Shown piece by piece: positions 1 to 64,000 of a stretch of DNA of 64,000 nucleotides. Position 1 is the first letter of the stretch, and every line of letters starts with the position of its first letter. Location of the stretch: positions 1-64,000 of the forward strand of contig CACZCK010000008.1 of the NCBI GenBank assembly GCA_902779675.1. Reading direction: 5' to 3'. The translations under genes were made by a program, and so were the position numbers. The stretch is from an uncultured Coriobacteriaceae bacterium (GTDB lineage Bacteria > Actinomycetota > Coriobacteriia > Coriobacteriales > Atopobiaceae). Below the pieces are notes generated by a model. The model saw only the letters and a list, made by a program, of their open reading frames with translations, ran no database searches and was not told the DNA's origin.

Positions 1-68
1 CGGCCCGGCGGACCCGCGCCCGCGCGGCGCCCACGCGGCCCACGCCGCGCCGAGGGGGGTGGCCCGCG

Positions 69-641
69 ATGCCTAGCACGGCGGCGCTCTCGAGGGACGC
101 GCTGCGGGCCGAGCTGGCCCGCGAGTCCCACCGCGCCAACTACATCCGCGTCATCCGCAGCACCCTCAACAGCCTGGTCGTGGTCGCCGCCGCGGCGGTG
201 ATCGTGGCCATGCTCGTGCTGCCGGTCCTGCAGATCCAGGGCACGAGCATGACCGACACCCTCCAGGACAAGGACGTGGTCGTCGCCCTGAGGGGCTCGA
301 GCTACCGCACCGGCGACGTCGTCGCCTTCTACTACAACAACAACATCCTCATCAAGCGCGTGATCGCCACCGGCGGCCAGTGGGTCAACGTCGCCGACGA
401 CGGCACCGTCTACGTGGACAACGCGCGCCTCGACGAGCCCTACGTGACGGAAAAGGCATTGGGCGACGCGGACATCGCCATGCCCTACCAGGTCCCCGAG
501 GGGCGCGTCTTCGTCATGGGCGACCACCGCTCCACCAGCCTCGACAGCCGCAACAGCGCGCTGGGCTGCGTGAGCGAGGACATGGTTCTTGGCAGGTTAC
601 TCATCCGGGTCTGGCCGCTCTCCGGCCTCGGCCCCATCTAG
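69..641 (+). CDS. Signal peptidase I (S26), pilus-locus type
   Basis: 190-residue type I signal peptidase that would remove Sec signal peptides at the outer membrane face. One membrane segment (about residues 34-54) is followed by the catalytic serine in GTSM (Ser60), the general-base lysine in IKRVIATGG (Lys96) and the conserved GDHR...SRNS box near the C-terminus. A strong GAGGGGGG ribosome site precedes the ATG. It is the first gene of a pilus locus, followed by the tip adhesin, backbone pilin and class C sortase, so it probably serves the pilin precursors; dedicated signal peptidases are common in such loci. An open frame runs in from base 1 and stops at 76, so the tail of an upstream gene may overlap the start. 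Confidence 0.93.
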   Translation: MPSTAALSRDALRAELARESHRANYIRVIRSTLNSLVVVAAAAVIVAMLVLPVLQIQGTSMTDTLQDKDVVVALRGSSYRTGDVVAFYYNNNILIKRVIATGGQWVNVADDGTVYVDNARLDEPYVTEKALGDADIAMPYQVPEGRVFVMGDHRSTSLDSRNSALGCVSEDMVLGRLLIRVWPLSGLGPI

Positions 642-744
642 ACAGGCGGACGAGATGGCTAGACACGCGGGAACGCGCAACGAAGGAAGACTCGGCAGGA
701 CGGACGGCCCGGCAGGCGACGGGCACCAGAGAGGAGGCAGCACG

Positions 745-3700
745 ATGGCGGGCAACATCAGGGGACACATCGCGGGACTGCTGCAGACAAGCAAGAGGCA
801 CTCGCGCTACGTCGGCGTGCTGGCGCTGCTGGCCGTGGTGGTGGCCCTCGGGGTGACCATGGGCCTGCGGCGCAACGGCCGCGCGGCCACGGTGGAGCAG
901 ACGGTGCTCGACTGCCACGCGGCGGCGGGCGTCGCGCACACGCACAACGCCGACTGCTACGTCGGCGGCGACCTCGTGTGCCCGCTGCAGGAGCGCGAGC
1001 TGCACGTTCACGGCGACTCGTGCTACGACGAGGCGGGCAACCTCGTGTGCGGCAAGGAGGAGGCCTCCGAGGAGCACGTGCACGGCGACGGCTGCTTCAA
1101 GACGGTGACCGTGACCGTCGACGACCCGGAGCCCGCGGCCGAGGCACCCGCGGAAGACGAGGGTCCCGACTACGCTCAGGCCGAGGCCGAGGCGGCTCCC
1201 ATGCCATCGCAGACCTTCGAGGAGAAGGTCGACCTCGAGGGAAAGAACGAGGACGCCTCCGACGACCTGATCGTCAGGGTCGAGGCTCCCGAGGGTGCCC
1301 TGCCCAAGGGAACCACCATGCGCGTGAGCCCCATCACCGCCAAGAAGTACATCGACTCCGCCAAGAACGAGGTCAAGGACAAGACCCAGGCAAAGGTCGA
1401 GGCCGTGCAGGCCGTGGACATCACGTTCATTCACGACGGCAAGGAAGTCGAGCCCGAGAAGAACGTGCATGTGTCCATGCGCTACGCCGACGTGCAGTAC
1501 ACCCAGGACAAGGCCATCGAGATCGTCCACGTGGATGACGAGTACAACGCCGACATCGTGGGCAAGAAGGACGAGCAGACCGAGAAGGACGAGGTCACCT
1601 TCGAGTCCGACAGGTTCTCCGTCTACGCGATGGTCATCACCACGCAGCACATCGACAGCAACGGCAACGCGTACGACGTGACCGTGAGCTACGGCCCCGA
1701 GGCCAAGATTCCCGACGGCTCGACGCTGCGCGTGACCGAGATCGCCTCCGGCGACGCCGAGTACGACCGTGCCCGCAATGCGGTCTTGGCCGACAAGCTG
1801 GCACGCGGCGAGAGCGTTGATCTGAGCAGCTTCGGATTCGCCGCCATGGACATCTCCATCATCGATCCCAGCGGCAACGAGATTGAGCCCTCCGCCACGG
1901 TCAAGGTCGACCTCAAGGTCAAGAGCCTGCCCGAGGTCGAGGACCTCGCGGCCGTGGCCCCCACGATGGAGGTCCAGCACCATGTGGAGACCGGCAGCAA
2001 GGTCATCGTGGAGACGGTGGCTGGCGGTTCCGCCGACGCGAGCTTCAAGCAGGCGACCGACGCCAAGGTGATTGCTGACAACAAGGGAGATGCTGTCGAT
2101 CCGAATGGTTTCGATGAGTCGAGTGTTGTTACTGCATCTACGGACGATAACGCTGTAGAGACCTCCTTCAATACCGAGGTGTTCTCCACCTACACTATCA
2201 GTTACTACTACAACTACTATTCCAAGAACATCCACTACGTCGACACCAACGGCAACCCCCTGACCCCGACCATGACGCCGAACTTCAATGCGAGGCACCA
2301 GTTCCTCATCTACGACATTGAAGGCTACGAGTACGACTCGACGCACGTGGGCAGCCGCACTGGTACCACTATCCAGCCGATTCTGAGGGCAAGCGATAGG
2401 AATGGGCTGTATTACAGCGGTAACATCCAGTATCGCAATGGCAATAGCTGGTCGGATCTAAACAACAACGATATCTACGTCGTCTACAAGGCCAAGCCGA
2501 CGCCCACGCAAGGCGGTACGCCGACGCTGAAGCCGGTCGATCCCGATGATAAGCCTGCAGAGCCCACAATCCATAAGGATTCTGAGCCCAACGGTGATGG
2601 AACTTCAGACCTCTCTCTTTCAATTTTGGGTCACACGAAGGACCGAGAGGTGGAAAAGCTCGCTGACGTGATCGTGGTATTCGACATCTCTGGATCTATG
2701 GATAGAGATCTGAGCGACACTGACAGAACCGATCGAATTGATGCTGCAAAGTCTGCTGTAAATACTCTCGTAGATAACCTTGCAAAGAAGAAGAACTCTA
2801 ACGGAAACCCGTTGGTGAGAATGTCGCTCATCAGCTTCTCAACCACTGCGAATAACGTTAGGGGACTGACGGATCTGACTGACAGTGGAGTATCCGATTA
2901 CAAAGGCGCCGTGGAGGGGCTTCAGACTGGTGGCGGCACCAACTGGGATTACGCACTGCAGCTAGCAAACGAACAAGAAGTTGACAGCGGTCGTGCCACG
3001 TTTGTAATTTTCGTAACGGACGGAGACCCGACTTTCCGCAATACGCGTACAAACACTAGTGACGCAGACCTCGATATGTACACTGATGGTACGTACCAGT
3101 ATTATCGGCAGAATCACGTCTTTGGTGACGGCCAGCATGATTATGACGGTCACAACTATGATGCGGCCATCGAAGAAGGTCAGGCCATCCGAGCCAAGAA
3201 TAAGTACCTCTACACGATCGGTATCTCGAGCGACGTAACGAAGGTCAGCAACTTCAATAGAGATGCGGGCGGTAACGGTGCGTTCCTTGCTTCCAACACC
3301 GCTGAGCTCAACCAGGCGTTCAGTGACATTGAGGCTGCGATTGCGGCAAAGATGGGCGTCTCTGACATTCAGATGACCGACGGCATCACCGAGATGACGC
3401 AGACTGTGGACAAGAGTGGTCTGACCACGACCGACGGTAGCTTCACCTACTGGAAGAAGGCGAAGGATGCTACCTCGTTTGTAGAGTGGGACCCCTCCAG
3501 CGAGCGTTGTGCCGAGGCGGAGTACGACGAGGCTTCTGGTGCGGTCGAGTGGAACATGGGCACGAACTTCATGCCCGAGGACGGGGCCACCTACAAGGTG
3601 ACCTGGAAGGTCTGGCCTTCGCAGGAGGCCTACGACATCCTGGCGAAGTGCATGAACGACCCCGCCTTCTACGACACGCTTAACGCTTCGCAGAAGGCCC

Positions 3701-5208
3701 AGATCACCAGGACGGGAACCTCCCCGAACTACTCGTACACCCTGAGGACTAATGAGCCCGGCGCAGCGACGACGTATAAGGACGCTACTAAGTCTGGTGA
3801 TGGAATTACGACCGAGGGCGACGCAAAGTCCTTGCCCTTCAATGAGGTGAACCCGCTCGGCCTTGCTTCGAGCCAGATCAAGATTCAGAAGCGCTGGGAC
3901 AACCAGCTTGATCCGAAAACGGAAACGGTAACGGGGAGTCACTTGTTCCCCGTCAAGGCGGACGGCGTTTCGTTCGGAGAGGGTGTGTTGCTTTCCGACC
4001 CGCAGTGGCAAAACACCTACTACATCTCCACTGGCCTCATGACTACGAATCCGTACATGGTTTACGAGCATGGTCACGACTACACGATTGAGGAGCCTTC
4101 TGACCTTGCCTATCATTGGGACTTCAAGTCGGACGTGTACCATCCGATGGTGATCGACAATCAGACTGTGAACCTGGTCAAGGTTGACGCTGGGGAAGAG
4201 TATGACTACGAGATCGACGGCAAGTTCTACAGGAAGCTGTCGGGCGAAGCGGTCCTTACCGCGACCAACGAGCGTCGAAGCAACCTGAACATCTCCAAGA
4301 CGGTCGTCGACAAGGACGGCAACCACTTCAAGAGCGACCAGGCGTTTACCTTCACGGTTACGGTTCATGAGAGCCATGACGAAGAGGTCTGGCTGAGCGC
4401 CTACGACACGGCGGCCGGGGAGACTGTCAAGGACCCCAGCATCGTGACGGGAAACGGCGTGCAGTACCAGGCGTCTGACGGGTACTTCCATGCACCGAGC
4501 GGGACCACGCTGACGTTGACCATGAAGGACGGCTGGAACTACCGCTTCACGAACCTTAGTGTCGGGTCGACCTACACGATCGAGGAGAACAGCCCCGTTC
4601 CGGACGGGTACGCGTTCAAGGAGATCGCGGCGAGCGCCACAAACGGAGCGACCGCAGGCACGGTTACGGGACAGAAGACCGAGGGAACGATCGACAAGTC
4701 CAACTCCGTGTACACGGCCGCCTACACCAACCGCACCAACACTACGACGCTGAAGTTCAGGAAGGTGGGAAGTGACGGCAAGACTCCGCTTGCTGGCGCT
4801 GTCGTGAACATTAACAAGGGAGCTGCAGGTGTTGACGGCTCGCCGTTCACCACGACGACGGAGGACATCGAGCTCACGCTTCTTGACGGTGTCTATCAGG
4901 TAAAGGAGACTAAGGCTCCCGCCGGCTACAACATTCTTTCTGGCGACTATTACTTCAAGACGAACGACGGGACGGTGACGATTACCGATGCATCGGGTGC
5001 CGAAAAGTCGTACGAGGACTTTACGAAGGTTACCGAAGACGGAGTAATCGTCCTGAAGCTCAAGAATAATCCTGGTAAGCCCCTCCCGATGACCGGCGGC
5101 CCTGGTACCGCGCTCTTCAACATCCTTGGTTCGGCGATTGCCACTGCGGCAGTCCTGACATACCTCCTGCTTTCGAGGCGCACGAGCGAAGGGAGGTCAT
5201 GGGTCTAA
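745..5208 (+). CDS. Large VWA-domain pilus tip adhesin with LPMTG sorting signal
   Basis: 1487-residue surface protein, probably the adhesive pilus tip. I place the start at ATG 745, 8 bases after GAGGAGG; an in-frame start at 589 lies inside the signal peptidase gene and has no ribosome site. Order: N-terminal membrane/signal segment (about 22-42); a Cys/His repeat (57-117) with units such as HVHGDSCY; beta-rich repeats; a VWA domain with the metal-site motif DISGS at 647-651; Cna-B/SpaA-like domains (for example KTPLAGAVV and the E-box-like VKETKAPAGY); LPMTGG at 1447-1452, a hydrophobic segment and a basic tail. The sortase at 6947 is the likely anchor enzyme. Base composition falls sharply from about 2050 to 3480, around the VWA domain, suggesting a recombined segment. 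The ligand cannot be read from sequence. Confidence 0.9.
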   Translation: MAGNIRGHIAGLLQTSKRHSRYVGVLALLAVVVALGVTMGLRRNGRAATVEQTVLDCHAAAGVAHTHNADCYVGGDLVCPLQERELHVHGDSCYDEAGNLVCGKEEASEEHVHGDGCFKTVTVTVDDPEPAAEAPAEDEGPDYAQAEAEAAPMPSQTFEEKVDLEGKNEDASDDLIVRVEAPEGALPKGTTMRVSPITAKKYIDSAKNEVKDKTQAKVEAVQAVDITFIHDGKEVEPEKNVHVSMRYADVQYTQDKAIEIVHVDDEYNADIVGKKDEQTEKDEVTFESDRFSVYAMVITTQHIDSNGNAYDVTVSYGPEAKIPDGSTLRVTEIASGDAEYDRARNAVLADKLARGESVDLSSFGFAAMDISIIDPSGNEIEPSATVKVDLKVKSLPEVEDLAAVAPTMEVQHHVETGSKVIVETVAGGSADASFKQATDAKVIADNKGDAVDPNGFDESSVVTASTDDNAVETSFNTEVFSTYTISYYYNYYSKNIHYVDTNGNPLTPTMTPNFNARHQFLIYDIEGYEYDSTHVGSRTGTTIQPILRASDRNGLYYSGNIQYRNGNSWSDLNNNDIYVVYKAKPTPTQGGTPTLKPVDPDDKPAEPTIHKDSEPNGDGTSDLSLSILGHTKDREVEKLADVIVVFDISGSMDRDLSDTDRTDRIDAAKSAVNTLVDNLAKKKNSNGNPLVRMSLISFSTTANNVRGLTDLTDSGVSDYKGAVEGLQTGGGTNWDYALQLANEQEVDSGRATFVIFVTDGDPTFRNTRTNTSDADLDMYTDGTYQYYRQNHVFGDGQHDYDGHNYDAAIEEGQAIRAKNKYLYTIGISSDVTKVSNFNRDAGGNGAFLASNTAELNQAFSDIEAAIAAKMGVSDIQMTDGITEMTQTVDKSGLTTTDGSFTYWKKAKDATSFVEWDPSSERCAEAEYDEASGAVEWNMGTNFMPEDGATYKVTWKVWPSQEAYDILAKCMNDPAFYDTLNASQKAQITRTGTSPNYSYTLRTNEPGAATTYKDATKSGDGITTEGDAKSLPFNEVNPLGLASSQIKIQKRWDNQLDPKTETVTGSHLFPVKADGVSFGEGVLLSDPQWQNTYYISTGLMTTNPYMVYEHGHDYTIEEPSDLAYHWDFKSDVYHPMVIDNQTVNLVKVDAGEEYDYEIDGKFYRKLSGEAVLTATNERRSNLNISKTVVDKDGNHFKSDQAFTFTVTVHESHDEEVWLSAYDTAAGETVKDPSIVTGNGVQYQASDGYFHAPSGTTLTLTMKDGWNYRFTNLSVGSTYTIEENSPVPDGYAFKEIAASATNGATAGTVTGQKTEGTIDKSNSVYTAAYTNRTNTTTLKFRKVGSDGKTPLAGAVVNINKGAAGVDGSPFTTTTEDIELTLLDGVYQVKETKAPAGYNILSGDYYFKTNDGTVTITDASGAEKSYEDFTKVTEDGVIVLKLKNNPGKPLPMTGGPGTALFNILGSAIATAAVLTYLLLSRRTSEGRSWV

Positions 5209-5342
5209 GGCCTCCGGCTCGACGCCCAGGTCGCGCCGAGATAGCAGGACCGGCGGGTTGGACAAGCGAACAGAGACCAATCCGTCAAATCAGATGAGTC
5301 TATTAGTAAGAAAAGCAAGGCAAGCAAGGAAAGGAACGTGAA

Positions 5343-6704
5343 ATGAAGCACCTGAAGAACCTCTTCGCCGCAGCCCTGACCTTAGTCGTGGCCATGGCAC
5401 TGAGCGTGACCGCATTCGCGGCCCAGGGGACCATCAAGATTACCCCTCCCGCGGGCACCCCGGCAAACGCCACCAACACCTACAAGATCTACAAGGTCTT
5501 CGACGCCGTCGCAAGCGACGCTGGCATCAGCTACAAGCTTCACAAGGGCACCGAGCTCACCGGCGACATGGCGACCTACTTCGAGGTCGACCCCGCGGGC
5601 AACGTCAAGGCGAAGGACGCGGCAAAGGACAGCGAGGGCAAGCTGACCGCCGGCGCCATCGCGGCGATCACTGCCTACGTCACCGAGAGCGACCTCGTCG
5701 ACACCGCCACGTCGACCGGCACCGCCGTGGCAGAGTCCAAGCAGCTCGACAACGGCTACTACTTCATCAAGACGAGCACCGGTACCGTCGTGACGATCGA
5801 CTCGACAACCCCCAACGCCGAGGTCATTGACAAGAACACCGTGCCCGGCGTCGACAAGAAGATCACCAATACCTTCAGCATCGACGAGGACGGCAAGAAG
5901 GCCCTCGCGCAGGTCGGCACTGACGTCGAGTTCACCGCCACCGTCACCTTCGGCACCGGCTCCAAGAACGTCAAGTTCCACGACACCATGGGCACCGGCC
6001 TCTCCTACAACGGTGACGTCACCGTCACCGGCGTCGACTCCACCATGTACACAGTGGGTAAGGAAGGCGGCGACACCTTCACCATCACCTTCAATGACGG
6101 CATCGCGAAGGACGCCGTCGCGACGATCAAGTACACCGCAAAGGTGACCGACGCCGCCCTCACCGTCGACACCGGCAAGAACACCGCCACCGTGTCCTAC
6201 GGCGACAACAACGCGACCACTCCTGGTTCCGATACTAATGTCTACAATGCGACGATCTCCGTCATCAAGAACGACGAGAACGGCAAGGCACTGCCGGGCG
6301 CCGGCTTCGTCCTCAAGAACGCCGCCGGCAAGTACTACAAGTTCGCCAACAACGCCGTGACCTGGGTCGACACCGAGGCAGACGCCACAGAGTACACCTC
6401 TGGCGACGACGGCAAGCTCAACGGCGAGTTCAGCGGCCTCGCCAACGGCACCTACACCCTCGTCGAGAAGACCGTCCCCGCCGGCTACAACAAGGCAGCC
6501 GACAAGGAGTTCACCATCGCTGAGCACGACTACTCCGCTACCAACCTCAAGCAGACCGCGACCGTCGTCAACGAGTCCGGCGCCGAGCTCCCCAGCACCG
6601 GTGGCATGGGCACCACCCTGTTCTACGTCGTCGGTGGCCTGATGGTCGCTGGCGCCGCGATCGCCCTGATCGCCAAGAGCCGCGTCGCCAAGATGGAGGC
6701 GTAG
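5343..6704 (+). CDS. SpaH/FimA-type LPXTG backbone pilin
   Basis: 453-residue major pilin. A Sec signal peptide ends at AFA|AQG (about residue 27). The N-terminal pilin domain is followed by VIDKN...GVDKKI near 161-172, whose lysines are candidates for the intermolecular bond made by a class C sortase; a classical YPKN motif is not obvious. Later Cna-B-like domains include an E-box-like YTLVEKTVPAGY (about 371-382), which in relatives supports intramolecular isopeptide bonds. LPSTGG lies at 416-421, followed by a hydrophobic segment and a basic tail. A good AAGGAAAGGA ribosome site precedes the ATG. It lies between the tip adhesin and the sortase, the usual order in actinobacterial pilus loci. 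GC content is high and even, unlike the gene before it. Confidence 0.93.
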   Translation: MKHLKNLFAAALTLVVAMALSVTAFAAQGTIKITPPAGTPANATNTYKIYKVFDAVASDAGISYKLHKGTELTGDMATYFEVDPAGNVKAKDAAKDSEGKLTAGAIAAITAYVTESDLVDTATSTGTAVAESKQLDNGYYFIKTSTGTVVTIDSTTPNAEVIDKNTVPGVDKKITNTFSIDEDGKKALAQVGTDVEFTATVTFGTGSKNVKFHDTMGTGLSYNGDVTVTGVDSTMYTVGKEGGDTFTITFNDGIAKDAVATIKYTAKVTDAALTVDTGKNTATVSYGDNNATTPGSDTNVYNATISVIKNDENGKALPGAGFVLKNAAGKYYKFANNAVTWVDTEADATEYTSGDDGKLNGEFSGLANGTYTLVEKTVPAGYNKAADKEFTIAEHDYSATNLKQTATVVNESGAELPSTGGMGTTLFYVVGGLMVAGAAIALIAKSRVAKMEA

Positions 6705-6756
6705 TTCTACCTCACCACTCGTACCACCACTGACCACCTCTGGTCAGTGACTCCTA

Positions 6757-6789
6757 GGCCCGGGGCGGGGCGTCGCCCCGTCCCGGGCC
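6757..6789 (+). terminator. GC-rich stem-loop after the backbone pilin
   Basis: Two nested arms, GGCCCGGGG...TCCCGGGCC around CGGGGCG/CGCCCCG, make a long stable hairpin 53 bases past the pilin stop. There is no clear T run, so it may attenuate rather than stop transcription, lowering sortase expression relative to the pilin. A small TGACCA...TGGTCA hairpin precedes it at 6731-6746. Confidence 0.6.
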
Positions 6790-6813
6790 GAGCTCACGGG
6801 CACCCGACCCGTG

Positions 6814-6908
6814 GGCGAACCAAAGGGGGTACTCCCCCTTGTCCGGTCCCCGGATAGGCTAGGGGCCAACCCATACGGACAGGAGGGGAATACCCCCTTT
6901 GGTTCGCC
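6814..6908. repeat. Paired GGGG-TA-CCCC palindrome, pilin-sortase gap
   Basis: An imperfect inverted repeat of about 32 bases (6814-6845 and 6876-6908) encloses a 30-base loop. Each arm carries a core of the form AAAGGGGGTA.TCCCC flanked by GGCGAACC. Related cores recur at 12481, 13140, 30211, 32221, 52897 and 54720. The right arm ends about 40 bases before the likely sortase start. Confidence 0.8.
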
Positions 6909-6946
6909 GGACGGCGAAAAGACACGCGAAGAAGGAAACAGGAAGC

Positions 6947-7915
6947 TTGATCACGCTGGCCGACATACGGGGCATGAGGAAGGGGCGCGGAGGCCGCCTG
7001 CAGGTGCGCCGCCGCGGCCCGCAGAGGTCCACCGTCATACTGGTGGCCTTCCTGCTGCTCGGCCTGGGCATCATCGCCTACCCGTCCTTCTCCGACTGGT
7101 GGAACCAGTACCACCAGTCCCGCGCCATCGCCAACTACGTCCAGGCCGTGGAGGAGGTCTCCCAGGAGGAGAAGGACGCGATGATCGCCGAGGCCGTGGC
7201 CTACAACGAGGACCTGGCGAAGGACTCCGACCGGTACCGGATGACCGACGCCGAGAGGGCCCGCTACTCCAAGATCCTCAACCCCACGGGCTCCGGCGTG
7301 ATGGGCTACATCCAGGTCAGCTCCATCGGCGTCAACCTGCCCGTCTACCACGGCGTGGACGAGAGCGTCCTGCAGGTGGCCATCGGGCACATCGAGGGCA
7401 CGAGCCTGCCCGTCGGCGGCCCCACCACGCACGCGGCGGTCTCGGGCCACCGCGGCCTGCCGTCTGCCAAGCTCTTCACCGACCTCGACAAGCTCGTGGA
7501 GGGCGACACCTTCACGGTCACCATCCTCGACCGGACCTGCACCTACGAGGTGGACCAGATCCGCATCGTGGACCCCACCGACATGAGCGACCTCAACCTG
7601 CAGCAGGGCGCCGACTACGTCACGCTCGTCACCTGCACGCCCTACGGCATCAACACTCATCGTCTGCTGGTGCGAGGCCACCGCATCGACAACATCGCCG
7701 GCAGGGTGGTCATCCCGGCCGAGGCGCTCCAGATCCCCAACTACATAGCCGTCCCGGCTGTCGCGATCCCCATGCTGTTCACGTACCTCGTGGGGTCGCT
7801 CATCTACTACCGCTTCTTCGGGGGCACGCCCGACCGCGAGAAGGTCATGGCGGCGCTCGAGGACATGAGGGTACAGGCATACGACGCAAGCGAAGAGGAC
7901 ACGAACCATGAGTAA
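6947..7915 (+). CDS. Class C (pilin-polymerising) sortase
   Basis: About 322 residues. Class C sortases join pilin subunits through a thioester intermediate on the outer membrane face. Catalytic residues are visible: His168 in SGHRG, Cys230 in LVTCTPYG and Arg239 in THRLLVRGH. A membrane segment lies near residue 30 and a second at the C-terminus (about 265-290, AIPMLFTYLVGSLIYY), the two-anchor layout typical of class C. I favour the TTG start at 6947 behind AAGAAGGAAAC; ATG 6899 would fall inside the palindrome and ATG 6974 is another candidate. The stop overlaps the next gene by 8 bases, so the two are translationally coupled. Confidence 0.92.
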   Translation: MITLADIRGMRKGRGGRLQVRRRGPQRSTVILVAFLLLGLGIIAYPSFSDWWNQYHQSRAIANYVQAVEEVSQEEKDAMIAEAVAYNEDLAKDSDRYRMTDAERARYSKILNPTGSGVMGYIQVSSIGVNLPVYHGVDESVLQVAIGHIEGTSLPVGGPTTHAAVSGHRGLPSAKLFTDLDKLVEGDTFTVTILDRTCTYEVDQIRIVDPTDMSDLNLQQGADYVTLVTCTPYGINTHRLLVRGHRIDNIAGRVVIPAEALQIPNYIAVPAVAIPMLFTYLVGSLIYYRFFGGTPDREKVMAALEDMRVQAYDASEEDTNHE

Positions 7916-8702
7916 CAAGAGCAGGAAGAAGGGAGAGCCCATGCGGATGATGAGGAAAGGCCTCAGCGCGCTCGTCCTGGCGATTTGCTTGCTTATGTCG
8001 AACGCGCTGGGAGTAACGGCCCTGGCCGACGACTGGGCGAGCGGGCCCAAGACCGTCACGGTGAGGGCGGCCACCTACAAGGAGGACATCGAGAGCATCG
8101 CGGGCGACGGCGCCGTGGTGATTGAGGCGTACCGGATCGCGACGATCGTTAACGAGGACGGCTCGTACGTCTTTGTCGCCGAGTCCCCGTTTGCGAGCCT
8201 CCAGTCTGCGCTTGACAGCGGAAACTGGAAGGCGCTCGCAAACGGCGCCGCAGACCTCGTCAAGAAGAACGGCGACAGTGGTCTCGAGACCCGCAGCGGG
8301 AAGCTGAACGAGGTCATCGACCTCTCCGGCTCCGACGACGGCGACGGCGTGTGGCTGCTCATGCCCCACGGCGGCAACAAGGGAAAGAGCTCGCTTGCCG
8401 CGAGCAGCAAGCAGTACGACTACACGTTTAGCCCCATCATCGTGACGGTGCCCACCAAGGACGGCGTCGACGACCAGGGCAACCTCAACACCGCCTATGG
8501 CGAGTGGGTGGCTGACGCCGAGGTCGACCTCAAGGTCGAGCGCACCAAGACCGTCACGCCGCCTCCCCGCAAGCGCGTTCCCAAGACGGGCGAGGAGACG
8601 ACCCTCATGCCCTTCTACGTGGCCATGGGCGTGAGCGGCACGCTGCTGGTCCTTCTGGCGGTGCAGAGCATCCGTCGCCGCAGGAGCGAGGGCATCGAGT
8701 AG
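7908..8702 (+). CDS. Minor pilin / pilus-associated surface protein with VPKTG motif
   Basis: 264 residues from ATG 7908 (overlapping the sortase), or 253 from ATG 7941, which follows AAGGGA and gives a more typical signal peptide ending at ALA|DD. The mature part is hydrophilic and unlike a named family. The C-terminus has VPKTGEE followed by a hydrophobic segment (about residues 233-252) and RRRRSEGIE, the layout of a sortase substrate with Val in place of the usual Leu. Its place at the end of the locus, coupled to the sortase, suggests a minor or basal pilin. It could instead be a cell-wall-anchored accessory protein. Confidence 0.75.
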   Translation: MSNKSRKKGEPMRMMRKGLSALVLAICLLMSNALGVTALADDWASGPKTVTVRAATYKEDIESIAGDGAVVIEAYRIATIVNEDGSYVFVAESPFASLQSALDSGNWKALANGAADLVKKNGDSGLETRSGKLNEVIDLSGSDDGDGVWLLMPHGGNKGKSSLAASSKQYDYTFSPIIVTVPTKDGVDDQGNLNTAYGEWVADAEVDLKVERTKTVTPPPRKRVPKTGEETTLMPFYVAMGVSGTLLVLLAVQSIRRRRSEGIE

Positions 8703-8729
8703 GCCTCGCAAGTAGACAGTCGCATCGCT

Positions 8730-8766
8730 GGCGGGAGGGCCCCCGGGGCTCTCCCGCCTTCTTTTG
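8730..8766 (+). terminator. Rho-independent terminator ending the pilus locus
   Basis: GGCGGGAG...CTCCCGCC stem around GGGCCCCC-type bases, followed by TTCTTTT. It lies 28 bases after the last pilus gene. Confidence 0.8.
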
Positions 8767-8781
8767 CGCGAAGCGTCCGCA

Positions 8782-8823
8782 TCTGCGGACCAGTTGCGGT
8801 AGGAGGGCGAACTGGTCCGCAGA
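8782..8823. repeat. Perfect 14-base inverted repeat upstream of the sortase fusion
   Basis: Arms TCTGCGGACCAGTT (8782-8795) and its complement (8810-8823) with a 14-base loop. It lies between the pilus-locus terminator and the next gene. It may be an operator or a remnant terminator. The rest of this 279-base gap shows only a possible -10 (TATCAT) near 8915. Confidence 0.6.
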
Positions 8824-8981
8824 TTCTGCCGCGAGCACGCCGCTCCCGTACACCTCACCCGTGGTAGGCGCATGAACCGTGCGTCCTGCGCCTATGGCAC
8901 CTCCCACCCCTTTGCTATCATGTGCAGGGCGGTCAAATGACGGCTGCACAAACCTTCCGCACGCGACCAAAGAGGAAAGCG

Positions 8982-10361
8982 ATGGCCACAAGATCGCAGG
9001 CTGCACGCAAGCGCAAGCAACGCGCTCGGGACAAGTACCTTCCTGGGCTTTGCAACGTTGTGGGCGTCTTCCTCATCCTTTTGGTGTTTGTTATCTTCTT
9101 GCCCATCACCGCACCCCAGCTGGCGGGCTATGAGGTCTTTAACGTCGTCAGCGGCTCCATGCAGCCCTACATGCCCGCAGACAGCGCCATTTACGTCAAA
9201 CCGCTCGAGCCCGAGGACGTCAAGATCGACGACCTCGCCGCCTTCAACGGCGACGACTCGGTCGTGGTGCATCGTGTGGTGGATATCCGCCCGGACACGA
9301 GCGAGTTTGTGATCAAGAACGACACCAGCGACGCCAACGAGTCGGACACCATATCCTACGATGCACTCATAGGCAGGGTCGAGATGCACCTGCCCTTGCT
9401 TGGCAAGGCATTGGCCATGTATACGAGCGGCGTGGGCAAGGTGTACCTCGTGCTCACCTTTGCCTGCGGCGTCATGCTCAACGTGCTGGCCGACCGCCTG
9501 CGCGACCAGCGCCGCATTCACCAGCTGCAGGCCGCACGCGAGGCGCTGGGGGCCCACGGCGAGGGCAGCGCGCGCGCAAACGAGCTCATCGAGGCTCTCG
9601 CGGCTCCCCGTCGCTTCAGCACGGTGCGGGCAATCCTCGTAGGCGCTCTGGCGTCTGTGTTCATCTGCTCTGCCGCCGTGGTGATCTTTGTCAACTTCCA
9701 GCATGCGCAGAGTGACAAGATCTACGACGAAGCCGAGAGCTTGTACGTGTACGACCAGACCGAAGGCGCCGAGGTGCCCATCACCATCGACTTCGACGCG
9801 CTTACGGCCAAGAACCCCGACATCGTCGGCTGGATCTACTGTGCGGGAACCCCCATCAACTACCCGGTGCTCAAGGGCCAGAACAACGACCAGTACCTGC
9901 ACAACGACTACACCGGCGCCTACAGCTTTGATGGCTGCATCTTTGTGGAGAGCGAGAACAAGCCCGACTTCTCCGACTACAACACCGTCATCTACGGTCA
10001 CTACCTCTACACCGGCAAGATGTTCTCGTGCCTCAGCAACTGGAGCGAGCAGGACTTCTATGAGGATCATCCCGTTATGTGGCTGCTCACGCCCACGCAG
10101 GACTACCGCATCGACCTGGTCAGCGGGCACCACACCGACGCGTACTCCGACATGTACACGGTCTTCCACGAGCCGGGCGAGGACCTCACCAATTACCTCG
10201 AAAAGGCGCTCGAGGAGTCGTACTTCACTACCAGCGTGCAGGTCAATCCCAACGCGCACTACGTCATGCTCAGCACCTGCGCCTACATCTTTGAGAACGC
10301 GCGCTTTGTGATCCACGGCATGCTGGTGCCCCTCGATAGCGTGGGCGGCGTGCCGAGGTAA
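8982..10361 (+). CDS. Signal peptidase (S26B-like)-class B sortase fusion
   Basis: 459-residue bifunctional membrane protein from ATG 8982, which follows AAGAGGA; earlier in-frame ATGs at 8922 and 8937 lack good ribosome sites. The N-terminal half has a membrane segment (about 22-42), Ser59 in VVSGSMQPYM and His97 in VVVHRVVD: the Ser/His pair of SipW, archaeal and ER-type signal peptidases. Membrane segments near 152-170 and 207-232 follow. The C-terminal half is a class B sortase: His340 in VIYGHYLYTGKMF, Cys433 in LSTCAY and Arg441 in ENARFVIHG. Both catalytic centres should face outward, so one polypeptide could process and anchor the same substrate. No substrate gene is adjacent. It converges on the LytTR regulator. 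Confidence 0.88.
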   Translation: MATRSQAARKRKQRARDKYLPGLCNVVGVFLILLVFVIFLPITAPQLAGYEVFNVVSGSMQPYMPADSAIYVKPLEPEDVKIDDLAAFNGDDSVVVHRVVDIRPDTSEFVIKNDTSDANESDTISYDALIGRVEMHLPLLGKALAMYTSGVGKVYLVLTFACGVMLNVLADRLRDQRRIHQLQAAREALGAHGEGSARANELIEALAAPRRFSTVRAILVGALASVFICSAAVVIFVNFQHAQSDKIYDEAESLYVYDQTEGAEVPITIDFDALTAKNPDIVGWIYCAGTPINYPVLKGQNNDQYLHNDYTGAYSFDGCIFVESENKPDFSDYNTVIYGHYLYTGKMFSCLSNWSEQDFYEDHPVMWLLTPTQDYRIDLVSGHHTDAYSDMYTVFHEPGEDLTNYLEKALEESYFTTSVQVNPNAHYVMLSTCAYIFENARFVIHGMLVPLDSVGGVPR

Positions 10362-10399
10362 GGCGGTTTGCGGCGGCTCCCGCGGGCGCGTCGATTGAG

Positions 10400-11287
10400 C
10401 TAGCTGTCAAGGATGCGCGTGCGCGCAAGGGAGCCTCTGTCGGCGCTTCGCGATGACTCCATGCGGTCGATGGCATCGCTCAGGAGCTGGCGCATGTCTG
10501 CCGACTTACGCTGTGGCAGGGGCACCTCGGACCCGTCGTCGAGCACCACCGCGTCGGCGCGAAGCGACTTCACGTGGGCGGGGTTCACGGCAAAGCTCCG
10601 GTGGATAGTCACCAGCGCGCTGCCAAACTCGTTGACTAGATCTTTGAACCCGCGACGTACCACGATGGTCTCATTGAGACAATGCACGATGCTGCGCTGC
10701 CTGCTGGCTTCGATGTAGAGCACCTCCACATCCGAAACGTAGTGGATGGTGCCGCCGGTGTCGCGGATGCTCACGGCGGAGCGCCGTACGATTTGGTCGA
10801 GCAGCACCTTGGCGTAGCGATAGGTCTCGTGGTTGACGCTGGCATGTGGGTTGGCGTTGCCGGAGGCCTCTCGAGGTACCGAAAGATGCAGATGGGACAG
10901 CTTGTACCCGTCGCTCGTCATGGTCCACACGAGCGTCGCGCGGTTCTGGCTCGCGGATATCATGCCCGTTGCAGGGTTGGAGGCTACCAAGAAGCGAGCG
11001 GTGACGATGACGGTTTCGGTGCAGGGCAGCTGGTCGCAGGTGGCTTCAATCGAGCCGACAAACAGCTCTTCTGTGGGTCTGGGTTGACTTAGCACGACGT
11101 GCCTGACTTCGTCGAGGTCCTTGGCAAAGATGTCCCTCGACTCGCCAATCAGAGTGATGGAGGGGGAGCACACTGCCAGGCACCATTCGGTGTCGTGACG
11201 GCAGCCGTGCCTGATGAGCTGCTTGCTGAGTTCGACGGCGGGATGGCTCTGGTCGCCGGTCGTCTGTCTGCCCTTGGTTTCTTGCAC
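10400..11287 (-). CDS. LytTR-family regulator with SnoaL-like N-terminal domain
   Basis: 295 residues from a GTG start at 11287 behind a near-perfect AAGGAGGT ribosome site. The C-terminal 100 or so residues match LytTR DNA-binding domains (VEVLYIEASRQRSIVHC, VTIHRSFAVNPAHVKSL). The N-terminal part (about 20-145) resembles the SnoaL/NTF2-like fold seen in related regulators (IFAKDLDEVRHVV, IVTARFLVASN, RATLVWTMTSDGYKLSHLHLS) and may bind a small ligand. There is no receiver domain, so it is not a standard two-component regulator. It is read divergently from the AT-rich island and TetR gene, and convergently with the sortase fusion, whose expression or that of the pili it might control; that link is inference. 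Confidence 0.85.
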   Translation of the reverse strand: MQETKGRQTTGDQSHPAVELSKQLIRHGCRHDTEWCLAVCSPSITLIGESRDIFAKDLDEVRHVVLSQPRPTEELFVGSIEATCDQLPCTETVIVTARFLVASNPATGMISASQNRATLVWTMTSDGYKLSHLHLSVPREASGNANPHASVNHETYRYAKVLLDQIVRRSAVSIRDTGGTIHYVSDVEVLYIEASRQRSIVHCLNETIVVRRGFKDLVNEFGSALVTIHRSFAVNPAHVKSLRADAVVLDDGSEVPLPQRKSADMRQLLSDAIDRMESSRSADRGSLARTRILDS

Positions 11288-11369
11288 GAGACCTCCTTTG
11301 CATCAAGGGCGAGTCCAGCAAGAACGGGGTTTGACGAGCCTGTGGCGAGCGCCCATTTCACGCTACAAG

Positions 11370-11835
11370 CTCCAGCAGGATTTTGAACAGTTGCTCAAAA
11401 ACGACCTGCAATACGATGGATCCAGAAGAACTTTACGGAATATCATTTTTAGCGATTGTCTATTTATATCAAGATGACACATGTGGCGCGCGTTTTGTTC
11501 CGTATTGCATGAGTTTCGTACCATTTGTGCATACTTACCTTAAAAACGCAAAAATCGGGGGGGGGGGGTCTATGATTTTCCATATATTAATGTATAGTAA
11601 ATTAAGTAAAATTCAAAAATAGATCTTGAACGTGCGAGAAAGAAATCAATGTAATACATAAAAATCTAACATAAATAATGCAATGAGAATTCAAGATGAA
11701 ATACCGTAATATTAAATACAGATTTATACTGCATCCGTTACGTTCAAGTCGCTTTCCGTTATGGCATATACGAAATTAGACACTGCGTAAGTCGTGAGTA
11801 AATAAAGTTACAAAGGACACAGCAGTGCGCGGAGT
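11370..11835. other. AT-rich intergenic island with an 11-G tract
   Basis: About 465 bases of strongly AT-rich sequence in an otherwise GC-rich window, between divergent LytTR and TetR genes. It holds a run of 11 G at 11558-11568 and several promoter-like hexamers (for example TATAGT 11593-11598). Open frames through it are short and lack ribosome sites with coding character, so I see no gene. It looks like a regulatory region or a recent insertion scar. Confidence 0.75.
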
Positions 11836-11874
11836 GCAACCAGGCTCCGCGCGGTACGACAGAACGGAAGAGCC

Positions 11875-12474
11875 ATGAGCGAGACGAGCATCACGGTGGA
11901 GTGGCGCGAGGGCGGACGTCATAGCGCGGAGAGTAAGTACGAGGGGCGCCAGAGCATCATCACCAAGGCTGCGCGCACCTGCTTTGAGCGCAGGGGCGTG
12001 GCCAAGACCTCCATCGCAGACATCACGCGTGAGGTTGACATCACCCGAGAGCTCTTTTACTACTACTTCCCCAACAAGGGCGTCGTGGTCGATGCGGTCA
12101 TGGACACCTTCGTGGTCGATGCGCAGAACATGCTGGCGGAGCTCGCTTCGACCGACGGCGTGCTCGAGGGCGGTGTGCGGGGCATTATGGTGGCCGTGAT
12201 GGACGTGCTGCGCATCTGGGTCAACACCGATGCCGACGCGCAGCTGCCCATGACCGAGCTGCTACGCGAGACCGGACGCTGGCCGCAGGTTGCCTATCGT
12301 GTGGCCGACACCGCCGTAAAGGCCCTGCAGACCATTGGCGTGGTCACGATCGGCGCCGACGAGGCCTCCATCAACGGCCTGCGCATGGCGCTCATCGGCT
12401 CGATGATGGTTATGCAGTGCAACGACGAGGTTTCGAGCGAGGAGCTGGCTGCGGGCGTGCTGCCGCTGCTGTGA
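11875..12474 (+). CDS. TetR/AcrR-family transcriptional regulator
   Basis: 199 residues. The N-terminal helix-turn-helix has TetR form: RRGVAKTSIADITREVDI then TRELFYYYFPNKGVVVDAV, about residues 30-75. The C-terminal all-helical domain, which in this family binds an inducer and makes the dimer, is not distinctive. GGAAGAGCC precedes the ATG. No target gene is obvious: the upstream flank is the AT-rich island and the downstream neighbour is purE after two hairpins, so it may regulate itself, the LytTR gene or a distant locus. Confidence 0.88.
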   Translation: MSETSITVEWREGGRHSAESKYEGRQSIITKAARTCFERRGVAKTSIADITREVDITRELFYYYFPNKGVVVDAVMDTFVVDAQNMLAELASTDGVLEGGVRGIMVAVMDVLRIWVNTDADAQLPMTELLRETGRWPQVAYRVADTAVKALQTIGVVTIGADEASINGLRMALIGSMMVMQCNDEVSSEELAAGVLPLL

Positions 12475-12480
12475 GATGCT

Positions 12481-12511
12481 TCGCGCAAAGGGGAGTATCC
12501 CTCTTGCGCGA
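12481..12511 (+). terminator. GGGG-TA-CCCC palindrome after the TetR gene
   Basis: TCGCGCAA-A-GGGGA pairs with TCCCTCTTGCGCGA immediately after the stop codon. It shares the GGGGAGTATCCCT core with the element at 30211 and is likely used as a terminator. Confidence 0.65.
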
Positions 12512-12517
12512 GCACTG

Positions 12518-12578
12518 GTGTACGGGTTCGCCTACGAGCATGGGTGCAGCGCCCTTATGCTCGAAGGCACCCGTACAC
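12518..12578 (+). terminator. Long hairpin between tetR and purE
   Basis: Arms GTGTACGGGT (12518-12527) and ACCCGTACAC (12569-12578), extended inside by TACGAGCAT/ATGCTCGA, followed by GTTTTGTTCC. It resembles a terminator for the TetR gene. A possible purE -10, TATACT, follows at 12596-12601. Confidence 0.6.
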
Positions 12579-12654
12579 GTTTTGTTCCATAACCCTATAC
12601 TGAACTCACCCGCGCCCGTACAGCAGGGCGAACCCTATCAGCTTGGAGGCACGC

Positions 12655-13116
12655 ATGGCCGAGGCACCGCTTGTTGGCATCATCATGGGCTCGAAGTCCG
12701 ATCTTCCCGTCATGGAGGCCTGCACGGCCCAGCTCGAGGAGTTTGGGGTTCCGTATGAGCTGGTCATCGCGTCGGCGCACCGTGCGCCCAACAAGGTGCA
12801 CGAGTGGGCCCAAAGTGCGGCCGACCGCGGCCTCAAGGTGATCATCGCTGCGGCGGGCAAGGCCGCGCACCTAGGCGGTGTGGTTGCCGCCTACACGCCG
12901 CTGCCCATCATTGGTGTGCCCATCAAGACCAGCGACCTGGGCGGCATGGACTCGCTGCTGTCCATGGTGCAGATGCCCTCTGGTGTGCCGGTGGCCTGCG
13001 TGGCCATCAACGGCTCCAAGAACGCGGCCATCTATGCCACGCAGATTTTGGGTGCCACCATGCCCGAGTGCCAGCAGAAGATTGCTGCCTTCAAGCAGGA
13101 GATGGCCGAGGCCTAA
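12655..13116 (+). CDS. purE: N5-carboxyaminoimidazole ribonucleotide mutase
   Basis: 153 residues. PurE moves the carboxyl group of N5-CAIR to give CAIR in purine synthesis. Family features: [13 protein letters not shown] near the N-terminus, ASAHRAP (about 39-45), [15 protein letters not shown] and GVPI. Start is ATG 12655, 5 bases after TTGGAGG; an in-frame TTG at 12643 overlaps that ribosome site. No purK is adjacent; purM and purN lie 2.2 kb downstream, so the purine genes are split by a sortase and a lipoprotein gene. A small family member, standard length. Confidence 0.96.
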
Positions 13117-13139
13117 CCTGTCCGCGGCAGAACGACTTG

Positions 13140-13198
13140 TTCCAAAAGGGGTGGCCCCCATCGGCATGCGCTGCCGGTGGGGGCTACCGTCTTTGGAA
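13140..13198 (+). terminator. Stem-loop after purE, palindrome-family relative
   Basis: 27-base imperfect arms (13140-13166 and 13172-13198): TTCCAAAAGGGGTGGCCCCC... pairs with ...GGGGGCTACCGTCTTTGGAA. The core resembles the GGGG-TA-CCCC family. Placed 24 bases after the purE stop. Confidence 0.7.
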
Positions 13199-13302
13199 GA
13201 CGCTTGGCGACGTTTGCCCAAGAAGGCTCTAAGTTTTATGGTTATGACGCAAGCATGAAACTTCTTTCCGGACAGCTACGACCGGTACTGTCGAGGTGAC
13301 CC

Positions 13303-14112
13303 ATGGCACGCCATGCCAACACGGCTTCTGCTCGCTCGCGCACCCGTCGCCCGAGGCGCATCCTGAGTACCCTGCTGATCGTGGCGGGGTTGGTGCTGCT
13401 TGCCGTGGCTGGAGCCCTGTGGGGCAAGGACCAGTGGCGCTACCACAAGCAAGCCCAGATCAACCGCAAACTGGCCTCCTACGTCACGCTCTACGACGCG
13501 CCGAGCGATGCGCCAAAGCCGCCCGATGTGGACTGGGCGGGCCTCAAGACAATCAACGCCGACGTGGTGGCTTGGCTGCAGGTGCCGGGAACGGCCGTAA
13601 ACTATCCCGTCTACCAGGCCGAGGACAACGTGCGCTACCTGCGTGCGTCGGCAACGGGCGAGTATGCGGTTGGCGGTCAGCTGTTCTGCGACTATGCCTG
13701 CACGCGGCCCGGCATGGTCGACGCGCTCACGCTGGTCTACGGCCACCACATGCTTGACGGCAGCATGTTCAAGGCAATCGCCGAAATGGACCAGCAGGAG
13801 GCCTTCGACGCGGTGGACACCGTGTGGTACGTCACCGAGCAGACTCCCTGGGAGCTCGAGCCGCTGCTGCTGTACTACACCGTGCCCGACGACGAGGACG
13901 TGCGCAAGTTTACCTGGGAGAGCAACGATGAGTTCCGTGCGCACCTGCAGGAGCTGCTGGCCAAGGCGGTGACGAGCCGTCCCGACGCGGCGCAGGTCAT
14001 TGCGGGTGCCAAGCACGTGCTGGCGCTTATCACCTGCAATTATTACGACAGCTATGGTCGCACGGTGCTGCTGTGCGTGCCCAAGGCCGAGGCCGCCTCG
14101 GCGCTCTCGTAG
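13303..14112 (+). CDS. Class B sortase
   Basis: 269 residues. A basic N-terminus and one membrane segment (about 21-41) are followed by the sortase fold: QVPGTAVNYPVYQ, catalytic His in LVYGHHMLDGSMF, catalytic Cys in ALITCNYYDSYGR and the arginine of that same motif. The spacing and helix content fit class B rather than A or C. Class B enzymes usually anchor proteins with NPQTN-like signals or, in some gut bacteria, build pili. GAGGTGA precedes the ATG. No sorting-signal protein is adjacent; the next gene is a lipoprotein, so the substrate is unknown. It is the second class B catalytic domain in the window. Confidence 0.9.
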   Translation: MARHANTASARSRTRRPRRILSTLLIVAGLVLLAVAGALWGKDQWRYHKQAQINRKLASYVTLYDAPSDAPKPPDVDWAGLKTINADVVAWLQVPGTAVNYPVYQAEDNVRYLRASATGEYAVGGQLFCDYACTRPGMVDALTLVYGHHMLDGSMFKAIAEMDQQEAFDAVDTVWYVTEQTPWELEPLLLYYTVPDDEDVRKFTWESNDEFRAHLQELLAKAVTSRPDAAQVIAGAKHVLALITCNYYDSYGRTVLLCVPKAEAASALS

Positions 14113-14269
14113 CGCAGAAGGGCGCGAGAGGACGTTCCTCTTGGTTGGGGTTAGCCCGAGGGTTGGGCGTGTTCCGACTGTCCGCGAATTGCGTGCATGA
14201 GGTATAGCGGCGACCATCCTTGGATACGATATTCCTTGAACGGTGGCGTTCGAGATGAGGGGGAAGCCC

Positions 14270-15175
14270 ATGGCAGTCAGGAAAGTCCTACCTACAAGGT
14301 CGCTGGCACTGTTCGTTGTCCTGATACTCGGCGTTCTGGGCCTTGTCGGTTGCTCGCAAAGCAAGGCCGGAAACCAGAGCGTGGCGCAGGAGGCCCCCGT
14401 CTCTGACAGCAAGGCGTCCGACTCCACGACGGACGAGGGACCCGTGTGGGTGCTCGTCAAGGAGACGACCACCTACAAAGAGGACGAGTTCGAGACCTCG
14501 TATGTCGTGACCTACGAGCTGGACGAACATGGCAACACGATGAGCGCCACGCACGACAGTGGCGGCGGGGAGCCATACGTCACAACGTACGAGTTCGACG
14601 AAGATGGCTTTGTGACCAAGTACACCGAAACTGGCTACGAGACCGCGACGGTGACCAACACGCTCAAGAAGGACGATCAGGGCCGCGAAGTTAAGTGCAC
14701 CTCAGACGATGGGTCCACCATCGAGACCACCTACGGCGCCAACGGCCATGTCAAGAGCCGTGTGTTCTGCACTCCGACCAAGGCAGAGGACGAAGAAGGT
14801 AACATGGTCGATTCGGGGACCTATACCACGACGGTGAACTATGGCGAGGACGGCTTCGTGACCGATGGCGTCACAACCTCCACCGACCACGGCAGCGCGT
14901 CGTTTGGATACGCCTACACCAAGACCTACGAGCGCGACGCCGACGGCAAAGCCACGGGAATGACCACCACGACGTTCCAGATCGACGAGAACGGCAACCC
15001 CGTCGATGAGACCGCGACCACTACTACCAGCAAGCTTGAGTATGACGAGAACGGTAACCTGGTGCGCGTGACCGGGGAGGGCACGGGCCACGACGCCATC
15101 ACCGAGTACGAGTACGTGAAGGTCGAGGACCCGTCGCTCTACGTGCGGCTTGAGTCCCACCTCAAGTACCTGTAA
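14270..15175 (+). CDS. Lipoprotein with YD-like repeats
   Basis: 301 residues. Start chosen at ATG 14270 behind GAGGGGGAAG; in-frame GTG 14243 and ATG 14255 are weaker. The signal peptide ends in the lipobox LVGC, so it should be lipid-anchored outside the membrane. The mature protein has at least five degenerate units of the form TYEhDEdGhVTK or YDENGNLVRV, resembling YD/RHS-type repeats, rich in Thr, Asp and Glu. I do not recognise a named function. It may be a cell-surface binding or structural lipoprotein. It follows a class B sortase gene but has no sorting signal. Confidence 0.8.
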   Translation: MAVRKVLPTRSLALFVVLILGVLGLVGCSQSKAGNQSVAQEAPVSDSKASDSTTDEGPVWVLVKETTTYKEDEFETSYVVTYELDEHGNTMSATHDSGGGEPYVTTYEFDEDGFVTKYTETGYETATVTNTLKKDDQGREVKCTSDDGSTIETTYGANGHVKSRVFCTPTKAEDEEGNMVDSGTYTTTVNYGEDGFVTDGVTTSTDHGSASFGYAYTKTYERDADGKATGMTTTTFQIDENGNPVDETATTTTSKLEYDENGNLVRVTGEGTGHDAITEYEYVKVEDPSLYVRLESHLKYL

Positions 15176-15198
15176 GCGTCTGGAGCATCGACGGCTTC

Positions 15199-15232
15199 GA
15201 GGGGCGGCGGCCTGCATGGGCTGCCGCCCCTC
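15199..15232 (+). terminator. Hairpin after the lipoprotein gene
   Basis: GAGGGGCGGC...GCCGCCCCTC stem with a short loop, 23 bases past the stop codon, followed by TCTCGT. Likely intrinsic terminator with a poor T tract. Confidence 0.7.
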
Positions 15233-15368
15233 TCTCGTGCCGCGGGTCTGAGCCGTGCGCATAAGAGCCTGTTGGTCGTGTGGGCCTGCGCTGGCAACGC
15301 GGCCGCGCGCAATGCCAGCGTGTATGATTAGTGCCGCAAAGCTGCATGATTGCCACCGGGGAGGACCA

Positions 15369-16466
15369 ATGGCCAAAGACAAGAAGCACATCACCTATGC
15401 CGATGCGGGCGTGGACGTGGACGAGGGCGCCCGTGCGGTAGACGCCATCAAGGCGGCCGTGGCGGCCACCAACCGTCCCGAGGTCATCGGCGGCCTGGGC
15501 GGCTTCGGCTCGCTCTTCTCGGCGGCGGCGCTCAAGGACATGGAGGAGCCGGTGCTGGTCTCCGGCACCGACGGTGTGGGTACCAAGCTGGCCATTGCCC
15601 AGCTGCTTGACCAGCACGACACCGTGGGCGAGGATCTGGTCGCCATGTGCGTGGACGACATCGTGGTGGCTGGCGCCGAGCCGCTGTTCTTCTTGGACTA
15701 CATCGCTATTGGCAAGCTGCGTGCCGAGCATGTGGCGCAGATTGTGGAGGGCATTGCCAACGGCTGTGCCAAGAGTGGCTGCGCGCTGGTGGGCGGCGAG
15801 ATGGCCGAGCATCCTGGCGTGATGGCTCCCGACGACTACGACCTTGCCGGCTTTGTGGTGGGCGTGGCCGACCGTCCCAAGATGATCGGCGCGCATCTGG
15901 TGCGCGAGGGCGACGTGATTCTGGGCCTACCCAGTTCGGGTATCCATTCCAACGGCTACTCGCTGGTGCGCAAGGTGGCCATCGAGGGCAAGACTGTCGA
16001 GCAGCTGCGTGAGCCGCTCGATGAGCTGGGCGGCCAGAGCCTCGGCGACGCCGTGCTCGCTCCCACGACCATCTATGCGGGCAGCCTCATTCGTGCGCTC
16101 AAAGCTGGCGCACCGATTCATGCTATGGCGCACATCACTGGTGGCGGCATCACCGAGAACCTCAACCGCTGCCTGCCCGACAACATCGACGCAGTCGTGG
16201 ACCGCTGCGCCACCGACCCCATGAGCCCCGATGGCTTTGGCAATGGCCCTGCGTGGGATGTGCCGCCCGTCATCGGCTATATGGTGCGCGAGGCCGGCCT
16301 CACCCCCGACGAGGCGTACAAGACTTTCAATATGGGCGTGGGCATGAGCGTGCTGTGCGCACCCGAGGACGTGGACCGCGTGCGTGAGCTGCTCGACGCC
16401 GAGGGTTTTGACTCGTTCGTGATGGGCGAGTGCGTGGCCGGCGAGGGCAAGGTCACCTATCGCTAG
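15369..16466 (+). CDS. purM: Phosphoribosylformylglycinamidine cyclo-ligase (AIR synthetase)
   Basis: 365 residues. PurM closes the imidazole ring, turning FGAM and ATP into AIR. Recognisable segments: YADAGVDVDEGARAVDAIK at the N-terminus, GGLGGFGSLF, LVSGTDGVGTKL, MCVDDIVVAGAEPLFFLDY, GLPSSGIHSNGYSL and HITGGGITENL. The ATG follows GGGGAGGA; an open frame extends upstream to 15255 without a comparable start. purN follows after 33 bases, so the two are probably co-transcribed. Confidence 0.97.
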   Translation: MAKDKKHITYADAGVDVDEGARAVDAIKAAVAATNRPEVIGGLGGFGSLFSAAALKDMEEPVLVSGTDGVGTKLAIAQLLDQHDTVGEDLVAMCVDDIVVAGAEPLFFLDYIAIGKLRAEHVAQIVEGIANGCAKSGCALVGGEMAEHPGVMAPDDYDLAGFVVGVADRPKMIGAHLVREGDVILGLPSSGIHSNGYSLVRKVAIEGKTVEQLREPLDELGGQSLGDAVLAPTTIYAGSLIRALKAGAPIHAMAHITGGGITENLNRCLPDNIDAVVDRCATDPMSPDGFGNGPAWDVPPVIGYMVREAGLTPDEAYKTFNMGVGMSVLCAPEDVDRVRELLDAEGFDSFVMGECVAGEGKVTYR

Positions 16467-16499
16467 AAATCCGCGCGGCTGAGGAGAAGAGGGAGCATC

Positions 16500-17114
16500 A
16501 TGAGCATCAAGCTAGGCGTTCTTTTGTCTGGTAGCGGCACCAACCTGCAGGCCATTATCGATCGCATCGCCGAGGGCACCCTCGACGCCACTATCGAGCT
16601 GGTCATCAGCTCGCGCCCGAGCGCCTACGGCCTCAAGCGCGCCGAGGAGGCGGGCATCCAGACGATGACCCTCTCCAAGGAGATCTACGCCGATCCCATC
16701 ACGGCCGACGAGGTCATTGCCGCGATGCTCAAGAAGGCCGACGTAGACTACGTGATCATGGCTGGCTACATGCGCATGGTGCACGCGCCCATTCTGCAGG
16801 CGTTTCCCAACCGTGTGGTCAACCTGCATCCGGCGCTGCTGCCCAGCTTCAAGGGCGCGCACGCCATCCAGGACGCCTACGACTATGGCGTTAAGGTCAC
16901 GGGCGTGACGGTGCACTTTGCCGACGACAAGTACGACTGCGGCCCCATCATTGCCCAGCAGGCGCTGGCGGTGGAGGAGGGCTGGACGGTCGACGAGCTC
17001 GAGGCTCACATCCATGAGATCGAGCACGTGTTGTATCCCAACACGATCCAGCTGCTCGCGGAGGGCCGCGTAACGGTGCGCGACAACGGAACCGTGGCTA
17101 TTTCGGAGGCTTAG
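16500..17114 (+). CDS. purN: Phosphoribosylglycinamide formyltransferase
   Basis: 204 residues. PurN formylates GAR with 10-formyl-THF. Features: GVLLSGSGTNLQAIID at the N-terminus, the catalytic region RVVNLHPALLPSFKGAHA with its N-x-H pair, and GVTVHFADDKYDCGPIIAQQ with the conserved Asp. AGAGGGA lies ahead of the ATG. It is followed by a very long perfect inverted repeat. Confidence 0.97.
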   Translation: MSIKLGVLLSGSGTNLQAIIDRIAEGTLDATIELVISSRPSAYGLKRAEEAGIQTMTLSKEIYADPITADEVIAAMLKKADVDYVIMAGYMRMVHAPILQAFPNRVVNLHPALLPSFKGAHAIQDAYDYGVKVTGVTVHFADDKYDCGPIIAQQALAVEEGWTVDELEAHIHEIEHVLYPNTIQLLAEGRVTVRDNGTVAISEA

Positions 17115-17126
17115 AAGGTTCAAAGG

Positions 17127-17228
17127 CGTTAATGCCAGAAATATCCGGCAATAAGGCGATTCGGGGGCGTTCGAGATCTGACGGACACCCCCGAATCGCC
17201 TTATTGCCGGATATTTCTGGCATTAACG
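17127..17228. repeat. Long inverted repeat, 41-base perfect arms
   Basis: Arms 17127-17167 and 17188-17228 match perfectly over 41 bases around a 20-base loop, 12 bases after purN. The inner arm, GCGATTCGGGGG with the TTAATGCC motif outside it, recurs in the element at 42153-42220. It may terminate purN transcription. Being palindromic, it creates an illusory open frame (17132-17338) that I do not annotate. The rest of the gap to 17444 holds a small hairpin and no gene. Confidence 0.9.
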
Positions 17229-17384
17229 ATATTGACATGAGGAAGGGAGGGGAGAACGGGCTTACGGAGCAACTAAAAGAACGTCCCGAGACGCAGATTG
17301 CAAAACAGGTGCCATGTGTCGCACGAGAGTACTTTTAAGCTTGCAGTAGCGATGGTGAAAGAACGGATGCACGTCTTTCCGTTG

Positions 17385-17426
17385 GCGTGGGGCTAGGAGA
17401 AAAATGTTGATGCGTTAGCCCCACGT
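17385..17426. repeat. Small hairpin upstream of the nuclease-like gene
   Basis: CGTGGGGCTA pairs with TAGCCCCACG across about 20 bases including AAAAATGTTGATG. It lies just upstream of the next gene and could be a regulatory stem or operator. Confidence 0.45.
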
Positions 17427-17444
17427 AAGACCGGAAGGGCAGAT

Positions 17445-18476
17445 ATGAGTATTTGTCTGAGTCACACTTCAGCAGATCGGGCGCTGGAAACCTTGGCTTG
17501 CGGCGGACAAGCGGTAGAGATGGCGGCTTCGTCTGCGGTGTACAGCTTCGAGGCAACTGACAGCGCGGTAAGCGCCGTTTCCGACGAGCTGGAGTATCTG
17601 CTAGGACCGGAAGCCAGAGATTTGAACCTGCTTGTAGGGACGGATGGCGAGCGCCATTCGACCGAGAAGAAGGTGGTCCACAAATGGGCGGGACCTCTTC
17701 CAGAGGGTTCGCTAGCAAAAGTGTGTGATGGCCTGTATATATCGACCCCGTCGTTCTGCCTGTTGCAACAGGCGGCCGAGCTGCACACGATCAATCTCTG
17801 CCAGATGCTTGGGAGATATCTTGCTGTCGCGACGCCAAAAGGCGGAAGGGATGGGAAGACGCTCCAGAAGAGGGCGCCGCTGCTCGACGAGGCGGCGCTT
17901 GGCCAATATCTCTCGCAGTTCAGCCGTCCGCGAGGCGCTGCACGCGTGCGGGAGGCGATAAGGTGGACGGCGGCTAGGGCCGCCTCTCCTCAGGAAACGA
18001 ATTTGCAGCTTGCCTTTACGCTTCCCTACGCACACGGCGGCTTCGGCTTGGCTAAGCCGCTGATGAATCACAAGGTTACGCTGTCGGAGAAGGCCAAGGC
18101 GCTGTGTGGAAAAGAGGAGTGCTACATTGACCTCTACTGGCGAGGAAAGAACTGCGGCATCGAGTATCAGGGCTCGTTCCACAACCAGCAGATTGACGAG
18201 GACTATGCACGCTTCTATGCGTTGGATTGCATGGGAAAACAGGTGCTGTTTGTGGCAGACGCGCAGCTCAAGGATGCGGTGCAGATGAATTATATTGCGC
18301 GTAAGGTGGCGAAACGGCTTGGCAAGAAGGTGTCGCGGGACCGTTGGCCCAGCGAGAGCGACCTTCAAGGTCTTCTAGACGCGCTCAACGGGTCAAGGGT
18401 GCCCAATCGCAGCGAGCGGAGGAGGACTCGCAGGGTAAGCGGGCAAAGGGAGCGCTTGGGTGCCGTCTGCTCCTAG
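17445..18476 (+). CDS. DUF559/AbiEi-like protein with nuclease-type fold (function unknown)
   Basis: 343 residues. The N-terminal half (SHTSADRALETLACGG..., then HKWAGPLPEGSLAKV, DGLYISTPSFCLLQQAAEL) resembles AbiEi-type antitoxin or DUF559 proteins from actinobacteria. The C-terminal half has the spaced acidic residues of a PD-(D/E)xK/Vsr-like fold: Glu in SPQETNLQ, Asp in CYIDLYW, Glu in CGIEYQGSFHN. Such proteins are often found singly and their role is unclear; phage defence or DNA repair has been suggested for relatives. A GGAAGGG ribosome site precedes the ATG. The tail is very basic. It ends 4 bases past the end of the converging efflux gene, overlapping it. Confidence 0.65.
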   Translation: MSICLSHTSADRALETLACGGQAVEMAASSAVYSFEATDSAVSAVSDELEYLLGPEARDLNLLVGTDGERHSTEKKVVHKWAGPLPEGSLAKVCDGLYISTPSFCLLQQAAELHTINLCQMLGRYLAVATPKGGRDGKTLQKRAPLLDEAALGQYLSQFSRPRGAARVREAIRWTAARAASPQETNLQLAFTLPYAHGGFGLAKPLMNHKVTLSEKAKALCGKEECYIDLYWRGKNCGIEYQGSFHNQQIDEDYARFYALDCMGKQVLFVADAQLKDAVQMNYIARKVAKRLGKKVSRDRWPSESDLQGLLDALNGSRVPNRSERRRTRRVSGQRERLGAVCS

Positions 18477-19618
18477 TCGGTGACGGATGCGTCGATGTCG
18501 GGCGCGACCACGATTCTGTAGTCGGGGTAGGCCTGCTGGATCTCCCTGCAGATGATCTCCACTCCTTCGCGCGGTGCGATGTCGAAGCTCATGACCACGT
18601 CGAAGGTCATCTCCTTTGCCTCGACGTCGACGTAGAAGCCATGGAACTGCACGGCCCAGTCGTGCGCTAGCACGCGTTCGCGCACGTCGTTCTGGATACG
18701 CGCGGCCTCGGTGTTGCCGGTGTTATACGAGTACACACCCACGCCCGTTAGGATGACGCCCGTCTCGCGCTGCACCTTTGCCTCGAGCTTTCGGGTCAGG
18801 CGGTCGACCTCCCTGACGGTCATGGTGTCCGGCAGCTCGAGGTGCACCGAGGCCAGATCCTTGTCGGGGCCATAGTTGTACATGATCAGGTCGTAGGCGC
18901 CCTGCACGACGGGCTCCTCGGTCAGGAGCTGCTTGATCTGGTCGGTCGTCTCCTTGTCGGCTCGTTCGCCGAGGATCTGGTTGAGGGTCTCGATCATCAT
19001 CTCGATGCCCGACTTGACGATGACTGCCGAGATGCCCGCGCCTACGTACGCCTCCAGCGACACGCCGCTAACCATAAACACGATGGCGCAAGCCAGTACC
19101 GACGCAGAGAGAATTGCATCGAACATGGCATCGGATCCGGAGGCCACAAGCGAACCCGAGTTGACCTTCTCGCCCTGCGCCTTGACGTAGCGCCCGAGGA
19201 CGATCTTGACCACGACGGCAACTGCGATGATCGCCAGCGAGACGGTGCTGTACTCTGGCTGCTCGGGGTGAAAGATCTTCTTGACGGACTCTACGGCGGA
19301 GGTGATGCCGGCATAGAGCACGATGCCCGAGACGATCATGGCGCTTAGGTACTCGATGCGTCCGTAGCCCATCGGGTGCTTCTTGTCGGGCAGGCGCCCC
19401 GACAACTTGGTGCCCACGATGGTGATGATCGATGAGAGCGCATCGGACAGGTTGTTGACGGCGTCGAGCGTCACGGCGATGGAATGCGACACGATGCCGA
19501 TGGTCGCCTTGAACGCGGCGAGTAGCACGTTGGCCGCGATGCCGATGACACTCGTCCTGATGATGACCTTGTCGCGACTCGTTTCGGGAGCCGCGGAAGC
19601 GGATTGGTTCTTGCTCAT
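18473..19618 (-). CDS. Cation diffusion facilitator (metal efflux) family transporter
   Basis: About 381 residues from ATG 19618, which follows AGGGGGAT; an in-frame start at 19633 is upstream of that site. CDF proteins export divalent metals (Zn, Mn, Fe, Co) in exchange for protons. Six membrane segments are apparent, with metal-site residues in HSIAVTLDAVNNLSDALSS (TM2) and SGSDAMFDAILS (TM5). The C-terminal cytoplasmic domain (from about 215) is long, about twice normal, and suggests a second metallochaperone-like module. The DxxxxxxxD form in TM2 resembles Mn or Fe exporters, but the metal is not certain. Confidence 0.9.
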   Translation of the reverse strand: MSKNQSASAAPETSRDKVIIRTSVIGIAANVLLAAFKATIGIVSHSIAVTLDAVNNLSDALSSIITIVGTKLSGRLPDKKHPMGYGRIEYLSAMIVSGIVLYAGITSAVESVKKIFHPEQPEYSTVSLAIIAVAVVVKIVLGRYVKAQGEKVNSGSLVASGSDAMFDAILSASVLACAIVFMVSGVSLEAYVGAGISAVIVKSGIEMMIETLNQILGERADKETTDQIKQLLTEEPVVQGAYDLIMYNYGPDKDLASVHLELPDTMTVREVDRLTRKLEAKVQRETGVILTGVGVYSYNTGNTEAARIQNDVRERVLAHDWAVQFHGFYVDVEAKEMTFDVVMSFDIAPREGVEIICREIQQAYPDYRIVVAPDIDASVTD

Positions 19619-19749
19619 GAGATCCCCCTGCACGTTACGGCCGCGGAGAGCGAGGCCGTCTGCCCTGTGTCAGGAATCCATCATACCCAAGTGAGGCCCG
19701 CGGGAAGGTGGGGTACCGCCTTCTTGGCAAGGGGCGCCGACGGCATCCG

Positions 19750-20928
19750 CTACGATCGCACGAGCACCGCCACGGTCTCGATGTGCTTGGTGTGGGGGAA
19801 CATGTCAACCGGCGTCAGGCTCTGCAGCTGGTAACCGCCCGAGAGCAGCGTGTCCAGGTCGCGGCGTTGCGTGACGGCGTTGCACGAGACGTACACCACG
19901 GTGCGCGGCGCCAGCGCCAGCACGCCGGCCAGAAACTCGGGTGTGGAGCCTGCGCGCGGTGGGTCCATGATCACAGCGTCGTAGGCGTTGCGGCGCTTGG
20001 CCTCCTCGCGCATGAAGGCGGTGGCGTCGGCGCACACAAAGCGGCAGCGTTGGTCGAGTCCATTCCGGCGTGCATTGAGCCGTGCGTCGGCCACGGCGCC
20101 CTGACCCACCTCCACGCCCGTCACGTGCAGGCCTGGTACCTGCGCGGCGGCGCACATGCCGATGGTACCGATGCCGCAGTACGCGTCGAGCACGCGCATG
20201 CCCCGCTCGAGCTGGGCTCCCTCGATGGCCAGCGTGTAGAGGCGCTCGGTCTGGGAGGGGTTGGTCTGGTAGAAGCTCGTGGGCCCTATCTCGAAGGTGA
20301 CGCCCAGCAGCTCGTCGTGCATGACCCCACCGCCGTACAGTGCGCGCGAGGTGGGGCCCAGGATGGCATTGGTCTTGCGCACGTTGGTGTTGAGTGCCAC
20401 GGCGGTGACGTCAGGCGCATGCTTGAGCACGCGCTTGACCAGCTCGCGTTCGCGGGGGAGACGCTCGCCGTTGGCCACGATGGTCAGCAGCAGCTCGTCG
20501 GTCTTCCAGCCGGCGCGCACCACGGCGTGGCGCAGCAGGCCGCGCCCGCGGTCCTCCTCGTAGGCCGACACGTGGCACAGCTCGGCCGTGCGGGCAAAGG
20601 ACCCCAGCACACGACGACAGCGCGGGTCCTCGGTCAGGCACTGCCGGCAGCGCACGATACGGTGCGTGCCGCGCGCGTAGAACCCGCTGCGGATGGTGCC
20701 CTTGGGTCCGGGGGCAAAGGGGGTGGCGGCCTTGTTGCGGAAGCCCACGGGTTCGCGCATGCCCACAATCGGCGCGAGCGTGCCTACGGGGCATGCGGCC
20801 AGCACCTCCGCAAACAGCTCCTGTATCTGCGCCTGCTTGCGCTCGAGCTGTATGGGGTAGGGGACCGCGAGGGTCTCGCAGCCTCCGCAGGTCTTGGCGA
20901 TGGGGCAGGTGTAGGTCTTGTATCCCAT
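19750..20928 (-). CDS. 23S rRNA/tRNA uracil-C5 methyltransferase (TrmA/RumA family)
   Basis: 392 residues from ATG 20928. This family transfers a methyl group from SAM to C5 of uracil in RNA. A cysteine cluster CPIAKTCGGC at the N-terminus and CRQCLTEDPRC further on fit the RumA-type iron-sulfur site. The SAM domain shows VLDAYCGIGTIGM, VTGVEVGQGAV and DPPRAGS; the catalytic Cys is in VYVSCNAVTQRRDL, and the closing MFPHTKHIETVAVL is typical. No ribosome site precedes the ATG but TACACT sits 8 bases upstream, consistent with a leaderless message. The precise target base is not readable. Confidence 0.92.
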   Translation of the reverse strand: MGYKTYTCPIAKTCGGCETLAVPYPIQLERKQAQIQELFAEVLAACPVGTLAPIVGMREPVGFRNKAATPFAPGPKGTIRSGFYARGTHRIVRCRQCLTEDPRCRRVLGSFARTAELCHVSAYEEDRGRGLLRHAVVRAGWKTDELLLTIVANGERLPRERELVKRVLKHAPDVTAVALNTNVRKTNAILGPTSRALYGGGVMHDELLGVTFEIGPTSFYQTNPSQTERLYTLAIEGAQLERGMRVLDAYCGIGTIGMCAAAQVPGLHVTGVEVGQGAVADARLNARRNGLDQRCRFVCADATAFMREEAKRRNAYDAVIMDPPRAGSTPEFLAGVLALAPRTVVYVSCNAVTQRRDLDTLLSGGYQLQSLTPVDMFPHTKHIETVAVLVRS

Positions 20929-21125
20929 GGCATCAGTGTAGCGCGAGTGCTGCCCGCGCCTTACGCAACGGCAGGCTCTCCGCAGGGCGACCACTGTCGC
21001 AGCAGCTCGCGGCGCCGTTCCCATGCGGTTTGGGCACAGGCATGGATGGGTACAATCACCACCGTGCCGCACGCTCGTCCGCCCATGCTACCATCGTGAC
21101 CGTAGCGCCAAGTTGGGAGGTATCG

Positions 21126-22451
21126 ATGGCATCCACTCAGTCAGGCAGCCAGCTGCTCGCCTCGGGCCAGCGCATCAAGACGATGCTCGGCGAGACCGCG
21201 GTCGTCAAGTCGCTCATTGGCCAGGGTGGCCAGGGCTGGGTGTATGTGGTCTCCTATGCGGGCAAGGACATGGCCCTCAAGTGGTACCGCAAGAACGTGT
21301 TTGTCTCGCCATCCGAGTTCAAGGCCAACCTCAAGAGCAACATCATGGCTGGCCCTCCCGCGCCGCAGTTCATCTGGCCCCTCGACATGACCGTCGACCA
21401 GGACGACAGCTTTGGCTACATCATGGAGCTGCGTCCCAAGGGCTACTACGAGGCCACCGAGTTTCTGCTGCACAACGTGACCTTTGCCTCGTTCCGTCGC
21501 GCCGTGGACGCCTGCCTCAACGTGGTCTCGGCGTTCCGTCAGCTGCACAACGCCGGCTACAGCTACAAGGACATCAACGGCGGCAACTTCTTCTTTGACC
21601 CCAAGACGGGCAAGGCCCTGATCTGCGACAACGACAACGTGGCGCCCAGCAGCGTGCAGACCGGCATCATTGGCACGCCGCGCTTCATGGCGCCCGAGGT
21701 GGTCACGCGCCAGACCATGCCCAACGGCCACTCCGACCGCCACTCCATGAGCGTGCTGCTGTTCATGTTGCTGTGCATGGGGCATCCGCTGGAGGGCAGC
21801 CGTTCGCTGTGCCCGGTGCTCGGCGCCGCACAGCAGCTGGCCCTCTATGGCACCGACCCGGTGTTCATGATGGACCCCGACAACCACGTCAACGCCCCCA
21901 ACGAGATCATCCACCGCGACGTGGTGCGCGTGTGGGACTGCTTCCCGCAGTACATGCGCGACATCTTCGTGCGCGCGTTCTCGCACGATGCGCTCACCAA
22001 CCCGCAGACGCGCCCCACCGAGAAGGACTGGCTCAAGGCGCTGGTGCGCTTCCGCAGCGACATGATCACCTGCAGCTGCGGCAACGAGGTCTTTACCGAG
22101 GGCGGCGCGGGCGCGGTGTGCGACGCCTGCGGCAAGCCCGTGCGCTCCGCGTGCCGGCTGAAGCTCAAGGATCTCGAGTACTCTATCCCGCTGGTGTACG
22201 ACACGCGCCTGTATCGCGTGCAGGTGGGCGTCTGCAACGCCGACGAGGCGCTCGACCCCATCGCGCAGGTGGTGCGCTCGGGTGGCAGCAAGCCGGTCCT
22301 GGGCCTGCGCAACGCGTCCAAGCAGTCGTGGAACGCCATCACCTCAAAGGGCGAACGCCGTCCCGTGGCTCCCGGCGAGGTCATACCCATCAAGCCCGGC
22401 ATCCAGTTTACCGTCGAGACCGAGACCGCCCAGATCTTGAGCAACCAATAG
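21126..22451 (+). CDS. Ser/Thr kinase-like protein with zinc ribbon (TerY-P-type triad)
   Basis: 441 residues, first gene of a ten-gene block. The kinase domain has a glycine loop (IGQGGQGWVYVV, residues 31-42), Lys in MALKWY, a catalytic-loop-like YSYKDINGGNFFFD and CDNDN in place of DFG, then TGIIGTPRFMAPEV like an activation segment. HRD has become YKD and DFG has become DND. Next is a four-Cys zinc ribbon (Cys316, 318, 332, 335). The beta-rich C-terminus (about 345-441, GLRNASKQSW...VAPGEVIPIKPG) could be FHA-like, but only weakly. GGGAGG precedes the ATG. The next two genes encode a VWA protein and a PP2C phosphatase, the same trio as the TerY-P systems described by Aravind and co-workers. 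Confidence 0.85.
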   Translation: MASTQSGSQLLASGQRIKTMLGETAVVKSLIGQGGQGWVYVVSYAGKDMALKWYRKNVFVSPSEFKANLKSNIMAGPPAPQFIWPLDMTVDQDDSFGYIMELRPKGYYEATEFLLHNVTFASFRRAVDACLNVVSAFRQLHNAGYSYKDINGGNFFFDPKTGKALICDNDNVAPSSVQTGIIGTPRFMAPEVVTRQTMPNGHSDRHSMSVLLFMLLCMGHPLEGSRSLCPVLGAAQQLALYGTDPVFMMDPDNHVNAPNEIIHRDVVRVWDCFPQYMRDIFVRAFSHDALTNPQTRPTEKDWLKALVRFRSDMITCSCGNEVFTEGGAGAVCDACGKPVRSACRLKLKDLEYSIPLVYDTRLYRVQVGVCNADEALDPIAQVVRSGGSKPVLGLRNASKQSWNAITSKGERRPVAPGEVIPIKPGIQFTVETETAQILSNQ

Positions 22452-22460
22452 GAGGAGACC

Positions 22461-23237
22461 ATGCCTACCATCACCGAGTTGACGTCCGCCCCACGCCGTG
22501 CGCTGCCCATCTTCTACGTGCTCGACACGTCGGGCAGCATGTCGGGAGCGCCCATCGAGCGACTCAACCACGCCATGGAAGAGACGATCGACGCCCTCAA
22601 GCAGGTGGCGGCGCACAACGGCGACGCCCAGCTCAAGGTGGCCGTGCTCGAGTTCAACTCCACCGTCAGGTGGCTGCAGCCGGCTGGCCCCGAGGACATG
22701 GAGGACTTCATCTGGCAGGACCTCTCGGCCGGTGGCATGACGGCCATGGGCGCCGCCCTCACCGAGCTCGACAGCAAGCTCTCGCGCAACGGCTTCCTCA
22801 GCTCGGCCACTGGCTCGCTGTATCCGGTGATCATTTTCATGACCGACGGCATGGCCAACGACGACTACGAGGGTCCGCTCAAGACCATCCGCCAGAACAA
22901 GTTCTTCAAGCACGCCGTCAAGGTGGGCTTTGCCATTGGTGACAACGCCGACGCCGAGATGATCGCCAAGGCCGTGGGCGATAGCGAGGCCGTGATCAAG
23001 ACCGACGACCTGGCGCTCTTTGCCAGGCTGATGCGCTTTGTGTCGGTGACGTCGTCCACCATGGCGAGCGTCTCGCACACCGCCGAGACCGACATCAACG
23101 GCGCCTCGGTGGTGCAGGCGGTTATTGCCCAGGAGGAGATCGAGCAGGAGGCTATCGACCCGGGCGTGACGGTCACGATCATCGATGAGCCCGACGACAT
23201 CGACGGCGACGACCCCTGGAACTTCGAAGAGTGGTAA
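22461..23237 (+). CDS. TerY-like VWA-domain protein
   Basis: 258 residues, almost all one VWA domain. The metal-ion site is intact: LDTSGSMSGAP near residue 21, Thr in SAGGMTAMGAAL, Asp in IIFMTDGMAND. VWA proteins of this kind act as metal-dependent scaffolds and form a trio with kinases and PP2C phosphatases. AGGAGGAG lies between the kinase stop and the ATG. The last stop codon overlaps the phosphatase start (TAATG). The final 25 residues are strongly acidic. Confidence 0.9.
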   Translation: MPTITELTSAPRRALPIFYVLDTSGSMSGAPIERLNHAMEETIDALKQVAAHNGDAQLKVAVLEFNSTVRWLQPAGPEDMEDFIWQDLSAGGMTAMGAALTELDSKLSRNGFLSSATGSLYPVIIFMTDGMANDDYEGPLKTIRQNKFFKHAVKVGFAIGDNADAEMIAKAVGDSEAVIKTDDLALFARLMRFVSVTSSTMASVSHTAETDINGASVVQAVIAQEEIEQEAIDPGVTVTIIDEPDDIDGDDPWNFEEW

Positions 23238-24760
23238 TGGCAGCCGAGGCGACGACATCCATGAGCTCGCGCGGGATGGTGGCCCTGAGCCAGACGGTTC
23301 AGGGGTACAGCCACGTGACGCACGACAAGCCGTGCCAGGACGCGTCGTGCCACCTCGAGGCCGAGGATGGCAGCTGGCGTCTGGTGGTGGTGTCCGATGG
23401 CCATGGCGACCCGAGCTGTATGCGCAGCGACCGGGGTTCCAAGATGGCGGTCGAGGCTGCCGCGGGGTGCCTGCAAGCGTTTGCGGAGGCCTTCGACGAG
23501 CCCGATTCTGCCGGCCACACCTTGGCGAGCGACCTGCGGGTACCTGCTCGCCGCGCCGCGCTGGTGCGCCGGCTGACCGACGCCATCTTGGCGCGCTGGA
23601 CCGCGGCGGTGCACGCCGACCTGGCCGCCGACCCGCTCACCGAGGCCGAGCTGGCCCAGGCCAGTGACCGCGCCCGCGCGCTGTACCTGCGCGGCGAGCG
23701 ACTCGAGCACGTGTACGGTGCCACGCTGCTGTGCGCGCTCTGGCTGCCGCGCATGCTGGTGCTGCTGCAGCAGGGCGACGGCGTGTGCCTTGTGGCACGC
23801 ACCGACGGTGACCTGTGGGAGCCCGTGCCCGAGGACGAGCGCTGCCAGGCCAACGTGACCACGTCGCTGTGCGATACGGATGCCGCCGATTCCATTCGCC
23901 ATGCGCTGGTGGCCTTTGACCGCGACCCGTCGATGGCGGTGATCTTGGGCAGCGACGGCGTAGGCAACTCGTTTGCCGGCACCGCCAACCTGGAGGGCTA
24001 CGTGATGAGGCTGCTGGTTGACGTGGCCTCCGACGGCGACGCCACGCGCGTGGAGCTGGGCCTGGAGCCCGGCCTGGCGCGACTCAGCCAGACGGGCAGC
24101 GGTGACGACATGTCGCTGGCGCTCATCGCCGACGTCGATGCCGTGGCGCGGGTGGCCGATGGCTACGCTGCCGTGGTGCGTCTGCAGGAACTGCGCGCAC
24201 ACGCTGCGGCTCTGCAGGACAAAGTGGTCTCCATGGGTCGCAAGCACGCGATTCTGGCCCAGCGGCGCGACGCCGCGCTGGCCGACCGCGCACGCCTGGA
24301 GGACGACGTGCTCGACTGCCAGGTGCGCCTGGGCGATGCTCGGGTGGCCGTGGAGCAGTCGAAGGCTCACCTCGAGGAGCTCATGGCCCTCTGCGAGCAC
24401 GCAGAGCGAGCCACCGAGGCGGCGCGCGCCAAGCTCGAGGCAGCTCCCGAGGACCCGCGCACGCTGGTCATCGGTGGCATGGCGTTTGAGGTGCGCAATC
24501 CGGGCGAGCGCGAGGTGACACGCCGCATGCGCGAGCAGCGCAGGGCAATCTCGCGTTACGAGCAGGCCTACGCGCGCCACGAGAGCCTGCTCGCCTCGGT
24601 GCAGAGCCTCGCCGAGGAGCTGGTGCGCGCCAAGGCGACCCTCGACAGCTTTGACGATGCGGACCTGCGTGCCTTCGACCAATATGACGCACAGTTTCAA
24701 CAGCTGCAGGACGAGCTGCGCGAGGCCAAAGAAGAGCTGGCGCAGACGAGTACGATCTAG
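23237..24760 (+). CDS. PP2C-family protein phosphatase with coiled-coil tail
   Basis: 507 residues. The PP2C part (about 1-300) keeps the metal-binding motifs: KPCQDASC, VVVSDGHGDPS (DGH), VILGSDGVGNSF and SGDDMSLALI. It should remove phosphate from Ser/Thr, presumably opposing the kinase two genes upstream. From about residue 310 to the end is a long helical/coiled-coil region rich in Ala, Arg and Glu, uncommon in simple PP2C enzymes; it could bind the ATPase or coiled-coil partner. The ATG shares a base with the VWA stop codon, so translation is coupled. Confidence 0.88.
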   Translation: MAAEATTSMSSRGMVALSQTVQGYSHVTHDKPCQDASCHLEAEDGSWRLVVVSDGHGDPSCMRSDRGSKMAVEAAAGCLQAFAEAFDEPDSAGHTLASDLRVPARRAALVRRLTDAILARWTAAVHADLAADPLTEAELAQASDRARALYLRGERLEHVYGATLLCALWLPRMLVLLQQGDGVCLVARTDGDLWEPVPEDERCQANVTTSLCDTDAADSIRHALVAFDRDPSMAVILGSDGVGNSFAGTANLEGYVMRLLVDVASDGDATRVELGLEPGLARLSQTGSGDDMSLALIADVDAVARVADGYAAVVRLQELRAHAAALQDKVVSMGRKHAILAQRRDAALADRARLEDDVLDCQVRLGDARVAVEQSKAHLEELMALCEHAERATEAARAKLEAAPEDPRTLVIGGMAFEVRNPGEREVTRRMREQRRAISRYEQAYARHESLLASVQSLAEELVRAKATLDSFDDADLRAFDQYDAQFQQLQDELREAKEELAQTSTI

Positions 24761-24771
24761 GGGAGGCTGAC

Positions 24772-25818
24772 ATGGGTCTTCTGACCACCACGCTCAACAT
24801 CGAGGACCGCGTTACGCACATCGACGCACCCTGTTTCGTGCCGCTCAACGCCCTGTGCTCCAGCGTGGGCCAGGCGGGCAGGCGCTACCAGTTCGCACTC
24901 AACGCGTCGATCGAGGACGTCAAGGCGGAGCGCAAGCCCAACAAGGCAGTGCTCGTCAAGTGCTCGGGCTTCCCCGACATGTACCTGGTGCAGGTCAACA
25001 TGGGTGCCTTCTATCACTTTGACATCTACGTCAAGGGCTATGTGGCGCTTGGTGCCAATATCGTGCACAACATGGCTGCGATGAACGGCGGCCTGTTGGG
25101 TGGCCTGGTGGCCAACGCGCAGCGCAAGAAGATCGATGCAGCCAATGCCCGCGTGGGCGACTACCTCTCGCACATGGAGAACGACGTGCTGCCCTATGCC
25201 GTCGAGTTGGCGGTGCAGATGCCGGCGCAGGAGTCCCTGGACGACGTGCCGGTCATCGAGGCGGGCGGCACCGAGCGCAGGTTCAACCCCTCCGACGAGG
25301 AGCGCAGGCAGGCCGACGAGCGGGCGCGGCTCGAGCAGCAGCGCAAGGAGCAGGAGCGCCAGCAGCGCGAGCTCGAACGCCAGCAGCGCGAGCTGGAGCG
25401 CCAGCGACGTGACGAGGAGCAGCGCCGCCAGCGCGAGCAGGACCAGCGCGCCCGCGAGCAGGAGCGCCAGCTCAGGGAGCAGCAGGAGGCCGAGCGCAGG
25501 GCGCAGCAGGAGGCGGCACGCGCCGAGCAGGAGCGCAGGCGCCAGCAGGAGCAGGCCGCCCGCAGGGAGGAGCAGCTGCGCCAGCAGAAGAAGGTCATCG
25601 CCGAAAAGAAGGTGCAGTCCAAGCTGTTGATGCTCACGAGCGAGGAGGCTCGCACGGGGTGCGTCAAGGTCATCCAGACGGTGGACGGCCGCACGGTCAA
25701 GGTGAGCATCCCTGCGGGCGTGACCGACAACATCAAGCTCGACGTGCCCGAGCAGGGTTGGCTCGACGAGGCAACGGGCCTGCGCGGCAACCTGCGTCTG
25801 AACATCGCCATCATGTAG
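24772..25818 (+). CDS. Coiled-coil protein with C-terminal DnaJ-C-like module
   Basis: 348 residues. The N-terminal domain (1-165) is not recognised. A very regular Arg/Gln/Glu coiled coil covers about 175-285. The last 45 residues (RTVKVSIPAGVTDNIKLDVP...GLRGNLRLNI) resemble the substrate-binding C-terminal domain of DnaJ/Hsp40, with no J domain or zinc finger. GGGGAGG lies before the ATG, 11 bases after the phosphatase stop. It may be an assembly or chaperone-like component of the same system. A second DnaJ-C-like module occurs in the product at 30260. Confidence 0.7.
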   Translation: MGLLTTTLNIEDRVTHIDAPCFVPLNALCSSVGQAGRRYQFALNASIEDVKAERKPNKAVLVKCSGFPDMYLVQVNMGAFYHFDIYVKGYVALGANIVHNMAAMNGGLLGGLVANAQRKKIDAANARVGDYLSHMENDVLPYAVELAVQMPAQESLDDVPVIEAGGTERRFNPSDEERRQADERARLEQQRKEQERQQRELERQQRELERQRRDEEQRRQREQDQRAREQERQLREQQEAERRAQQEAARAEQERRRQQEQAARREEQLRQQKKVIAEKKVQSKLLMLTSEEARTGCVKVIQTVDGRTVKVSIPAGVTDNIKLDVPEQGWLDEATGLRGNLRLNIAIM

Positions 25819-25831
25819 CCCTGGCGGCACC

Positions 25832-26086
25832 ATGGACGACTTTGGCATCCTGTACGAGGACTGGAAGGACGAGCTGCGGCGCATGACGGCCGCTCTGCGC
25901 ACCGACGCGCTGGACGGCGACGTGCAGCGCCTGCGCATCAAGCGCGAGCTGGTGCTGACGCTGCAGCAGTGCAAGCAGGTCAAACAGGCCTCCGACGAGC
26001 TCGAAGCCTCCATGAGGCGCATCTACGACCTGATGGACGGGGGCCTTCCGGCCCGCATGGACAAGCGCAAGGGGCTGACGCGATGA
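25832..26086 (+). CDS. Small helical protein, unknown
   Basis: 84 residues, charged and helical (DDFGILYEDWKDELRRM, then KRELVLTLQQCKQVKQ), no signal peptide or membrane segment. The ATG has no strong ribosome site but the gene sits 13 bases after the previous stop, and its own stop overlaps the FtsK-like gene by the four bases ATGA. This tight coupling supports it as a real gene and a likely partner of the ATPase. Confidence 0.72.
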   Translation: MDDFGILYEDWKDELRRMTAALRTDALDGDVQRLRIKRELVLTLQQCKQVKQASDELEASMRRIYDLMDGGLPARMDKRKGLTR

Positions 26087-29000
26087 GTGCCGCACGTCTG
26101 AGCGTCACCGACGCGGTGGAGCGTTGCGTGACCCTGCTGGCAAAGGTTGACGAGCTGGCCAACGAGGCTGCGATGCTCGAGGACCGGCGCTACCAGGCGC
26201 AGCTGGAGGTGCGCAACCGCGACGACGCGGTGGTGGACCAGCTCGTGAGCGAGCTGCAGCAGCGCGAGGACGAGCTGCTGGCAACCCTCACCGAGGTGGA
26301 GCAGCAGACGACCGAGGCCATGGCGCTCGTGGAGAACCACGTGGCCCTGCTGGAGAGCAAGATCACCGGGTTCGGCGCTCGGGCGGCGTGCGAGCGATAC
26401 CGTCAGGAGGCCAGCCGCCGGGCAGCGGCCCATCCGCTCACGCCGGCGCGCGAGCCCTGGGACCTGGTGAACCAGTTCGTGGAGGTGGGCACGCAGATCG
26501 AGGTTGCGGCCTTGGCCAACGTTCCCGGTCGTGGTGTCGACGAGCACTTTACGGCAGCCTTTGCCAAGGCACAGCAACTGCGCGACCTCAAACGCAGGGT
26601 ACATGCGCATCTCGAGTCCTACTACAACCGCTGGTACGACACGGAGATGGCAAACGCCGAGGCACATGGCCGTCAGCGTGACCGCGCGCTGGGCAGCGCG
26701 GTGGTGCACGTCAACCAAGCGCACGAGGCCTGGTTGCGGCAGTGGCGCAGCGAGTGGCAGGCTCTTGGCGCCGCCGCGCCAGCCGAGCGCCACGCCAACG
26801 GCTGGCGTGCGCGGCAGCTGGAAGGCCGGCTGACCCTCGACCGTAAGGCCTACCAGGCGCTTGGCGGTGCGGGCGACAAGGCCGTGCTCTCCGCGTACGA
26901 CGGCGCCACGGTGCTGCTCAACGACAGCATGGTGATCTGCCAGGGGTCCGGCGACGCCACGGCATCTGTGCGTGCGCTGGAGGATCAGCTGTGGCTGAGC
27001 CTGCGCGAGGTGGCAGACGTCGAGCACAGGGTGTGCCTGTGTAGCGCTGGAGCCACGCTCGACTTTGCCATGCCCGTTATGCGCTTCGTCAAAGAGCAGC
27101 CGCAGGTCACCGGAGGAAGGGTCCTCACCGACTCTGCGACGGTCGCGACGGCGCTGAAGGAGCACCTCGCGGCAATGGACGACGCCCTCCAGGGCAAGCT
27201 GGTGGGGTATGGCTCGGTGGAGGAGTTCAACCGTCGCAATGGCGCCAAACCGCTGCCGTGGCGCGTGCTGTGCGTGGCGCACTTTCCGGCGGGCTTTGAC
27301 GATCGCATGACCGCTGAGCTGCTGCGCCTTGTGGCGCAGGGTCCGCGTGCGGGTATCCGCGTGCTGGTGCAGGCCGATGCCGAGGCGGCGGCTGCGGGTC
27401 GCGGCATGCGTGCGGACGACCTGGCGCGCCAGATGCGCAGCCTGCCGCAGGCCTTTGTGGTGGCTGGCAGCGGCCCGTGGCGCAGTGCGGTGAATGGCCT
27501 CGTGCAGCTCTCCTACAAGGCGCTTTCGCCCAAGCAGGTGAGCGAGCTCGTGGCCGCTATGGCGGCTGCGACCAAGCGGCGCAGCACCGCCTCGCTCGAC
27601 CTCGCGCAGATGCTGCCCAAGGAGCGCCTGCAGCGCTGCTCGGCGGCCAGTCGTGTTTCGCTACCGTTTGGTGTCAACGAGGACGGCCGCGTGCAGTGCC
27701 TGGAGCTGGGCGACGCCGTGGCACAGGGCTCGTCGCACTGTGCGCTGGTGGTGGGTCCTACGGGTTCGGGCAAATCGGTGCTGCTGCACGACCTCATTAC
27801 CAGCGCGCTGTTTTGCTACGGCCCCCAGGAGCTGCAGCTCTGCCTGCTCGACTTCAAGGAGGGCACCGAGTTTGCCCCCTACGCCAACGTGCGACTGCCG
27901 CACTTGCGCTACGTGGCGCTCGACTCTCTGCAGCAGTTTGGCGAGAGCGTGCTGGCCCAGCTGGTGGGCCTCATGCGCACGCGGGCCGAGAGCTTTAAGG
28001 CGGCCTCGGCTGGCGGTGCGCATATTGCCAACATTGCCGAGTACCGCGCGGCGGGGCACCGCATGCCGCGCATCCTGGTGGTGATGGACGAGTTCCAGGA
28101 GCTGTTTGACTGCGACCGCGACCGCAAGTGCGCCTACAGGGCCGCGGCCCACTTTGGCGAGCTGGTGAGCAAGGGCCGCGCGTTTGGCATCCACATGGTG
28201 CTGGCCACCCAGACGCTGCACCGTATCCACGAGGGCAACTACGCCATCGCCAAGGCATCGCTCGAGGAGCTGCACGTGCGCCTGGGCCTCAAGTGTTCGG
28301 AGCGCGAGTTTGCCAACCTCATGGGGCAGGCCAATGCGACGCTCTGTCGACAGAAGACCACCGACGCACGCGGCTCGGCCGTGTTCATGGAGGACTACGC
28401 CCACGGGCGGCCTGTGGGTGTGCGTGTGGCCTACCTCAAGCCCGAGCGCAGGACCAAGCTGCTGGAGCACCTGGCCTCTCGCTACAAGGGACGTGACTTC
28501 AAGCCGGCCTACGTGTTCCGCGGGACGCAGGAGGAGCGCGTGCCACTGGCGGCGCTCGCGAAGGCGTCGGCCGAGCACCAGCGAGTGTACGTGGGCAAGC
28601 CGGTGGCGCTGGGCAGGAACGTGGGGTTCGACGTGGCGCTGGGGACGCCGGCCAACCTGCTGGTGCTGGCCGAGGACCAGACCCTGCTGCACCGCGTGGG
28701 CAACACCGTGCTGGCACAGGTGGCGGCCAACGCCACCATGGCACGCCAGCTGTTCCTCTTTGACGCCGAGGCGCTGCGCGCCGCGGACGAGGGGGCGGGC
28801 GCCTTGCAGCGCCTGGCCGGCCGGGGCGTCAAGGTGCCGCGAGGGCTGGCATGCTCGGCAGCCAATGCCTTCAGGGTGCTGCCCACGCTGCGCGAGGCCT
28901 ATGACCTGTTCCAGCGCCGCAAGGAGGCTCTGGCCGCGGGGCGCGAGCTCGCGCATGCAAGCGACCCCGTCTACGTGGTGATCTTGGGTTACGAGCAGAT

Positions 29001-29448
29001 CGATCCGCTGGTGTGCCTGATGGAGGGTCGCAGCGTGGCCGACTACGACGTGACACCTGCGCCTGCCGTGCCTGCGCCTGACGCCGACCCGCTGCAGGCC
29101 ATGCTCGACGACCTGGCGGGAGATTTGGCCAACGATGCGCAGGCGTCTCCCGCCGCAAGCGTACCGCCGCGGCAGATGTTGCGTACGCTGCTGGAGAGCG
29201 GTCACCTGTGCAACTTCCACGTGGTGCTCACCTGCGGCAGCCCCGCGGCGCTCGACCGCCTGCTGCGCTCCGACCTTGCGCCGTTCAACCACCGGCTGGT
29301 GCTGCCGCGTTCCATGGGACGCACGGCGCTCGTGGACACCGACATCGACCTGCGGCACGTGCCCGATGGGTGCGTGCTGTACACCGATGGCCAGCGCGAG
29401 GCGTGGCTGGTCAAGCCCTTCGAGGTCGTGGAAGGGGGCAGCGGGTGA
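26083..29448 (+). CDS. FtsK/SpoIIIE-type tandem ATPase (EssC/EccC-like layout), cytoplasmic
   Basis: 1121 residues from ATG 26083. The N-terminal half has coiled-coil stretches (about 10-100) and no membrane segment. ATPase domain 1 is complete: Walker A GPTGSGKS at 558-565, CLLDFKEGTEF, Walker B ILVVMDEF with Asp669/Glu670, and GIHMVLATQTL. A second FtsK-like domain (about 845-1115) is degenerate: the P-loop position reads TPANLLVLAEDQ, without Gly-Lys-Ser/Thr. A working plus degenerate FtsK pair is the arrangement of type VII secretion ATPases, but those normally have membrane anchors. DNA or protein as substrate is open. Its stop overlaps the next gene's GTG. Confidence 0.85.
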   Translation: MSAARLSVTDAVERCVTLLAKVDELANEAAMLEDRRYQAQLEVRNRDDAVVDQLVSELQQREDELLATLTEVEQQTTEAMALVENHVALLESKITGFGARAACERYRQEASRRAAAHPLTPAREPWDLVNQFVEVGTQIEVAALANVPGRGVDEHFTAAFAKAQQLRDLKRRVHAHLESYYNRWYDTEMANAEAHGRQRDRALGSAVVHVNQAHEAWLRQWRSEWQALGAAAPAERHANGWRARQLEGRLTLDRKAYQALGGAGDKAVLSAYDGATVLLNDSMVICQGSGDATASVRALEDQLWLSLREVADVEHRVCLCSAGATLDFAMPVMRFVKEQPQVTGGRVLTDSATVATALKEHLAAMDDALQGKLVGYGSVEEFNRRNGAKPLPWRVLCVAHFPAGFDDRMTAELLRLVAQGPRAGIRVLVQADAEAAAAGRGMRADDLARQMRSLPQAFVVAGSGPWRSAVNGLVQLSYKALSPKQVSELVAAMAAATKRRSTASLDLAQMLPKERLQRCSAASRVSLPFGVNEDGRVQCLELGDAVAQGSSHCALVVGPTGSGKSVLLHDLITSALFCYGPQELQLCLLDFKEGTEFAPYANVRLPHLRYVALDSLQQFGESVLAQLVGLMRTRAESFKAASAGGAHIANIAEYRAAGHRMPRILVVMDEFQELFDCDRDRKCAYRAAAHFGELVSKGRAFGIHMVLATQTLHRIHEGNYAIAKASLEELHVRLGLKCSEREFANLMGQANATLCRQKTTDARGSAVFMEDYAHGRPVGVRVAYLKPERRTKLLEHLASRYKGRDFKPAYVFRGTQEERVPLAALAKASAEHQRVYVGKPVALGRNVGFDVALGTPANLLVLAEDQTLLHRVGNTVLAQVAANATMARQLFLFDAEALRAADEGAGALQRLAGRGVKVPRGLACSAANAFRVLPTLREAYDLFQRRKEALAAGRELAHASDPVYVVILGYEQIDPLVCLMEGRSVADYDVTPAPAVPAPDADPLQAMLDDLAGDLANDAQASPAASVPPRQMLRTLLESGHLCNFHVVLTCGSPAALDRLLRSDLAPFNHRLVLPRSMGRTALVDTDIDLRHVPDGCVLYTDGQREAWLVKPFEVVEGGSG

Positions 29449-29873
29449 GCGGTGGGGTGAACACCGATACGGCCTCGCTCGAGGAGGTGCTGCGCGCGGT
29501 TACGTCGTTCGCGCGGGAGACGGGCACGTTCTACCGTGGAACGGGCCTCGTGCTGGACCACTTTGAGGACGAGACGCGGCAGTATCGGCAGGGGCTCGCG
29601 GACCTGCTTGACGATCGTCCGGAGGGTGGTCAGAGCACTGGCGATGACGAGCTGGACCAGATGCTGTACGACTACGAGCGGCAAGACAGGCGAGAGCAGG
29701 CGGCCATCGAGGAGCGCATTGCGGAGCTCGACCGCCTGGTGGCCGACTACGCCGACCGCAAGGACAACCTCGCCAGTTGCCTCAAAGCGCTGGTGATGGG
29801 CGGGAACCTCGAGGACGAGGCCCGCGGCCTGCGGCATCTGCACGACATGCTGCAGGACTATCTGGAATCGTGA
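29445..29873 (+). CDS. Helical protein, 142 residues, unknown
   Basis: GTG start overlapping the ATPase stop, behind GAAGGGGG; GTG 29457 is an alternative. The protein is all-helical with heptad-like charged stretches (RQDRREQAAIEERIAELDRL), acidic overall, without signal peptide or membrane segment. It is of a size and place that fit an ATPase partner or a chaperone for the next gene. I do not recognise the family. Confidence 0.75.
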   Translation: MSGGVNTDTASLEEVLRAVTSFARETGTFYRGTGLVLDHFEDETRQYRQGLADLLDDRPEGGQSTGDDELDQMLYDYERQDRREQAAIEERIAELDRLVADYADRKDNLASCLKALVMGGNLEDEARGLRHLHDMLQDYLES

Positions 29874-29916
29874 GGCTGGCGCTCGCGTGGGGCGCCGCAA
29901 GAGGAGGGAAGCAAAG

Positions 29917-30189
29917 ATGGCAGGTGGCAGAAGTTCAGTCGACGCGATGGACAGCCTGATTCGTCAGCTGACCCAGCTGCAGCAGATCCAGCAGGACATG
30001 CAGCAGCGCGTGCGCCAGGCCTACGACAGCATCGGCAACGAGTGGAACGACCAGCAGTACGTGAACATGGGTGCCGAGATCGACGACATCGTGGCCGCGC
30101 TGAGTGCCTGCTACACGTCGCTGTCGGCGGGCACCACAAAGCTGCAGGTGCGCAAGCGCATGCTGGAGGACTACCTCAACTACCGCTAG
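29917..30189 (+). CDS. WXG100-like small helical protein
   Basis: 90 residues from ATG 29917 behind AGGAGGGA; an in-frame ATG at 29887 is further from a ribosome site. Two helices surround a central GNEWNDQQY, close in position to the WxG turn of WXG100/Esx proteins though the Gly is missing; it ends in LEDYLNYR. Following an EssC-like ATPase, it is a candidate secreted or structural helical-hairpin protein. This similarity is weak and by eye. Confidence 0.7.
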   Translation: MAGGRSSVDAMDSLIRQLTQLQQIQQDMQQRVRQAYDSIGNEWNDQQYVNMGAEIDDIVAALSACYTSLSAGTTKLQVRKRMLEDYLNYR

Positions 30190-30210
30190 GCTACGAGTAC
30201 GGGCTAGGTA

Positions 30211-30237
30211 GCTCAGAAGGGATACTCCCCTTTGAGT
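30211..30237. repeat. GGGG-TA-CCCC palindrome inside the ten-gene block
   Basis: GCTCAGAAGGGATA pairs with TCCCCTTTGAGTC in the 70-base gap between the WXG-like gene and the membrane-protein gene. It is nearly identical to the element at 52897-52930. It may reduce read-through into the last two genes. Confidence 0.75.
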
Positions 30238-30259
30238 CACGTACGGATGAGGAGAGGGC

Positions 30260-31210
30260 ATGGGGGACACGGCTGCACAGGACGCGCTGCGCGACGCGAC
30301 GGTCGAGGCGCTGCGTGCGGGAGGCATGGACCTGCTTGACAGGCCCAAGGCTTTCTTTGGCACGCTTGCCGACCTGACGCCAACCAACACGCCGTTGATG
30401 CGGGTGCTGTCCAACGTGCTCTCCAAGGCGGGAGACGAGGCGTGCGGCCGCGAGTTGTCCAAGCTCACGGCAACGAGCTCGACGCGCGACGTGGAAGCCG
30501 CCGCCAGCCGGATTGCGCATCATCTCGTGGAGCAGTATGTAGTTGAGCGTAACGTGGCCGACGACTGCGCACGCGCGCTGGCCGAGGGCGTCGCGCAGGT
30601 GCTGGGCGTCTCGGTGACGACGGCTCCCGAGGGCTTCGACATCCCTGCGTATCACCGCAACGTGTCGGTTGAGGAGAGCGTGCTCCGTGCTGGCGGCTCG
30701 GTGATGGCGTACGTCAAGCCCAAGGGCTACGACCCTAGCGAAGGCCCGTACGACATCGCGTCGCTGCCGTATGCTCGCGTGAACGTGCCCGTGAGGGCGG
30801 GCACCGCGAAGGGCACCGTGGTGAGCGTGCCGGGGGAGGGCTACTACGCGCCAGATGGCCGTCGCGGCGAGCTGCGGGTGCGCCTGCGCGAGAAGAAGCC
30901 CGACGACGCCGCGCGCAAGGCGGAGGAGGCCCGCAGGGCAGAGGCCGAGCGCCGCGCCGAGGAGGCTGCGCGCAGGGCGGAGGAAGCCGCGCGCGCGGCT
31001 CAAACCCAGTCAGGAATCAAGGCTCCCGGGCAACAGAGCGGCTGCCTCGGCATGGTGGCCAGTGCGCTTGCGCTCTTGGTCGTCGTGGGGTTGGGTCAGT
31101 TCGTTCTGGTCTTTGCCATCGAGGCGGGCGTGTTTCCCTATGTGCTGGCCGTGGCAGTCGTTGTGGGCATCATCGCAGCCATCAAGTCGAAGGTGAACGG
31201 ATCGTCCTAG
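30260..31210 (+). CDS. Membrane protein with DnaJ-C-like module
   Basis: 316 residues. Residues 8-118 (EALRAGGMDLLDRPKAFFG... to LAEGVAQVLGV) match the N-terminus of the next gene's product. Residues about 173-211 (VNVPVRAGTAKGTVVSVPGE...GRRGELRVRL) resemble the DnaJ C-terminal domain. A charged Ala/Glu/Arg helix (about 213-255) leads to two membrane segments at 272-305. GAGGAGAGGGC precedes the ATG. The likely topology places most of the protein in the cytoplasm, so it could tether the kinase/ATPase machinery to the membrane; that is inference. Confidence 0.75.
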   Translation: MGDTAAQDALRDATVEALRAGGMDLLDRPKAFFGTLADLTPTNTPLMRVLSNVLSKAGDEACGRELSKLTATSSTRDVEAAASRIAHHLVEQYVVERNVADDCARALAEGVAQVLGVSVTTAPEGFDIPAYHRNVSVEESVLRAGGSVMAYVKPKGYDPSEGPYDIASLPYARVNVPVRAGTAKGTVVSVPGEGYYAPDGRRGELRVRLREKKPDDAARKAEEARRAEAERRAEEAARRAEEAARAAQTQSGIKAPGQQSGCLGMVASALALLVVVGLGQFVLVFAIEAGVFPYVLAVAVVVGIIAAIKSKVNGSS

Positions 31211-31288
31211 GGCAACGGGGCTTAGCCAACAGCATGACGTAGTACACTGGCAGGCGTTGGCGCTGGTCAGGGCAACTAGGGGGAGGGC

Positions 31289-32215
31289 ATGGCGCAGGAG
31301 AGCTCGGCAAAGGCACTGGCAGATGCGGTGTGCGAGGCGCTCAAGTTTGGCGGACTCGACGCTCTGGGCAACCCTCAGGGGCTTTACAGCATGCTCACCG
31401 ACCTTGCCGACCAAACGAGCCCCGAGATGCGCGCGCTGCGCGGCGTGCTGCAGGAGAGTCAGGACAAGCGGTTTCTCGAGCCGCTGGCTGGTCTGAACGG
31501 ATCTTCGAGCGCTCGCGACGTGGAGGTCGCTCGGCTGCGCATGATGCACTGGATGACGGACGAGCGCCTGCTGGCGGAGGGTGTTTCGGCCTCGTGCGCG
31601 CAGGGCTTGGCCGAGGGTGTGGCACGCTATCTGGGCATCAAGCTGCCCGTGGCGGAGCCTGCGTCGAAGGCCCAGCCGACTCCGAAGGCCCAGCCGACTC
31701 CGAAGGCCGAGCCTGCAAAGAAGACCGAGCCTGCAAAGAAGGCCGAGCCGTCCCCAAAGGCGGCACCGACTCCTACGCCGAAGCCTCAGTCCCAGCCGAC
31801 GCCCGCGTCCACGCCTAAGTCGTCGCCTGCTGCCGGCAAGAAGGGCATAAGCGAGAATGCGGCCCATGCCGTGGCCGCCCTTATGTTCCTCGGTTGGTTC
31901 GTGGCCATCCTCTGGGCCGACGGACACGGCGTGCTCGATGGCTTTGACGCGCGAGGTATTCCCCGATGGATCCCAGCGCTCGGTCTGATACTCGTCGAGG
32001 TGGGCCTGCTGTATCTCATAGACGGCAGTCACCAGGCGGCTGGCTGCCTGGCTGGGTCCTTTGGCGTGCTACTCGTGTGGACGCTCATAGCGGTCGCCTG
32101 TTTCGGGCTGTTCGAGCGCATGGGCTGGAGCATGACGCTCGCGGTCCCCGTGGGTGTGTTCGTGGCTCCTCTCGCCCTCGTCTTTCTCGTCGCGGCCATC
32201 CTTCCCAAAAAGTAG
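31289..32215 (+). CDS. Membrane protein, paralogue of the preceding N-terminal domain
   Basis: 308 residues. The first 115 residues repeat the domain of the previous protein (EALKFGGLDALGNPQGLYS..., LAEGVARYLGI). A Pro/Lys/Ala/Thr linker with short repeats (KAQPTPKAQPTPKAEPAKK) spans about 128-188. At least four membrane segments follow (about 195-305), ending ILPKK. GGGGGAGGGC precedes the ATG. It is the last gene of the block. I do not recognise the membrane region. Confidence 0.75.
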   Translation: MAQESSAKALADAVCEALKFGGLDALGNPQGLYSMLTDLADQTSPEMRALRGVLQESQDKRFLEPLAGLNGSSSARDVEVARLRMMHWMTDERLLAEGVSASCAQGLAEGVARYLGIKLPVAEPASKAQPTPKAQPTPKAEPAKKTEPAKKAEPSPKAAPTPTPKPQSQPTPASTPKSSPAAGKKGISENAAHAVAALMFLGWFVAILWADGHGVLDGFDARGIPRWIPALGLILVEVGLLYLIDGSHQAAGCLAGSFGVLLVWTLIAVACFGLFERMGWSMTLAVPVGVFVAPLALVFLVAAILPKK

Positions 32216-32220
32216 CCATT

Positions 32221-32243
32221 CCAAAAGGGGCTACCCCTTTTGG
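32221..32243. terminator. Perfect GGGG-TA-CCCC palindrome after the block
   Basis: CCAAAAGGGG-CTA-CCCCTTTTGG, a perfect 10-base stem with a 3-base loop, 5 bases after the stop codon. It should terminate the ten-gene block; the T run of the arm provides a short U tract. Confidence 0.75.
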
Positions 32244-32439
32244 TACAGGTAATCATCCCCTTGGTTCGGCCTGCATAAGCCGCTGCCCATGCGCATGTGC
32301 CGCCGCCCGATAATAGGTTTGCTCGGCGTATGGGCAAGGGTATGCTAGGAAGGCCGTGCATACGGCATCCCTTGGGAATGGCGTGGCGGCCCGGTGCGTC
32401 CTCTCGTGCCAGCCGCCGCAAATGGCTTTAGGAGGAACC

Positions 32440-34500
32440 ATGGCAAAGGAAGTACCTGTCAAGAACGTTGTCCTCGTGGGTCAGGCCGGCACCGGCAAGA
32501 CCATGGTGGCCGAGGCGATGCTGCACCTCACCGGCAAGACCACGCGTCTGGGTGGCCATGCTGGCACCAAGCCCACGCTCGACTATGACGGCCAGGAAGG
32601 CGCGCGCGGCTTCTCCATCTCCACCACCATGGCTCCCATCGAGTGGGGCGGCACCCGCATCAACGTTCTCGATGCCCCCTGCTACCCCGACTTTGTGGGT
32701 GACGCGTACACGGCCATGAGCGCCGCCGAGACCGCCCTGTTTGTGGTCGACGCCAACGACGGCCCGCAGACCACCACCACCCGCTTGTGGTTTGCCGCCG
32801 AGGACCTGTCCATCGCCCGCGCGGTGGTCATCAACCGCCTCGACCGTCCCGAGTCCGACTTCGACAGCGCCATCGACGCCTGCAAGGAGCGCTTCGGCAA
32901 CCGCGTGGGCGCCGTGACCATCCCCATGGGCACCGGCGAGGCCTTTGCCGGCATCATCGACGTCGTGCACATGAAGGCTCGCCACCTCGAGGGCACCAAG
33001 GTCGTCGAGGAGGAGATCCCTGCCGAGTTCGCCGACGCCGCCGAGACTGCGCGCGAGGAGCTCGTGGACCTCGTGGCCGAGGCCGACGACGAGATCATGA
33101 TGAAGTACCTCGAGGGCGAGGAGATCACCCAGGAGGAGCTCGAGGGTCTGCTGGCCACCGCCATCCGCGACCGCGTCTTTGTGCCCGCCTTTGCCGCCTC
33201 CGCCGTCAAGGAGGAGGGCATCATCTCCATCCTCAACGCCGCCGTGGCATGGTTCCCCACGATGGCCGACTTTGGCAAGATCCCTCTGATCAACGGCGAG
33301 AAGCTCGACATCGACCCCGAGGACGACCGTCCCGTGGCCTTCGTCTTCAAGAGCCTCAACGACCCGCAGAACGGCAAGCTCTCCTTCATCAAGGTGCTGG
33401 CTGGCACCATCACCCCGGGCATCGAGCTCATCAACGCGCGCACCAGCAAGGGCGAGCGCCTCGGTCACCTCTACAGCATGACCGGCCGCGAGACCTCCGA
33501 GGTCAAGACCGTCGCCGCCGGCGACATCTGCGTCGTGCCCAAGCTCGACGCCCTCACCGGCGACACCCTGTCTGTGACCGGCAAGGTCGAGGCCGCCGCG
33601 TTCCGCTTCCCCAACTCGCTGTACCGCATCGCCATCGAGCCCGAGGTGCGCGGCACCGAGGGCAAGGTGTACGACTTCCTGCAGAAGTCTGCCGACGCCG
33701 ACCCCACCCTCAAGGTGGAGCGCGACGAGGAGACCGCGCAGACCATCGTCTCCGCCATCGGCGAGGCTCAGGTGTCCGTGCTGCTCGAGCGCCTCGAGGA
33801 GCGCGCCAAGGTCACGGCTCGCACCGTCAAGCTGCGCATCCCGTACCGTGAGACCATCCGCCGTACCGCCACGGGCCACGGCCGTCACAAGAAGCAGACC
33901 GGTGGCTCCGGCCAGTTCGCCGACTGCCGTCTGCGCATCGAGCCCAACCCCGATCAGGGCTACGAGTTCCTCGACGAGGTCGTGGGCGGTGCCATTCCGC
34001 GCGGCTTCATTCCCGCCATCGACAAGGGCGTCCAGGAGACCATGGCCGGTGGCGTGCTGGCTGGCTACCCCATGATCGACGTCAAGGTCGCCGTGTTCGA
34101 CGGTCAGTTCCATCCGGTCGACTCCAACGAAATGGCCTTCAAGACGGCCGCCCGCCTGGGCTTCCAGGACGCCGTCAAGGACGCCGAGCCCGTGCTGCTC
34201 GAGCCCATGGCTCACCTCAAGGTCACCGTGCCCGAGAGCTACGCCGGCTCCATCATGGGCGACATCAGCGCCTCGCGCGGCCGCGTCGAGGGCATGGGCG
34301 CCGCCGGTGCCGGCGAGACCATGGTCGAGGCCACCGTGCCGTACGCCGAGGTCACCGACTACGCCACCCGCCTGCGTTCGCTGTCCCGCGGCACGGGCGA
34401 GTTCGAGCTCGAGATCAACGGCTACGAGCAGGTGCCGCACGACATCCAGCAGCGCCTGGCCGCTGAGTACCAGGAGAAGCGTGCCGCTGGCGAGCGCTAA
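32440..34500 (+). CDS. EF-G-like translational GTPase (FusA2-type)
   Basis: 686 residues from ATG 32440, 4 bases after TTTAGGAGG. EF-G domain order is complete: G1 GQAGTGKT, a G3-like DAPCYPDFVG in place of the usual DTPGHVDF, G4 NRLD in place of NKxD, then domains II-V with GRHKKQTGGSGQF (domain IV) and SRGRVEGMGAAG (domain V). The altered G3 and G4 motifs mark it as the EF-G-like paralogue seen in many actinobacteria, not the main elongation factor, which usually lies in the str operon. Its role is uncertain; ribosome recycling or a stress role is possible. Confidence 0.9.
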   Translation: MAKEVPVKNVVLVGQAGTGKTMVAEAMLHLTGKTTRLGGHAGTKPTLDYDGQEGARGFSISTTMAPIEWGGTRINVLDAPCYPDFVGDAYTAMSAAETALFVVDANDGPQTTTTRLWFAAEDLSIARAVVINRLDRPESDFDSAIDACKERFGNRVGAVTIPMGTGEAFAGIIDVVHMKARHLEGTKVVEEEIPAEFADAAETAREELVDLVAEADDEIMMKYLEGEEITQEELEGLLATAIRDRVFVPAFAASAVKEEGIISILNAAVAWFPTMADFGKIPLINGEKLDIDPEDDRPVAFVFKSLNDPQNGKLSFIKVLAGTITPGIELINARTSKGERLGHLYSMTGRETSEVKTVAAGDICVVPKLDALTGDTLSVTGKVEAAAFRFPNSLYRIAIEPEVRGTEGKVYDFLQKSADADPTLKVERDEETAQTIVSAIGEAQVSVLLERLEERAKVTARTVKLRIPYRETIRRTATGHGRHKKQTGGSGQFADCRLRIEPNPDQGYEFLDEVVGGAIPRGFIPAIDKGVQETMAGGVLAGYPMIDVKVAVFDGQFHPVDSNEMAFKTAARLGFQDAVKDAEPVLLEPMAHLKVTVPESYAGSIMGDISASRGRVEGMGAAGAGETMVEATVPYAEVTDYATRLRSLSRGTGEFELEINGYEQVPHDIQQRLAAEYQEKRAAGER

Positions 34501-34536
34501 CCCGCAGGCAGCAAAGGCTGCATGAACCATCGACTC

Positions 34537-34570
34537 GGGAGGGGCTTCCGGCAGGTGCCGGGAGCCCCTC
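34537..34570 (+). terminator. Terminator after the EF-G-like gene
   Basis: GAGGGGCTTCCGG pairs with CCGGGAGCCCCTC around CAGGTG, followed by ATTTTG. Confidence 0.8.
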
Positions 34571-34603
34571 ATTTTGTGTGCCGCGCCTTTGGGCGGGCAG
34601 GTG

Positions 34604-34834
34604 CTACGTGCTTGCAACGAGGGCTGGCGGCAGGAGGTTGCCTGCGGGCTTGGTGCGGCTCCCGCGGAGCATTCTATGCACCTGGCGGGCGAGTCGGCCT
34701 CCCACGTGGTAGTCCTCGAGGTCGTCGGGGGAGACGCGTATTACCGTCCACTCTCCGTCCATCTCCGGTTGTCCCTTGTACGTGCCGTCGCCGACCCTCA
34801 CCATCAGCCTTGCATCGGGCCAATACATTGCCAT
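34604..34834 (-). CDS. Small conserved-looking protein, unknown
   Basis: 76 residues from ATG 34834, 5 bases after GAAGGGGG; ATG 34828 is a second candidate. The sequence is soluble (MYWPDARLMVRVGDG, WTVIRVSPDDLEDYHVGGR) with no membrane segment. The strong ribosome site and well-formed composition support a real gene. The function is not recognised. The 295 bases between it and the next gene hold no evident feature but a -10-like TATCAT at 35082-35087. Confidence 0.7.
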   Translation of the reverse strand: MAMYWPDARLMVRVGDGTYKGQPEMDGEWTVIRVSPDDLEDYHVGGRLARQVHRMLRGSRTKPAGNLLPPALVAST

Positions 34835-35130
34835 GCTAACCCCCTTCTCGTGCCTTATGGGGCCTGCAGGTTAGCAGGGCAATGTCGCACCTCACTACGC
34901 ATTAGGTTGTGCGAATGTCGCAGGGGCGCTGTCTGCACTGGTAGAAAGCGCGACGCTTGTCGCACGGCGATGGGTGGCGTTTAGAATCTCCACGGAATGC
35001 GGGTCAAAGGACCTCGGGGTCGCCCCCGGTTGTACGCTACGTGTAGAAAACCCTGCGGTTTTGCGGTCGGCCGAGTGTTGGTATCATATAAGGGTTGAGT
35101 CACTCGACCGAGGAGGTCGCGCAGCCGCGC

Positions 35131-36447
35131 ATGGACATAGCGTTGTCGATAGCAGTCACGTTTCTGCTTACCCTTGTGAACGGGTTCTTCTCCATGTCGG
35201 AGATGGCCTTGTCAACCGCAAAGAAGGTCGTGCTCGAACACGAGGCCGAGGAGGGAGACCAGCGCGCCAAGAAGGCCGCCGAGGTCTCCGGCGATGCCGG
35301 CGAGTTTCTCGCAGCCATTCAGGTGGCAATCACCCTCGTCGGGTTCTTCTCGTCTGCGTTTGCCGCGACCAACCTGTCCGAGCCGCTGGCCACGGTGCTT
35401 GTGGGCGCGGGCCTGTCTGCGGGTGTTGCCAATCCGCTGGCCACGGTGCTCATCACCCTGGTGGTCTCATACTTCTCCATCGTGGTGGGCGAGCTCGTGC
35501 CCAAGCGCATCGCCATGGCCGACGCCGAGAACGTGGCCAAGAACGTGGCCGGTCCGGTGAGCTCGTTTGCCACGCTCGCCAAGCCGCTGGTGTGGCTCAC
35601 GGCCGCCAGCGCCAACGGCCTCGCCACGCTGCTGCACATCAAGAGCGCCGACGACCGCCAGGAGGTCTCCGAGGACGAGATCCGCTACATGGTCACCGAC
35701 TCCGAGGAGCTCACCGAGCAGGAGAAGTCGATGATCCACGAGGTCATCGACCTAGGCGACACCATTGCCCGTGAGGTCATGATCCCGCGCGTGGACATGA
35801 GCGCCGTGGAGGACACCGTCACCTGCGCCGAGACGCTCGAGCTCATGCGCCGCACCGGGTACTCGCGTGTGCCGGTCTACCACGAGGACGTGGACCGCAT
35901 CGTGGGCATCGCGCACATCAAGGACATCATCAGCCCCATCGTGGACGAGGACGCCGGCGACAAGCGCATCAGCCGCTACATGCGCCAGGCGGACTTCGTG
36001 CCCGACACCAAGGACATCTTCCCGCTGCTGTCGGAGATGCAGTCCAGCCACGAGCAGATGGTCATCGTGGTCGACGAGTATGGTGGCACGGCGGGCATCA
36101 TCACCATCGAGGACATCGTCGAGGAGGTCGTGGGCGAGATTGCCGACGAGTTCGACCCCGACAACAAGTACCTCACGCAGCTTTCTGAGCGCGAGTGGCT
36201 GGTGGACGGCCGCTTCTCCATCGACGACGCCATCGAGCTGGGGTGGCCCGTGGAGGACTCCGACGAGTTCGAGACCATCGCGGGCTTTGTGCTGGAGTTG
36301 GCAGACTCCGTGCCTCAGGCGGGCGACGTCTTTGAGCGTGAGGGGTATCGGTTCAGGGTGCAGTCGATGCGTGGCAGGCGCCTGTCCATGCTGCGCGTGA
36401 CGGCACCCGAGCCTGAGGAGCCGCAGGAGCAGCCCGAAGAGCGCTAG
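35131..36447 (+). CDS. CNNM/CorC (HlyC-type) membrane protein with CBS domains
   Basis: 438 residues from ATG 35131; an in-frame TTG at 35095 directly follows a -10-like TATCAT and would be leaderless, so the start is uncertain. The N-terminal DUF21 domain has about four membrane segments (ALSIAVTFLLTLVNGFFSMSE, VVSYFSIVVGELVPKR). A CBS pair (about 195-330, VMIPRVDM, GYSRVPVYHEDVDRIVGI, MVIVVDEYGGTAGIITIED) and the C-terminal CorC_HlyC domain (VDGRFSIDDAIEL) follow. Relatives act in magnesium or cobalt handling or membrane stress. Two more magnesium-linked genes lie 2.5-5.7 kb downstream. Confidence 0.93.
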   Translation: MDIALSIAVTFLLTLVNGFFSMSEMALSTAKKVVLEHEAEEGDQRAKKAAEVSGDAGEFLAAIQVAITLVGFFSSAFAATNLSEPLATVLVGAGLSAGVANPLATVLITLVVSYFSIVVGELVPKRIAMADAENVAKNVAGPVSSFATLAKPLVWLTAASANGLATLLHIKSADDRQEVSEDEIRYMVTDSEELTEQEKSMIHEVIDLGDTIAREVMIPRVDMSAVEDTVTCAETLELMRRTGYSRVPVYHEDVDRIVGIAHIKDIISPIVDEDAGDKRISRYMRQADFVPDTKDIFPLLSEMQSSHEQMVIVVDEYGGTAGIITIEDIVEEVVGEIADEFDPDNKYLTQLSEREWLVDGRFSIDDAIELGWPVEDSDEFETIAGFVLELADSVPQAGDVFEREGYRFRVQSMRGRRLSMLRVTAPEPEEPQEQPEER

Positions 36448-36573
36448 TACCACGGGGCGGCCACTTGCGGCCCGCGTCTGGCGAGCGGGTCTGTGCGTAT
36501 TGCGGCAAGCTGGCCACATGCGTGCGGCTTTGACTACAATGGTGGCGTCTGACTGCAGGACGGGAGGTTATCC

Positions 36574-37335
36574 GTGGCAGATCTCATTGACATCAGGCGA
36601 GTCCAGATCGGACCCGAGAACATGATCGCGCACGTGCGCATCGACGACGATGGCCCTCTCATGACCAGCGAGGACCTCGAGGGCACGGCGCGCGTGTACC
36701 GCCTGCTGCCTCACATCGTCGAGCATGCCTGCCTGGGCGACGCAGGGGAGACCTTCCGCGATGCCATGGGCGACACCGAGCTGGCGCATCTGCTCGAGCA
36801 CGTGACGGTCGAGCTGCTGGCGCAGACCGACCTCGCCGGTGACATGCCCGCCGGGCGCACGTGGGTCGACGAGGTGGACGACCGCACCTACCAGATCGAG
36901 CTCGCCTGTCCCGACGATGTGCTGGTTGCAGCCGCGCTGTCGTGTGGCGTTTGGATCCTGGATTGGGCCTACAAGGGCGGTGGCGATCCTGAGCCCGACG
37001 TGAATGCCATCGTCAAGGGCCTGGTCAAGCTGGTGCGCAACGTGGGCGACGAAGGCGAGGACTTGGTCATCGACTACGGTGACGAGGAGCTGGCCGACGA
37101 GGAGTTCGCCGACGAGGATGCCTACCTCGAGGACGAGCCCGCGGAGGACGGCGAGTCTGCGGCTGACGAGCTCGACGAGGAGCCCGTTGCCCCGGCGCCC
37201 CTGTGGACGGAGGCTCCCGAGACGCCTGCCGAGCGAGAGGAAGAGCGCGGCAGGTCGATGGAGGCCGAGATCGACGAGATCATGGCCACCTTCGAGACGA
37301 CGCCGCTTTCCGAGGACGATGCCTTCGAGGCGTAA
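36574..37335 (+). CDS. Protein resembling the cyanophycin synthetase N-terminal domain
   Basis: 253 residues from a GTG behind GGGAGG. Residues about 35-150 (VYRLLPHIVEHACLGDAG..., TELAHLLEHVTVELL, TYQIELACPDDVLVAAAL) resemble the N-terminal domain of CphA, whose LCHLIEHVALELQ motif is similar. The ATP-grasp and Mur-ligase parts are absent. The C-terminal 90 residues are very acidic. It is therefore a free-standing relative, possibly a binding or regulatory module, not a synthetase. A -10-like TACAAT lies at 36535-36540. Confidence 0.7.
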   Translation: MADLIDIRRVQIGPENMIAHVRIDDDGPLMTSEDLEGTARVYRLLPHIVEHACLGDAGETFRDAMGDTELAHLLEHVTVELLAQTDLAGDMPAGRTWVDEVDDRTYQIELACPDDVLVAAALSCGVWILDWAYKGGGDPEPDVNAIVKGLVKLVRNVGDEGEDLVIDYGDEELADEEFADEDAYLEDEPAEDGESAADELDEEPVAPAPLWTEAPETPAEREEERGRSMEAEIDEIMATFETTPLSEDDAFEA

Positions 37336-37441
37336 ACGAGTTGCCCTCCGCCGACGGGCGGATCGAGACTGCGGGGCGACCCGCGAACATGGACAAGTAG
37401 AAGGGCCAGCTGGGCGCTTCTCATGTGACAGGAGGATTGAC

Positions 37442-37888
37442 ATGACTGCTAGAGGTGCACTTGGATTCGTGTTTGGTAGCGTTGCTGGTGTTGTGTGCGG
37501 CGTTGCCGCCGGTCTGCTGCTGGCCCCGCGCTCTGGCGCCGAGAGCCGCGCCATGGCCGCTGATGCCATGAACGACGCGTGGGACTCCGCGGTTGACGCT
37601 TACGAGCGTGGCTCGCGCGTGGTCACCGACAAGGTGGGCTCCGTGCGCCCGAGCGTCGACGCCACCAGCGACGAGCTTCGCGCCAAGGTCGACCTGGCCC
37701 GCGAGCGCATGGACCAGCTGCGCGACTCCCTCTCCGAGACTGTTGCCACCACGTCTGCCCAGGTGCAGGAGGCCGTGAACACGGTCACCGAGAAGGTCAC
37801 CGAGGTCGCCGCCGACAAGGAGGCCGAGGCTGAGACCGAGGCCGAGGGCGTGCACGTCGAGGTCGTCGAGGAGGTCGAGGAGGCCTAG
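37442..37888 (+). CDS. YtxH-type envelope/stress protein
   Basis: 148 residues from ATG 37442 behind ACAGGAGG. An N-terminal glycine-rich membrane segment (GFVFGSVAGVVCGVAAGLLLAP) is followed by SGAESR and a long amphipathic helical region, the layout of YtxH-like general stress proteins. The tail is Glu/Val rich. Located between the CphA-N-like and PRC-barrel genes. Function in this family is poorly defined. Confidence 0.82.
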   Translation: MTARGALGFVFGSVAGVVCGVAAGLLLAPRSGAESRAMAADAMNDAWDSAVDAYERGSRVVTDKVGSVRPSVDATSDELRAKVDLARERMDQLRDSLSETVATTSAQVQEAVNTVTEKVTEVAADKEAEAETEAEGVHVEVVEEVEEA

Positions 37889-37968
37889 CCCTCCGACCGC
37901 ATCATTGTGATGGACGCGGGACGCTGCCTGCTTGCTGGCGGCGTCCCGCATGCGTAGGGGAGGGCCCC

Positions 37969-38691
37969 ATGCTCAAGCTCAGCCAGATGACCGGCGTCGC
38001 CGTCTATGGGCCCAAGGGCTCGCACGGCAAGGCGGCCAACACCTTTACCCGCGTGGGCAAGGTGCACCAGACGGTCTTCTCGCCCGACGGCCTGCGGGTG
38101 GTGGGGTTCTTTGTGGCAAGGCCCGACATCGCGGGCATGGTCAAGCGCGAGGACGCCTTTGTGGCGCTCGATGCCATCGCTCCGTGTGACGGAGGCGTCC
38201 GTGTGACCAAGGGCTCCGAGAGCTTTGACGCCGCCGCGCGGGCCCGCCTGGGGCTCGACTGGGACGCCTGCATCGTGTGGGCCGGCATGGATGCCAAGAC
38301 CACCGAGGGCAAGGTGCTGGGCTTTGTGAGCGACGCCTCCTTCAACACCAAGACCGGCGAGGTCGAGTCGTTCTTTGTGGGCGATGGCGGCATGGCGCAG
38401 TCGCTGGTCGGGTCGGTGCAGATCCCGGCCTCCATGCTGCGTGGCTACGAGAAGGGATGGATGCTGGTGGCTCCCGAGGCGGCACACCAGCAGCTGACCG
38501 GAGGCGTGGCAGCCAAGGCGGGCGAGGGCTACGCCAAGGCAAAGTACGAGGGCAAGAAGGCTGCCGCCAAGGCGGGCAAGGCCGCCGGTGAGGCCGTGGA
38601 CAAGGGGTCCAAGGCGCTGGGCAAGCAGTTGGGCAAGACCAAGGGTATGTTCTCTTCGTTCATGGACGAGTTCAAGAAGGCGCAGGAGTAG
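37969..38691 (+). CDS. PRC-barrel-like protein
   Basis: 240 residues, AGGGGAGGG before the ATG. Two PRC-barrel-like units are apparent: the N-terminal segment (LSQMTGVAVYGPKG, HQTVFSPDGLRVVGFFV) and a middle one (TTEGKVLGFVSDASFNTKTGEVESFFV). From about 175 it is Ala/Lys/Gly rich and helical. PRC barrels occur in RimM and in photosynthetic and unknown proteins. The next protein, MgtE-like, also opens with a PRC-barrel-like segment. Confidence 0.78.
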   Translation: MLKLSQMTGVAVYGPKGSHGKAANTFTRVGKVHQTVFSPDGLRVVGFFVARPDIAGMVKREDAFVALDAIAPCDGGVRVTKGSESFDAAARARLGLDWDACIVWAGMDAKTTEGKVLGFVSDASFNTKTGEVESFFVGDGGMAQSLVGSVQIPASMLRGYEKGWMLVAPEAAHQQLTGGVAAKAGEGYAKAKYEGKKAAAKAGKAAGEAVDKGSKALGKQLGKTKGMFSSFMDEFKKAQE

Positions 38692-38716
38692 GCGCGGCTT
38701 GCGCTGCGGCAAAACC

Positions 38717-38735
38717 GCCCTCGCCGACCGAGGGC
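38717..38735 (+). terminator. Hairpin after the PRC-barrel gene
   Basis: GCCCTCG-CCGAC-CGAGGGC, 26 bases after the stop codon. It could terminate the PRC-barrel gene; a possible promoter -10 (TACAAT, 38744-38749) for the next transcript follows directly. Confidence 0.55.
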
Positions 38736-38749
38736 AATCCGTGTACAAT

Positions 38750-38922
38750 TAACGTTTGCGTGGCCACAGGGCCACATAACACCTACGAGAAGGGTCTTTG
38801 ATGAAACCTCGACCTCACAGTCGATGACCCCTCGGTGCCTCGTTGGCGGTGCCGTGGGGTAGCCCATAGCCCGCGGGCGGCGCTCATGCGACGCCACCCG
38901 TCTAACCAACAGAGGAGTTCGC
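38750..38922 (+). promoter_or_regulatory. Structured leader of mgtE
   Basis: The stretch contains the small leader frame, then GC-rich hairpins, including GGCG-G-CGC-TCAT-GCG-A-CGCC at about 38879-38898, ahead of AGAGGAG and the mgtE ATG. I could not match it to the M-box (Mg) or yybP-ykoY (Mn) riboswitch consensus by eye. Confidence 0.4.
38801..38827 (+). CDS. Possible leader peptide upstream of mgtE
   Basis: Eight codons (Met-Lys-Pro-Arg-Pro-His-Ser-Arg) with GAGAAGG ahead of the ATG, in a 170-base transcribed leader between the likely promoter and the mgtE start. Two prolines and three basic residues sit within seven codons. Proline-rich leader peptides control magnesium transporter genes in enteric bacteria through ribosome stalling; a similar role here is only inferred. 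Confidence 0.4.
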   Translation: MKPRPHSR

Positions 38923-40806
38923 ATGATCTATCTGTCCCAGTTGTTGGGCAATCCCGTCTACGATAGCGACGGCGAGCGCATCGGCCGCGTGAGCGATCTT
39001 GGCATCGCCACGGGCGAGGTGTTCCCGCGCGTCACCGCGCTGGCGGTGGAAGGACCCGGCCGCACGCCGCTCATGATCAGCTGGCGCAAGTACGTCGACG
39101 ACTTTGACGAGGATGAAGTTTCGCTCAAGGTGGTTGCCACCGACATCCGCTTCTCCTATCTCCAGCCCGACGAGGTGCTTATCGTGCGCGACCTGCTCAA
39201 CAAGCAGATCGTGGACACTCGGGGCATGCGCGTGGTGCGCGTCAACGACCTCAAGCTCTCCGACACCAGCTCGGCGCAGCTACGTCTGCTGGGTGCCGAG
39301 GTGGGCTCGCGTGGCCTGCTGCGCTCCATCTCGCCGGCGCTCGAGACGGTGGTCTGCCGCGCCGCGCGTGCGCTGGGTCATCCCATCCAGGAGCGCATCA
39401 TTGCCTGGAACTACATGGACCTGCTGGAGCGCGACCTGTCCAACGTCAAGCTCTCGGTGAGCCACAAGACGCTGGACGAGCTGCACCCCGCCGACATCGC
39501 CGACATCATCGAGCGGTTGGACCCGCGCCTGCGCGGCCAGGTGTTTGCGCAGCTCGACGAGGAGATGGCGGCCGATGCCATGGCCGAGCTCGACGACGAC
39601 GAGCTGGCGGCCACGCTGGTCAGCGGTATGGAGGATGCCGCCGCGTCGCGCGTGCTCTCGGAGATGGACCCCGACGACGCGGCCGAGCTGGTCTCGGAGC
39701 TCGACTACGAGCGCGCCGAGAAGCTGCTCTCGCTGATGGGCGTCAACGATCGCGCGGCCATCAGCCAGCTGCTGGGCTACCGCGAGGATACTGCCGGCCG
39801 CATCATGACGCAGGAATTCGTGGCCATTGACGAGCGTGGTACCGTAGCCGACGCGGTGGCGGCGCTGAAAGCACTCGAGGAGGGCTTCGAGAGCGTGCGC
39901 TACGTGTACCTCGTGGACGACGAGAAGCGCATCAGCGGTGTGGTGACCTTGCTCGAGCTGTTGACCAGCGAGCCGGAGACGCCGCTCGCCACGCTTGCCA
40001 CGAGCGAGCCCATCACCGCCAGCCCCGAGGACGACCAGGAGGACGTGGCCGAGAATATCGCCAAGTACAACCTGCTGGCCATGCCCGTCGTGGACGACGA
40101 GGGCCACCTGCTGGGCATCGTCACGGTCGACGACGCCTTGGAGGTCCTGCAGGAGGAGCACGAGGAGGACCTGCAGATTGCCGGCTCGGGCGCCAGCGTG
40201 AGCTCCGACGACCGCGGTGGCCTGCTCTCCCAGATGCTCACCAGCGAGATGTGGTGCTTCCTGTGGGCTGCGGGCATCGCGGCCTGCTCGCTGATGTCCG
40301 GCGCCCTTGTGGGCGACTACCTGACAGGCCTGGTCGCGTCGGTCGCCCTGCCGGTGGCGCTGCACCTGGCCGATGGAATGGCCCGCTACGCCATCAACAG
40401 CTACCTGGAGTACGACGAGGAGGACGAGGACGCCCCCACGCTGCTGGGCTTCGCCCTCAAGGGCGTGGCCGTCTCGGTGGTGATCTCGGCCGTGGTGCTG
40501 CTGGTGATGACGGGTGTGACCAACGCGATTGACGCCTCGGTCGCATCGCACGCCTCTGCGGGGATGATCGAGCAGGAGGGTGCGATCGGCGAGCTCATGA
40601 CCAGCCTGACGACGGGGTTCAAGGCAGCCGCCGTGACTGCCGTGTTCTCGTTTGTCACGGCGCCGGCCTATCTGGTCACGCTGCGTCGTCGCGACAAGGC
40701 TGGCGCAGATACCAGCGGCGTTGCCCTTCGCATGGTCGCGCAGGGTGTTGCACTGGTGGTATTCGTCGCTCTGGCAAGCCTCATGCTTGCCGGGTTGGTG
40801 GGCTAG
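38923..40806 (+). CDS. mgtE: MgtE-family magnesium transporter with PRC-barrel N-terminus
   Basis: 627 residues. Order: a PRC-barrel-like segment (1-70, LLGNPVYDSDGERIGRVSDLG), an MgtE N-domain (about 190-295, ELHPADIADIIERLDP, DPDDAAELVSELDYERAEKLL), a CBS pair (about 300-420, YREDTAGRIMTQEF, MPVVDDEGHLLGIVTVDDAL) and five membrane segments (about 445-627). In this family the cytoplasmic domains close the pore when Mg is plentiful. The C-terminal membrane part is more divergent than typical MgtE, so ion specificity needs care. It overlaps almost directly with an NRAMP-related gene, stop and next ATG being one base apart. Confidence 0.85.
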   Translation: MIYLSQLLGNPVYDSDGERIGRVSDLGIATGEVFPRVTALAVEGPGRTPLMISWRKYVDDFDEDEVSLKVVATDIRFSYLQPDEVLIVRDLLNKQIVDTRGMRVVRVNDLKLSDTSSAQLRLLGAEVGSRGLLRSISPALETVVCRAARALGHPIQERIIAWNYMDLLERDLSNVKLSVSHKTLDELHPADIADIIERLDPRLRGQVFAQLDEEMAADAMAELDDDELAATLVSGMEDAAASRVLSEMDPDDAAELVSELDYERAEKLLSLMGVNDRAAISQLLGYREDTAGRIMTQEFVAIDERGTVADAVAALKALEEGFESVRYVYLVDDEKRISGVVTLLELLTSEPETPLATLATSEPITASPEDDQEDVAENIAKYNLLAMPVVDDEGHLLGIVTVDDALEVLQEEHEEDLQIAGSGASVSSDDRGGLLSQMLTSEMWCFLWAAGIAACSLMSGALVGDYLTGLVASVALPVALHLADGMARYAINSYLEYDEEDEDAPTLLGFALKGVAVSVVISAVVLLVMTGVTNAIDASVASHASAGMIEQEGAIGELMTSLTTGFKAAAVTAVFSFVTAPAYLVTLRRRDKAGADTSGVALRMVAQGVALVVFVALASLMLAGLVG

Positions 40807-40807
40807 C

Positions 40808-42076
40808 ATGGCCCGCCGCAAGAGCATGCGCGCGCAGGAGCGTCCCGAGCGCGTGAAGCTCGACCCTCGACGCGTGCTGGGAGCCATGGGCCCCGGCATG
40901 GTGGCGGCGCTTGCCGGTGCTGACGCCGGCGGCGTGGCTGCCTACTCGAACTCCGGCGCCCTCTATGGCTATGGCCTGCTGTGGACGGTGCCCATCATGT
41001 GCCTGCTGCTCATCGTGGCGCAGGAGACGGCGGCGCGCATGGGCTGCGTTACCGGCAAGGGGTTTGCCTCGCTCATCCGCGAGCAGTACGGCGTGCGCCT
41101 GTCCGCCCTGGCCATGCTTGCGCTGCTGATCTCGAACGCGACGGTCACGCTGTCCGAGTTCGCCGGCATCGCGTCGGGCTTGGCGCTGTTCGGCGTGCCC
41201 ACCTACGTGTCGGTGCCCGTCGCCGCGCTGGCCATCTGGATGCTTACCATGAGCGGCTCGTATCGGCGCATCGAGAAGGTGCTGCTGGCCATCAGCTGCG
41301 TGTTTGTGACCTATGTGGTGGCGGGGTTCATGGTTGGTCCCGACTGGGGCCAGGCCTTCCACGACACGCTCATCCCGCCGGTCTATGGCGAGCCCAGCTA
41401 CCTCTCGCTCATCGTGGCTCTGGTGGGCACCACCATCGCCCCGTGGATGGTGTTTCTGGCCCAGAGCAACGTGGTCGAGCGCGACGCCCGCGAGGACGAT
41501 ATCCCGTACCAGCGCATCGACACCGTGACTGGCTCGGTCGTGGCCAGCGCCATCTCGTGGTTCATCATCCTGGTGACCGGTGCGGTGCTGTACCCGGCGG
41601 GCATCGTGGTCGAGGGTGCCGAGGACGCCGCCGCCGCGCTGGCGCCGCTGGTGGGCGACTACGCCCAGGCGCTCTTTGGTGCGGGCCTGATCGGTGCGTC
41701 GTTCCTGGCGGCCTGCGTGCTGCCGGGCATCACCTCCAGCGCCATCTGCGAGGCCTTTGGCTGGGAGCGTGGCGCCGACCGCAGCTGGCAGGAGGCACCG
41801 GTCTATCGCGGCATCATCACGGCGATCCTGGCCATCTCGGCGATCATCGTGCTGCTGCCCGACGCCAACCTGTTTGGCATCATGATGGCGGCGCAGGTCA
41901 TCAACGGCGTGCTGCTGCCCGTGCTGCTGGTGTTTATGGTGGGCATCGCAAGCGACCGGCACGTGATGGGCCGCTATGCCAACAGCCGGCTGTGGAACGC
42001 CTGCACGTGGTTCACCATCGTCTCGGTGACGGTACTCACCATCGTTATGTTCATCCTCCAGGCGTTGGGCTGGTAA
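40808..42076 (+). CDS. NRAMP-related metal transporter (NRMT-like)
   Basis: 422 residues, about 11 membrane segments, NRAMP fold. In TM1 the usual DPGN is replaced by Asp39-Ala-Gly-Gly; in TM6, where NRAMPs have the A/M metal-selective Met, the motif is GTTIAPW with Ala211. Loss of that Met is a hallmark of NRAMP-related magnesium transporters, first studied in Eggerthella lenta, also a coriobacterium. It is directly coupled to the MgtE-like gene, supporting Mg (or Mn) uptake and not iron. The substrate is inferred. Confidence 0.82.
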   Translation: MARRKSMRAQERPERVKLDPRRVLGAMGPGMVAALAGADAGGVAAYSNSGALYGYGLLWTVPIMCLLLIVAQETAARMGCVTGKGFASLIREQYGVRLSALAMLALLISNATVTLSEFAGIASGLALFGVPTYVSVPVAALAIWMLTMSGSYRRIEKVLLAISCVFVTYVVAGFMVGPDWGQAFHDTLIPPVYGEPSYLSLIVALVGTTIAPWMVFLAQSNVVERDAREDDIPYQRIDTVTGSVVASAISWFIILVTGAVLYPAGIVVEGAEDAAAALAPLVGDYAQALFGAGLIGASFLAACVLPGITSSAICEAFGWERGADRSWQEAPVYRGIITAILAISAIIVLLPDANLFGIMMAAQVINGVLLPVLLVFMVGIASDRHVMGRYANSRLWNACTWFTIVSVTVLTIVMFILQALGW

Positions 42077-42152
42077 CCGCTCGCAAGGTGATGGAGAAAT
42101 CTAAGCGCTTGCGCGGGGGTCTCCGTCGTCTATGCGCTTATTGCCGTAAAGT

Positions 42153-42220
42153 TCGGGCATTAACGCGATTCGGGGGCGTTCGTCACGTTGCGAACGCCCC
42201 CGAATCGCGTTAATGCCCGA
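42153..42220. repeat. Long inverted repeat, 30-base perfect arms
   Basis: Perfect arms 42153-42182 and 42191-42220 around an 8-base loop, 76 bases after the transporter stop. The GCGATTCGGGGGCGTTCG segment and flanking TTAATGCC match the element at 17127-17228. It may act as a terminator. The rest of 42077-42365 contains no gene. Confidence 0.9.
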
Positions 42221-42353
42221 AAAACGGGACGATAAGGCATTGTAGTGGGCGGGTGCCCCGTTGCACGGAGAGCGCGCCATGTCTCGATGCTGTACGTTCT
42301 GGAGCGCCAACGTGCGCATTTGGTGGGGCTAGGCATGAAACCTGCAGCTCTGC

Positions 42354-42359
42354 TATAGT
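42354..42359 (+). promoter_or_regulatory. -10 element of the SRP RNA gene
   Basis: TATAGT about 7 bases upstream of the predicted RNA 5' end. A -35 is not clear. Confidence 0.6.
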
Positions 42360-42365
42360 AGGGGT

Positions 42366-42476
42366 CTGAGCGCGTTGGATGGGTTCGGGTGACGCAATGT
42401 TCCGAACCTGGTCAGGGCCGGGAGGCAGCAGCCATAAGGAGCCTCTGGCGGGCACCCGTTCCCATCCAGCGCGCTT
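42366..42476 (+). ncRNA. ffs: Signal recognition particle RNA (4.5S type)
   Basis: The conserved tip is present: CCTGGTCAGGGCCGGGAGG followed by CAGCAGCC, with the GGAGGCAGCAGCC-type internal loop that binds Ffh. The ends pair: AGCGCGTTGGATGGG (42369-42383) with CCCATCCAGCGCGCT (42461-42475). Length about 110 bases, the small bacterial form. End points are approximate. Confidence 0.9.
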
Positions 42477-42509
42477 GCTTTATGTCTCGACTTCCTCCCG
42501 GAGGCTTGG

Positions 42510-43157
42510 ATGGCATTCGTCAACTTCATCATGGACCTGCTGCGCGACCCGCGCGCGGCCATCGCGAGCTGGATCGCCGCTGGTCCCCTCGCCGCATACG
42601 GCTTTGTGTTCCTGATTATCTTCATCGAGACCGGTGTGGTCTTCTTCCCCTTCCTCCCCGGCGACTCGCTGCTGTTTGCTTCGGGCTTCTTTGCCCAGGG
42701 AGGCGGCTTCAACATCATCGCGCTTCTGGCAGTGGCCTGGGTGGCTGCCATTCTGGGTGACCAGTGCAACTTCTTTATCGGACACTTCTTTGGTCAGCGC
42801 ATCATCCGCTCGGGCAAGGTCAAGGCCATGACGCCCGAGCGCATCCAGAAGTCGGAGGAGTTCCTCGACAAGTGGGGCAACCTGGCCATCTTCCTCGGTC
42901 GCTTCTTCCCCTTCATCCGAACCTTCGTGCCCTTCCTCGCGGGTATGGGCGGCATGCACTGGCACAACTTCTTTATGTACAACATCCTGGGCGGCATCAC
43001 GTGGTCCACGATGTTTATCCTGCTGGGGTACTTCTTCGGCGGCATCCCCTTCGTGCAGGAGCACTTTGAGCTGCTGATTGTTGGCATCATCGCTGTGAGT
43101 GTTGTCCCCACGGTGGTGGGCCTGGTCAAGAGCCACCTGAGCAAGAAGTCCAAGTAG
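42510..43157 (+). CDS. DedA-family membrane protein
   Basis: 215 residues, CCGGAGG before the ATG. VTT/DedA features: FFPFLPGDSLLFASG (re-entrant segment with FxPGD), GRFFPFIRTFVPFLAGMGGM with the conserved Arg, and about five membrane segments. DedA proteins are proposed phospholipid (undecaprenyl-phosphate or PE) flippases and support membrane potential and envelope health. It lies just after the SRP RNA and ends with an intrinsic terminator. Confidence 0.94.
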   Translation: MAFVNFIMDLLRDPRAAIASWIAAGPLAAYGFVFLIIFIETGVVFFPFLPGDSLLFASGFFAQGGGFNIIALLAVAWVAAILGDQCNFFIGHFFGQRIIRSGKVKAMTPERIQKSEEFLDKWGNLAIFLGRFFPFIRTFVPFLAGMGGMHWHNFFMYNILGGITWSTMFILLGYFFGGIPFVQEHFELLIVGIIAVSVVPTVVGLVKSHLSKKSK

Positions 43158-43200
43158 GGTGTGCCGTCCGTATTTGCGGACGGGTTCAACAGAAACAAGC

Positions 43201-43231
43201 GAGGCGTCCGCAAGATGCGGACGCCTCTTTC
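43201..43231 (+). terminator. Terminator after dedA
   Basis: GAGGCGTCCGC-AAGAT-GCGGACGCCTC stem followed by TTTC. A perfect 11-base stem. Confidence 0.85.
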
Positions 43232-43260
43232 ATGAAGCGCGTCTGTGTGGGTGGAGCGGG

Positions 43261-44820
43261 CTACTCTTCGGGCTCCTCGACGACCTCGGCCTCAACAACC
43301 TCGGCAGCGGGTGCCTCCGCGGCCTCGACCACGGGCTCTTCGGCCGCCGGCTCCTCGACTGCGGCCTCAGCCTCGGCGGGAGCTGCTTCGGCCGCCGGCT
43401 CCTCCTGCGTCTTCTTGCCGCGGCGGCGCAGGCTCTTGAAGCGCTGTCCGAGCTCGGCCTCGAGCAGCCAGCGCTGAACCTTGCCGGTAGCCGTGCGCGG
43501 AAGCTCGTGGCCAAGCTCCACGACGTCGGCCAGGCGCTGGTCGTTCTGCCAGCCGTCCATGACGTCCTTGAGCTTGCTCATCACGGCCTCGCGAGTGTCG
43601 TCGGCCAGGTCGTCGAGCACCAGCACGGGCATGCCGCGGCGCAGGACCACCGCAATCTCGGTGGTGCCCAGCTGCTCGGCGATCTCGCGCTCGTACTCGG
43701 GCAGGAAGATCTTGGTGCCGCCCGGCAGCACTAGCGTCTCCTTCTTGCGACCCTGCAGGTGCAGGCGGCCGTTCTCGTCGAAGCTGCCCAGGTCGCCGGT
43801 GTGTAGCACGCCGTCGATCAGCACCTCGGCGGTATCGGTGGGCATCTTGTAGTAACCCTGCATCATGGCGTCGGGCGTCTGGATCAGGACCTCGCCGTCG
43901 TCGGCGATGGTGATGGTGCTGCCGGGGCACACCTCAAGCGCGTGCGGGTCGTCCTCGCCCTCGGCGCTGATGGCCACGCCCGAGCTGGTCTCGGTGAGGC
44001 CATAGCCAAAGGCCAGACGAATGCCGCGTGCCTTGACCTCGTCGAGGCGCTCCTGCGGAGCGTCGCCGGCGCCCACGAGGATAGCCTGCAGCTCGGGGTT
44101 GACCAGGTTGCGGCGCATGATGTGCTCGAGCAGGATGGGCACCACCGAGGTGGCCGTCGGATGGAAGTAGGTCCAGTCGTCAAAGACGTGGCGGCCGCCG
44201 CGCCCGAGCGCCACGGTGGCGCCGCAGAGCCACGGCCAGAGCAGGCCGCAAACGAAGCCGAAGACGTGGGCCAGCGGCAGCACGCACAGCAGCACGTCGC
44301 CGGCATCCAGCGGGAAGGTGCCGCTGCCGCCGTACGCACTGGCCATGAGGCTGGAGTCGGTCAGCGTGACGGCCTTGGAGCGCGAGGTGGTGCCGCTGGT
44401 AAAGAACAGGATCTTGCCGGCGCCGTCGGCCGCAGGTCCAGCGAGGTAGGCGTCGAGCTCGGCGGCGCGCTTCTCGTTGGCGCACCACAGCGCATCGGCG
44501 TCGACGTAGGGCAGCAGCTGGGCGAGCATCTTGTCGGGCACGGCGATGTCGAGCATGGCGACCTGCAGACCCGCGATGTTGGCAGCGAAGATCTCCACCA
44601 CGCTGGCGTAGCTGCCGTCGCACAGGATGGCCAGGCAGGTCTTGCCCGACTCGCGCAGCTCGTCGGCGCGAGCGTGCACGTCGCGGGAGAAGTCCGCCCA
44701 CGTCACGCGGTTGTAGTGGTCGTTGGCGCCGTGGAGCAGGGCGATGGCCCCGGCACGCTCCTCGGCCATATGGGTGAGGAAGTCCTCGAATCCGGCGTAC
44801 TTGACGATTTGGGTGGTCAT
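43261..44820 (-). CDS. AMP-forming acyl-CoA ligase/synthetase family protein
   Basis: 519 residues; AGGGGGAC precedes the ATG. ANL-family motifs: A3 FFTSGTTSRSKAV, A5 YGLTETSSG, A7 HTGDLG, A8 GRKKETLVLPGG and A10 ELPRTATGKVQR with its lysine. These activate a carboxylate with ATP and usually pass it to CoA. The substrate cannot be inferred. Residues about 465-519 form an unusual acidic Glu/Ala tail. A 9-base inverted repeat lies across its promoter (44865-44889). No fatty-acid gene is adjacent. Confidence 0.87.
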   Translation of the reverse strand: MTTQIVKYAGFEDFLTHMAEERAGAIALLHGANDHYNRVTWADFSRDVHARADELRESGKTCLAILCDGSYASVVEIFAANIAGLQVAMLDIAVPDKMLAQLLPYVDADALWCANEKRAAELDAYLAGPAADGAGKILFFTSGTTSRSKAVTLTDSSLMASAYGGSGTFPLDAGDVLLCVLPLAHVFGFVCGLLWPWLCGATVALGRGGRHVFDDWTYFHPTATSVVPILLEHIMRRNLVNPELQAILVGAGDAPQERLDEVKARGIRLAFGYGLTETSSGVAISAEGEDDPHALEVCPGSTITIADDGEVLIQTPDAMMQGYYKMPTDTAEVLIDGVLHTGDLGSFDENGRLHLQGRKKETLVLPGGTKIFLPEYEREIAEQLGTTEIAVVLRRGMPVLVLDDLADDTREAVMSKLKDVMDGWQNDQRLADVVELGHELPRTATGKVQRWLLEAELGQRFKSLRRRGKKTQEEPAAEAAPAEAEAAVEEPAAEEPVVEAAEAPAAEVVEAEVVEEPEE

Positions 44821-44864
44821 GGCAGGTGTCCCCCTTGCAATCTTCGCCCATACTTATGAAAAGT

Positions 44865-44889
44865 CTGACACAGGGGCCGACTGTGTCAG
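44865..44889. promoter_or_regulatory. Possible operator of the ligase gene
   Basis: CTGACACAG-GGGCCGA-CTGTGTCAG, perfect 9-base arms, 45-70 bases upstream of the minus-strand start at 44820. The position fits a repressor site. Confidence 0.4.
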
Positions 44890-45010
44890 GGCTGCGTAAG
44901 GCATGTTTTAGGTCATCGGCGGCAGTGGTTCCGCCCGCCGCGAGAAGCCGACGGCGTTGTTGCGGCATGGCGTGGATCGATGGTGGCGCGGCGTTGGACG
45001 TGCGCTTTGG

Positions 45011-45016
45011 TATAGT
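45011..45016 (+). promoter_or_regulatory. -10 of the AAA NTPase gene
   Basis: TATAGT 33 bases before the ATG at 45049. No clear -35. Confidence 0.5.
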
Positions 45017-45048
45017 TGACGCAGACGTCATGGACGAGGAGGCTTCGC

Positions 45049-45633
45049 ATGCCCAAGATCGTGATCACCGGAGGCCCGTGTGCGGGCAAAACCACCCTGA
45101 TGGGCCTTTTGGCTGCGGCGTTTGTGGGCAGGGGTCGCGAGGTCGTGCTGGTCAACGAATGCGCCACCGAGCTATTGGCCCAGGGCATCACGCCCGACAG
45201 CTGCGGCAGCGTGCTGGGCTTCCAGCGCCACGTCTTCGATCTGCAGCTCGAAAAGGAGGACCGCCTGGCGGGCATGTCGCCCGATGCGGTGGTGCTGCTC
45301 GACCGCGGGCTGATGGACAACGCCGGATACCTTCCTGACGACGAGCTCGACATGCTGCTCTCCGAGCGCGGCACGACTCGCGCCGATGCCTACGCGCGCT
45401 ACGACGCCGTGGTGCATCTGGTTACGGCCGCCATCGGGGCCGAGAAGTTCTTCTCCCACGAAACCAACGAGCATCGCCTCGAGGGTGTCGAAGAGGCCGT
45501 TCGCGTCGACGAGGCGCTGCGTGCGGGCTGGTCAGGGCACCCGAACCTGCAGGTCGTGAACAACGAGGGCACCTTTGAGGACAAGCTCAATCGCGCCATC
45601 GCGGCCGTGCTCGAGGTCGTTGGGATGGCGTAG
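45049..45633 (+). CDS. AAA/P-loop NTPase (kinase-like)
   Basis: 194 residues from ATG 45049, behind GAGGAGG. Walker A is GGPCAGKTT near residue 7; a Walker B-like VVLLDRGLMD and the lid-like VHLVTAAIGAEKFF follow. The overall shape resembles the AAA_28 family of small nucleotide- or nicotinamide-riboside-kinase-like proteins. The phosphoryl acceptor is unknown. It is flanked by unrelated metabolic genes. Confidence 0.8.
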   Translation: MPKIVITGGPCAGKTTLMGLLAAAFVGRGREVVLVNECATELLAQGITPDSCGSVLGFQRHVFDLQLEKEDRLAGMSPDAVVLLDRGLMDNAGYLPDDELDMLLSERGTTRADAYARYDAVVHLVTAAIGAEKFFSHETNEHRLEGVEEAVRVDEALRAGWSGHPNLQVVNNEGTFEDKLNRAIAAVLEVVGMA

Positions 45634-45759
45634 CCAACGCTGGCCGTGCGGCCGAACCCTTTAGCGATGGGACCTCGTCCTTGCCCGAACATACTGCAGC
45701 GCTGGCATTTGGCGGCCTGATAATGGGAGCATCGATTCCTGCGAGCGAGAGGAGCTCCC

Positions 45760-46686
45760 ATGCTGCATGAGATCACGTTTCCTTCCTCCAACGGGCGCGA
45801 CCAGGTAACGGGGTGGATCTATGTACCCGCCTGCGAGCCCACGGGCATCGTCCAGCTGATACATGGCTTTGGCGAGCATTCTCGCCGCTACTTCCACCTG
45901 ATCGTCGCCCTGATGGATGCCGGCTATATCGTGGCTGCCAACGACCACGTGGGCCATGGGGCCACAGCCATCGCCAACGACACCTGGGGCGACTGGGGCG
46001 ACGCTGGCCCGCACACCATGATGGAGGACGAGAAGCTGTTCAAGGACTGCGTCACGGCCAAGTATCCTGACCTGCCGTACTACATGTTCGGCCACTCCAT
46101 GGGCTCGATGATTGCCCGCGACTTTAGCGCCAAGTACGGCAGCGAGCTCGACGGCGTCATCTATTGCGGCACCACCGGCGTCTTTGAGTCGACGGCCGAG
46201 GCGCGCAAGATGGCCGACGACCTGGTGCAGGCCGGCAAGGCGCACGAGTCCGACCCCAACGTGACGGCGCAGCTGTTCGGCTGGATGTTTGCGCGCTGCG
46301 AGGAAGGCGCCAAGCTGGGCAACGAGTGGATCTGTCACGACCCGTGGGTGCAGAAGGACCATGCCGAGGACCCGTTCGACGCGTTCACCCATCCCACGCA
46401 CAACATCAGCATGCGCGACTTCATCGACATGATGCTGTGCATCGAGGGCACCGAGTGGGCCGAGAAGGTTCCGACCGACCTGCCCATCCTGCTCATCGCT
46501 GGCGACCAGGACCCCGTGGGCTGCTACGGCGAGGGCGTCTACCAGTGCGCCAACTGGCTGCATGCCACCGGCCATGACGTGTACACCAAGCTCTACAGCG
46601 GCTATCGCCACGAGATCCACAACTACGATGACCTCAAGTTCGAGGTCGAGACCGACATCATCGACTGGCTCACGCTGCTGGCGTAG
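45760..46686 (+). CDS. Alpha/beta hydrolase (monoacylglycerol lipase-like)
   Basis: 308 residues, GAGAGGAG before the ATG. Serine hydrolase features: IVQLIHGFGEHSRRY (oxyanion region), nucleophile Ser113 in FGHSMGSM, Asp in LLIAGDQDPVG and His in GYRHEIHNY near the C-terminus. This is the layout of Hydrolase_4 lysophospholipase/monoacylglycerol lipases. No signal peptide, so likely cytoplasmic. Confidence 0.9.
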   Translation: MLHEITFPSSNGRDQVTGWIYVPACEPTGIVQLIHGFGEHSRRYFHLIVALMDAGYIVAANDHVGHGATAIANDTWGDWGDAGPHTMMEDEKLFKDCVTAKYPDLPYYMFGHSMGSMIARDFSAKYGSELDGVIYCGTTGVFESTAEARKMADDLVQAGKAHESDPNVTAQLFGWMFARCEEGAKLGNEWICHDPWVQKDHAEDPFDAFTHPTHNISMRDFIDMMLCIEGTEWAEKVPTDLPILLIAGDQDPVGCYGEGVYQCANWLHATGHDVYTKLYSGYRHEIHNYDDLKFEVETDIIDWLTLLA

Positions 46687-46728
46687 CGAGGTGGTCGTCG
46701 GGCACTCCGACGACGATACAAACGTTTC

Positions 46729-46767
46729 GGGTCGGGTTCGCATCGCGGTGCGAGCCCGACCCCTTTT
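46729..46767 (+). terminator. Terminator after the hydrolase gene
   Basis: GGGTCGGGTTCGCA pairs with TGCGAGCCCGACCC, followed by CCTTTT. Confidence 0.8.
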
Positions 46768-46821
46768 GCGTGCTGTGATACCTTCTTGAACCATCCACTA
46801 CCGATGCAGAGAAGGATCGCC

Positions 46822-47433
46822 ATGAAGTCGCCCCTCAGTTACCAGGCCACCATGTTCGACTGCGGCAAGACGTCGTTTGTCGACGCGTTGATGTACCTGC
46901 TCGAGCGTGAGGAGATTCCGCCGCAGGTGATCGACTACGTCACGCGCGTGACGGGCGACTGCAACATCGGCGTGAACGGCTACATGCGCGGCACGTCGGG
47001 CCGCGCGCTGGCGTTTATGGCCGACTGGTGCAACGACTACCTGGTCAAGGCAGGACTTCCTATTCGTTGCCAGGCGCTGGCGGGCGATGAGGTGAGCATG
47101 CGCGACGGCGCGCCGCTCTTTGAGGGGCTGCGCTCGGGTGCCGTGGCGGTATGCGGCTGCAACATCAACGTGGACCACTACGTGGTGATGACGGGGCTCG
47201 ACGGCGATGACGTGCTGGTCTTTGACCCGTTCTACGAGCCGTGGCCGCCCCAACTCTGCACGCTGCCCGAGTCGGGCGTCGAGTGGGTGTTCGACCAGCC
47301 CTTCTCGCACAACCGCAGGGTGTCGCGGGCGGTGCTCGACGATCCGGACGCCCCCAGCTACTCGCTGTATGCCACCTGTGGCCGCGATGCGGTGCTGCTG
47401 TGGCGCATCGACGGTGTCGACGCCGAAGGCTAG
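46822..47433 (+). CDS. C39-like papain-fold protein
   Basis: 203 residues from ATG 46822 behind AGAGAAGGA. The fold has the triad spacing of C39 peptidase-like proteins: Cys14 in MFDCGKTSF, His119 in VDHYVVMTG and Asp135 in VLVFDPF. No signal peptide or transporter domain is fused, so it could be a cytoplasmic cysteine peptidase or amidase-like protein. The TetM-like gene follows within 6 bases. Confidence 0.75.
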   Translation: MKSPLSYQATMFDCGKTSFVDALMYLLEREEIPPQVIDYVTRVTGDCNIGVNGYMRGTSGRALAFMADWCNDYLVKAGLPIRCQALAGDEVSMRDGAPLFEGLRSGAVAVCGCNINVDHYVVMTGLDGDDVLVFDPFYEPWPPQLCTLPESGVEWVFDQPFSHNRRVSRAVLDDPDAPSYSLYATCGRDAVLLWRIDGVDAEG

Positions 47434-47439
47434 TCGCTC

Positions 47440-49434
47440 GTGAGGCAGCTGGTCGTGGGCATACTGGCGCACGTCGACGCTGGCAAGACCACTTTGGCAG
47501 AGGCGCTGCTCTACCAGGCGGGCGCCATCCGCGCGCTCGGCCGGGTGGACCATGGCGACGCGCACCTCGACGACGACGAGATGGAGCGCCGCCGCGGCAT
47601 CACGATCTTTGCCAACCAGGCGACGCTCGAGCATGCGGGCGCCTGCGTCACGCTGGTGGACGCTCCCGGGCACGTGGACTTCTCGGCTGAGGCCGAGCGC
47701 ACGTTGCAAGCGCTCGACTGCGCGGTGCTGGTGGTGAGCGCCACGGCTGGCGTGCAGGGACATACGCTGACCATGTGGCGCCTGCTTGAAGAGCGGGGCA
47801 TTCCGACCTTCGTCTTCGTCAACAAGATGGACGTAGCGGCCGAGGGTCGTGAGGTGCTGATCGGCCAGCTGCGAAATCGGCTGTCGGGTGGGTGCGTGCC
47901 TGTGGCGGACCTTGGAACCGATGAGGGTCTCGAGGCTGCGGCGATGACCGACGAGTCCGCTCTCGACGAGCTGCTCGAGACGGGTGCGCTGGCACCAGAT
48001 ACGCTGCGGCGGCTGGTCGCACGGCGGGCGCTCGTTCCTTGCGTATTTGGGTCCGCTTTGCATCTGCGGGGCATCGACGAGCTGCTCGACGCCCTGGTTG
48101 GGCTGACGGAGGAGCGCGCGTGGCCCGCGGAGTTTGGCGCGCGTGTGTTCAAGGTCACGCACGGCAAGCGTGGCGAGCGCGTGAGCTGGCTCAAGGTGAC
48201 GGGCGGCGTCCTGCGGGCGCGCGAGCAGCTCGAGGGCGAGCATGCAGCCAGGTGCTGGTCCGAGAAGGTCGATCAGCTGCGCGTCTGCGTGGGCACAAAG
48301 CTGGAGCCGGCTGCCGAGGTGGTGGCTGGGCAGCTGTGCGCCGTGACAGGCCTCTCGCAGGTGACGCCGGGCGATGTGCTGGGCTGCGAGCCTCGTGGCA
48401 TGGAGCCGCGTCTGGTGCCCGTGCTGGCCTATCGCGTGGAACTTGGTGACAACGACGTGCATGCGGTGCTCGCGGCGCTGCGCACCATGGCCGACGAGGA
48501 ACCCTCGCTGGGGGTTGCCTGGAACGAGCAGCTCCAGGAGGTGCGGCTACAGCTGATGGGCGAGATCCAGCTTGAGGTGGTTCGCGAGACCCTGCGCGAG
48601 CGTTTTGGCCTGCCGGTTGACTTTGGCCCGGGTGGCATCATGTACCGAGAGACCATTGATGCTCCGTCGATGGGTGTGGGGCACTTCGAGCCGCTGCGCC
48701 ACTATGCCGAGGCGCATCTGCTGCTGGAGCCGCTGCCGCGTGGCTCGGGCGTGCGCTATGGTTCTCGTTGCCCAGAGGATGACCTCGACCGCAACTGGCA
48801 GCGCCTCATCCTGACCAATGCCATGGAGCGCGACCATCTGGGCGTGCTGGTGGGTGCACCGCTCACGGACGTGCGCGTCACGCTGGTGGCCGGACGCGCG
48901 CACCCAAAGCACACCGAGGGTGGGGACTTCCGTCAGGCTACCTACCGTGCGATCCGACAGGCGCTCATGGTGGCACGCGAGAGCGGCGCCTGCGTGCTGC
49001 TTGAGCCGTGGTATCGCTTTGAGCTGGAGGTGCCGACCGACCGCGTGGGCCGCGCTCTCGCCGACCTGCAGCGTATGGGAGCTACGTTCGACGCCCCGCA
49101 GGCACGCGGAGAGATGGCTACCATCGCAGGCACCGTGCCCGTTTCGGAGATGCGCTCGCATGCGCTTGACGTGGCGGCCTACACGCGCGGCCTAGGCAGT
49201 CTGCAGTGCGAGCTTGCTGGCTACCAGCCCTGTCACGATGCGGACCGCGTGATAGACGAGGCCTCCTATGACCCCGAGGCTGACCTGCCCAACACGCCCG
49301 ACTCGGTGTTTTGCTCTCATGGGGCGGGTTACACCGTCAAGTGGCACGAGGTGCGTGCGCACATGCACGTGCCCGACGAGGGCGTGCGCCAGACGCCTTG
49401 GCGCGAGGCGGACGCAGCCTTCTTTGGTGCGTAA
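47440..49434 (+). CDS. TetM/TetO-like ribosomal-protection-type GTPase
   Basis: 664 residues from GTG 47440, with no clear ribosome site; likely coupled to the previous gene. GTPase motifs are complete: G1 AHVDAGKTT, G2 RRGITI, G3 DAPGHVDF, G4 NKMD. EF-G-like domains II-V follow (ELGDNDVHAVLAAL, GHFEPLRHYAEAHLLLEPLP). It resembles the chromosomal tetracycline-resistance-type group but the domain IV loop that reaches the drug site in TetM is not clearly conserved, so resistance cannot be claimed. Confidence 0.82.
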   Translation: MRQLVVGILAHVDAGKTTLAEALLYQAGAIRALGRVDHGDAHLDDDEMERRRGITIFANQATLEHAGACVTLVDAPGHVDFSAEAERTLQALDCAVLVVSATAGVQGHTLTMWRLLEERGIPTFVFVNKMDVAAEGREVLIGQLRNRLSGGCVPVADLGTDEGLEAAAMTDESALDELLETGALAPDTLRRLVARRALVPCVFGSALHLRGIDELLDALVGLTEERAWPAEFGARVFKVTHGKRGERVSWLKVTGGVLRAREQLEGEHAARCWSEKVDQLRVCVGTKLEPAAEVVAGQLCAVTGLSQVTPGDVLGCEPRGMEPRLVPVLAYRVELGDNDVHAVLAALRTMADEEPSLGVAWNEQLQEVRLQLMGEIQLEVVRETLRERFGLPVDFGPGGIMYRETIDAPSMGVGHFEPLRHYAEAHLLLEPLPRGSGVRYGSRCPEDDLDRNWQRLILTNAMERDHLGVLVGAPLTDVRVTLVAGRAHPKHTEGGDFRQATYRAIRQALMVARESGACVLLEPWYRFELEVPTDRVGRALADLQRMGATFDAPQARGEMATIAGTVPVSEMRSHALDVAAYTRGLGSLQCELAGYQPCHDADRVIDEASYDPEADLPNTPDSVFCSHGAGYTVKWHEVRAHMHVPDEGVRQTPWREADAAFFGA

Positions 49435-49461
49435 CCTGCGGTTTTGCGCGATTGACGGGCG

Positions 49462-51444
49462 CTAGTGCTTGCGTCGGCGGCTGCCGTTGTCCGGCCTGCT
49501 ACCGCGAGCCTCCGACGCTTCCTTGCCACCGGGTCGTGGCTTGCGGCTTTGGTGCTTGCTGCGGCCCTTGGGCTTGCCCGGTTTGCCAGGCCTGCCGCCC
49601 TTGGCGGGCTTGTCGGGCCTGACCAGGCACTTGGGGCCATAGCCTATGAGGTCCTCGCGCCCAGCCTTATGCAGGGCCTCGATCACCAACGCACGGTTCT
49701 TGGGGTTGCGGTACTGGATGAGGGCCCGCTGCATGGCCTTCTCGTGGGGGTTGGTGGGGCAGTAGACGTGCTTCATGGTGCGCGGGTCGAGCCCGGTGTA
49801 GTAGATGCAGGTGGAGACCGTCGATGGGGTGGGGTAGAAGTCGCTCACCTGCTCGGGGTTGTAGCCCAGGTCGCGGCAGAACTCGGCGAGCTCCACGGCC
49901 ACCTTCATCGTGGAGCCTGGGTGGCTGCTCATGAGGTAGGGCAGCACGTACTGCTCCTTGCCTGCCTCGCGGCTCATGCGCTCGAACTCCTTGCAGAAGC
50001 GCTGGTAGACGTCGTTGGAGGGCTTACCCATCACGCGCAGCACCTCGTCGCTCACATGCTCGGGCGCCAGGCGCAGCTGCCCGGAGGTGTGGTGCTCGGC
50101 CAGCTCGCGAATAAAGGTGTGGTCCTTGTCCAACAGGGCGTAGTCGAAGCGGATGCCGCTGCGTACGAAGACCTTCTTCACGCCGGGAAGCGCCCGCAGC
50201 TTGCGTAGCAGCTTGACGTAGCTCTTGTGCGTGACGGTGAGGTTCTTGCAGGGCTCGGGCGAGAGGCAACGCCGGCCCACGCAGGCGCCACGCGTCAACT
50301 GCTTCTGACAGGCGGGCACACGGAAGTTGGCGGTGGGGCCGCCCACATCGTGGATGTAGCCCTTGAAGTCGGGGTCCTGCGTCATGAGCTTGGCCTCGGC
50401 GATCAGGCTCTCGTCGCTGCGACTCTGGATGATGCGCCCCTGGTGGAAGTTGAGCGCGCAGAACGCGCACTCGCCCAGACAGCCGCGGTTGCTGGCGAGG
50501 CTGAACTTGATCTCGGCGATGGCGGGGATGCCGCCCGCCGCCTCGTAGCTGGGGTGATAGGCGCGTGCGTAGGGCAGCTCGTAGACGGCGTCGAACTCCT
50601 CGGTGGTGATCGGCGTAGCCGGTGGGTTCTGGATGACGTAGACCCCATGCGGGTACTCCTCCACCAGCGAGTGGCTGAGGAAGGGGTTGAGCTGACGGTA
50701 CTGCATGCCAAAGCTGCGCGCGTACTCGGTCTTGTCGGCCTGCATCTGCTCGAAGGTGGGCAGGATGACGGGCTTGTCGCAGTGGTCGTAGCTGCGTGCG
50801 CGGTAGACGGTGCCTTGGATGAAGCTCAGGTCTTGCACGGCGAGGCCGGAGTCGAGCGCCTCGGCGATCTCGACGATGGAGTGCTCGCCCATGCCATAGC
50901 TGATGATGTCGGCGCCTGAGTCCAGCAGGATGGAGCGCTTGAGGCTGTCGGACCAGTAGTCGTAGTGCGCAAGGCGACGCAAGCTGGCCTCGATGCCGCC
51001 CAGGATGATGGGTGTCCTCTTATAGGTACGGCGGATGAGGTTGCCATAGACCACGCAGGCATGGTCGGGGCGCAGGCCCATCTGGCCGCCGGGGGAGTAG
51101 TAGTCCTTTGACCTGCGGTGCTTTGCGACCGTGTAGTGGTTGACCATCGAGTCCATGTTGCCTGCCGACACCATGAAGCCCAGGCGCGGCTCGCCAAAGA
51201 CGTCGATGCTCGTCGGGTCGCGCCAGTCGGGCTGCGCGATTATGCCCACTTTGAAGCCGTGGGCCTCGAGCAGGCGCGTGATGATGGCGCAGCCAAAGGA
51301 CGGGTGGTCCACGTAGGCGTCACCGCAGACGTAGACAAAGTCCACCTGCTCCCAGCCACGACGCCTCATTTCGGCGCGCGTGGTGGGCAAAAATGCCGCG
51401 TTTCCGGAAAGTCCGTTGGCGTATGTCTTCTGCTGTTGGCTCAT
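49462..51444 (-). CDS. YgiQ-family radical SAM protein
   Basis: 660 residues from ATG 51444. An N-terminal YgiQ domain (WEQVDFVYVCGDAYVDHPSFG, GFMVSAGNMDSMVNHYT) precedes the radical SAM domain with the iron-sulfur triad RGCLGECAFC. The C-terminal region (VSDFYPTPSTVSTCIYYTGLDP) is typical of the family, and the final 50 residues are very basic. Its reaction is unknown. No ribosome site precedes the start; a -10-like CATAAT lies 6 bases upstream, as in leaderless messages. Confidence 0.92.
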   Translation of the reverse strand: MSQQQKTYANGLSGNAAFLPTTRAEMRRRGWEQVDFVYVCGDAYVDHPSFGCAIITRLLEAHGFKVGIIAQPDWRDPTSIDVFGEPRLGFMVSAGNMDSMVNHYTVAKHRRSKDYYSPGGQMGLRPDHACVVYGNLIRRTYKRTPIILGGIEASLRRLAHYDYWSDSLKRSILLDSGADIISYGMGEHSIVEIAEALDSGLAVQDLSFIQGTVYRARSYDHCDKPVILPTFEQMQADKTEYARSFGMQYRQLNPFLSHSLVEEYPHGVYVIQNPPATPITTEEFDAVYELPYARAYHPSYEAAGGIPAIAEIKFSLASNRGCLGECAFCALNFHQGRIIQSRSDESLIAEAKLMTQDPDFKGYIHDVGGPTANFRVPACQKQLTRGACVGRRCLSPEPCKNLTVTHKSYVKLLRKLRALPGVKKVFVRSGIRFDYALLDKDHTFIRELAEHHTSGQLRLAPEHVSDEVLRVMGKPSNDVYQRFCKEFERMSREAGKEQYVLPYLMSSHPGSTMKVAVELAEFCRDLGYNPEQVSDFYPTPSTVSTCIYYTGLDPRTMKHVYCPTNPHEKAMQRALIQYRNPKNRALVIEALHKAGREDLIGYGPKCLVRPDKPAKGGRPGKPGKPKGRSKHQSRKPRPGGKEASEARGSRPDNGSRRRKH

Positions 51445-51604
51445 ACGCCCATTATGGCTGATGCGCCTCCGCCGTGCGCGAGACTCTGCAACCGAGGGCC
51501 GAGAATGGAGAGCCTTGCGCGAGGTGTTGCGAGCTTGTGGCAAGTCCCCTCGTAGGCTCATGCCTGCGCTACGATGGGGCAACCACCCAGGAGAGGAGCC
51601 CGCC

Positions 51605-52885
51605 ATGACTCAGATTGCCCAAGTCGCCGCCCGCATGAAGATGGAGAGTCCCATCATGGCCGCGACGACCGTGGAGCAGCGCAACGAGGCGCTGGCCCGC
51701 ATCAAGGAGTCGCTGCTCGCCCATGCCGACGAGGTCTTTGCAGCCAATGCGCTCGATCTCGAGGCCGCCGAACGCGACGGTGTGGCTCCCGCGGTGGTCA
51801 AGCGCCTGCGCTTTGACGAGCACAAGCTCGCCGACGTGGCAGCTGGTATCGACGGGCTCATTGGCCTGCCCGATCCCGTGGGTCGCACGCTGCTGCGCCG
51901 CGAGCTCGACGAGGGCCTGGTGCTGGAGCGCGTGAGTGTGCCCATCGGCGTGATTGGCGTGATCTTCGAGGCGCGCCCGGACGCCCTCGTGCAGATCTCG
52001 ACGCTGTGCCTCAAGAGCGGCAACTGCGCCATCCTCAAGGGCGGCAGCGAGACCATGCGCACCAACAAAGCGCTGTTCGATGTCATTTACCAGGCTGCCG
52101 TGGCGGCTGGGCTGCCGGAGGCCTGCCTGTTCCAGGCCGAGGCGCGCGAGGAGATCGGTGAGCTTTTGGGCTGTTACGGCCTAGTTGACCTGCTCATCCC
52201 GCGCGGCTCCAACGCCTTTGTGCGCTACATCATGGACAACACCAAGATACCGGTGATGGGCCACGCCGACGGCATCTGCCACATCTACGTTGACAAGGCA
52301 GCCGACGTGGACCTGGCCGTGCGCGTGTGCGTGGATGCCAAGGTCCAATACACCGCCGCCTGCAATGCGGTCGAGACGCTGCTGGTAGACCGTGCCATTG
52401 CGCCGGCGTTTTTGCCTGCTGCGGTCGCGGCACTCGAGGCGGAGGGCGTGGAAGTTCGCGGCGATGCCGAGACTTGTGCCATCGTTGATGTGAAGCCTGC
52501 CACCGACGAGGACTGGGACACCGAGTACCTGGCACTGGTGGTCTCCATCAAGCTGGTGGACGGCGTGGGCGAGGCGGTCGAGCACATCAACCGCCATGGG
52601 TCGCATCACACCGACGCCATCATGACCGAGGACTCCGAGGCAGCCGAGACCTTCATGCGCCTGGTGGACTCCGCCGGCGTGTACCAGAACTGCTCCACGC
52701 GCTTTGCCGACGGCTTCCGCTACGGCTTTGGCGCCGAGGTGGGCATTAGCACCAGTAAGCTGCACGCACGCGGTCCGGTGGGGCTCGAGGGGCTGGTCAC
52801 CTACAAGTACAAGCTGTACGGCTCGGGCCAGATCGTGGGCGACTACGCCACGGGCAAGTCGAGCTTCCACTTTCGTGAGCTGTAA
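51605..52885 (+). CDS. proA: Gamma-glutamyl phosphate reductase
   Basis: 426 residues from ATG 51605, behind GAGAGGAG. ProA reduces gamma-glutamyl phosphate to glutamate semialdehyde in proline synthesis. Visible: GVIGVIFEARPDA, LKGGSETMRTN, LIPRGSNAFVRYI, catalytic Cys in YTAACNAVETLLV and the closing FGAEVGISTSKLHARGP. proB is not in the window, so the partner kinase must lie elsewhere. Confidence 0.97.
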   Translation: MTQIAQVAARMKMESPIMAATTVEQRNEALARIKESLLAHADEVFAANALDLEAAERDGVAPAVVKRLRFDEHKLADVAAGIDGLIGLPDPVGRTLLRRELDEGLVLERVSVPIGVIGVIFEARPDALVQISTLCLKSGNCAILKGGSETMRTNKALFDVIYQAAVAAGLPEACLFQAEAREEIGELLGCYGLVDLLIPRGSNAFVRYIMDNTKIPVMGHADGICHIYVDKAADVDLAVRVCVDAKVQYTAACNAVETLLVDRAIAPAFLPAAVAALEAEGVEVRGDAETCAIVDVKPATDEDWDTEYLALVVSIKLVDGVGEAVEHINRHGSHHTDAIMTEDSEAAETFMRLVDSAGVYQNCSTRFADGFRYGFGAEVGISTSKLHARGPVGLEGLVTYKYKLYGSGQIVGDYATGKSSFHFREL

Positions 52886-52896
52886 GCTCCGAACGG

Positions 52897-52930
52897 CCTG
52901 ACTCAAAGGGGGTATCCCTTCTGAGTCAGG
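52897..52930. terminator. Bidirectional GGGG-TA-CCCC palindrome
   Basis: CCTGACTCA-AAGGGGGTATCCCTT-CTGAGTCAGG between convergent proA and the YaiI-type gene. Nearly the same sequence as 30211-30237. Its position fits a two-way terminator. Confidence 0.75.
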
Positions 52931-53411
52931 TGCGCTTGGCCTCTTGCAGCATGCGAGTGAGATTGGCGCGAAAGCGCTCGCGGTCGTCGTCCTCGAAGGC
53001 GGCGGGACCCTTGGTGCGGCCGCCCGCGCGGCGCACCTTCTTCTCTTCGTGGCGGATGAACATCATGGAGTCGATGGTCAGCGGGTTGTACTCGTGTCCG
53101 CGCACGCCGATTGCTCGCGCGCCGCGTCCCAGCACGATGGATGCCAGGCCGATATCCTGCGTGACCACCACATCCTGAGGTTGCAGGCGCTCGACGATGG
53201 CAAAGTCTGCCGCGTCGGCGCCGATGCCTACCTGTAGCGTACTCACCCAGAACCCGTCGCGGGGTTCGGTCGGGTCGCTGTGCCGAATATGACGCGACAG
53301 GTTCTGCGTGGAGTTACCGGCCAGTACGCAGGGCACCTTGGCCCGACGCGCGCATTCGAGCGCCTCCCGCGTGACGGGACAGGCGTCCGCATCGATGTAG
53401 AGGGTGGTCAT
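52926..53411 (-). CDS. YaiI/YqxD-family (DUF188) NYN-type protein
   Basis: 161 residues from ATG 53411. Features: TLYIDADACPVTREALECA at the N-terminus, DVVVTQDIGLASIVLGRGARAIG and the basic RRAGGRTKGP segment. The aspartates fit a PIN/NYN-like metal-binding fold, so nuclease activity is possible but not shown. The ribosome site is weak. Confidence 0.9.
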   Translation of the reverse strand: MTTLYIDADACPVTREALECARRAKVPCVLAGNSTQNLSRHIRHSDPTEPRDGFWVSTLQVGIGADAADFAIVERLQPQDVVVTQDIGLASIVLGRGARAIGVRGHEYNPLTIDSMMFIRHEEKKVRRAGGRTKGPAAFEDDDRERFRANLTRMLQEAKRT

Positions 53412-53427
53412 GCTGGCCGCTCGCAGA

Positions 53428-53604
53428 TTACTCGCGCTCGGTCCAGGTGTGGCCGCACTTATTGCAGTAGTACACCTTGACGATGCCCCCGAAGCCATCC
53501 GGATAGCTGTCGGTGCACACCACGTCGTCGCTGCCGCACTGGGGGCAGTCGGGCATGGAGAGGTAGGCGTCCAGCTCGGCGTCGCTGATCTCGGTCACGG
53601 CCAT
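53428..53604 (-). CDS. 58-residue zinc-ribbon protein
   Basis: ATG 53604, 6 bases after AGGAG. The protein has two CxxC pairs: CPQC and CNKC in VYYCNKCGHTWTE, a rubredoxin/TFIIS-like zinc ribbon. It lies just 16 bases upstream of the YaiI-type gene and probably shares its transcript. Below the length normally listed, but start, ribosome site and zinc pattern are clear. Confidence 0.85.
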   Translation of the reverse strand: MAVTEISDAELDAYLSMPDCPQCGSDDVVCTDSYPDGFGGIVKVYYCNKCGHTWTERE

Positions 53605-53818
53605 GGGGGCTCCTGTCGTCGGGGCATCTCGGTGGCACCATTATGGGGCATGCGCGCTCGTGTGGTTGCCGAATGTCGCGGAGGGCACGTCTGACGAGGC
53701 CACCGCTACGCATGGGGTTTTGCGTGCCAGGACGGCCCCTTAGCTTGAACCCTCACCGTGGGTACGTGTGGGGTGTGCGCATTGTCAGCTTGTTCTTATG
53801 GTGTGGGAGATAAGCGGG

Positions 53819-53824
53819 TATAAT
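53819..53824 (+). promoter_or_regulatory. -10 of the tatA transcript
   Basis: A perfect TATAAT 66 bases before the tatA ATG. A weak -35 (TTATGG) sits 17 bases upstream. The leader contains nothing else clear. Confidence 0.65.
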
Positions 53825-53890
53825 CGCTAGACTGTGATGTTATGCCCCGAGACACCGGGGTCTGGTACGTACACTGAAAGGAATCTCGCC

Positions 53891-54193
53891 ATGGGACTTC
53901 GCGCACCTGAGCTTCTCATCATCCTGGTCGTGGCTCTGCTCATCTTTGGACCCAAGAACCTCCCGAAGCTCGGCAAGAGCCTTGGTCAGACGGTCAAGAA
54001 TGTCCGCGAGGGCATGGAGGGCGACGACGAGCCCGCCAAGGTCGAGGCTCCCGCAGAGGCGCCTGCCGAGCCGGCCGTCGCCGAGGCTGAGGCCGAGGAT
54101 GTCGAGGCAGACGTGGTGTTCTGCAGCAAGTGCGGTGCCAAGAACGCCGCCGACGCCGCCTTCTGCAGCAAGTGCGGCGAGAAGCTCGCCTAG
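53891..54193 (+). CDS. tatA: TatA-type protein with C-terminal zinc ribbon
   Basis: 100 residues from ATG 53891, behind AAAGGAA. Residues 1-45 match TatA/E: APELLIILVVALLIFGPKNLPKLGKSLG, with the membrane helix, FGP hinge and amphipathic helix. An acidic/Pro/Ala linker leads to VFCSKCGAKNAADAAFCSKC, a two-CxxC zinc ribbon, at the C-terminus. Typical TatA tails are disordered; a zinc ribbon is unusual. No tatC is in the window. greA follows after 42 bases. Confidence 0.9.
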   Translation: MGLRAPELLIILVVALLIFGPKNLPKLGKSLGQTVKNVREGMEGDDEPAKVEAPAEAPAEPAVAEAEAEDVEADVVFCSKCGAKNAADAAFCSKCGEKLA

Positions 54194-54235
54194 TCGGCCA
54201 CCTCAGCCAGGCAACCTACCCAGAGAAAGCGCAAC

Positions 54236-54703
54236 ATGGATACGAAGGAAATCATTCTTACCCGAGAGGGCCGCGAGAAGCTCGAGCAGGAGCTCGAGGA
54301 GCGCACTGGCGCACGCCGCGAGGAGATCATCGAGCGCCTCAAGGAGGCCCGCGGCTTTGGCGACCTCTCCGAGAACGCCGAGTATGACGCCGCCCGCGAG
54401 GAGCAGGCCCGCAACGAGTCTCGCATCAACGAGATCGAGCAGATCCTGGCCGTGGCTCGCATTGCCGACGGCGACGCCATGTCGGTCTCCATCGGCAGCA
54501 AGGTCGAGATCGAGGACGAGCGCGGCAAGCGCCTCACCTTCCAGATCGTGGGTACTACCCAGACCGACTCGCTCAACCACCTCATCTCCAACGAGAGCCC
54601 TGCTGGCAAGGCCATGATCGGTCACGTGACCGGCGACCGCGTGTCGTTTACCACGCCCAGCGGCAAGGTGCGCCAGTACACCATCACCAACATCGAGGTC
54701 TAA
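54236..54703 (+). CDS. greA: Transcription elongation factor GreA
   Basis: 155 residues. GreA rescues backtracked RNA polymerase by promoting transcript cleavage. The N-terminal coiled coil has the tip GDLSENAEYDAAREEQ with its acidic residues; the C-terminal FKBP-like domain shows ISNESPAGKAMIGHVTGD. AGAGAAAG is a modest ribosome site. Standard length. Confidence 0.96.
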   Translation: MDTKEIILTREGREKLEQELEERTGARREEIIERLKEARGFGDLSENAEYDAAREEQARNESRINEIEQILAVARIADGDAMSVSIGSKVEIEDERGKRLTFQIVGTTQTDSLNHLISNESPAGKAMIGHVTGDRVSFTTPSGKVRQYTITNIEV

Positions 54704-54719
54704 CGAACAACGCCCGAAA

Positions 54720-54775
54720 CACTTGGGGGTAACCCCCTTTTGTCCCTCGGGACAAAAGGGGGTTACCCCCAAGTG
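54720..54775. repeat. Near-perfect paired GGGG-TA-CCCC palindrome, greA-lysS
   Basis: Perfect 27-base arms (54720-54746 and 54749-54775) with a 2-base loop; each arm contains its own GGGGGTAACCCCC palindrome. It begins 16 bases after greA and ends 28 bases before lysS. Strongest member of the family. Confidence 0.85.
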
Positions 54776-54803
54776 CCCGATTCGTATGCAAGGAGCAAAA
54801 AGC

Positions 54804-57320
54804 ATGGCCAGCCAGCCCACCGAGCAGACGGCACACGTCGACGAGCGCACCGCGCGCCGTACCCGCCGCCAGTCGCTTATTGATGCAGGCATCAACCCCT
54901 ATCCCATCAAGTCCGAGGTGACGGCTCACGCCGCCGAGCTCGAGGAGCGCTACGCCTCCCTCGAGGCCGGGCAGGACACCACCGACGAGTACTCGGTGGC
55001 CGGCCGCATCCGCGCGCTGCGCAACCAGGGCAAGGTGGCCTTCGTCGTGCTGGAGGACTGCACGGGCCAGCTGCAGCTGTTCTGCCGCATCAACAACCTT
55101 TCGGAGGACGCTTGGGCGCTGCTCGGCCAGCTCGACTTGGGCGACATCCTCGGTGCCACGGGCACCATCATGCGCACGCGCCGCGGCCAGCTCTCGCTTG
55201 CCCCCACGTCGCTCACGCTGCTCTCCAAGTCGTGCCGCCCCCTGCCCGAGAAGTTCCATGGCCTCACCGACAAGGAGGTGCGCTACCGCCAGCGCTACGT
55301 TGACCTCATCATGAACCCCGAGGTCAAGGAGACCTTCGTCAAGCGCTCCAAGCTCATCTCGGGCATGCGTCGCTTCATGGAGGCCCAGGGCTACCTCGAG
55401 GTCGAGACCCCCATCCTGCAGGAGACCCTCGGCGGCGCCAACGCCAAGCCCTTCACCACGCACTTCAATGCGCTCGACCAGGACTGCTACCTGCGTATTG
55501 CCACCGAGCTGCACCTCAAGCGCTGCATCGTGGGCGGCATGGAGCGCGTCTTTGAGCTGGGGCGCCAGTTCCGCAACGAGGGCATGGACCTTACGCACAA
55601 CCCCGAGTTCACCAGCATGGAGGCCTACTGCGCCTACTCCGACCTCGAGGGCATGAAGCGCCTTACCGAGGGCCTCTTTACTGCGTGCCGCGAGGCCGTG
55701 GGCCTGCCCGAGCAGTTCGAGTACCAGGGCGTGACCATCGACATGTCGGTGCCGTTCCGTTCCGCCCCCATGGCCGAGCTGGTCAGTGAGAAGGTCGGCG
55801 AGAAGATCGACATGGAGACGCCGGTCGAGCATGCCCGCCAGATCCTCGACCGCCTGGGCCTGGAGTACGACCAGAGCTGGGGCATCGGCCGCCTGATCTT
55901 TACCATCTACGACGAGCTGTGCGAGGGCGACCTGGTCAACCCGACCTTCGTGTGCGACTACCCGGTGGAGGTCAGCCCGCTGGCCAAGCGCAAGGACGAC
56001 GATCCGCGCCTTACCGACCGCTTCGAGCTGGTGGTGGCCGGTCACGAGTACGCCAACGCGTTCTCCGAGCTCAACGACCCCGTCGACCAGGAGGAGCGCT
56101 TTGCCGCCCAGGTTGCTGCCAAGGAGGCTGGCGACGACGAGGCCATGGAGTACGACTACGACTACGTGCGCGCCCTCGAGTACGGCATGCCGCCCGCGGG
56201 TGGCATCGGCTGGGGCATCGACCGCATGATCATGCTCTTTACCGACAGCGCCTCCATCCGCGACGTGCTGCTGTTCCCGCACATGCGCCCGGAGAAGCGT
56301 GCCGCGGCGCCCACTCCCACGGATGGCAAGCTGACGACCGGCCTTACGCGCGAGCAGGCGCACGACCTGCTGGTCAAGTACAACGAGGACTGGTTCCACG
56401 TGGCGCACGGCGAGACCCTCGAGGGCCTCATGCGCTACTACGCCCAGAAGCTCGACCCCGAGAACGTGGAGTTCTGGGGCCAGGTGGGCATGCTGCACGA
56501 CCTCGACTGGGAGAAGTGGCCCGACGAGGTGCAGCATACCGTCAAGACGGCCGAGCTGCTCGCCGAGGCCGGGGCCAACCCCGCGCTGGCGCACAGCATC
56601 CAGACGCACAACTCCGATCTCAACCCCGAGCTGCCCAAGCCCGAGCACGTCATGGAGAAGTGGCTCTATGCCACCGACGAGCTCAGCGGCCTGATCCAGG
56701 CAGTGGCCAAGATGCGCCCGAGCGGTAGCGTCACCGACATGGAGCTTAAGAGCCTCAAGAAGAAGTTCAAGAACAAGAAGTTTGCGGCCGGCTGCAACCG
56801 CGAGGTCATCGCGCATGGCGCAGAGCTTCTGGATATGGAGCTCGACGAGCTGTTTGCCAGCGTGATCGAGGCCTTCAAGGCCATCGCACCGGTGGGTGAC
56901 ATCTACGCAAAGAGCGACGAGTCCGAGGAGGAGCAGCCGCAGATTCCACAGGAGGGCATCTACATCGAGCCGCTCTTTGCCGACGAGGTTGACTTTGGCA
57001 CCTTCAGCAAATCCGACTTCCGCGTGGTCAAGGTCAAGGAGTGCACCGAGGTGCCCAAGAGCAAGAAGCTGCTGCACTTCGTGCTCGATGACGGTACGGG
57101 AACCGACCGCGTGATCCTGTCGGGCATCAAGGACTACTACCAGCCCGAGGAGCTTGTGGGCAAGAGCCTGGTGGCCATCGTCAACCTGCCCCCGCGCAAG
57201 ATGATGGGCATCGACAGCTGCGGCATGCTGCTTTCGGCCATCCATACCGAGGACGGCAAGGAGGGCCTCAACCTGCTGATGGTGGACGACGCCATTCCTG
57301 CAGGCGCCAAGCTGTACTAG
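54804..57320 (+). CDS. lysS: Lysyl-tRNA synthetase fused to HD and tRNA-binding domains
   Basis: 838 residues from ATG 54804 behind AAGGAGC. Residues 1-500 are a full class II LysRS (OB fold, motif 2 FRNEGMDLTHNPEF, motif 3 GGIGWGIDRMIMLF about 466-478), standard length alone about 500. Residues about 515-720 form an HD-domain module: His565-Asp566 in MLHDLDWEKWP, then HTVKTAELLAEAG and a late IQTHN. Residues about 727-838 match the EMAPII/MetRS-type tRNA-binding OB fold (DFRVVKVKECTEVPKSKKLLHFVL). The HD part could cleave a phosphate ester. Confidence 0.93.
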   Translation: MASQPTEQTAHVDERTARRTRRQSLIDAGINPYPIKSEVTAHAAELEERYASLEAGQDTTDEYSVAGRIRALRNQGKVAFVVLEDCTGQLQLFCRINNLSEDAWALLGQLDLGDILGATGTIMRTRRGQLSLAPTSLTLLSKSCRPLPEKFHGLTDKEVRYRQRYVDLIMNPEVKETFVKRSKLISGMRRFMEAQGYLEVETPILQETLGGANAKPFTTHFNALDQDCYLRIATELHLKRCIVGGMERVFELGRQFRNEGMDLTHNPEFTSMEAYCAYSDLEGMKRLTEGLFTACREAVGLPEQFEYQGVTIDMSVPFRSAPMAELVSEKVGEKIDMETPVEHARQILDRLGLEYDQSWGIGRLIFTIYDELCEGDLVNPTFVCDYPVEVSPLAKRKDDDPRLTDRFELVVAGHEYANAFSELNDPVDQEERFAAQVAAKEAGDDEAMEYDYDYVRALEYGMPPAGGIGWGIDRMIMLFTDSASIRDVLLFPHMRPEKRAAAPTPTDGKLTTGLTREQAHDLLVKYNEDWFHVAHGETLEGLMRYYAQKLDPENVEFWGQVGMLHDLDWEKWPDEVQHTVKTAELLAEAGANPALAHSIQTHNSDLNPELPKPEHVMEKWLYATDELSGLIQAVAKMRPSGSVTDMELKSLKKKFKNKKFAAGCNREVIAHGAELLDMELDELFASVIEAFKAIAPVGDIYAKSDESEEEQPQIPQEGIYIEPLFADEVDFGTFSKSDFRVVKVKECTEVPKSKKLLHFVLDDGTGTDRVILSGIKDYYQPEELVGKSLVAIVNLPPRKMMGIDSCGMLLSAIHTEDGKEGLNLLMVDDAIPAGAKLY

Positions 57321-57337
57321 GATCGGCCAGCTCACTT

Positions 57338-57374
57338 CGTGGCACCGAGATTCCCTGGGAGCAAGCGTGCCACG
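57338..57374 (+). terminator. Hairpin after lysS
   Basis: CGTGGCAC pairs with GTGCCACG over a 21-base loop, 17 bases after the stop. No T run. Confidence 0.5.
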
Positions 57375-57423
57375 GGGCGGTATATCTCAGTGCCATTGTG
57401 GGTACAAACCATAACAGCTAACC

Positions 57424-57463
57424 TGACTGCCAGCGGTGGAGGGTGCTCCACAGCTGGCAGTCA
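57424..57463 (+). promoter_or_regulatory. Inverted repeat upstream of clpC
   Basis: TGACTGCCAGC pairs with GCTGGCAGTCA, with inner GTGGA/TCCAC pairs. It ends 27 bases before the clpC ATG. It does not match CtsR or CIRCE boxes by eye; it may be an operator or leader stem. Confidence 0.5.
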
Positions 57464-57490
57464 CTGTTTATGAGGGGGTGTCAGACCCAC

Positions 57491-60100
<2,610 letters not shown>

Positions 60101-60104
60101 CTTA

Positions 60105-60138
60105 CGTGCCCGCATGGGGGTTGCCCCATGCGGGCACG
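60105..60138 (+). terminator. Terminator after clpC
   Basis: Perfect 15-base stem CGTGCCCGCATGGGG/CCCCATGCGGGCACG with GTTG loop. Confidence 0.8.
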
Positions 60139-60179
60139 CTTGCAGATGCCACCTTTGTTCCAGTTTGGGCATCGTGGCT

Positions 60180-60185
60180 TATACT
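60180..60185 (+). promoter_or_regulatory. -10 of the disA transcript
   Basis: TATACT 62 bases before the disA ATG, after the clpC terminator. No clear -35. Confidence 0.5.
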
Positions 60186-60247
60186 TGTTTTTATGACCAC
60201 ACGGCCGGTCTGCCCAGCGGATCGGCCTGCACCGATAGGAGGAGCCT

Positions 60248-61315
60248 ATGGACACTACCATCCGCGAATCCAAGCTGTCCGAGCGTCTTGCCGATGCCAT
60301 CAGGCAGACGGCTCCCGGCACGGCGCTGCGTCACGCCCTCGACATGATCATTGCTGGCCATTTGGGGGCGCTCATCTGCATCGGCGACACCGAGAACGTG
60401 CTCGCAGCGGGCGACGACGGCTTTAAGCTGGACATCTCGTTTACTGCCAACCGCCTGTTCGAGCTTTCCAAGATGGATGGCGCCATCGTGGTCGACAAGG
60501 ACCTCACGCAGATTCTGCGCGCCAACTACCACCTCAACCCCGACCCGTCGTTGCCCACCTCCGAGACGGGCATGCGCCATCGCACCGCAGCGCGCATGAG
60601 CCTGCTCACTCGTGCGGTGGTGATCTCGGTGTCGGAGCGTCGCCAGGTAATCACGCTGTACGTCGATGGCCGCGGCCACCAGATCCGCACCGTGGCAGAG
60701 CTCATGACCTCGGTCAACCAGCTGCTCGTCTCGATGCAGAACACCCGCCAGCAGCTCGACCGCAGCCTGCTGCGCCTCACCACGCTCGAGCTGGACAACT
60801 ACGTGACCTTCGAAGACGTGGCCGACACGCTCTACCTCTTTGAGGTGCTCATGACCGAGTCCGAGGCGCTCGACCGCGTGATCTTGCAGCTGGGCCGCGA
60901 GGGGCGCACCATCAGGATGCAGCGCGACGAGTTCATTGGCGACATGGACGACAAGTACACGCTCATGATTCGCGACTACGCGGCCGACTCTTCGGAGGCG
61001 AGCGCCGAGGCCATCCGCCGCGCGCTGCACGACACCAACAACACCAAGCTGCGCTCGGCATCGCGCATTGCCGAGCTGCTGGGCTACCAGGGCAAGTCGG
61101 AGGACTCCACCATCACGCCGCTGGGCCTGCGCACGCTCTCCAACGTGAGCGTGGTGCGCCGCGGTATGGCCGACAAGATCGTGGGTGAGTACGGCTCGCT
61201 CTCCGAGCTCATGGACGACATCGAGCAGAACCCCGACCGCCTGGACGACCTGGGCGTGGACAATCCGACCATCCTGGCCGACAGCCTCTATCGCATGTGG
61301 GGCAAGCGGGCATGA
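60248..61315 (+). CDS. disA: Diadenylate cyclase DisA (c-di-AMP synthase)
   Basis: 355 residues, ATAGGAGGAG before the ATG. The DAC domain has the paired motifs DGA (Asp77-Ala79) and RHR (Arg110-Arg112). A helical middle and C-terminal HhH DNA-binding region (SASRIAELLGYQG, YGSLSELMDDI) follow, as in DisA that scans DNA for branches. c-di-AMP controls potassium and osmolyte balance. Its stop overlaps ispD by the four bases ATGA. Confidence 0.96.
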   Translation: MDTTIRESKLSERLADAIRQTAPGTALRHALDMIIAGHLGALICIGDTENVLAAGDDGFKLDISFTANRLFELSKMDGAIVVDKDLTQILRANYHLNPDPSLPTSETGMRHRTAARMSLLTRAVVISVSERRQVITLYVDGRGHQIRTVAELMTSVNQLLVSMQNTRQQLDRSLLRLTTLELDNYVTFEDVADTLYLFEVLMTESEALDRVILQLGREGRTIRMQRDEFIGDMDDKYTLMIRDYAADSSEASAEAIRRALHDTNNTKLRSASRIAELLGYQGKSEDSTITPLGLRTLSNVSVVRRGMADKIVGEYGSLSELMDDIEQNPDRLDDLGVDNPTILADSLYRMWGKRA

Positions 61316-62085
61316 GCGACCTCTCTGCCTGTGCCTGCGCCCAGAGGGAGCGCCTTGGGTCTGCCGAGGAAGGGCCTGACACCTGCGCCATCATCGTGGC
61401 GGGCGGGTCGGGTGAGCGCTTTGGCGACCCGCGCGGCAAGCAGTTCGTGGAGCTGTGCGGCCTGCCCATCATGGCGTGGTCCATCTTGGCCTTCGACCGT
61501 GCCCCCTCGGTGGGGCATCTGGTGGTGGTCTGCCCGCATGGTCGCCTGGAGGAGGTCAGGCGCGACGTGCTTGCCGGGCTTGCGCTGCGCTGTGACGTGA
61601 CGCTCACTCTGGCGGGCGTCACTCGCCAGGACTCGGTGTTCTCGGGACTGGTGGCCATGCCGCCCGACTTCGAGCTGGTGGCCATCCATGATGGCGCCCG
61701 CCCGCTAGTGGAGGTCGACGCAATCGAGCGCTGCATCGCGGCCGTGCGTGCCGACAAGACGCTCGCTGGCGCCATCCTGGCCTCGCGTGAGACTGACACC
61801 CTCAAGCTCACCGATGCGGAGGGGCACATTCTGGCCACGCCCGACCGCAGCAACTACTGGTGCGCGCAGACGCCGCAGGTGTTTCGTGCGCGCACCATCA
61901 TGGCGGCGCACAAGGCTGCCGTCTGGGACGACTTCGTGGGCACCGACGACGCATCGCTGGTGGAGCACCGCGGCGGGCGTGTGCGGGTGGTGGAGTCGCC
62001 GCGCGACAACATCAAGATCACCGTGCCGGAGGACCTGGCCATTGCCGAGGCGACGCTTACCCGCCGTCTGGAGCAGGGCGACTGA
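61312..62085 (+). CDS. ispD: 2-C-methyl-D-erythritol 4-phosphate cytidylyltransferase
   Basis: 257 residues from ATG 61312 overlapping disA. IspD joins CTP to MEP in isoprenoid synthesis. Features: CAIIVAGGSGERFGDPRGKQF, VAIHDGARPLVE and ITVPEDLAIAEA. It has an N-terminal extension of about 25 residues over the family norm. ispF follows, so the MEP steps are clustered. Confidence 0.95.
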   Translation: MSDLSACACAQRERLGSAEEGPDTCAIIVAGGSGERFGDPRGKQFVELCGLPIMAWSILAFDRAPSVGHLVVVCPHGRLEEVRRDVLAGLALRCDVTLTLAGVTRQDSVFSGLVAMPPDFELVAIHDGARPLVEVDAIERCIAAVRADKTLAGAILASRETDTLKLTDAEGHILATPDRSNYWCAQTPQVFRARTIMAAHKAAVWDDFVGTDDASLVEHRGGRVRVVESPRDNIKITVPEDLAIAEATLTRRLEQGD

Positions 62086-62127
62086 GCGCGGAGCCGGCCT
62101 GGTCGAGGTCGGCAGAGAGGGGTGCGG

Positions 62128-62604
62128 ATGCTGCACATCGGACACGGCTATGACGTGCATGCCTTTGCCGAGGGCCGCCGTCTCATCTTGGGCGGGGTCG
62201 ACATCCCGTACGCGCGCGGGCTCGCTGGGCACTCGGATGCCGACGTGCTCGCCCATGCGTTGATGGACGCGCTGCTGGGCGCCATGCGCGCCGATGACAT
62301 TGGCCAGCTCTTTCCCGACAACGACCCAGCCTATGAGGGGGCCGACTCGCTCGTGCTGCTTTCGCGGGTGGCCGAGCTGGCCCGCAGCCGGGGGTATCGC
62401 ATCTGCGACTGCGACTGCACCGTGGCGGCGCAAGCGCCCAAACTGGCGCCGCACCGGCAGGCCATGCGTCAGAATCTGGCCGACGCCATGGGTGTGCCTG
62501 TGAGCGCGGTGGGCGTGAAGGCCACGACCACCGAGCATCTTGGATTCGTGGGACGAAAGGAGGGCATCGCCGCATGGGCGGTGGCCCTTCTGGAGGAGGT
62601 GTAA
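62128..62604 (+). CDS. ispF: 2-C-methyl-D-erythritol 2,4-cyclodiphosphate synthase
   Basis: 158 residues from ATG 62128 (GTG 62122 is an alternative), with GAGAGGGG upstream. IspF cyclises CDP-MEP 2-phosphate. Features: metal-binding GHGYDVHAF, ARGLAGHSDADVLAHALMDALLGA, DIGQLFPDND and KATTTEHLGFVGR. Standard length. Confidence 0.96.
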   Translation: MLHIGHGYDVHAFAEGRRLILGGVDIPYARGLAGHSDADVLAHALMDALLGAMRADDIGQLFPDNDPAYEGADSLVLLSRVAELARSRGYRICDCDCTVAAQAPKLAPHRQAMRQNLADAMGVPVSAVGVKATTTEHLGFVGRKEGIAAWAVALLEEV

Positions 62605-62608
62605 CCGC

Positions 62609-63130
62609 ATGGCGCGCATCAGGTTTGACAACCCCCAGGAGCGCGAGACGTTCCATGCCAAGGAGTCGTGGGTTCCGGTGGTGCTGGGCGGCGTGCCCCT
62701 TGCGTTGGTCTGCGGACTCGTCTCGTGGGCAGTCGCGCGCTTTGTGAATCCCGACCTGTTGGTCACCTGCGTGCTTGCGAGCATCCTGGTCACCATCCTG
62801 TCGCGGGTGCCGCATGTGATCGACAACTGGCGCACCGACGTGGTGGTCACTGACCGGCGCCTCTATTACCGCCACGGCATCTTTGACGTGACCGACCACG
62901 TGACCGACCTGGGAAGCATCACCGACGTCACGGTGGACCCCACCATTGCGGGCCGTATGTTCAACTACGCCAATGTGCGCATCCAGACCAAGGCGGGTGA
63001 CGACGACTTCGTGCTCAAGGAGATTGCCGACGCCTACACCATGCGCAAGGTGATCAACGTGGGTCGCGACAAGCTGGAAGGCTCTGCCGCTCCCGTGCAG
63101 CCGCAGCGCAGGCCGACGCGCAGGCGCTGA
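62609..63130 (+). CDS. Membrane protein with bacterial PH domain (YdbS/bPH2-like)
   Basis: 173 residues from ATG 62609, after GGAGGAGG. Two membrane segments (about 21-65) are followed by TDVVVTDRRLYYRHGIFD...HVTDLGSITDV, typical of the bPH_2 domain, and a basic tail. Such proteins are envelope-associated, role unknown. It may be co-transcribed with ispF. Confidence 0.85.
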   Translation: MARIRFDNPQERETFHAKESWVPVVLGGVPLALVCGLVSWAVARFVNPDLLVTCVLASILVTILSRVPHVIDNWRTDVVVTDRRLYYRHGIFDVTDHVTDLGSITDVTVDPTIAGRMFNYANVRIQTKAGDDDFVLKEIADAYTMRKVINVGRDKLEGSAAPVQPQRRPTRRR

Positions 63131-63187
63131 GCATTGGAGCGTTGGTGGCCGCACGGTTTCGGCACAGCGCACGGTGCGCCTTCACGC

Positions 63188-63193
63188 TAGAAT
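63188..63193 (+). promoter_or_regulatory. -10 of cysS
   Basis: TAGAAT 56 bases before the cysS ATG. No clear -35 and no T-box visible. Confidence 0.45.
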
Positions 63194-63248
63194 CAGTACG
63201 CCACAAATCGGGACATTCGCGAGTCATGACACAAAAGGAGACCTGTCC

Positions 63249-64000
63249 ATGCTCGTCTACAACAGCCAGAAGCACCGCAAGCAGGAGCTCGAGACCATCG
63301 AGCCGGGCAAGATCCGCATGTACGTGTGCGGCCCCACGGTCTACGACCAGATTCACATCGGCAACGCCCGCACCTTCCTGAGCTTCGACGTCATTCGTCG
63401 CTACCTCATGTACAAGGGCTACGAGGTGACCTTTGCCCAGAACCTCACCGACGTGGACGACAAGATCATCAACCGTGCCAACGAGGAAGGTCGCACCGCC
63501 GCTGAGGTGGCCGAGGAGTACTCCAACGCCTTCATCGAGCAGATGCATCGCTTTGGCATTCTCGACCCCGACATCCGTCCGCGCGCCACGCGCGAGATCG
63601 AGGCCATGCAGGAGATGATCTGCCGCCTCATCGACAAGGGCCATGCCTACGTGGCCGACAACGGCGACGTGTACTTCTCGGTGCGCAGCGATGACTCGTA
63701 CGGCATCCTCTCCGGTCGCGATCTCGACCAGCTGCGTGCGGGCGAGCGCGTGGAGGTCAACGACGACAAGCGCGACCCGTTTGACTTCGCGCTGTGGAAG
63801 GCTGCCAAGCCCGGCGAGCCCAGCTGGCCCAGCCCCTGGGGCGAGGGTCGTCCCGGCTGGCACACCGAGTGCTGCGCCATGATCCACCGCTATCTGGGCA
63901 CGCCCATCGACATCCACGGTGGCGGCCAGGACCTGGTGTTCCCGCACCACGAGAACGAGACGGCGCAGGCGGTGTGTGCGTGGGATCACCTGCTGGCCAA
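63249..64000 (+). CDS. cysS: Cysteinyl-tRNA synthetase, 5' part
   Basis: First 250 or so residues; the gene runs off the window. ATG 63249 follows AAAAGGAG. Class I CysRS features: zinc Cys and HIGH-like motif in [41 protein letters not shown] (zinc site) and [17 protein letters not shown]. The KMSKS loop lies beyond the end. Confidence 0.96.

What the first reader, a model, noticed from the sequence alone, without database searches (positions are those of the whole stretch)
21126..32215. Ten-gene kinase-VWA-PP2C-FtsK block: likely a phosphorylation-controlled ATPase system
A kinase-like protein with zinc ribbon, TerY-like VWA protein and PP2C phosphatase (the TerY-P trio known from Aravind-type analyses) are immediately followed by a DnaJ-C-like coiled-coil protein, a tandem FtsK-type ATPase, three small helical proteins and two membrane proteins. 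Overlaps (TAATG, ATGA, GTGA) and near-zero spacing show tight coupling. No TerD gene or toxin is present. Inference: a regulated translocation, secretion or conflict machine that I cannot name.
Basis: partly seen in the sequence, partly recalled or inferred. Interest (0 to 1): 0.88.

Follow-up and report, generated by a model that had tools for sequence, protein, structure and literature searches.

The report
Kinase-switched type VII-like translocase cassette
A gut-bacterium genome carries an inserted ten-gene cassette that joins a soluble cousin of the type VII secretion motor and its small WXG100-like partner to a kinase, a phosphatase and a sensor-like protein; in most of the motor's close relatives that switch is replaced by a ubiquitin-like tagging module, and relatives of the small partner are fused to toxins.

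Summary
In detail: ten genes, 21126-32215, one strand, with the TAATG, ATGA and GTGA overlaps as described. It is a discrete insertion: nine of fourteen examined same-genus genomes have the two flanking genes side by side.

The 'tandem FtsK' protein has the three-ATPase layout of EccC/EssC, but only the middle domain is catalytic and a coiled coil replaces the membrane/FHA part. The third small protein is a WXG100-family hairpin (W-x-D variant). This soluble WXG/FtsK module, and its link to TerY-P kinase-VWA-PP2C triads, is already in the literature.

New here: (1) kinase-VWA-PP2C-DnaJ_C-ATPase-WXG order is conserved in a Lachnospiraceae genome of another phylum, across one assembly gap. (2) The ATPase's nearest relatives carry E1-E2-JAB ubiquitin-like ligation genes instead of the triad, and kinase-linked ATPases fall in two distant clades (single clade rejected, AU p=0.0013). 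(3) In those relatives the WXG-like domain is fused to ADP-ribosyltransferase, papain-like and peptidase-like domains.

Best reading: a phosphorylation-gated protein translocase used in conflict. The cargo is unknown; no toxin or TerD is present. New variant of a known kind.

The parts
21126..22451 (+). Ser/Thr protein kinase (TerY-P type), soluble, with C-terminal CxC...CxxC zinc ribbon and a beta-rich tail; catalytic K52, D149, D168 present (YKD and DND in place of HRD and DFG)
   Evidence: Pfam Pkinase 9.7e-16; K52, D149, D168 invariant in an alignment of seven TerY-P kinases; 46% identical homologue in the L046 genome
22461..23237 (+). TerY-like VWA protein, intact MIDAS (DTSGS...T...D)
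   Evidence: Pfam VWA 9.5e-11; motifs; matches the VWA of TerD loci at about 1e-51; 55% identical in L160
23237..24760 (+). PP2C phosphatase with long C-terminal coiled coil; metal-binding motifs intact
   Evidence: Pfam PP2C_2 3.6e-27; motifs; 38% identical in L160
24772..25818 (+). Gene 4: N-terminal domain of unknown family, charged coiled coil, DnaJ_C-like C-terminal domain (possible client-binding part)
   Evidence: DnaJ_C 1.6e-4, sub-threshold; N- and C-terminal halves of a homologue at the facing ends of contigs L160 and L046 (scores 88 and 69 against shuffle maxima 48 and 39)
25832..26086 (+). S1, 84-aa helical protein directly upstream of the ATPase; positional counterpart of a second small WXG-like protein in relatives
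   Evidence: no convincing family hit; position shared with L046 and L035, but sequence similarity to the L046 protein not significant
26083..29448 (+). EccC/EssC-like FtsK ATPase: coiled coil (about 1-230), inactive D1, active D2 (Walker A GPTGSGKS 558-565, Walker B around 665-670), inactive D3; no membrane segment
   Evidence: NCBIfam EccCa 5.3e-30; AF2 pLDDT 79.5, pTM 0.71; Foldseek best hit EccC 4nh0, E 1.2e-26 over 997 columns; one Walker A in all 64 relatives
29445..29873 (+). S2, helical/coiled-coil protein of 142 aa (GTG start), not conserved in L046
   Evidence: no convincing family hit; in L046 the S3 gene follows the ATPase directly
29917..30189 (+). S3, 90-aa WXG100-family hairpin with W-x-D instead of W-x-G; likely substrate or activator of the ATPase (an upstream GTG at 29887 is an alternative start)
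   Evidence: family profile A3: best PDB hits HP0062 (3fx7 6.8e-7, 2gts 9e-6), with EsxA further down at about 0.007; Pfam WXG100 matched by 13 of 21 members; W43 and D45 invariant
30260..31210 (+). M1: helical adaptor domain (1-122), weak DnaJ_C-like stretch, coiled coil, about 2 membrane segments
   Evidence: adaptor domain paralogous to M2 (score 216 against shuffle maximum 47) and widespread in the order
31289..32215 (+). M2: same helical adaptor domain, Pro/Lys-rich linker, about 4 membrane segments

Best explanation
The block is a self-contained, horizontally inserted cassette coding for a soluble, phosphorylation-gated type VII secretion-like translocase. Shown: the motor is an EccC/EssC-family ATPase with one working and two dead ATPase domains; its partner S3 is a WXG100-family hairpin; a TerY-P kinase/VWA/PP2C triad and a DnaJ_C-containing coiled-coil protein sit in the same conserved gene order in another phylum. 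Inferred: S3 (with S1/S2) binds the ATPase and promotes its assembly or activity, as EsxB does for EccC (my own knowledge). The kinase and phosphatase reversibly modify the coiled-coil parts of the motor or gene 4, with the VWA protein as scaffold or sensor, so translocation runs only after a trigger. Gene 4 holds the unfolded client, and M1/M2 anchor the complex to the membrane. In relatives the likely cargo is a set of toxins carrying the S3-type domain; here the cargo is unknown and may be S3 itself or a protein without a recognisable leader.
For: Motor identity. S3 as WXG100. Conserved order in Lachnospiraceae. Insertion. Toxin fusions to the S3-type domain in relatives: ADPrib_exo_Tox 7.4e-27, Gln_amidase 1.8e-12 with a weak WXG100 match at the N-terminus, Peptidase_C39_2 1.7e-6. 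Kinase/VWA/PP2C linked to two distant clades of the same ATPase family. Intact catalytic residues of kinase, phosphatase and VWA. Published precedents: PMC11090510, PMC4978471, PMC3482391 footnote 6, PMC11217815.
Against: No toxin, no pore protein and no YukD-like protein was recognised in the block; no other S3-type or clear WXG100 protein is in the genome. The motor has no membrane segment and M1/M2 are not conserved in L046, so membrane docking is unproven. S1 and S2 have no detectable family. Nothing shows that the ATPase or gene 4 is phosphorylated. The L160-L046 adjacency rests on a contig break. Most relatives are metagenome assemblies.
Confidence: 0.55

Rival explanations
1. An intracellular anti-phage or stress-response system: the triad senses infection and the ATPase acts inside the cell (on nucleic acid or on an effector) rather than exporting protein.
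For: TerY-P triads accompany restriction-type systems and OB-fold versions are antiphage by themselves; EssC-like/WXG modules sit inside CoCoNuT operons (PMC11090510). TerD-linked triads in Lachnospiraceae. Cassette-like insertion.
Against: No nuclease, CARF, McrBC or other effector recognised in the block; the ATPase family is partnered by WXG100-like proteins, and relatives fuse that domain to toxins.
Confidence: 0.25
2. A proteostasis machine: DnaJ_C-containing proteins feed clients to an unfolding ATPase, switched by phosphorylation, with no export.
For: DnaJ_C-like domain in gene 4 and weakly in M1; another FtsK relative lies beside DnaK-like and DnaJ-like genes (L043).
Against: No protease or Hsp70 in the block; the DnaJ_C match is sub-threshold; the WXG100-like partner points to type VII function.
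Confidence: 0.1
3. A DNA translocase (segregation or conjugation) that happens to sit beside signalling genes.
For: FtsK_SpoIIIE fold; Foldseek also finds FtsK and TcpA.
Against: Best matches are EccC/EssC over the whole three-domain chain; no relaxase or mating-pair gene recognised in the block; WXG100-like partner.
Confidence: 0.05
4. Two unrelated cassettes (TerY-P triad; ATPase set) that are neighbours by chance.
For: Triads and ATPases each occur with other partners; M1/M2 are not conserved with the rest.
Against: Same order in another phylum at 33-55% identity; translational overlaps; a second, distant clade of the same ATPase family has also paired with a triad.
Confidence: 0.05

Closest known systems
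Soluble WXG100/FtsK 'mobile T7SS' and the EssC-like extension of type III-A CoCoNuTs (PMC3482391 footnote 6; PMC11090510; H. pylori TerY-P island, PMC4978471)
   Same: Three ATPase domains with only the middle active, N-terminal coiled coil, no membrane part, WXG100 partner, TerY-P genes alongside; the S3 family's nearest solved relative is H. pylori HP0062
   Different: No McrBC/helicase/nuclease genes recognised, single VWA, plus a DnaJ_C-type protein, adaptor-domain membrane proteins and a W-x-D hairpin; the ATPase groups with the ubiquitin-like-ligation clade
T7SSc (and T7SSd of Olsenella) of Garrett et al. 2024 (PMC11217815)
   Same: EccC/EssC-type ATPase, WXG100 protein, kinase; T7SSc also has vWA and PPM phosphatase
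   Different: Here kinase and ATPase are soluble, no YukD-like TsxB or EspG-like TscG recognised, ATPase has a coiled coil instead of FHA/TM and one Walker A
TerY-P triad / Ter stress systems (Anantharaman et al. 2012, known to me here via PMC11090510 and PMC4978471)
   Same: Kinase with zinc ribbon, TerY-like VWA, PP2C in one operon
   Different: No TerD in the genome and no Ter-type biosynthetic genes in the block, both of which accompany Lachnospiraceae triads
E1-E2-JAB + FtsK + WXG-like toxin loci (found here; no paper located in the held library)
   Same: Closest ATPase and S3 relatives, same order ATPase-S3
   Different: Ubiquitin-like ligation genes, often with rSAM or SEL1 genes and toxin-fused WXG-like proteins, in place of the kinase triad

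Membership tests
Type VII secretion-like ATPase (EccC/EssC family) | Three tandem FtsK-fold ATPase domains resembling EccC/EssC | tested here: met
   AF2 model and Foldseek to EccC 4nh0 over 997 columns, EssC 4lya; EccCa profile 5.3e-30
Canonical type VII secretion system (T7SSa-j) | Membrane-bound ATPase | tested here: not met
   No hydrophobic segment in the 1121-aa protein; coiled coil at the N-terminus
Canonical type VII secretion system (T7SSa-j) | WXG100-family small protein | tested here: met
   S3 family profile to HP0062 and, weakly, EsxA; 13 of 21 members match Pfam WXG100. The window protein alone is below threshold and has W-x-D
Canonical type VII secretion system (T7SSa-j) | YukD/EsaB ubiquitin-like protein (absent in T7SSd) | tested here: not met
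   No Pfam or NCBIfam hit among the ten proteins; a highly diverged fold relative was not excluded
Canonical type VII secretion system (T7SSa-j) | ATPase-dependent export of substrates | not testable with these tools
   needs a secretion assay
TerY-P triad | Kinase with zinc ribbon + TerY-like VWA + PP2C in one operon | tested here: met
   homologous triads lie in TerD loci
TerD / tellurite-resistance locus | TerD-family protein | tested here: not met
   PF02342 absent from the whole genome
Type III-A CoCoNuT | McrB-type GTPase, McrC homologue and CnuHE helicase/nuclease | tested here: not met
   none among the ten proteins
Soluble WXG100/FtsK 'mobile T7SS' | Coiled-coil FtsK with only the middle domain active, plus WXG100 | tested here: met
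Polymorphic toxin system | Variable toxin domain behind a shared leader | tested here: not met
   no S3-fused protein in this genome; present in relatives

The most novel reading that the evidence does not exclude
A class of soluble type VII-like translocases whose gate is a plug-in reversible protein-modification module: the same ATPase/WXG core is run by ubiquitin-like tagging (E1-E2 with JAB to remove it) in most lineages and by phosphorylation (kinase with PP2C to remove it) in this one, kinase pairing having happened more than once.
Probability: 0.35. Interest if true: 0.82.

Novelty: new variant of a known kind. Interest (0 to 1): 0.62.

Why it matters
Soluble type VII-like ATPases with WXG100 partners are widespread and, as far as I could find in the held literature, untested. 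This block gives a compact, complete and recently inserted example with a phosphorylation switch, and its relatives show the same core run by a ubiquitin-like switch and linked to toxins. That turns two open questions into direct tests: whether these soluble motors move protein at all, and what TerY-P triads control.

Tried and rejected
AF2 with a 5-sequence alignment gave a useless model (pLDDT 47.5); repeated with 64 sequences. Greedy ORF picking failed in a high-GC locus (L038) and was replaced by all-ORF searches. Looked for S3-fused toxins or other WXG100 proteins in the own genome: none convincing. Viral contigs: one hit only, of the E1-E2-JAB type. S1 and S2 gave no family; the S1 match to L046 was not significant. 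M1/M2 were considered as core parts: their adaptor domain is a common domain of the order and they are absent from L046, so they are kept as accessory. The AU test on 64 rows did not finish; done on 26 rows: one clade of kinase-linked ATPases rejected (p 0.0013), but a ubiquitin-linked clade excluding the window is not rejected (p 0.08), so the direction of the module swap is not proven. An FHA-like reading of the kinase tail was not tested.

Full report
Observation. Profile searches confirm kinase, VWA, PP2C and FtsK, and give gene 4 only a weak DnaJ_C match. NCBIfam names the ATPase's best relative as the type VII protein EccCa, 5.3e-30. Whole-genome searches find no TerD, no second ATPase matching it at E 1e-10 and no other convincing S3-type protein.

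Insertion. The closest FusA2 (EF-G-like) homologues in the genus were fetched with their upstream DNA. In nine of fourteen genomes the TrmA/RlmD-like methyltransferase gene and fusA2 lie head to head: in L144, for example, 144 bp separate the matched parts, against about 11.5 kb in the window (flank alignment). In the other five the methyltransferase was not within the fetched stretch. No tRNA was found in the window, and nothing among the ten proteins matches an integrase. In 399 genomes of the order the only strong relatives of the ATPase (E below 1e-60) are five loci of a different type.

The motor. A 64-sequence alignment gave an AF2 model of pLDDT 79.5 and pTM 0.71: a coiled coil to about residue 230, then three ATPase-fold domains. 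Foldseek's best hit is Thermomonospora EccC (4nh0, E 1.2e-26, 997 columns), followed by EssC and EccC fragments. All 64 proteins have exactly one Walker A; in the window it lies in the middle domain. This is the architecture described as a mobile or soluble T7SS ATPase (PMC3482391; PMC11090510). Hydropathy gives no membrane segment in the window protein.

The small partner. S3's family (A3, 21 members) has an invariant W-x-D where WXG100 proteins have W-x-G. The profile's best solved relatives are H. pylori HP0062 and, weakly, EsxA; chance coiled-coil matches lie between them. HP0062 is named in PMC4978471, with the FtsK HP0066, as a paralogue of the TerY-P-associated WxG/FtsK pair. Thirteen of 21 members match Pfam WXG100. 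The window protein alone does not reach threshold, so its membership rests on the family.

Conserved order. The nearest ATPase (L046, a Lachnospiraceae MAG, 33% identical) is preceded by a small protein and by the C-terminal end of a gene-4-like DnaJ_C protein at the contig edge, and followed by S3. The same genome carries a 46% identical kinase on a 6-kb contig that reads kinase-VWA-PP2C-N-terminal part of gene 4 and then ends. Both halves of gene 4 score above shuffles (88 against at most 48; 69 against at most 39). The simplest reading is one locus broken inside gene 4. S2, M1 and M2 are not there; a transglutaminase-like gene follows S3, resembling by eye one seen beside Lachnospiraceae TerY-P triads.

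Module exchange. Of 80 named loci plus those from the order, most Bacillota and Coriobacteriia relatives of this ATPase have E2-, JAB- and E1-like genes upstream (Prok-JAB 9.4e-8, ThiF 4.8e-27 in L035; map; the E2 label is by appearance, since Pfam gave no hit). Kinase-VWA-PP2C genes occur near two distant groups: window/L046, and L108/L109/L125, of which L108 and L125 also hold Ter-type genes by inspection. Trees place window+L046 together (100/100) within a larger set whose other members are E1-E2-JAB-linked (98/96). The data reject a single kinase-linked clade (p 0.0013), but do not reject the E1-E2-JAB set as a clade of its own (p 0.08). So repeated pairing with a triad is supported; replacement of a ubiquitin-like module by the triad is likely but not proven.

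Toxins in relatives. In several E1-E2-JAB loci an S3-type domain is the N-terminus of a protein with a variable C-terminus: ADP-ribosyltransferase (L051), papain-fold glutamine deamidase (L076), C39-like peptidase (L074), HExxH-containing (L059). L125, of the kinase type, has a coiled-coil protein with the same deamidase toxin domain. This is the main reason for preferring protein translocation in conflict. It does not show that the window's system moves a toxin.

Regulatory module. Catalytic residues of the kinase, the MIDAS of the VWA protein and the metal motifs of PP2C are intact. Homologous triads without the ATPase lie next to TerD-like genes in Lachnospiraceae, so the triad is a portable module.

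Membrane proteins. M1 and M2 share a 122-residue helical domain. It is scattered and expanded in related genomes in front of membrane proteins, zinc ribbons and, by inspection, a TIR-like and an Hsp70-like protein. Their role as anchors is inference.

Judgement. Shown: cassette, motor identity, WXG100 family of S3, intact triad, conserved order (with one assembly gap). Inferred: phosphorylation control of the motor, client holding by gene 4, membrane docking, export. It is filed as a new variant of the soluble WXG/FtsK module with a TerY-P switch, not as a canonical type VII system.

Noticed in passing
L034, L035, L036, L038, L047-L051, L054, L059, L061, L065-L067, L069-L072, L074, L076: E1-like ThiF, Prok-JAB and an E2-like protein sit beside a soluble EccC-like ATPase and WXG-like proteins, several fused to toxin domains; no paper on this combination was located in the held library.
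   Followed up: partly
L126 (IMG/VR contig, 4243-16775): A contig catalogued as viral carries the whole E1-E2-JAB/ATPase/S3/SEL1/rSAM set; prophage, mobile element or misclassification not resolved.
   Followed up: no
window 30260-30625 and 31289-31654; loci L171-L189: A 110-120-residue helical adaptor domain unmatched in Pfam for M1 and M2, with up to 11 matches per genome in relatives, in front of membrane proteins, zinc ribbons and TIR-like or Hsp70-like parts.
   Followed up: partly
window 589-6704: Large VWA/SpaA-domain surface protein followed by a pilin-backbone-like SpaA protein: looks like a sortase-type pilus locus.
   Followed up: no
L042 and L044: Other FtsK relatives in the order lie in operons with rSAM-like and kinase-like genes, a different arrangement from both types described here.
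   Followed up: no
L125 7104-8207 and L108 6690-7892: Two coiled-coil proteins look alike at the N-terminus but differ at the C-terminus (glutamine-deamidase toxin in L125), inside kinase-type ATPase loci: possible polymorphic cargo.
   Followed up: partly
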